A DNA stretch of 20,768 bases from a virus. The position numbers were made by a program, and so were the translations under genes. Under the pieces are notes generated by a model, which saw nothing but the letters and a program-made list of their open reading frames with translations, was not told the DNA's origin and searched no databases. Shown piece by piece: positions 1 through 20,768 of the stretch; the stretch's first letter is position 1; every line of letters begins with the position of its first letter. The DNA is taken from the IMG/VR virus record IMGVR_UViG_3300044695_001347, positions 1-20,768 of that record. One strand, 5' to 3'.

Positions 1-256
1 TGACAACGACATCAACGCAATCAAGAACAACGGTTCGATCTCGGGTGGTTACACTGTTAACAACTTCCTGACCGACACAAACGCTTGGTTCTTGACAACT
101 GATGTGCCTAACGGCATGAAGCACTTTGTTCGTACACCCCTGTCGAATTCGATGGACGGTGACTTCGACACAGGCAACGTGCGTTACAAGTCTCGCGAAC
201 GTTACAGCTTTGGCTGGTCGGATCCGCTTGGCATGTTCGGCTCTGCTGGTGCATAA
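1..256 (+). CDS. Major capsid protein, C-terminal fragment
   Basis: The 5' end is cut by the window. The open frame (codons from base 2) gives 84 residues to TAA at 254-256, ending in SFGWSDPLGMFGSAGA. The motif order NGMKHFVR, DFDTGNVRYKSRERYSFGW and a short Gly/Ala tail resembles what I recall of the C-terminal end of HK97-fold major capsid proteins, which form the icosahedral shell. Codons here favour C- and G-ending forms (aac, ttc, cgt, ggc) more than the downstream genes, as expected of a very highly expressed gene. A strong terminator directly follows, also usual for the coat gene, and connector genes lie downstream. The call rests on this context and C-terminal pattern, since most of the protein lies outside the window. 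Confidence 0.72.
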   Translation, partial: DNDINAIKNNGSISGGYTVNNFLTDTNAWFLTTDVPNGMKHFVRTPLSNSMDGDFDTGNVRYKSRERYSFGWSDPLGMFGSAGA

Positions 257-282
257 ATAAACCGTTAGAAACTGATGGTTTG

Positions 283-309
283 ACCCCGCTCAAAAGGCGG
301 GGTTTTTTA
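283..309 (+). terminator. Intrinsic terminator after the capsid gene
   Basis: A 7-bp GC-rich stem, accccgc (283-289) with gcggggt (297-303), has a 7-nt loop and runs into a T tract at 303-308. It sits 27 nt after the capsid stop codon, where it would cap the abundant coat transcript or reduce read-through into the genes from 434 onward. Confidence 0.85.
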
Positions 310-313
310 TTGC

Positions 314-341
314 TTGCATTTATTGTTGTATGGGTTATTAT
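314..341 (+). promoter_or_regulatory. Weak sigma70-like promoter candidate
   Basis: TTGCAT (314-319), a 16-nt spacer and TATTAT (336-341; 5 of 6 matches to TATAAT) lie in the 177-nt gap between the capsid terminator and the gene at 434. A restart of transcription here would make sense after a terminator. The -35 match is poor and the gap is AT-rich, so this may be chance. The rest of 257-433 shows no gene I can support. Confidence 0.22.
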
Positions 342-433
342 TAAAGAAATCTGGGAACCTCCAGCTTTACTGACCGCCCCAGCGGACGATGCAGAGACAG
401 TAGAGCGTAGTACTGCATATACAAGGAATTATC

Positions 434-895
434 ATGGCTTCGACCACCTTCTCCGGCCCAGTCACATCGACAAACGGTTTCATCGGCGCAGTTACTGGCA
501 ACGTCACAGGTAACATCGCTGGTTCTGGGTCAATTACCCACGCCTCTACAGCGGCAATTAACGCAACCGCTACAGCTACAGCCGCCCAAGTTGCGACTGG
601 CTACATTACTTCTACTTCCGCTGCCGCAACAACAATCACATTACCTACAGGCACATTGCTTGGCGCTGCTCTTGGAGCTACTCAAGGTACTGTGTTTGAT
701 CTGTATATCGACAACACTGCTGGCGCAAACACAGTAACTATTGCTGTTGCGGTTAACGGTATTTTGTCTACTGCCGCTGCTGACACTGCAGGAAGCTTTG
801 GCGATTTGACGATTGCCTCTGGTGTTACAGGCATTGCTCGGTTTACGCTGATGTTCGCTAGCGCAACTGCTTATGTGTTTACACGCACAGCTTAA
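434..895 (+). CDS. Candidate capsid decoration/head fibre protein
   Basis: 153 residues. The ATG has an AAGGA Shine-Dalgarno sequence upstream (ACAAGGAATTATC-ATG). The protein is very rich in Ala, Thr, Gly and Val with few charged residues and no predicted membrane segment. Residues 1-35 carry short fibre-like repeats (VTGNVTGN, GSGSI), as in trimeric fibre shafts. Residues 60-153 look like one compact beta domain with alternating hydrophobic and polar strands (FDLYIDNTAGANTVTIAVAV). It lies immediately after the coat gene, where many phages encode decoration, head-fibre or head-completion proteins. I recognise the general type but no named family. A virion surface role is inference from position and composition. 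Confidence 0.55.
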   Translation: MASTTFSGPVTSTNGFIGAVTGNVTGNIAGSGSITHASTAAINATATATAAQVATGYITSTSAAATTITLPTGTLLGAALGATQGTVFDLYIDNTAGANTVTIAVAVNGILSTAAADTAGSFGDLTIASGVTGIARFTLMFASATAYVFTRTA

Positions 896-921
896 TTAGC
901 TCCACTTAAAAGGAGCCGATC

Positions 922-1197
922 ATGGCTATGCAATATGACGTAAAAGCGGCAGAACGTACCACCACGGGTACTGCATACGCAGCTTCAGCCCGTGTCAAAG
1001 GTCTTGTGCTTTCATTCGCTACAGGCGGCACAGTCGTTATTAAAGACGGAGGTGCAAGTGGAACCACAGTGTTCTCTTATACAGCTCCTGCGGCAGCTGG
1101 CACAGTCAACGTTATTATTCCCGGCGAAGGTATTCTTTGCCGCACGGATATTCACGTTACGTTGTCTAGTGCTTCTGCTACGGTGTTCTATGGCTAA
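922..1197 (+). CDS. Small beta-rich virion protein, hypothetical
   Basis: 91 residues with a strong Shine-Dalgarno sequence (AAAAGGAG, 907-914). The sequence is a run of short hydrophobic strands (VKGLVLSFATGGTVVIKDGG, VNVIIPGEGILC), suggesting a small all-beta fold. The central GGTVVIKDG and IIPGEGI segments are reminiscent of small phage proteins encoded beside coat genes. No membrane segment or signal peptide is visible. The last 8 nt overlap the next gene, so the two are probably translated together. With the protein at 434 it may form the outer decoration of the head; a tail or neck role is equally possible. No named family recognised. Confidence 0.5.
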   Translation: MAMQYDVKAAERTTTGTAYAASARVKGLVLSFATGGTVVIKDGGASGTTVFSYTAPAAAGTVNVIIPGEGILCRTDIHVTLSSASATVFYG

Positions 1198-1444
1198 GAA
1201 AACCCCCTCCCTTGCTGTCGGTCGTGGTGAAAAGCTGCCTGTCAAGCAGGGGGCAGGGTTAACTGCCAAAGGACGTGCTAAGTACAACGCAGCCACGGGG
1301 TCTAATCTAAAGGCTCCACAGCCCGAGGGTGGCCCACGCAAGAAGTCATTCTGCGCTCGTATGAGCGGTATGCCCGGCCCGATGAAGGACGAGAAAGGCA
1401 GACCAACACGCAAAGCCGCAAGCCTCAAAAGATGGAAATGTTGA
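1190..1444 (+). CDS. Small basic protein, possible DUF6321-type
   Basis: 84 residues, start MAKKTPSLAVGRGEK. I chose the ATG at 1190: it gives the usual 8-nt overlap with the upstream gene, while an in-frame extension to 992 would cover the whole upstream gene in another frame. The protein is highly basic and contains the block LTAKGRAKYNAATGSNLKAP (residues about 24-43) followed by GGPRKKSFCARMSGM. From memory this block defines a small family of unknown function (I believe DUF6321) seen in aquatic phages and some algal viruses. The fixed SFCARM with one Cys is its most distinctive part. No catalytic motif is visible. It is the first of a series of small basic proteins. Confidence 0.6.
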   Translation: MAKKTPSLAVGRGEKLPVKQGAGLTAKGRAKYNAATGSNLKAPQPEGGPRKKSFCARMSGMPGPMKDEKGRPTRKAASLKRWKC

Positions 1445-1445
1445 A

Positions 1446-1685
1446 ATGGAAGACCTCGTGCAAACAGCCCGTGAGTTAGCTACCCACGCTAACGAAATTA
1501 AACATATCCAGTCTGATATGGATCAAGTTCTTCAAGAGCTTAATGCTATGAAGACTACGATAGACGCTATCAACCAGAAGCTCGATAAAGCTGAAGGCGG
1601 CTGGAAAACATTGATTTGGATTGGTAGTATCGCAACGACCGTAACGGGTGCTGTGGGTTTCGTAGTCGGATATTTTCGAGGTTGA
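1446..1685 (+). CDS. Coiled coil plus single TM protein, XhlA/holin-like
   Basis: 79 residues. Residues 1-50 form an amphipathic, heptad-like helix (IKHIQSDMDQVLQELNAM, then IDAINQKLDK). Residues about 55-77 are one membrane span (WIGSIATTVTGAVGFVVGYF) ending in RG. This soluble-helix/one-TM build resembles haemolysin XhlA-type and other small phage membrane proteins that assist holins. It sits one base after the previous stop codon and ends in a CGAGGTTGAT junction that supplies the ribosome site of the next gene. A lysis-helper role is inferred from architecture only. It lies about 11 kb from the main lysis cassette, so a role in the virion or in superinfection exclusion is also open. Confidence 0.55.
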   Translation: MEDLVQTARELATHANEIKHIQSDMDQVLQELNAMKTTIDAINQKLDKAEGGWKTLIWIGSIATTVTGAVGFVVGYFRG

Positions 1686-1686
1686 T

Positions 1687-2172
1687 ATGCCAGCAACAAG
1701 TGAAAAGCAAAAGAAGCTTATGGATGCTGCAGCGCACAATCCAGCATTTGCTAAAGAAGCAGGTATTCCAGTAGGTGTTGCACAAGAGTTTTCAAAACTA
1801 AGTAAAGGTCGTAAATTTACAACCGGATCCCGCCCTGACTTGCAAAAGGCCAATAAGCCCAAAACAGATCACGGCAAAATGAAACTTTTCAATGAAGGTG
1901 GTGCTATGAAAAACGATATGAAACAAGATAAAGCAATGGTTAAAAAAGCCGTTGGTATGCACGACAAACAAATGCACGGTGGCAAGAAAACCGACATGGC
2001 TGCTTTGAAGAAAGGTGGCATGCCAATGGTTATGAAGGATGGTAAGAAAGTCCCAGCATTCGCAGCTAAGAGCGGTGGTATGACTAAAATGGCTCGTGGC
2101 GGTGGCGTTGAGACCAAGGGTAAGACCAAAGGCACAATGATTAAGATGAAGTCTGGCGGCAAAACCTGTTAA
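1687..2172 (+). CDS. Lys/Gly/Met-rich basic protein, DUF3008-like start
   Basis: 161 residues; GAGG Shine-Dalgarno sequence at 1678-1681. The N-terminus MPATSEKQKKLMDAAAHNP resembles the opening of the DUF3008 family (PATSxxQ...LM), followed by a helix (VAQEFSKLSKG). From residue 60 on the protein turns into low-complexity sequence dominated by Lys, Gly and Met (MKNDMKQDKAMVKKA, GGMTKMARGGG). It ends in the tail MIKMKSGGKTC, which recurs in the next gene. It carries a strong net positive charge and has one Cys, at the very end. No enzyme motif is present. DNA condensation or packaging inside the capsid is a reasonable but untested idea. Contains the EGG/KGG motif discussed in the findings. 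Confidence 0.6.
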   Translation: MPATSEKQKKLMDAAAHNPAFAKEAGIPVGVAQEFSKLSKGRKFTTGSRPDLQKANKPKTDHGKMKLFNEGGAMKNDMKQDKAMVKKAVGMHDKQMHGGKKTDMAALKKGGMPMVMKDGKKVPAFAAKSGGMTKMARGGGVETKGKTKGTMIKMKSGGKTC

Positions 2173-2175
2173 GGA
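2119..2175 (+). repeat. 57-nt direct repeat, copy 1 (tail of gene at 1687)
   Basis: Encodes KGKTKGTMIKMKSGGKTC, the stop codon and the next Shine-Dalgarno sequence (AAGGA). It matches 2473-2529 at 50 of 57 positions without gaps, so the coding tail, the stop and the ribosome site were duplicated as one unit. Confidence 0.85.
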
Positions 2176-2181
2176 AATATG

Positions 2182-2526
2182 ATGCGTAAACCTACCGCCG
2201 CTGAAATGGCAAAAATTGAAAAATCCCGTGAACGTTTGCAAATGGGTCAGGCTGGTGAGCGCGACATGCTTTCCAAAATTTCTACAACTTCACGTAAAGC
2301 CGCGAAAGATATGCAGCGTGGCGCAAATGAAATGCGTGAGTCTGTAGACCCAGCAGCGCGTGATTATGAGTTAGCTGTTGATTCTGGTCAAAAGAATGGC
2401 GGTTCTGTCAAAGCTAAAAGAATGGCAAAGGGCGGTTCAGCCTCAAGTCGTGCTGATGGTTGTGCTATGAAAGGCAAGACCAAAGGCATGATGGTTAAGA
2501 TGAAGTCTGGCGGCAGAACTTGCTAA
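2182..2526 (+). CDS. Lys/Gly/Met-rich basic protein sharing tail with neighbour
   Basis: 114 residues from the ATG at 2182. Two adjacent ATGs exist (2179 and 2182); the second lies 6 nt after AAGGA (2171-2175), the first only 3 nt, so I prefer 2182. Residues 1-70 are mostly helical and charged (AAEMAKIEKSRERLQMGQ, KAAKDMQRGANEMRES). The second half is low-complexity (KNGGSVKAKRMAKGGSASS) and the protein ends MMVKMKSGGRTC, nearly the same tail as the upstream protein. The different N-terminal halves joined to a shared tail suggest a tail duplication or shuffling event rather than duplication of a whole gene. Function unknown. Confidence 0.58.
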   Translation: MRKPTAAEMAKIEKSRERLQMGQAGERDMLSKISTTSRKAAKDMQRGANEMRESVDPAARDYELAVDSGQKNGGSVKAKRMAKGGSASSRADGCAMKGKTKGMMVKMKSGGRTC

Positions 2527-2529
2527 GGA
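2473..2529 (+). repeat. 57-nt direct repeat, copy 2 (tail of gene at 2182)
   Basis: Encodes KGKTKGMMVKMKSGGRTC, stop and AAGGA. Four of the seven differences from copy 1 (2119-2175) change the residue (T/M, I/V, K/R), always to a similar or permitted residue, suggesting the tail is kept by selection. Confidence 0.85.
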
Positions 2530-2535
2530 ATAAAC

Positions 2536-2820
2536 ATGAAACCCGTTGATAAAGACAGCAACCCCGGACTTTCAAAGTTACCCACTGAAGTACGCAATAA
2601 GATGGGTTACATGAAGAAGGGCGGCAAGGTATCTAGTCCTGTCAATAAGAAGGCACTAGAGAAAGCTGGTTTTTACGACAAAGATCAAACTTCGGCAAAA
2701 CGCAAGAGTATCATTAATAAAGTTACAACCAAGCCTCAGCGAATAGAAATGGTTGAAAAAATGTTTCTAACCAAGAAAGCTAGCCCTACTAAAAGTAAAG
2801 CTCGTAAAAAGGTGATTTGA
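2536..2820 (+). CDS. Small basic protein, hypothetical
   Basis: 94 residues, AAGGA Shine-Dalgarno sequence placed inside the preceding stop (TAAGGA). The N-terminal block VDKDSNPGLSKLPTEVRNKM is well formed and looks conserved in style, followed by GYMKKGGKVSSP, which shares the GGKVS core with the next protein. The C-terminal third is almost all Lys/Arg/Ser (KKASPTKSKARKKVI) and resembles DNA-binding tails of H1-like proteins. No Cys, no membrane segment, no enzyme motif. It overlaps the next gene by one base (TGATG). Function unknown; a nucleic-acid-binding role is inferred only from charge. Confidence 0.55.
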   Translation: MKPVDKDSNPGLSKLPTEVRNKMGYMKKGGKVSSPVNKKALEKAGFYDKDQTSAKRKSIINKVTTKPQRIEMVEKMFLTKKASPTKSKARKKVI

Positions 2821-3095
2821 TGAGAGCCTCTCGTGGCATGGGTGCGATTAACCCCGCTAAAATGCCCGGGGGTAAAAAAGCTCGTCGTAAAGATGGTGAT
2901 GAGTTTACGATGTACGCTGAGGGCGGCAAAGTAAGTGCCGCTGGTAATTACACCAAACCCAGCTTACGTAAGAAGATTGTGTCCCAAGTTAAAGCCGCAG
3001 CTACTCACGGCACAGGTGCTGGTCAATGGTCAGCCCGTAAAGCACAGCTAGTAGCTAAGAAGTATAAAGCAGCAGGCGGAGGCTACCGAGATTGA
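2820..3095 (+). CDS. Small basic protein with GQWSARKAQ domain
   Basis: 91 residues. The ATG at 2820 overlaps the upstream stop (TGATG) and lies 7 nt after AAAAAGG; a TTG at 2817 in the same frame is less likely. The C-terminal half, TKPSLRKKIVSQVKAAATHG followed by GQWSARKAQLVAKKYKAAGG, is a compact helical domain. I recall it as a family of unknown function (I believe DUF5872) shared by aquatic phages and some large DNA viruses of algae. The N-terminal half is a flexible basic arm with MYAEGGKVS. The GQWSARKAQ core with its fixed Trp suggests a specific binding surface, but its partner is unknown to me. Confidence 0.6.
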   Translation: MRASRGMGAINPAKMPGGKKARRKDGDEFTMYAEGGKVSAAGNYTKPSLRKKIVSQVKAAATHGTGAGQWSARKAQLVAKKYKAAGGGYRD

Positions 3096-3325
3096 AAGCC
3101 CCGCAAAAATCCTTAAAAAACTGGGGAGACCAGAAATGGCGAACCAAATCAGGTAAGAAATCCTCGGAAACGGGTGAGCGGTACTTGCCAGAAAAGGCTA
3201 TAAAGGCATTAAGCCCTGCGGAGTATGCAGCCACAACCAAGGCTAAACGCGCAGGTAAATCGGCTGGTAAGCAGTTTGTAGCTCAGCCAAAACGTATTGC
3301 AAAGAAAACGGCAGGATATAGATAA
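3092..3325 (+). CDS. Small basic protein, 'KWRTKSGK' family, TTG start
   Basis: 77 residues starting at TTG, which overlaps the upstream stop as TTGA. GGAGG at 3078-3082 lies 9 nt upstream and supports this rare start. The sequence begins SLKNWGDQKWRTKSGKKS, then ERYLPEKAIKALSPAEYAAT and a basic C-terminal stretch (KRAGKSAGKQFVAQPKRIAK). I recall close relatives in cyanophages and nucleo-cytoplasmic large DNA viruses, with no function assigned. It has the look of a small structural or nucleic-acid-binding protein. It ends in a TAATG overlap with the gp4-like gene, placing it in the same transcript as the connector. Confidence 0.6.
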   Translation: MKAPQKSLKNWGDQKWRTKSGKKSSETGERYLPEKAIKALSPAEYAATTKAKRAGKSAGKQFVAQPKRIAKKTAGYR

Positions 3326-4245
3326 TGGCAACATCCGGCACCGCAGGCTTTAATTTAGACCTCTCCGAATTAGTGGAAGAGGCGTTTGAGCGTTGCGGTA
3401 AAGAGCTGCGTACTGGATATGATCTGCGTACAGCACGTCGTAGCATTAACTTATTGACGGTTGAGTGGGCAAACCGTGGCATTAACTTGTGGACAATTGA
3501 ACAAGGTCAAATTCCGATGGTTACAGGGCAGGCAACTTACGCCTTGCCTAATGACACGATTGATCTGTTGGATACGGTTATTCGTACAGGATCTGGGCAA
3601 AATCAGACTGATATCAACATTACCCGTATCTCTGAGTCCACATACATCACCATTCCTAACAAAAACGCACAGGCGCGACCAATTCAAGTTTGGATTAACC
3701 GCCAGTCAGGTAATACAAATGCAAGCGTTACAACGGCTTTAAACGGTGGAATAACGGCAACAGATACAACCATTACTGTGGTGTCGGCGGCAAATCTACC
3801 GAGCCAAGGATATATCAAGGTTGATAACGAAATTATTATGTACCAGAACGTAAGTGGCAACCAACTGTTGAACTGCTTTCGTGGACAGGCTAATACAACG
3901 GCGGTATCGCATTTAACTGCAGCTTCTGTTTATCAAACATTCCCGCCAAACATTAACGTCTGGCCTACACCCAACGCACCGGGCGATCAATATACGTTCA
4001 TTTACTACAGAATGCGCCGTATTCAAGATTCTGGTGGCGGTGTATCTACACAAGATATTCCATTTCGTTTTATCCCGTGTTTGGTTGCTGGACTTGCGTT
4101 TAACCTAAGCGTTAAATTGCCTGATGTACAGCCTGATCGCGTGATGTTTTTAAAACAAGATTACGAGCAACAGTTCCAGTTGGCTGCAGATGAGGATCGT
4201 GAAAAAGCTCCCTTGCGATTTGTGCCTCGCAATATGTTTTATTGA
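3325..4245 (+). CDS. P22 gp4-like head-tail adaptor
   Basis: 306 residues; AGGA at 3313-3316 and a TAATG overlap with the previous gene. The N-terminal region (LSELVEEAFERCGKELRTGY, then INLLTVEWANRGINLWT) has the helix-loop-helix pattern of the P22 gp4 tail accessory factor, which binds under the portal and starts tail assembly. The C-terminal helices (IPCLVAGLAFNLSVKLPDVQ, FLKQDYEQQFQLAADEDRE) also fit. The protein is about twice the length of P22 gp4. Part of the extra length is a 64-residue beta module at residues 139-202 (nt 3739-3930), also present in the gp10-like protein at 14153. The family assignment is by pattern, not by search. Confidence 0.62.
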   Translation: MATSGTAGFNLDLSELVEEAFERCGKELRTGYDLRTARRSINLLTVEWANRGINLWTIEQGQIPMVTGQATYALPNDTIDLLDTVIRTGSGQNQTDINITRISESTYITIPNKNAQARPIQVWINRQSGNTNASVTTALNGGITATDTTITVVSAANLPSQGYIKVDNEIIMYQNVSGNQLLNCFRGQANTTAVSHLTAASVYQTFPPNINVWPTPNAPGDQYTFIYYRMRRIQDSGGGVSTQDIPFRFIPCLVAGLAFNLSVKLPDVQPDRVMFLKQDYEQQFQLAADEDREKAPLRFVPRNMFY

Positions 4246-4253
4246 GGTGAGCG

Positions 4254-4643
4254 ATGCCTAGTCAATTTGCCTCGGGTAAATATGCGATTGCGGAGTGTGA
4301 TCGGTGTGGTCAACGGTTTAAACTCAAAGAGCTTAAGAAATTAGTCATTAAGACACAGATTAAAAACATTTTGGTTTGCCGTGAGTGCTGGGAACCAGAT
4401 CAACCGCAGTTGCAGCTTGGCATGTATCCGGTCAATGATCCACAGGCGCTTAGAAACCCAAGGCCAGATACCAGTTATGTTGTTTCAGGTTTAGATGCAG
4501 ACGGCGATCCGTCTGGTGGTAGCAGAATATTTCAATGGGGTTTTAATCCAGTTGGCGGCGCTAGAGGTTTTAACAGCGGATTAACACCGAATGACTTGAT
4601 TATCCAAGTTGAGCTTGGTACAGTTACAATAGCGGTTACTTAA
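4254..4643 (+). CDS. Four-cysteine zinc-ribbon protein, connector region
   Basis: 129 residues; AGGTGA Shine-Dalgarno sequence. Two CxxC knuckles, C15-DR-C18 and C42-RE-C45, are separated by a basic helix/strand (KLKELKKLVIKTQIKN), the spacing of a zinc ribbon. Next comes the block WEPDQPQLQLGMYPVNDPQA, then NPRPDTS, and a Gly-rich strand-forming C-terminus. I recall this layout in many uncharacterised phage proteins encoded beside head-tail connector genes. Structural zinc binding is likely; its partner is unknown. A virion or assembly role fits the position between the two adaptors, and a regulator role cannot be excluded. Confidence 0.6.
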   Translation: MPSQFASGKYAIAECDRCGQRFKLKELKKLVIKTQIKNILVCRECWEPDQPQLQLGMYPVNDPQALRNPRPDTSYVVSGLDADGDPSGGSRIFQWGFNPVGGARGFNSGLTPNDLIIQVELGTVTIAVT

Positions 4644-4653
4644 GGAGTATCAC

Positions 4654-4845
4654 ATGTTTAAACGTGGCGCAGACGGCGTAGCCAAGAAAGGCAAAACCGA
4701 AGGTAAAAATCTTGGCAACAGTGGCCCAACGGTCGCTGCGTTGTCTGGCAAAGGTACACCTACTTCTAAGGGCGGCAAGACAAATGCTGACATGAAGAAA
4801 ATGGGTCGTGGCTTGGCTAAAATTGCTGCTCAAAAGCGAGGTTGA
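4654..4845 (+). CDS. Small Lys/Gly-rich basic protein
   Basis: 63 residues; TAAGGAG ribosome site overlapping the upstream stop. The composition is dominated by Lys, Gly, Ala and Thr (GVAKKGKTEGKNLGNSG, then KGTPTSKGGKTNADMKKMG) with an amphipathic C-terminal helix (GRGLAKIAAQKRG). No acidic patch, Cys or enzyme motif. It ends RG-stop with the junction CGAGGTTGATATG, the same junction that ends the gene at 1446. It belongs by composition with the basic proteins at 1190-3325 even though two connector genes separate them. Function unknown. Confidence 0.55.
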   Translation: MFKRGADGVAKKGKTEGKNLGNSGPTVAALSGKGTPTSKGGKTNADMKKMGRGLAKIAAQKRG

Positions 4846-4846
4846 T

Positions 4847-5137
4847 ATGGCTAAGTACAGTCAGAAAGTAATGGGTAAAGAGATTGGCGACGCTAAGGTG
4901 TATGCTGAACCCCACACCATGAATGGCAAAAAGTTTGGCGTTGAAACTCATGCAGCAACGATGTCTAAACGTCAAGATCCAAACACAATGGCTGCGAAAG
5001 ACTTTAAAGCCTGTGGCCCTGCTATGCGTGTCAGCACTGGAGATCCAGCCCGTGAAAATGTCAAGACTACCGGCATTAAGATTCGTGGTACAGGCTGCGC
5101 TACGAAGGGTACGATGGCAAGAGGGCCAATGGCATAA
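4847..5137 (+). CDS. Small basic protein with C-terminal GTGCATKG tail
   Basis: 96 residues. I use the ATG at 4847, 5 nt after GAGG (4838-4841); the in-frame extension to 4808 overlaps the previous gene. Layout: MAKYSQKVMGKEIGDAKVYA, then HTMNGKKFGVETHAATMSKR, a Cys-containing stretch (DFKACGPAMRV) and the tail IRGTGCATKGTMARGPMA. The tail echoes the KGTM/KGMM wording of the tails at 2119 and 2473, and similar 'RGTG..TKG..ARGP' endings are, from memory, frequent in small proteins of aquatic phages. Two Cys residues, no membrane segment. It overlaps the next gene by one base (TAATG). Function unknown. Confidence 0.55.
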   Translation: MAKYSQKVMGKEIGDAKVYAEPHTMNGKKFGVETHAATMSKRQDPNTMAAKDFKACGPAMRVSTGDPARENVKTTGIKIRGTGCATKGTMARGPMA

Positions 5138-5811
5138 TGAATTACGCTCAACTCTCCGCAGCTATTACGGCTTATGCAGAAAGCGATGAACAGTTGTTTG
5201 TCGAAAACATTCCTGTATTTGTCGAGCTTGCTGAGCAGCGTATTTATAACTCAGTTCAGCTGTCTTACCTGCGAAAGAACGTTACTGGCAATGCATCGCA
5301 AAACAACAAGTACTTATCTACCCCTTCTGACTTTCTGTCTGTATATTCAGTTGCAGTTATTAAGGCAAACGGCGAGTATGAGTACTTGTTAAACAAAGAT
5401 GTAAACTTTATACGTCAGTCGTATCCCTCTCCCACAGATACAGGATTGCCAAAGTACTATGCTATTTTTGGCCCGACGACGACATCTGATAACCCCCCTG
5501 CGTTGACCAACGAAATTTCTTTAATTCTTGGGCCAACTCCGGACAGCGCGTATTCTATTGAGTTGCATTACTTCTTCTACCCAGAGTCAATCGTGACTGC
5601 TGGAACCACTTGGCTTGGCGATAACTTTGACTCTGCGCTGTTATATGGTGCAATGCGGGAAGCCTGTATATTTCAACGTCAAGAGCCAGATGTCGTAGCA
5701 AATTACGAGCAAAAGTACCAAGAATCAATGATGTTGCTGAAACAACTTGGCGACGGCAAAGAGCGTCAGGATGCCTATCGAAGTGGTCAAGTCCGGTATC
5801 CGGTCCGATGA
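5137..5811 (+). CDS. Second head-tail adaptor (SU10/T7 gp11-like)
   Basis: 224 residues. The N-terminal helices (YAESDEQLFVENIPVFVELA, EQRIYNSVQLSYLRK) precede a beta domain (LSTPSDFLSVYSVAVIKANG) and a closing helix set (FDSALLYGAMREACIFQRQ, VANYEQKYQESMMLLKQLG). This alpha-beta-alpha order, with AEQRI and the late A-L-Y-G-A helix, is typical of short-tailed phage adaptor proteins such as those of SU10 and the T7 gp11 group, which form a ring between portal and nozzle. Together with the gp4-like protein at 3325, the phage would have two adaptor-type proteins. It overlaps both neighbours (TAATG before, ATGA after), so expression is coupled. Family call is by pattern. Confidence 0.58.
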   Translation: MNYAQLSAAITAYAESDEQLFVENIPVFVELAEQRIYNSVQLSYLRKNVTGNASQNNKYLSTPSDFLSVYSVAVIKANGEYEYLLNKDVNFIRQSYPSPTDTGLPKYYAIFGPTTTSDNPPALTNEISLILGPTPDSAYSIELHYFFYPESIVTAGTTWLGDNFDSALLYGAMREACIFQRQEPDVVANYEQKYQESMMLLKQLGDGKERQDAYRSGQVRYPVR

Positions 5812-6461
5812 AACGATTAAACCCTAAAACCGCCGCACCCTTTAAAAAGGGTGACGTTCGAGAGGACGGGTATGTGTTTGGGTATTACCAAAATACAAGA
5901 ATCAAAAAAGATGGTTTTTGTAAAGAAGTTTGGCTTTCTCCAGAAATGTTCGTTAAAGACGTTGAGATGCATAGAGTATTGTCAAAATCCTATTATGCAG
6001 AAAACGCAGATAAAGAGAACGCTAGAGCAGTTGCGTGGAAACAAAAAAATAGAAGCAAAGCAAATGAGCTTAACAGGCAGTCATGGCATAAACACGCTGA
6101 AAGTAATCAAGAAAAATTACGAGCGCGATATGTTGAAAATAAACAATACTATTTAAACCAAGCTTTGTTATGGCAAAAACAAAACCCATCAAAAGTTGCC
6201 GCCAGAACAGCACGTCGTAATTTAGCAAAAATACAACGCACTCCATTATGGTTAACAGAAGACGACCACTGGATGATTGAGCAGGCGTATGAATTGGCTG
6301 CTTTACGTACAAAAATGTTTGGGTTTAGCTGGCATGTTGACCATATAATTCCATTGCGGGGTAAAACTGTTTCAGGACTACATGTGCCGTGCAACCTGCA
6401 AGTGATACCGGGCGTAGAAAATATCCGTAAAAGCAACAGACTTGTGGAGAATATATCTTGA
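5808..6461 (+). CDS. Free-standing HNH endonuclease
   Basis: 217 residues. The C-terminal 45 residues hold the HNH core: WHVDHIIPL (residues 175-183, with D178 and H179), GLHVPCNLQVIP (H192, N196) and N205 with K208 and N210. This is the His-Asn-His metal-binding nuclease fold used by phage homing-type endonucleases. The N-terminal part (residues 1-150) is basic and helical with many Lys, Asn and Gln, probably the DNA-recognition region. The gene overlaps its upstream and downstream neighbours by 4 nt each (ATGA and TTGA). Its codons are clearly more A-rich than those around it (many aaa, aat, gaa), a sign of a recent mobile arrival. It probably nicks or cuts related phage genomes lacking it. 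Confidence 0.87.
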   Translation: MKRLNPKTAAPFKKGDVREDGYVFGYYQNTRIKKDGFCKEVWLSPEMFVKDVEMHRVLSKSYYAENADKENARAVAWKQKNRSKANELNRQSWHKHAESNQEKLRARYVENKQYYLNQALLWQKQNPSKVAARTARRNLAKIQRTPLWLTEDDHWMIEQAYELAALRTKMFGFSWHVDHIIPLRGKTVSGLHVPCNLQVIPGVENIRKSNRLVENIS

Positions 6462-6862
6462 GCTTTACTGGTAATTTCACTTGCAACACTTTTAAGATTG
6501 GTTTAACTGAAGGTCAGTTTGACTTTAGCACTGACACGTTCTATATCGCGTTGTACACCAATGCGGCTACGCTTGACCAAAATACTACTGAGTACACAAC
6601 GACCGGTGAAGTTGTAGCGTCTGGGTATACAGCAGGCGGAGAAGTTTTAACCCCTCTCGTCGGAACAACAGCCGCATATGTGTCGTTTGTGAACGTCTCT
6701 TGGACTGCATCATTTACAGCAAGAGGCGCGTTGATATACAAGGCTGGTGTTAATGGCGCGGTTTGTGTGCTGGATTTTGGCGCTGATCGTACATCCACAG
6801 GGACATTTACAGTTCAGTTTCCGACTGCATCGGCTGACCAAGCGCTAATCAGACTTATTTAA
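6458..6862 (+). CDS. Virion protein, hypothetical, TTG start
   Basis: 134 residues starting MSFTGNFTCNTFKIGLTEGQ at TTG (6458), overlapping the HNH stop as TTGA. GGAG at 6445-6448 lies 9 nt upstream. The sequence is beta-rich with an FKIxL..G.FDFSTDTFYIALYTN opening that I recall in uncharacterised tail-region proteins of phages and prophages. It has a later YTAGGEVL and an RGALIY strand, and ends in QALIRLI. No TM segment or enzyme motif. Its rare TTG start, sitting inside the end of the mobile HNH gene, may reflect that insertion. A part in the tail or in fibre attachment is inferred from its position ahead of the fibre genes. Confidence 0.55.
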   Translation: MSFTGNFTCNTFKIGLTEGQFDFSTDTFYIALYTNAATLDQNTTEYTTTGEVVASGYTAGGEVLTPLVGTTAAYVSFVNVSWTASFTARGALIYKAGVNGAVCVLDFGADRTSTGTFTVQFPTASADQALIRLI

Positions 6863-6871
6863 GGAGTTTTT

Positions 6872-7447
6872 ATGTTGAACCAACATGCAACCATCAACGA
6901 CATTATCTCGTCAACTTTAGAGTCAAACAAGACTACAAAAGAGAGCATGCGGGCAGGTGGTGTATTTCACGTCCAGTGTTTTGATAAAGACGGCAACCTG
7001 AAGTGGGAAGATAAGTCCCATAATCTTGTGGTCAATCAAGGTCTTAAGGACATGAATGACAAGTATTTCTCTGGCACAACTTACACTGCAACATGGTATC
7101 TTGGTCTAATTACAGGCCCCGGTAGCGGTACTACTTTTGCTGCTGGCGACACACTTGCCTCTCATGCTGGTTGGACGGAGTTTACTGACTACTCTGGAAA
7201 CCGTGGCGCGGTTACATTTGGCGCAGCAACAACAGCCGATCCATCTGTTATTACCAACCCGTCCCCAGTTGCTTTCACTATTACAGGTGGTGGCGGCACA
7301 GTGGCAGGCGCGTTTTTAACTAACGTGGCGACTGGTACATCAGGCATTTTGTTCTCTGAGTCTGACTTTCAATCCCCCGGTGATCGAGTAACTGTTGCGG
7401 GCGATGTGTTGAACGTTACATACCAATTCTCGCTTGACGCAGCATAA
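6872..7447 (+). CDS. Tail-region structural protein, hypothetical
   Basis: 191 residues with a strong TAAGGAG site overlapping the upstream stop. After a short N-terminal helix comes GGVFHVQCFDKDGNLKWEDK, then NLVVNQGLKDMNDKYFSG and a Gly/Thr-rich beta region (WYLGLITGPGSG, AGWTEFTDYSGNRGAVTFGA, FTITGGGGTVAGAFL). The protein closes with DVLNVTYQFSLDAA. This order of motifs is familiar from uncharacterised proteins encoded near tail fibres in many proteobacterial phages and prophages. The fold is probably mostly beta. A role as a fibre-attachment or baseplate-like piece is inferred from location only. Confidence 0.58.
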   Translation: MLNQHATINDIISSTLESNKTTKESMRAGGVFHVQCFDKDGNLKWEDKSHNLVVNQGLKDMNDKYFSGTTYTATWYLGLITGPGSGTTFAAGDTLASHAGWTEFTDYSGNRGAVTFGAATTADPSVITNPSPVAFTITGGGGTVAGAFLTNVATGTSGILFSESDFQSPGDRVTVAGDVLNVTYQFSLDAA

Positions 7448-7455
7448 GGACAATC

Positions 7456-7635
7456 ATGGCTACTAAATTTGCAAAAGGTCAGAGCGTTAAGGTTGCGGTT
7501 GCTGTCCCTGAAGGCCCTGTGCAAAAACTACGCATGGATGAGGACGGTAACTTCTTTTATTTGATTCAGTGGGTTGATCTTGCAGGTCAAGCTCAAGAGC
7601 GTTGGTTCGCTGAATCTGATCTGATCGAGGCGTAG
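7456..7635 (+). CDS. 59-residue conserved-type hypothetical protein
   Basis: ATG at 7456 after AAGGA (7446-7450), which overlaps the upstream TAA; stop TAG at 7633-7635. The protein reads MATKFAKGQSVKVAVAVPEG, then PVQKLRMDEDGNFFYLIQW and ends RWFAESDLIEA. The layout (KGQ-VKV start, a DEDG turn, a LIQW strand, a WFAESDL close) resembles a small SH3-like barrel of the kind found in short proteins beside phage fibre genes. It is coherent, starts well, and its stop overlaps the GTG start of the next gene (TAGTG), so it is very likely real despite its size. Function unknown. Confidence 0.62.
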   Translation: MATKFAKGQSVKVAVAVPEGPVQKLRMDEDGNFFYLIQWVDLAGQAQERWFAESDLIEA

Positions 7636-8552
7636 TGTTTGCAGGTGCATCTTTCGCGGCTTTACCCTTCTCCGATGTAAGTGGGGGAACACAGTTTTTT
7701 GTTTCTATTAATGAGTCGGTAGTTGCGGCAGATAGCACATCAGCGCTTGCGCAATTTTTGGTTTCGGTTAATGAGTCAGTTTTAGCAGCAGACCAATCTG
7801 TTGTTGCGGGAAGCCAATTTAATGCTGTCTTGTCTGAGTTTGTTTCAGCCGCAGAGATTGTTTCTTCTAGCCCAATATTTTCTACAGCTGTAAATGAATC
7901 CGCAAGTGTAGCCGAGGTTGTATCTGCCCTCACTAATTTTGGGGTGAGCGTACAAGAAGCAACAGCAGCCCTAAGTTTGGCATCGGCTTCGGCAAGTTTT
8001 GTTGTTACTGTTCTTGAGACAAGCACAGCGACAGACGCAATCACAGCGTTTTATATATTCGCGGTCAATGTTTCAGAGAGTGCCACAGGCGCAGACTCTG
8101 TTGAATCGCAAACTATTATCAGCGGAACCGTAGCGGAATCTGTAGCTAGCACGGACATTTTGTCATCTAGCGTAGTATTTGTGACCAGAGTGTCTGAGTC
8201 AGCAGTCGCGCAAGACTTGGTTAACGCGCAAAGTATTTCTCAAGTAGTTGTACAAGAGTCCGCTACAGGTTCTGCGCAAGCCGCTGCGCAAGCTAATTTT
8301 ACTGCACTGATTACAGAACTTGGTATTGCATCTGACAGTATTTTGGCGCGGTTCTTATGGGAACTTATCAATGACAGTCAGACTGTTGCATGGCAAAATA
8401 TAGGTAGTGACAGTGCAGCGGTTTGGCAGACGATTAATGGCAGTCAGGCGGCTGTGTGGCAAAGCGTTGAAAGTAATAGCCCAACTGCTTGGCAAACAAT
8501 TAACGACTTTGAAGCTACCGACTGGACTCCAGTTGACACTTCTTTGTCGTAA
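7635..8552 (+). CDS. Repeat-built fibre/adhesin-like protein, GTG start
   Basis: 305 residues starting at GTG, overlapping the previous stop as TAGTG; GAGG at 7627-7630 is close (4 nt). After a 22-residue start the protein is eleven repeats of 20 residues (one of 21; residues 23-243) with the pattern xVxxESxxAxDxxxxxxxFx (for example VSINESVVAADSTSALAQFL). Five 11-13-residue repeats with a Trp follow (residues 244-300, for example NGSQAAVWQSV), then DTSLS. No Cys and few charged residues other than the regular Glu and Asp. Regular short beta/helical repeats ahead of two tail fibres suggest an elongated fibre or spacer. Receptor binding is possible. I know no named family. Confidence 0.6.
   Translation: MFAGASFAALPFSDVSGGTQFFVSINESVVAADSTSALAQFLVSVNESVLAADQSVVAGSQFNAVLSEFVSAAEIVSSSPIFSTAVNESASVAEVVSALTNFGVSVQEATAALSLASASASFVVTVLETSTATDAITAFYIFAVNVSESATGADSVESQTIISGTVAESVASTDILSSSVVFVTRVSESAVAQDLVNAQSISQVVVQESATGSAQAAAQANFTALITELGIASDSILARFLWELINDSQTVAWQNIGSDSAAVWQTINGSQAAVWQSVESNSPTAWQTINDFEATDWTPVDTSLS
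7701..8363 (+). repeat. Eleven coding repeats of about 60 nt (20 residues)
   Basis: Eleven consecutive units encode the xVxxESxxAxDxxxxxxxFx pattern. The Glu-Ser at positions 5-6 and the aromatic or hydrophobic residue near position 19 are the most constant. The DNA copies are strongly diverged, so this is old duplication kept at protein level. Confidence 0.8.
8364..8534 (+). repeat. Five coding Trp repeats of about 33 nt (11 residues)
   Basis: Units end in AWQNI, VWQTI, VWQSV, AWQTI and DWTPV, each preceded by a Ser/Asn/Gln-rich stretch. The Trp recurs every 11 residues (12 before the last shift to WTPV is absent), forming a regular aromatic ladder. Confidence 0.8.
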
Positions 8553-8561
8553 GGAACGAAC

Positions 8562-10226
8562 ATGGCACTAGTTGTAAAAGACAGAGTCCGAGTAAATAGC
8601 GTAACTGCCGGTACAGGCACAATTACGCTAGGCGCAGCCCTTACAGGCTATCAAGATTTTTCTGTTATTGGTGACGGGAATACTACGTACTACACAATTG
8701 CTGACCCCGCTACGGGCGACTGGGAAGTAGGTATTGGTACGTATACTGCATCAGGTACAACTCTATCCCGCGACACTATTTTAGAGTCTAGCAATGCTGG
8801 CGCTGCGGTTAACTTTGCCGCTAACCCAAAAGATGTGTTTGTTACGTACCCTGCCGAAAGATCTGTTTACGTTGACGGCTCGACAATTACTCCAGCCACT
8901 GCCGCTACGCTTCCTGTCGTTTCTGGTGGTACGGGCGCTGCCACTTTAACCGGCTACGTAAAAGGTTCTGGAACTTCTGCGCTAACAGCTTCTGCAACAA
9001 TACCAAATACAGACATCACAGGTCTGGGAACAATGTCTACGCAGGCTGCTAACAGCGTAGCAGTGACGGGCGGCTCAATTAACGGCACGACTGTTGGCGC
9101 TACTACAGCAAGTACAGGTGCGTTTACTACCCTCTCCTACACAAGCACGCTAACAGGCGGTACAGGTGTTATTGCAATTGGTACAAATCAAATTTACAAA
9201 GATGCGTCTGGATTTGTAGGTCTTGGCACGGCAACTCCTGCAACCGACTTAGATGTTGTTGGCCCAGCCGGAGTTACGTCATTTACAGGCACAACAAAAC
9301 TTGGCGTAATTGTACGTGGCTCAACGGCTGCTAACGATTACAGCGGAATAGATTTTACGGGTAACAGCCAAACAAATCCAACGGCTAGGATTGGTGTCAT
9401 CACTACGGGTAGCGGATCGTCTATGACTTTCGGCACATCCAATGCTTACGGTTCCGGCATTACTACCGCTGCAATGACCATTAACGATGATGGCATTGTT
9501 GGCGTAGGCACTACAAACCCGACAGACAACGTTGGTTATGGAGCTGCGGTTGATATTCAAGGGTCTTTGGGCGGTGCAGTTTATTTGCGAGATAGAGATA
9601 ACCCTAGTTTATATACTTACTTGTCGTTTACAGGAAGTAACAGCACTACATACATTTGGAACGTAGCAACAGGCCCGATATTGTTTGGAACTAGTGACAC
9701 TGAACGTATGCGTATTTTGTCAGGAGGTGCAGTATCAATCGGTAAAACTGTAGACACCGTTACGGGTGCTGGTCTTGTAAATGATCCATCTGGTTTAATC
9801 AGAATAACCAGAGCAGGAACAACATCCTCCACACAAATGCAGTTTGCGAACAACGGCGGGACACAAGTTGGGTCTATCACAACGTCAGGTTCGGCGACTG
9901 CCTACAATACGTCATCCGATTACCGTTTAAAAGAAAACGTAACACCAATGAAAGGCGCATTGGAAAAGATAGCGGCGTTAAAGCCCGTTACATACACATG
10001 GAAAGTTGACGGTAGTGCGGGTCAAGGCTTCATCGCTCACGAACTTCAAGCGGTAGTGCCTGCCTGCGTAACAGGGATAAAAGATGCTGTAGACGCAAAT
10101 GGAAAGCCGGAATACCAAGGTGTAGATACATCTTACTTGGTTGCAACTCTAGTATCGGCAGTTCAAGAGCAACAAGTTCTTATTGCTAAATTGCAAGCAG
10201 ACGTAGCTGCGTTACAAGGAAACTAA
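8562..10226 (+). CDS. Tail fibre A with self-cleaving Peptidase_S74 chaperone
   Basis: 554 residues; TAAGGA ribosome site. Residues 1-105 form an N-terminal attachment-type domain (VKDRVRVNSVTAGTGTITLG, then WEVGIGTYTASGTTLSRDTI). Residues 105-450 are fibre shaft with short GIVGVGTTNP-type elements. Residues 452-554 are the intramolecular chaperone: S452-D-Y-R-L-K457 is the Ser/Lys dyad spaced five apart, as in the endosialidase chaperone, followed by GALEKIAALKPVTYTW, GFIAHELQAVVP and a C-terminal coiled coil. The domain helps three chains fold together and then cuts itself off before the Ser. Residues 234-320 are closely related to part of the second fibre at 10606. Its function would be host recognition. 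Confidence 0.85.
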   Translation: MALVVKDRVRVNSVTAGTGTITLGAALTGYQDFSVIGDGNTTYYTIADPATGDWEVGIGTYTASGTTLSRDTILESSNAGAAVNFAANPKDVFVTYPAERSVYVDGSTITPATAATLPVVSGGTGAATLTGYVKGSGTSALTASATIPNTDITGLGTMSTQAANSVAVTGGSINGTTVGATTASTGAFTTLSYTSTLTGGTGVIAIGTNQIYKDASGFVGLGTATPATDLDVVGPAGVTSFTGTTKLGVIVRGSTAANDYSGIDFTGNSQTNPTARIGVITTGSGSSMTFGTSNAYGSGITTAAMTINDDGIVGVGTTNPTDNVGYGAAVDIQGSLGGAVYLRDRDNPSLYTYLSFTGSNSTTYIWNVATGPILFGTSDTERMRILSGGAVSIGKTVDTVTGAGLVNDPSGLIRITRAGTTSSTQMQFANNGGTQVGSITTSGSATAYNTSSDYRLKENVTPMKGALEKIAALKPVTYTWKVDGSAGQGFIAHELQAVVPACVTGIKDAVDANGKPEYQGVDTSYLVATLVSAVQEQQVLIAKLQADVAALQGN

Positions 10227-10227
10227 A

Positions 10228-10578
10228 ATGAGCATCATTACTTGGCAAATCGAGCAAATGTCTTGCGCCCCACAGGAAGAAGGTCAGACTGATGTTGTAA
10301 TTTCAGTTGCATGGCGTGTAAACGGCGTTGATGATACGTCTGGAACACCCCTGTATGCCACAGTATACGGTGAGCAATTTCTTAACCCCTACACACCTAG
10401 ATCCCCATTCACACCCTATGCAGACCTCACACTAGAGCAAGTGGTTGGTTGGGTGCAGGACATGATGGGCGCGGAAAAGGTTGCAGCCATTAACGCCAAC
10501 ATTGAACAGCAAATTGAAGATCAGGTAAACCCACCCGTGGTTGCTCCGCCATTGCCTTGGGCAAACCCAAGCATATAA
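10228..10578 (+). CDS. Small protein between fibres (possible DUF7936 type)
   Basis: 116 residues, one base after the fibre stop, with AAGGA at 10216-10220 inside the fibre's last codons. The protein opens SIITWQIEQMSCAPQEEG, has a beta core (TDVVISVAWRVNGVDDTSG, TPLYATVYGEQFL), then YADLTLEQVVGWVQDMMG and a Pro-rich end. Small proteins of this layout (a W-I-E opening, a short beta domain, then LT.EQV.GWV) commonly sit beside tail fibres. I believe the family is catalogued as DUF7936 but could not check this. It may be a fibre assembly helper or a small virion protein. Its final codons hold the promoter candidate and hairpin described separately. Confidence 0.55.
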   Translation: MSIITWQIEQMSCAPQEEGQTDVVISVAWRVNGVDDTSGTPLYATVYGEQFLNPYTPRSPFTPYADLTLEQVVGWVQDMMGAEKVAAINANIEQQIEDQVNPPVVAPPLPWANPSI

Positions 10579-10591
10579 TACATACACTATA
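10552..10591 (+). promoter_or_regulatory. Promoter candidate ahead of second fibre
   Basis: TTGCCT (10552-10557), a 16-nt spacer and a perfect TATAAT (10574-10579) precede the gene at 10606 by about 25-50 nt. The same stretch reads TAATACATACACTATA (10576-10591), similar to the phage T7 promoter core with one base missing between TAATAC and CACTATA. A 6-bp hairpin, CTTGGG-CAAA-CCCAAG (10556-10571), fills the spacer. All this overlaps the end of the upstream gene. It could drive the second fibre separately. Confidence 0.38.
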
Positions 10592-10605
10592 TTTAGGAGT
10601 TTCTT

Positions 10606-12459
10606 ATGCCAAGTACCTATTCACCATCCCTACGAATCGAATTAATCGGTGAGGGAGAGCAGGACGGAATCTGGGGTCAGACTACCAATAGCAACCTTGG
10701 TACGCTGATTGAGCAGGCTATTGTTGGCGTAACTACTGTTGATGTCACCGCTGGAAACGTCACCCTAACATCCTTTAACGGCACGGTTGATGAAGCGCGA
10801 AGCGCAGTGCTAGTTGTTAATGGAACAAATACTGTTGCTCGAAATGTAATTATCCCTAACCAACCGAAGACTTACATTGTTGTTAACAATACAAGCGAGA
10901 ACGTCGGGATTAAAACCAGCAGCGGCACAGCTTTTTTATGCGCGTTTGATACGCAAACGCTTGTGTATTGTGATGGAAGTAACGTTGTAAATGGCCCTGA
11001 ACGTGTTTTTGCAAAAGGCCCAGCGGGCGAAACATCGTTTACTGGTACTGATTTTTTAGGCTTGACTGTCGCAGGTTCTACGTCTGCAACGGACTATAGT
11101 GGTATTGATTTAACAGGAAATAATCAAACAGTCCCAACAGCTAGGATTGCTGTAAAAACAACAGGCACCGGATCACTGTTGCAATTTGGCACTTCAAACT
11201 CCTACGCTTCTGGCATTACAAATACGGCTATGACAATTGACGACGTGGGAAGAGTAGGGATTGGTGATACAACACCAAACTACGCACTTACTGTTGCAAG
11301 CACAGGTTTGGATCATCAGTTATGGGTTAGAAATACAGGCACAAGTGGATCTGATGACGCGATCATTTTGGTGCAGACAAGCGGAACAGGAACAACAGCC
11401 ACTATTTCAGGTTTGTTTTTTGGCGACGGTGATAGCTCATCAAGTGGTCAATTGCGTTACAACCACAACAATGACTCGATGGATTTTTACACCAACTCTA
11501 CAAAGGCTGTTGAAATTAGTAGTGCTGGGGATGTAGGAATTGGTACTTCAACAACGCCTGCCGCAAAGCTGGACATTCGTGATAACTCAAGCGGTACAGC
11601 CCTGCGCATTACACAACTAGGATCAGGCAATGCGTTTTTGGTGGATGACAGCACTAACATAGATGCTACGCCGTTTGTTATTGATGCACTTGGCGATGTA
11701 GGTATTGGCACAACTGCTCCCGCTTACAAGCTTGACCTCCGTGATACTGGCTCTGACATACTTGCACAGTTTGTAAACACCGCAACTACCGCTAGTAACG
11801 ATGCTTACTTACTTATAAAAACCAGCTCTACTGGGACAACAGCAACCACTTCTGGAATTTTATTAGGAGACGGTGCTTCTGACACAGTTGGCTCAATTGA
11901 ATATAGCCACAGTGACGATTCAATGGCTTTTTCCACAGCCGCAGCAGAGCGCGGTCGATTTACATCGACTGGAGAATTTTTAGTTGGAAAGACTGTATCT
12001 ACCGCATCCACTGCTGGAGTAGTAATCGACGATAGCGGTTTAATAAGAATTACTAGAGCGGGTACGGGATCAGAAACGCAGGTTCAATTTAACAACAACA
12101 ATGGTACAACAGTTGGATCAATTAATACATCTGGTTCCTCAACGGTTTACAACACATCTTCAGATTACCGCCTAAAAGATAATGTAGTGCCAATGGTAGG
12201 GGCGCTTGAAAAACTTGCGGCGCTTAAACCATGTACATACACATGGAAAACTGATGGTGCGGCAGGTCAAGGTTTTATTGCCCACGAACTGCAAACCGTT
12301 GTTCCTGAAGCTGTTACAGGTGTAAAAGACGGGGAAGAAATGCAAGGGGTTGATTATAGTAAGCTGACACCAGTGCTTACTGCTGCACTGCAAGAAGCCA
12401 TTGCAGAAATTAAATCCTTACGCCAACGTGTAGCCGCTTTAGAAGAAGTTAAGCCTTAA
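10606..12459 (+). CDS. Tail fibre B with self-cleaving Peptidase_S74 chaperone
   Basis: 617 residues; TTTAGGAG Shine-Dalgarno sequence. Residues 1-135 form an N-terminal domain unlike that of fibre A (YSPSLRIELIGEGEQDGIWG, then NVTLTSFNGTVDEARSAVLV, ARNVIIPNQPKTYIVVNN). Residues 138-224 match fibre A without gaps (60 of 87). Residues 247-314 and 395-463 are an internal duplication, and the shaft carries GDVGIGT elements. Residues 519-617 are the chaperone: S519-D-Y-R-L-K524, then GALEKLAALKPCTYTW, GFIAHELQTVVP and a terminal coiled coil. The different N-terminus but shared middle and end suggest two fibres that bind the tail at different sites, or that arose by shuffling. Confidence 0.85.
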   Translation: MPSTYSPSLRIELIGEGEQDGIWGQTTNSNLGTLIEQAIVGVTTVDVTAGNVTLTSFNGTVDEARSAVLVVNGTNTVARNVIIPNQPKTYIVVNNTSENVGIKTSSGTAFLCAFDTQTLVYCDGSNVVNGPERVFAKGPAGETSFTGTDFLGLTVAGSTSATDYSGIDLTGNNQTVPTARIAVKTTGTGSLLQFGTSNSYASGITNTAMTIDDVGRVGIGDTTPNYALTVASTGLDHQLWVRNTGTSGSDDAIILVQTSGTGTTATISGLFFGDGDSSSSGQLRYNHNNDSMDFYTNSTKAVEISSAGDVGIGTSTTPAAKLDIRDNSSGTALRITQLGSGNAFLVDDSTNIDATPFVIDALGDVGIGTTAPAYKLDLRDTGSDILAQFVNTATTASNDAYLLIKTSSTGTTATTSGILLGDGASDTVGSIEYSHSDDSMAFSTAAAERGRFTSTGEFLVGKTVSTASTAGVVIDDSGLIRITRAGTGSETQVQFNNNNGTTVGSINTSGSSTVYNTSSDYRLKDNVVPMVGALEKLAALKPCTYTWKTDGAAGQGFIAHELQTVVPEAVTGVKDGEEMQGVDYSKLTPVLTAALQEAIAEIKSLRQRVAALEEVKP

Positions 12460-13146
12460 ATGGTTACAGCAAAAAAACCAGTAGCTAAAACCGTTGTTAA
12501 AAAGACAGCGGTTAAACGCGCACCTGTAAAACGAGCCAAGCCCGTCCAAAAGCAGGACATGACGGACAAGATACTTGATCTAATTAAATGGGTAGATAAC
12601 CCTTTCAAACTCGTTTCCGTTATCCTGCTGTCAACCATTTTTTTCTTGGGCTACCTGACTTGGGATAGCCGACAGGTCATTCTGGCGGCGATTAGTAGCA
12701 ACAGTACTATGCCGCAACTCAAGACCCACGAAGAATTATTGCCATTGGCAAACAGGCTGGTCAAAGACATTGGTGCTGTCGGTATCGTGGTAAATAAGGT
12801 CAATTTAACCACCAACAGCCGCACAACCATCTTAGCCATTGCAAACGGTGAGCGTAACCATAAGCTAGAAGGCGTGACCGTATCGCTCTTTAATGAAAGC
12901 CCCGCACGGAATTCTGACGTTGTTTCTATGCTTAACAATGAGATAGCCTGTAAGCCGTTTGAGTCATCAAGTCCTGTTGGTGAGTGGGCAAAGTCGCAAG
13001 GGGTAACGTATATGTGCCGTGGATCAATACCCAACGAAATGGGCAAGTTTGCAGGATACATTGCAGTGGGATTTAAAGCAGAACCACCAGACCTACCTTC
13101 TATTAAAACCCGCATTATTCTAGCCGCATCGGAGATGGACAAATGA
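12460..13146 (+). CDS. Membrane-anchored protein of lysis cassette, H1-like N-tail
   Basis: 228 residues; start directly after the fibre stop (TAAATG), probably by translational coupling, as the Shine-Dalgarno sequence is weak. Residues 1-31 are a repetitive basic tail (KKTAVKRAPVKRAKP; 11 Lys/Arg) like histone H1 or bacterial H1-like tails. Residues 34-50 form an amphipathic segment (TDKILDLIKWVDNPFK), residues 51-68 are a single TM helix (LVSVILLSTIFFLGYLTW), and residues 70-228 are probably a periplasmic domain with two Cys (ACKPF, YMCRG) and an IKTRIILAASEM end. By topology and position ahead of the holin and endolysin it may be a lysis regulator, spanin-like or holin-associated protein; none is proven. 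An internal ATG at 12559 has poor ribosome-site spacing. Confidence 0.55.
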   Translation: MVTAKKPVAKTVVKKTAVKRAPVKRAKPVQKQDMTDKILDLIKWVDNPFKLVSVILLSTIFFLGYLTWDSRQVILAAISSNSTMPQLKTHEELLPLANRLVKDIGAVGIVVNKVNLTTNSRTTILAIANGERNHKLEGVTVSLFNESPARNSDVVSMLNNEIACKPFESSSPVGEWAKSQGVTYMCRGSIPNEMGKFAGYIAVGFKAEPPDLPSIKTRIILAASEMDK

Positions 13147-13229
13147 AAGCAAAATGGGAAGCACTCAAGGCTTGGTGTGATGCCAAGTGGACAGCAATTA
13201 AAATCCGGTTTTCAGGCGTGAGGTTTTAA
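13143..13229 (+). CDS. 28-residue Trp/Lys-rich micro-ORF in lysis cassette
   Basis: ATG overlaps the upstream stop as ATGA, with GGAG at 13131-13134 eight bases ahead; stop TAA at 13227-13229, one base before the holin ATG. The peptide begins MKAKWEALKAWCDAKWTAIK and ends in RFSGVRF. Trp at 5, 11 and 16 with Leu8, Ile19 and Phe23 falls largely on one helical face, with Lys/Arg elsewhere (net charge about +5), as in membrane-active peptides. Its last codons contain GAGG, the ribosome site of the holin. It may be a peptide that acts on membranes, or a leader that couples holin translation. Confidence 0.48.
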   Translation: MKAKWEALKAWCDAKWTAIKIRFSGVRF

Positions 13230-13230
13230 C

Positions 13231-13647
13231 ATGATACCTATCCTAGACATTTTAAACATTGGGTCAAAGATTGTTGATAAGTTCTTTCCCGATCCAGAAC
13301 AAAAAGCCAAGGCGCAACTTGAGCTTATGAAGATGCAGCAAGATGGTGAGCTGCAAAAGATTCAAGCTGACATACAGGGAGAGCAAGAGCTGACCAAGCG
13401 CCATGTGGCGGATATGGCTTCCGACTCGTGGCTGTCAAAAAACATCCGTCCGTTGATGCTGATCTGTTTGTTTTCTGCTTACACGGTGTTCTCCGTTGCC
13501 TCGGTGTTTGATTTTGAAGCAAAGACCGCTTATGTAGAGTTGCTGGGGCAGTGGGGGATGCTAGCTTTTGGATTTTATTTTGGGTCAAGAGGCGCTGAGA
13601 AAATCGCCGAAACCATCGCAAAGGGTAAAGAAAATGGCAGCAAGTAA
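13231..13647 (+). CDS. 3-TM holin family protein
   Basis: 138 residues; GAGG at 13220-13223. The opening ILDILNIGSKIVDKFFPDPE, then KAQLELMKMQQDGELQKIQA and a long charged helix, is the hallmark of the 3TM holin family (PF11351 type), followed by SDSWLSKNIRPLMLICLFSA as the first span, a second hydrophobic stretch (TVFSVASVFDF) and a third (WGMLAFGFYFGSRGAEKIAE). The family forms the membrane lesion that lets endolysin reach the cell wall. The endolysin gene overlaps the last 14 nt. The family match is clear; the number of spans actually inserted is not directly visible. Confidence 0.82.
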   Translation: MIPILDILNIGSKIVDKFFPDPEQKAKAQLELMKMQQDGELQKIQADIQGEQELTKRHVADMASDSWLSKNIRPLMLICLFSAYTVFSVASVFDFEAKTAYVELLGQWGMLAFGFYFGSRGAEKIAETIAKGKENGSK

Positions 13648-14149
13648 TTGGGATAACGCCTTTAAGATGATGCTTGAGTCGGAAGGTGGCTACGTAAATC
13701 ATCCGTCCGACCCGGGTGGTATGACCAATCTTGGCGTTACTAAACGTGTTTGGGAAGAGTGGGTTGGGCGCGAGTCCAACGAGAAAGAGATGCGAGCTTT
13801 AACTCCTGAGCTTGTTGCTCCTTTATATAAGCGTAAGTTCTGGGATGCATGCAAGTGCGATGATCTGCCTACGGGCATTGATTACCTTGTCTTTGACTTT
13901 GCCGTCAACGCTGGCCCCGGTCGATCTGCTAAGATCCTGCAAACCGCTGTTGGTGTCCCCGCTGATGGTGGTATTGGCCCAATTACGCTTGCGGCTGTTA
14001 ATAAAGTAGACCCTGCCGAACTAGTTGAAAAGTTTAGCCAAGCCAAAGAAGACTTCTATCGCAGTTTAAACACCTTTGAAACGTTTGGTAAAGGCTGGCT
14101 TAATCGGGTCGCTGCCGTTAAAATCAAGGCAAATACGCTGCTAGGATAA
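13634..14149 (+). CDS. Endolysin, GH108-type muramidase with PG-binding domain
   Basis: 171 residues from ATG 13634, which overlaps the holin gene by 14 nt and follows AAGGG; an extension to 13568 would run through the holin gene. Residues 5-36 carry the GH108 signature: FKMMLESEGGYVNHPSDPGG then TNLGVT, with E17 of E-G-G-Y as the catalytic Glu. Residues 70-110 hold FWDACKCDDLPTGIDYLVFD and FAVNAGPGRSAKILQ. The C-terminal part (VGVPADGGIGPITLAAVN) is the PG_binding_3-type region. The length is normal for N-acetylmuramidase endolysins of this family. No signal peptide is visible, so the holin would be needed for export. Confidence 0.9.
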   Translation: MAASNWDNAFKMMLESEGGYVNHPSDPGGMTNLGVTKRVWEEWVGRESNEKEMRALTPELVAPLYKRKFWDACKCDDLPTGIDYLVFDFAVNAGPGRSAKILQTAVGVPADGGIGPITLAAVNKVDPAELVEKFSQAKEDFYRSLNTFETFGKGWLNRVAAVKIKANTLLG

Positions 14150-14152
14150 CTT

Positions 14153-16546
14153 ATGGCAATTCAGAAACTAGCGATACAGCCCGGAGTCTACAGAGAAGGC
14201 ACGTCCTACTCGGCGGAAGGTCGCTGGTTTGACTGCGATAAGATCCGTTTCCGTTCTGGGCTTGCTGAAAAGATTGGCGGGTGGATTCGTTCATCAGACA
14301 TGATGTTTGACGGCGTTGCACGTTCTCTTTGGAATTGGGTTAGCTTGGATGGTTCTAACTATTTAGGCGTAGGTACCAACCTTAAGTATTACATAGAGAA
14401 AGGTGGTTTTTACTACGACGTTACGCCCATTCGCAAAGTCGTTAACCCAATGGCGGCAAACCCATTTAAGACCGCATTTAGTACGCTCAATGGCGGCATT
14501 GGTGCAACAGACACAACGATTGTCCTTACAAGCGCAGCAAGTTTCCCAGAAGTTGGCGTTATTAAAATTGACACAGAGCAGATCCTATACAACGGGGTTT
14601 CAGGTAACTCTTTAACGGGCTGTGAGCGCGGGTACAACGGCACTACAGCAGCTGCTCATTTAACAGGTGCTAACGTTGGCTGCTCAACAATTATTGTTAC
14701 TGATAGCGCAAATGGTGCTGGGGTAAATGACTTTGTAACCTTTAGTGGCGCAACAGCTACTGGCGGAATTTCAGCCGACAGTTTAAACGCCGAACAGCAA
14801 GTCTTTAGAATTATTAGTACTAGTAGCTATACGTTTAATATAGACGGCGTTTTCTCTACAAGCGCAGCTACAGGTGGTGGTGCAGCAGTTATTGCCCAGT
14901 ACCAAGTTAATACTGGCCTTGATGTGTACGTGATTGGTACAGGTTGGGGTGCTGGAGCTTGGACTAACCCGTTAAACTTTACGCTTACCAATCCGTTTGA
15001 CACTACTAGCGGTAGCGGGACTATTGTTGTTACGCACACAGCACACGGCTTAACTAACGGTCAATACGCTAGGTTTTCTGGTGCAACGGCTGTTGGTGGA
15101 GTCCCCGCAGCCCTGCTTAATCGCACATACAATGTCACATTTATTAACGCAAACTCTTACTCTATCAGTTTGGGTAATGACGGTTACGGCAACTCCATTA
15201 CAGCCACGTCAACAGCAAATGGCGGAGGGGTTCTTTCCGCAGCTTACCAAACGGGTATTCGTGGTTGGGGCGAGGCTTCTGACACTGGTGGCGTTGGTCA
15301 ACAATTGCGTCTATGGTCTGCGGAAAACTTTGGTCAAAACCTTGTGTTCGCACCTCGTAATGGGGCTGTATATTACTGGGAAGCCGCTGCGGGGATATCT
15401 GCCCGTGGAGAGCTATTAGCCGATGCGGCAACAACAGCGGGGTTTGATGGCGATTTTGTACCAAGGGAAACATTAAAGGTTTCTGCATCATCTATTCAGC
15501 GATTTGTGATTTGTTTTGGCGCAAACTCATACGATCCATCAGATCCAGATACTGTATTTGACCCGATGCTTGTTCGTTGGTCAGACCAAGAAAACCCCTT
15601 TGAGTGGGAGCCAGCTATTACAAACCAAGCTGGTGAGTTTCGTTTGTCGCACGGCTCATCTATTGTGACGTACATTAATACTCGTCAAGAAATTTTAGTG
15701 TGGACTGATTCAGCTCTGTATTCAATGCAATACTTAGGGCCACCGTACGTGTGGGGATTTAATATTCTGATGGATGGCATTTCCATCATGTCTCCCAATG
15801 CTGTAATTACGGTTAGCAATGTTACATACTGGATGGGTGATGGTAAGTTTTATCAATACACTGGTCGGGTAGAAACATTAGCTTGTGCGTTGCGCCAATA
15901 CATTTTTAATGATCTAAACAAAGATCAGGCATATCAAGTCTTTGCTGGTGCAAATGAGGCGTATAACGAGGTATGGTGGTTCTACTGCTCAAACGGGTCA
16001 AATGTAGTCGATAAATATGTGATTTATAACTATTTGGAAAACCTTTGGTACTACGGCACAATGGGGCGCACTGCATGGCTAGATTCAAGCCTACGTCAAT
16101 TCCCACAAGCCGCTGACTACAACTACCGTATTCTTTTCCACGAAGCCAACGTAGATGACGTATCAGGGTTAACCCCAGTACCGATTAACGCACATATTCA
16201 GTCTGCCGACTTTGACGTAGGTGACGGGGATCGTTTTGCGTTTATTTGGCGCATACTGCCTGACATTAACTTTAACGGCTCAAACGTTAACCAACCTAGT
16301 GTCACGATGACGATTAAACCTCGTCGAAATTCCGGTGCGCCATATAGCCCAGCAGACACTCCTACGGTACAGAGCAATGACAACTATAGCTTAACCCGTT
16401 CGTACAACATTCAAGAGTTTGATGGTCAGGTAAATACCAGACTGCGTGGGCGGCAGATGGCACTGCGTATTGAGTCTAATACGCTAGGTGTGGCATGGCA
16501 GCTTGGTAATGTTCGTGCGGACATTAAAGTGGATGGACGTAGGTAA
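14153..16546 (+). CDS. P22 gp10-like tail hub/DNA stabilisation protein
   Basis: 797 residues; AGGA upstream of the ATG. The N-terminus reads WFDCDKIRFRSGLAEKIGGW (residues 25-44), an opening I recall for gp10-like proteins of aquatic phages. Residues 112-175 are the beta module shared with the gene at 3325. Residues about 178-243 and 288-360 are two copies of a FCCH-like domain built around VTFSGATATGG / ARFSGATAVGG. The remainder (FEWEPAITNQAGEFRLSHG, LVWTDSALYSMQYLG, YWMGDGKFYQYTG, YNEVWWFYCS) has the repeated Trp/Tyr strands of a beta-propeller like P22 gp10 or T7 gp12. The protein would form the tail hub/nozzle. It is longer than P22 gp10 (472 residues) by the inserted modules. Confidence 0.65.
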   Translation: MAIQKLAIQPGVYREGTSYSAEGRWFDCDKIRFRSGLAEKIGGWIRSSDMMFDGVARSLWNWVSLDGSNYLGVGTNLKYYIEKGGFYYDVTPIRKVVNPMAANPFKTAFSTLNGGIGATDTTIVLTSAASFPEVGVIKIDTEQILYNGVSGNSLTGCERGYNGTTAAAHLTGANVGCSTIIVTDSANGAGVNDFVTFSGATATGGISADSLNAEQQVFRIISTSSYTFNIDGVFSTSAATGGGAAVIAQYQVNTGLDVYVIGTGWGAGAWTNPLNFTLTNPFDTTSGSGTIVVTHTAHGLTNGQYARFSGATAVGGVPAALLNRTYNVTFINANSYSISLGNDGYGNSITATSTANGGGVLSAAYQTGIRGWGEASDTGGVGQQLRLWSAENFGQNLVFAPRNGAVYYWEAAAGISARGELLADAATTAGFDGDFVPRETLKVSASSIQRFVICFGANSYDPSDPDTVFDPMLVRWSDQENPFEWEPAITNQAGEFRLSHGSSIVTYINTRQEILVWTDSALYSMQYLGPPYVWGFNILMDGISIMSPNAVITVSNVTYWMGDGKFYQYTGRVETLACALRQYIFNDLNKDQAYQVFAGANEAYNEVWWFYCSNGSNVVDKYVIYNYLENLWYYGTMGRTAWLDSSLRQFPQAADYNYRILFHEANVDDVSGLTPVPINAHIQSADFDVGDGDRFAFIWRILPDINFNGSNVNQPSVTMTIKPRRNSGAPYSPADTPTVQSNDNYSLTRSYNIQEFDGQVNTRLRGRQMALRIESNTLGVAWQLGNVRADIKVDGRR

Positions 16547-16551
16547 GCTAA

Positions 16552-17232
16552 ATGGCAACCACACCAAAAGTTATACTACGCCCATCAAAAGCACCAAACT
16601 TGCCGGTTGCGCCAAGCCAGTACGCTTCGCAGTTTCATGAGCAATTTAGCAATGCTTTACGTTTGTATTTTGCTCAGGTTGATAACGTTACTGGCTCAGT
16701 ACTCAGCCCTAATGGTGGGAAGTACTTTGAAAATCCGCACATTGCTGCACGAAAAAACGGTGACTTATATGCGCTTGGTGACAACACACCGACACTCATT
16801 AGTTTTGATACGTTAGATTCAATTTCAGGGTTTACCCTAGATCCTTCGGGGTATGCAACGGCGAATCAAAACGGTGTGTACAAGATTGATTTCAGCTTGC
16901 AATTTGCTAACACAGACAACGTACAACATGATGCTTTTGTGTGGTTGCAGACCAACGGTACGGTAGTACCCGGATCATCGAGCCGTTTTACCATCCCCGC
17001 CAGAAAAAGTGCGGGTGTTTTTGGTTACGTTGTTGGGTACTCGTCACTTACATTTGAAATACAAAAAGATGATGAAATTCGTTTATGGTGGGCAACTGAG
17101 ATAGCTGCTACGTCTGGTGGGACTTTGGGCGTCTTTATGGATTCCCTTGCTGCACAGACTTCTCCCTACGTCAGACCCGCCAACCCTTCCGCAGTGGGTA
17201 GCATAGTCTTTGTGTCTAGGCTACCCGCATGA
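16552..17232 (+). CDS. Tail protein with possible C1q/TNF-like knob
   Basis: 226 residues; AGGTAAG upstream. Residues 1-50 are an N-terminal arm with a short helix (YASQFHEQFSNALRLYFAQV). Residues 65-226 form a beta-rich domain: YATANQNGVYKIDFSLQFAN, then HDAFVWLQTNGTVVPGSSS, SRFTIPARKSAG and LTFEIQKDDEIRLWWATEI. The strand order 'G.Y.I.FS....N', 'W...NG..V..S', 'I....G' and 'DEI.L.W' resembles C1q/TNF-like jelly rolls. Its place right after the gp10-like gene is where P22-type phages put the tail needle, and some needles (phage Sf6) end in such a knob. Alternatively it is a short receptor-binding fibre. Confidence 0.5.
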   Translation: MATTPKVILRPSKAPNLPVAPSQYASQFHEQFSNALRLYFAQVDNVTGSVLSPNGGKYFENPHIAARKNGDLYALGDNTPTLISFDTLDSISGFTLDPSGYATANQNGVYKIDFSLQFANTDNVQHDAFVWLQTNGTVVPGSSSRFTIPARKSAGVFGYVVGYSSLTFEIQKDDEIRLWWATEIAATSGGTLGVFMDSLAAQTSPYVRPANPSAVGSIVFVSRLPA

Positions 17233-17266
17233 TAATATTAACTAAATTGACCTGTCAGGTGGAAAT

Positions 17267-18670
17267 ATGATCCCTATCGTAGCTGGATTACTAATGGGCG
17301 CTGCAATGGGTGGCGGTATTGCTGCCTTGCAGAAGAAAAACATTCTTGAAGGCGCCCTAATGGGCGCTGCTGGCGGTGCGCTTGGTGGTGTTCTTATGCC
17401 CGCCGCTGGTGCTACTGGTGCTATGGTTCCCGCTGCCGAAGGTGCCGCTATCGCTGGTACTACTGGTACTGCTGGTGGCGCTGTCGGTGCAAGTCTTCCT
17501 CCCGCTTACCTTCCGCCTTCAACAACAGCGGAACTTGGCACTATGTTTTCTGGCGGTTCTTTACCCGGCGGTACAGCTAATTTAGGGTTCAAAATACCTA
17601 CTTCTATGGGTGGGTTGCCAGCGCCTACCGCTGCTAGTACAGGTATACCTGCTGGTACAGGCCTTACGGTTCCAACGTCTATGACAAATGCTGCTGTTGG
17701 CGCAGGTGGTTCTGGCGGCATTGGTAACTTTCTGAGCGCGAATAAAGGCGCTTTGATGGGTGGCGGTCTTGGCGGCATGATGGCTTCAGCAAATGAGCCA
17801 GAAAAGAGAAGTGAAGGTAATATCTACGACATGACTTACTCTCAAGAGCGTAACCCATTATTTGGTCAGCCCGGAGAACCAGCGTTTATTAATCAAGGCT
17901 ACAAGACCAACAGCGTCACACCAGTTGAAGACTATAAGCCTACAATGACTGCAGCAAACGGTGGCATTATTGCGCTAGCCGAAGGCGGTCAAACGGATCG
18001 TTATAAGCAACCTACAAGTACGGTAAATCCTGCAGTTGCGGCATACAACGCTAAACTAATGGAACGCGCTAACCAACAGTACAACGTCAACCTGCCTCCT
18101 GCGCCTAACCAAGTCCCCGGATCAGTAGGATATATTGCACCTCGCGTAGCCCCTGTAACAAATACATCTTCATCAGATAGCATTTCTGGTTTGACTTTTA
18201 ATCCTGTTACGCAACGGTATGAAGGTGAATTTGTTGCTCCGGGCGATAAGAAAAAAACACAGCTTGACGACGATTATAATGACCTTTATGGTAGAGACAA
18301 AGGCTATAGCCATGCTTCTGGGGACGGCGGAGGTGGTAATGCTAATGGGGGCTTAATGTCTTCATACGCCGCTGGAGGCATCTCTACTCTTGGATCTTAC
18401 TCGGATGGTGGTCAACTGCTTCGCGGCCCCGGCGATGGTGTAAGTGATTCTATACCTGCTCGAATTGGCGCTCGTCAACCTGCTCGTCTTGCTGATGGTG
18501 AGTTTGTAGTGCCTGCCCGCATTGTCTCTGAGATTGGTAATGGCTCAACTGATGCTGGCGCTAAGCAGTTGTACGCCATGATGGATCGTGTGCAGAAGAA
18601 TCGTAAGAAGACTGTTGGCAAGGGTAAGGTTGCTGTTGATGCTAAATCACGTAAATTATTGCCAGCATGA
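17267..18670 (+). CDS. Candidate internal virion/ejection protein
   Basis: 467 residues; AGGTGGA Shine-Dalgarno sequence. Residues 1-75 are Gly/Ala-rich and hydrophobic (PIVAGLLMGAAMGGGIAALQ, then GALMGAAGGALGGVLMP), the glycine-zipper character of P22 gp7 or T7 gp14-type proteins that enter the cell envelope during DNA ejection. The middle is Gly/Pro-rich and disordered, with GGIIALAEGG at 232-241. The C-terminal 90 residues (GPGDGVSDSIPARIG at 387-401, LADGEFVVPARIV, then GAKQLYAMMDRVQ) resemble the 'GPG..SDSIPA...GEFVV' ends of tape-measure-type proteins. It overlaps the next gene by 4 nt. The ejection role is inferred. Confidence 0.55.
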   Translation: MIPIVAGLLMGAAMGGGIAALQKKNILEGALMGAAGGALGGVLMPAAGATGAMVPAAEGAAIAGTTGTAGGAVGASLPPAYLPPSTTAELGTMFSGGSLPGGTANLGFKIPTSMGGLPAPTAASTGIPAGTGLTVPTSMTNAAVGAGGSGGIGNFLSANKGALMGGGLGGMMASANEPEKRSEGNIYDMTYSQERNPLFGQPGEPAFINQGYKTNSVTPVEDYKPTMTAANGGIIALAEGGQTDRYKQPTSTVNPAVAAYNAKLMERANQQYNVNLPPAPNQVPGSVGYIAPRVAPVTNTSSSDSISGLTFNPVTQRYEGEFVAPGDKKKTQLDDDYNDLYGRDKGYSHASGDGGGGNANGGLMSSYAAGGISTLGSYSDGGQLLRGPGDGVSDSIPARIGARQPARLADGEFVVPARIVSEIGNGSTDAGAKQLYAMMDRVQKNRKKTVGKGKVAVDAKSRKLLPA

Positions 18671-19071
18671 AAATACAACACGTCCCGGTAGAGTGGGTTC
18701 CTGCTATCTGGGGCAAGGTTGAGGCGTTTATTGCTTCAGCATTAGAACATTCTAAAGGCGAGTATTCTGTTGAACATGCTCAGGCATATGTAGCAAGCGG
18801 TCAGTGGGTACTTCTTATAGCAACGGAAGACGAAGAAATATGCGGTGCTGCCACGGTAAACTTTTTTAATCGCCCTACCGATAGAGTTGCTTTTATCACT
18901 ACGATTGGCGGCAAATTAATTTCTAACCAAGATACGTTTTTACAGTTAAAAGCAATACTTGTAGCGCTAGGCGCAACTACTATAGAAGGGGCTGCTCGTG
19001 AATCTATCGCCCGTCTATGGGAACGTTACGGATTTAAAGAAAAATACAGAATTCTTGGAGTAAAAATATGA
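18667..19071 (+). CDS. GNAT-like protein with degenerate CoA loop
   Basis: 134 residues, overlapping both neighbours by 4 nt (ATGA). The order fits a GNAT fold: EAFIASALEHSKGEYSV, strand QWVLLIATEDEEICGAATV (46-64), strand TDRVAFITTIGG (71-82), then LKAILVALGATTIEGAARES and ARLWERYGFKEKY (115-127), matching the 'A..LYeklGF' end of GNATs. The usual acetyl-CoA pyrophosphate loop (Q/R-x-x-G-x-G/A) is not visible; IGGKLISNQDTF stands in its place, so acetyl transfer is uncertain. Similar small proteins occur between virion genes of other aquatic phages in my memory. It may be structural or may modify a phage or host target. Confidence 0.6.
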   Translation: MKIQHVPVEWVPAIWGKVEAFIASALEHSKGEYSVEHAQAYVASGQWVLLIATEDEEICGAATVNFFNRPTDRVAFITTIGGKLISNQDTFLQLKAILVALGATTIEGAARESIARLWERYGFKEKYRILGVKI

Positions 19072-20117
19072 TCTATGACTTAGACGGTATGCTGCCCGAG
19101 CGGGCTTTTCAACGCGATGCGCGGGGCTACATCAAACCTCAAGGCGGGGGGGCAAGTACACCCGGCAATCAAAACGTTACCACAACGTCTATCCCAGAAT
19201 ACGCCCGTCCGTATGTGGAAAAAGCACTTGGTCAGATGAGTGCGTTAACGGATCTTTCGCAGAATCCGTACCAATCCTACGGTGGTCAGCGCACTGCTGC
19301 CTTTACCCCAATGCAAGCACAAGCCATGCAGAACGTGGCGGGTATGAAAACCGCAGGCCAACTAACTGATGGATCTAACCTTGCATACGGTGCTGGTCAG
19401 TACGGTGCTGGAGCTGGATCGCAGTACGCCAAAATGGCTACATCCCCCGGTAGTATTAGTCAGTATATGTCGCCGTACATGCAGAACGCTGTGGATGTGC
19501 AAAAACAAGAAGCTATTCGCGACTACCAAAAAACTATGCCAGCCGCTAACCTGCAAGCTGCTAAAGCTGGTGCCTTTGGTGGAAGCCGTCAAGCTATCAC
19601 TGATGCCGAAGCGCAGCGAAACGTTAATCAACAGCTAGGTAATATCCAAGCCACAGGCTCACAGCAAGCTTACGATAGGGCTATGCAGTCCATGCAGTTT
19701 GGCTCTAACCTTGGGATGCAAGGTGCGGGGTTGGCAAATCAGTCAGCGGGTATATTGGGTCAATTAGGTCAGGCGCAATTTGGTCAGCAACAATCTATTA
19801 CAGATGCAATGATGCGGGCCGGTGCGATGCAGCAAGGTCAAGAGCAGAAGGGACTGGACATTCAGTATCAAAATTACTTAGACAGCATGAACTACCCGTA
19901 CAAACAGCTTGGCTATATGAGCGATTTTTTCCGTGGTTTGCCAATGTCGCAGTCCTCACAATCTATGTATCAGAACCCAAGTGCTTTATCCCAAGGTGTT
20001 GGTCTAGCTACGGCAGGTTACGGCATGTATCAGATGGGCAGAAAAGAAGGTGGGCAGATCAAAGAAAGCGATGGTCTGGATACGCTCGGCTTATATAATG
20101 CGATGAGAAAGGGGTAA
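19068..20117 (+). CDS. Candidate internal virion/DNA-transfer protein
   Basis: 349 residues; ATGA overlap with the GNAT-like gene. The N-terminal region is flexible (RGYIKPQGGGASTPGNQN), then SIPEYARPYVEKALGQMSAL and a long Gln/Ala/Gly/Met-rich helical region: YQSYGGQRTAAFTPMQAQAM, SQYMSPYMQNAVDVQKQE, AAKAGAFGGSRQAITDAEAQ, LGQLGQAQFGQQQSI. The block AFGGSRQAI...AE..RN with Gln-rich helices is typical of internal virion or DNA-ejection proteins of short-tailed phages. The C-terminus has GRKEGGQIKESDG. It is not a catalytic protein as far as I can see. Role inferred. Confidence 0.57.
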   Translation: MIYDLDGMLPERAFQRDARGYIKPQGGGASTPGNQNVTTTSIPEYARPYVEKALGQMSALTDLSQNPYQSYGGQRTAAFTPMQAQAMQNVAGMKTAGQLTDGSNLAYGAGQYGAGAGSQYAKMATSPGSISQYMSPYMQNAVDVQKQEAIRDYQKTMPAANLQAAKAGAFGGSRQAITDAEAQRNVNQQLGNIQATGSQQAYDRAMQSMQFGSNLGMQGAGLANQSAGILGQLGQAQFGQQQSITDAMMRAGAMQQGQEQKGLDIQYQNYLDSMNYPYKQLGYMSDFFRGLPMSQSSQSMYQNPSALSQGVGLATAGYGMYQMGRKEGGQIKESDGLDTLGLYNAMRKG

Positions 20118-20120
20118 GTT

Positions 20121-20768
20121 ATGTCGGTAATGGATATGAACTCTCGCATGGCAATGGCTGAAAAACTGTCCGTGCCACAACTCCAACAGGCGATCCAATC
20201 CGGGTCGCTTCCTGCTTATATTGGCATCCCCCTGATCGAGCAAAAGAACAAAGAACGCTCTCAGATGGCAGCTGCTCAGGGTGGACAACAAAAGCCTCCC
20301 AGTGTTGCCTCGCAGATCCTTCAACAAGCCGAACAAGGCGTAGCTCAACTTCCTAGCAATTTACCTGTTTCACAGGATATGGCTGGCGGTGGAATTATTG
20401 CATTTGCTGAGGGCGGCGATGCAGAAGATTTTGATGTTGAAGCCTATCGTGAACAGCAAGATGAAGATGAGTATGCAGGTTCTTTGAGCGCTCTCATTGC
20501 TGCGGCACAAGCGGCTGCAGAAGAGGGCGTATCTACGCGAAAGAAAGGCAAAAAATACGCCGATGGCGGCATTGCTCGTTTAAATGCTGGTGGACTTGGC
20601 GGCGACTTTCTTGAGCCTGTGGATTTTGGTGCTGAACTTGATAGAGCAAGAGAAATGAGTGCTGCCGCAGAGGATGCCGTAAAGAAGTTTGGCACTATGG
20701 GAGCATCTGGAAATCCAGAAGATTTTAAAGCGGCACGAGAAGCCTTACTTAAGTCAAAAGAAAGAGAA
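20121..20768 (+). CDS. N-terminal part of large internal virion-type protein (runs off window)
   Basis: 216 residues without stop to the end of the window; ATG preceded by AAAGGGGTAAG. It begins MDMNSRMAMAEKLSVPQLQQ and SGSLPAYIGIPLIEQKNKER, a helical start seen in my memory on very long proteins of aquatic phages. A Gln/Ala-rich stretch follows, then GGGIIAFAEGG (residues 89-99), an acidic segment (DAEDFDVEAYREQQDEDEY), an Ala-rich helix and YADGGIARLNAGG (146-158). It probably continues far downstream as a gp16- or gp20-like ejection protein or a tape-measure-like protein. The missing 3' part prevents a firm call. Confidence 0.5.
   Translation, partial: MSVMDMNSRMAMAEKLSVPQLQQAIQSGSLPAYIGIPLIEQKNKERSQMAAAQGGQQKPPSVASQILQQAEQGVAQLPSNLPVSQDMAGGGIIAFAEGGDAEDFDVEAYREQQDEDEYAGSLSALIAAAQAAAEEGVSTRKKGKKYADGGIARLNAGGLGGDFLEPVDFGAELDRAREMSAAAEDAVKKFGTMGASGNPEDFKAAREALLKSKERE

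Follow-up and report, generated by a model that had tools for sequence, protein, structure and literature searches.

The hub of siphophage JBD30 contains, as its domain VI, a small six-stranded barrel that is reported to contact domain VII and to stabilise the baseplate (PMC11445458). In the LKA1 tailspike gp49, the insertion domain is likewise a six-stranded barrel, which a DALI search in the same study likens to residues 222-345 of the P22 coat protein and residues 1-75 of a V-ATPase (PMC5701251). Among podovirus tails, the SU10 nozzle protein gp17 is described as carrying four Ig-like accessory domains inserted in its propeller, and the adaptors of SU10, T7 and KP32 have a domain that docks the long tail fibres, a beta part lying between the adaptor helices. 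Fragments common to otherwise unrelated phage proteins are also described in a survey of domain mosaicism (Smug et al. 2023, PMC10684548).

The window analysed here, the whole of a 20,768-nt stretch of viral DNA (IMG/VR record IMGVR_UViG_3300044695_001347), encodes one 64-residue module in two proteins. Module 1 comprises residues 139-202 of a 306-aa gp4-like protein (3739..3930, + strand) and module 2 residues 112-175 of a 797-aa gp10-like protein (14486..14677, + strand). As originally predicted, the two align without gaps at 38 of 64 identical positions (blastp E 1e-20). The Smith-Waterman score of the whole proteins is 204, whereas 1000 shuffles average 42 and reach at most 79, and none of 24160 shuffled or reversed decoy frames falls under E 0.1, which rules out a chance resemblance. 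The match extends weakly for 20 residues upstream (119-202 versus 92-175, 50% of 84). Outside it, the two hosts show no further match (next E 0.57), in agreement with the view that they are otherwise unrelated, and no third copy was found within the window. Structure prediction of each host gives a compact beta module with high confidence: pLDDT is 89-94 over gp4 residues 131-210, compared with 75 for the whole gp4-like model, and 89-93 over gp10 residues 111-180. The predicted strands follow the same pattern in both, offset by about 27 residues. We delimit both modules as beta-barrel-like insertions by their mutual identity, their absence in relatives and pLDDT, and module 2 also by its strands.

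The gp4-like protein (3325..4245, + strand) is a podovirus adaptor of the T7 gp11 / SU10 type, as judged by family profile and fold. It scores 37.4 bits against PF24175 (SU10_adaptor), above the cut-off of 27, and its predicted core superposes on T7 gp11 (7box_N, Z 10.3), on KP32 TTPA (5mu4_C, Z 8.6, 96 residues at 3.0 A) and on the SU10 adaptor (7z4f_H, Z 7.6). The T7 gp11 and KP32 superpositions recover the helix bundle with its beta dock part. In this portal adaptor, module 1 would sit in a beta-hairpin loop, the fibre-docking part in T7- and SU10-type adaptors, and its place in the predicted model appears to match the beta part between the helices in SU10, T7 and KP32. A direct profile match between the gp4-like core and the SU10 adaptor was not obtained, so this placement in the dock part comes from the fold only. 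A PDB search with the gp4-like core returned no match, and NCBIfam holds no model for either host protein.

The gp10-like protein (14153..16546, + strand) is a podovirus nozzle of the P22 gp10 / T7 gp12 / SU10 gp17 kind. It matches phrog_3287 at E 3.6e-71 and superposes on the nozzles of Pa223 (Z 23.0, 442 residues), VP1 (22.1), SU10 (20.0) and P22 (gp10, 19.6), with the propeller-platform fold running over its whole length. In the open frame, the gp10 core profile covers residues 2-98 and 381-798, which flank a putative accessory insert at residues 99-380 (14447..15292, + strand) that would hold module 2 and two further repeats. One is an E1_FCCH-like repeat adjoining module 2 (residues 192-244, 14726..14884, + strand; PF16190 at 18.2 bits, below the cut-off of 29.5), and the other is a repeat-like domain at residues 276-364 (14978..15244, + strand; phrog_28581, E 0.00047). 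Very weak but colinear matches to SU10 gp17 (74-106 and 711-819) suggest that the insert occupies the place of the four SU10 nozzle domains. Module 2 would then lie at the start of the insert, where SU10 carries its nozzle domains, though with one barrel and E1_FCCH-like repeats here rather than the four Ig-like domains described for gp17.

The module comes and goes cleanly at both sites. It is absent in 65 of 144 gp4 relatives and 52 of 75 gp10 relatives; because the relatives were picked by likeness to the query (the top 80 from about 600 candidates in each search), these counts, in which the near-copies L120 and L121 both figure, are not frequencies. They reject the idea that the module belongs to either core fold and has no distribution of its own. 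At minimum, the gp10 core tree requires 4 state changes and the gp4 core tree 6; counting well-supported branches only, 3 and 1, respectively, are still needed. The 64-residue module is therefore an independently inserted domain, and we are highly confident that it is an exchangeable one. It changes along with its host gene, but faster: identities of module and host are 0.56 and 0.73 for gp4 (r 0.50, Mantel 0/999) and 0.64 and 0.73 for gp10 (r 0.60, Mantel 0/999).

Beyond these two sites, a search of other phage proteins found the module in Pelagibacter phage tail tube B (in phage Skadi at residues 519-583), in cyanophage baseplate wedge, sheath, gp15 and neck proteins, and in a central-tail-fibre-J protein, where it follows the Phage-tail_3 domain. 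PHROGs 4406, 2885 and 11439 match the module alone in 42, 42 and 41 of 42 members (E <= 0.01). In a module tree built after merging duplicates and reducing the gp4 rows from 76 to 41, the gp4 copies stand apart from the gp10 copies: 38 of the 41 gp4 rows group together at 99/88 and all 41 at 89/28, and the gp10 copies fall in one pool with those of baseplate, central-fibre and neck proteins. The suggestion that the module had spread by recombination among proteins is supported, though as an old process and not as a swap that gp4 and gp10 made recently.

The module is also found in bacterial flagella. In SAR116 bacteria, FlgE (the hook protein) and FlgK each contain three copies; a first scan of genome contigs with the L093 module found no relative. 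We lean towards a small-barrel family that has passed between phage virion tubes (adaptor, nozzle, sheath, baseplate, hub) and the axial proteins FlgE and FlgK of SAR116 flagella, most likely from phages, and that serves as a tube-surface module in both machines. If true, this would be a concrete case of phage-flagella exchange in marine bacteria. Domain sharing among phage proteins is already known; here one nameless 64-residue family extends across many kinds of phage tail protein and the flagellar hook. The parts of the mosaicism survey considered here (PMC10684548) mention neither the module nor its distribution among adaptor, nozzle, sheath and hook proteins, and in the open-licence PMC literature we found no paper naming the module or its presence in FlgE. 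No Pfam model exceeded its cut-off for the family in the tests made. The module offers a handle for annotating many entries now called 'virion structural protein', and its natural presence/absence series could help to show what adaptor and nozzle accessory domains do.

Together, these findings are best explained by an exchangeable small barrel, probably exposed, that occupies accessory sites and makes peripheral contacts, an explanation that we consider likely overall. The module would be a self-contained small beta-barrel, one sequence family among the exchangeable insertion domains of tubular machines, and both copies would point outwards. Its job may be to contact other proteins at the periphery, either to brace a neighbour or to hold on to a fibre or spike, by analogy with the hub barrel described for JBD30; the chances for such a contact or docking role are evenly balanced. 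It would be needed neither for binding between the two rings nor for the core fold.

Alternatively, the module could be a decoration that binds glycans and aids adhesion of the particle to the cell surface. In RcGTA, one hub domain has been named oligosaccharide-binding after the six-stranded LKA1 tailspike insertion (PMC7296036, PMC5701251), several module hosts are tail-tip or fibre proteins, and 4 of 42 module members touch the K1-lyase rider model PF24149 (best E 0.0066). Furthermore, the faster change of the module relative to the core would suit such a role. The most conserved residues, however, are E, R and H, which are near-identical between the adaptors and sheaths of phages and the hook proteins of bacteria and suit a structural network more than a receptor site that varies; the H (H58) is missing from P-HM2 gp15 and from 16 of the 39 FlgE copies that reach that column. 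We consider glycan binding possible but rather unlikely. For the Pfam model PF23666 (Rcc01698_C), 8 of 42 members touch the profile (best E 0.011), the L093 module reaches 13.3 bits against a cut-off of 27, and the window record gives 0 matches.

The likeness to hub barrels was assessed with the predicted gp4 module model. This model superposes on Chi (8vjh_A) over 74 residues (Z 9.3, 2.0 A) and on JBD30 (8rk3_b) over 74 residues (Z 9.2, 2.3 A, 22% identity), values near 9 that are only modestly over the tool's background of 7-8. The module HMM weakly matches JBD30 gp53 at 497-553 (15.3 bits), inside the superposed 479-641, and Chi gp30 at 536-569 (10.9 bits), inside the superposed 456-578, and again at 946-982 (5.3 bits). 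Comparison with the hub segments by hhalign gives probabilities of 16% and 67%. The E, R and H of the module recur in both hub segments. Domain VI of JBD30 gp53 and the Chi gp30 segment appear to resemble the module in about 74 superposable residues and in the conserved order of E, RG and H. Searched with the module as a single sequence and as a profile, the whole PDB gave no sequence match (no chain at E <= 10 for the profile), and the hub link therefore rests on the predicted model and the weak targeted match. In JBD30 and Chi, moreover, the barrel is part of the hub, whereas adaptors and nozzles occur with or without it. LKA1 (4ru4_B), whose small barrel similarly interrupts a larger fold, superposes only loosely, at 9.0 A. 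That the module and the hub barrel are one family is, on this modelled likeness, somewhat favoured.

Convergence on a common small barrel could instead account for the likeness to the hub barrels, the LKA1 insertion and F1-ATPase barrels. The N-terminal barrels of F1-ATPase superpose too (Z 6.4-6.8, 2.3-2.7 A), and the missing PDB-wide sequence match is what convergence would give. In JBD30 and Chi, however, sequence match and superposition were obtained independently and pick out the same segments, which retain E, R and H; we regard convergence as doubtful.

The original prediction proposed a surface decoration or a contact that joins the two tail rings. The first part likely stands, both copies being probably exposed; the second does not. 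Adaptor and nozzle adjoin in podovirus tails such as SU10, but the parts of that study considered here attribute the contact to platform and helix-bundle domains (PMC9509320). Among the 37 records with both genes (a set that leaves out 13 of 50 records without one of the two), both modules are present in 5, the gp4 module alone in 20, the gp10 module alone in 3 and neither in 9. That all four combinations occur argues against an obligate module-to-module contact, and the two modules show no association in these records together with the window and six further loci (Fisher p = 0.72). Same-phage modules are no more alike than cross-phage ones in 4 of 5 testable pairs, a comparison that skipped G028, whose gp4 module does not appear under that name in the merged set; the pair in the window itself is the closest, ranking 1 of 23 for its gp4. 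Obligate contact is thus largely refuted, and a ring-joining role is very improbable.

At the DNA level, modules 1 and 2 agree at 97 of 192 bases and use the same codon at 11 of their 38 identical residues, so that their shared ancestry is old. The common opening LNGGI.ATDTTI and the top rank of the window's own pair might speak for gene conversion or duplication having linked gp4 and gp10 recently within this phage lineage. We reject this as extremely improbable on the codon disagreement and on the separate grouping of gp4 and gp10 modules in the tree. The module also occurs at a third place, within gp10 (residues 264-329 in L254), and as triplets in L344 and L349.

In the window, a 20,768-base IMG/VR virus record, the two stretches aligned in the original prediction, residues 139-202 of the gp4-like protein (nt 3739-3930) and residues 112-175 of the gp10-like protein (nt 14486-14677), do agree without gaps at 38 of 64 residues. 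Aligned whole, the two proteins score 204 (maximum of 1000 shuffles, 79) and show no further match outside this module, confirming that the hosts are otherwise unrelated. Because just half of the bases agree and the same codon is used at 11 of the 38 shared residues, the two copies must have separated long ago.

The gp4-like protein (306 aa, 3325..4245, + strand) matches Pfam PF24175 above cut-off, and its predicted core superposes on T7 gp11, KP32 tail tubular protein A and the SU10 adaptor. For the gp10-like protein (797 aa, 14153..16546, + strand), we found a match to phrog_3287 (3.6e-71), sequence matches to PDB chains 9nwi_Y and 8zkk_O, and best structural matches to Pa223, VP1, SU10 and P22 gp10. 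These profile and model-based matches identify an adaptor and a nozzle protein, and the names first given to them are therefore right. By analogy with SU10, whose adaptor and nozzle adjoin according to PMC9509320, the two would be tail neighbours in this phage. A second PF24175 adaptor-family protein (5137-5811, 74.9 bits) is also encoded, so that one phage has two adaptor-like proteins, perhaps in two rings; directly behind its gene, a frame at 5808-6461 looks HNH endonuclease-like by eye and has no Pfam match.

Among distinct gp4 relatives the module is present in 79 of 144 and absent from 65, and among gp10 rows it is present in 23 of 75 and absent from 52; because both samples were selected by likeness to the queries, these counts are not frequencies. 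Module-free gp4 relatives join ...VW.NRQSG... to ...INVWPTP... by a short linker. The fewest changes of module state number 6 on the gp4 core tree and 4 on the gp10 core tree, with 1 and 3, respectively, forced by well-supported branches alone. As judged from these sequences, the module is an insertion and no part of the adaptor or nozzle core. The gp10 of record L254 carries it at residues 264-329, not near 112-183, and two further records (L344 and L349) have three copies each in gp10. The gene behind gp10 (16552-17232) has no module in the window, where it shows low similarity to BclA_C (18.8 bits against a cut-off of 38); in several relatives (L121, L129, L134, L139, L109, L256) this gene bears the module.

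With the gp4 module as query, 72 of 50,697 GenBank phage records matched at E <= 1e-3, all Synechococcus, Prochlorococcus or Pelagibacter phages or named cyanophage; a gp10-type module matched 64, Roseobacter and Oceanospirillum phages included. Named host proteins include tail tube B, a baseplate wedge subunit, gp15, a neck protein and a tail sheath, that of S-WAM1 (L243:3096-5987) with two consecutive modules. The best relatives of this sheath, such as that of S-RIM2, align in two pieces over 83%, as if module-free. Metagenomic viruses carry the module in phrog_376 tail proteins, an amidase-like protein, a central-tail-fibre-J protein (behind its Phage-tail_3 domain) and others. Module-only queries matched phrog_4406 and phrog_2885 with 42/42 members each and phrog_11439 with 41/42, and no Pfam model was seen above cut-off in the tests made, one of them a listing without cut-offs.

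In a tree of 77 modules, which rests on 66 columns and has little resolution, gp4 copies group together (38 of 41 at support 99/88, all 41 at only 89/28), and gp10 copies are pooled with those of a Pelagibacter phage tail tube B, a fibre, a neck protein and the gene that follows gp10. Module divergence tracks core divergence (r 0.50 for gp4, 0.60 for gp10; 0 of 999 permutations as high). The module changes faster than the core in both proteins, with mean identities of 0.56 versus 0.73 over 63 gp4 rows and 0.64 versus 0.73 over 22 gp10 rows. These patterns point to old gains, after which the module was inherited along with its host gene and in some cases lost.

AlphaFold2 models built on alignments of 87 (gp4) and 59 (gp10) natural sequences give the module pLDDT values of 89-94 (mean 75) and 89-93 (mean 71), respectively, with seven short strands in both, offset by ~27 residues. 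Over 74 residues each, the predicted gp4 module fits Chi chain 8vjh_A at 2.0 A (Z 9.3) and JBD30 chain 8rk3_b at 2.3 A (Z 9.2); it also superposes on a VP1 capsid chain (82 residues at 3.4 A, Z 10.2) and, less closely, on the N-terminal barrels of F1-ATPase (Z 6.4-6.8). Chain 8rk3_b should be the JBD30 hub gp53, since their lengths are close (727 and 735 residues). According to PMC11445458, domain VI of this hub projects from domain V as a small barrel of six strands, touches domain VII and stabilises the baseplate. Independently of the superposition, a module HMM run unfiltered on seven JBD30 and Chi tail proteins ranked the Chi hub gp30 (536-569, 946-982) and gp53 (497-553, 15.3 bits) at the top. 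The matches at gp30 536-569 and gp53 497-553 fall within the superposed segments, with E, R and H conserved; E31 and R48 hardly vary over the module sets, and H58 is present in 76/76 gp4 and 23/23 gp10 copies. Profile-profile probabilities against the hub proteins are only 16% and 67%, and a PDB search with the module profile returned no chain at E <= 10, so we consider kinship with the hub barrels likely and no firmer.

The gp4 model places the insertion within a hairpin of the beta part, which is set between the adaptor helices and would correspond to the part called the fibre dock in SU10 and T7 adaptors. The gp10 module opens an insert of ~280 residues that we infer to be colinear with the SU10 nozzle domains, placed between propeller blades 2 and 3 in PMC9509320; weak scores keep this correspondence tentative. 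Both sites are accessory places of the tail. The module, probably an exposed barrel, would there make a contact at the periphery, by which it braces a neighbour or holds on to a fibre or spike. The main rival is a putative glycan-binding role: PMC7296036 and PMC5701251 trace the "oligosaccharide-binding" name of an RcGTA hub domain to an insertion in the LKA1 tailspike, a six-stranded barrel (PMC5701251), and the R4C paper (PMC10276861) mentions several carbohydrate-binding accessories.

The proposal that the module itself may join the adaptor and nozzle rings was not supported. Profiles of the module, module-free gp4 and the gp10 C-terminal part found both genes in 37 of 50 whole records: 5 with both modules (in one, gp4 is cut by the contig end), 20 with the gp4 module only, 3 with the gp10 module only and 9 with neither. 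Once the window (both modules) and six loci lacking both (L120, L121, L136, L165, L167, L170) are included, the counts become 6, 20, 3 and 15, with no association (Fisher p 0.72, only descriptive because the records are related). What matters is that both single-module classes exist. Five same-phage pairs were testable: ranked among 23 by similarity to the phage's gp4 module, its own gp10 module came at 1, 20, 13, 18 and 13. Ranks and single-module classes together make an obligate contact between the modules very unlikely, and we rejected it.

A Pelagibacter phage module used as query against bacterial genomes hit 19 loci. Of these, 16 are one gene (L393:701-5824; also L392, L394-L405, L407, L409), almost always in a record that bears the name SAR116 or Alphaproteobacteria; no decoy sequence fell below E 0.1. 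Pfam identifies the L393 protein, the one tested, as FlgE (FlgE_D2 8.8e-17, Flg_bbr_C, Flg_bb_rod), and the remaining 15 resemble it at the ends (N-terminal part 14/15, C-terminal part 15/15). This FlgE is giant (~1,700 aa), has three module copies and adjoins genes reading by eye as flgF, flgG and flgH. The same genome encodes a 2,469-aa FlgK (L410:2136-9545, minus strand; FlgK_D1 1.2e-44) with three consecutive modules and a 451-aa frame with one module and no Pfam match. SAR116 proteins with the module beyond FlgE and FlgK, the 451-aa one among them, include L411:438-1793, L412:319-1707 and frames of ~980 aa and 2,375-2,475 aa. The module was matched in 45 of the 58 genomes in the family of the L393 genome; in 37 of these the match has E < 2e-18 and falls in a candidate FlgE frame 963-1,747 aa long. 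By contrast, 289 genomes drawn from its class gave none except that genome itself. Because the range is narrow within the bacterial class and wide in phages, we favour transfer from phage to bacterium. Sharing of domains among phage proteins is already established (PMC10684548); the module family, its adaptor and nozzle place and its occurrence in the FlgE and FlgK proteins did not turn up in our literature searches of open-licence papers.

Elsewhere in the window, a 305-aa protein of degenerate VSES-type repeats (7635-8552) has no Pfam match. Two fibre-like proteins (8562-10226 and 10606-12459) end in the same C-terminal S74 chaperone, and their genes share blocks of 69-70% DNA identity. Several small Lys/Gly-rich proteins are encoded at 1687-3325, and a 61-base direct repeat (87%; 2116-2176 and 2470-2530) lies at the ends of two of these.
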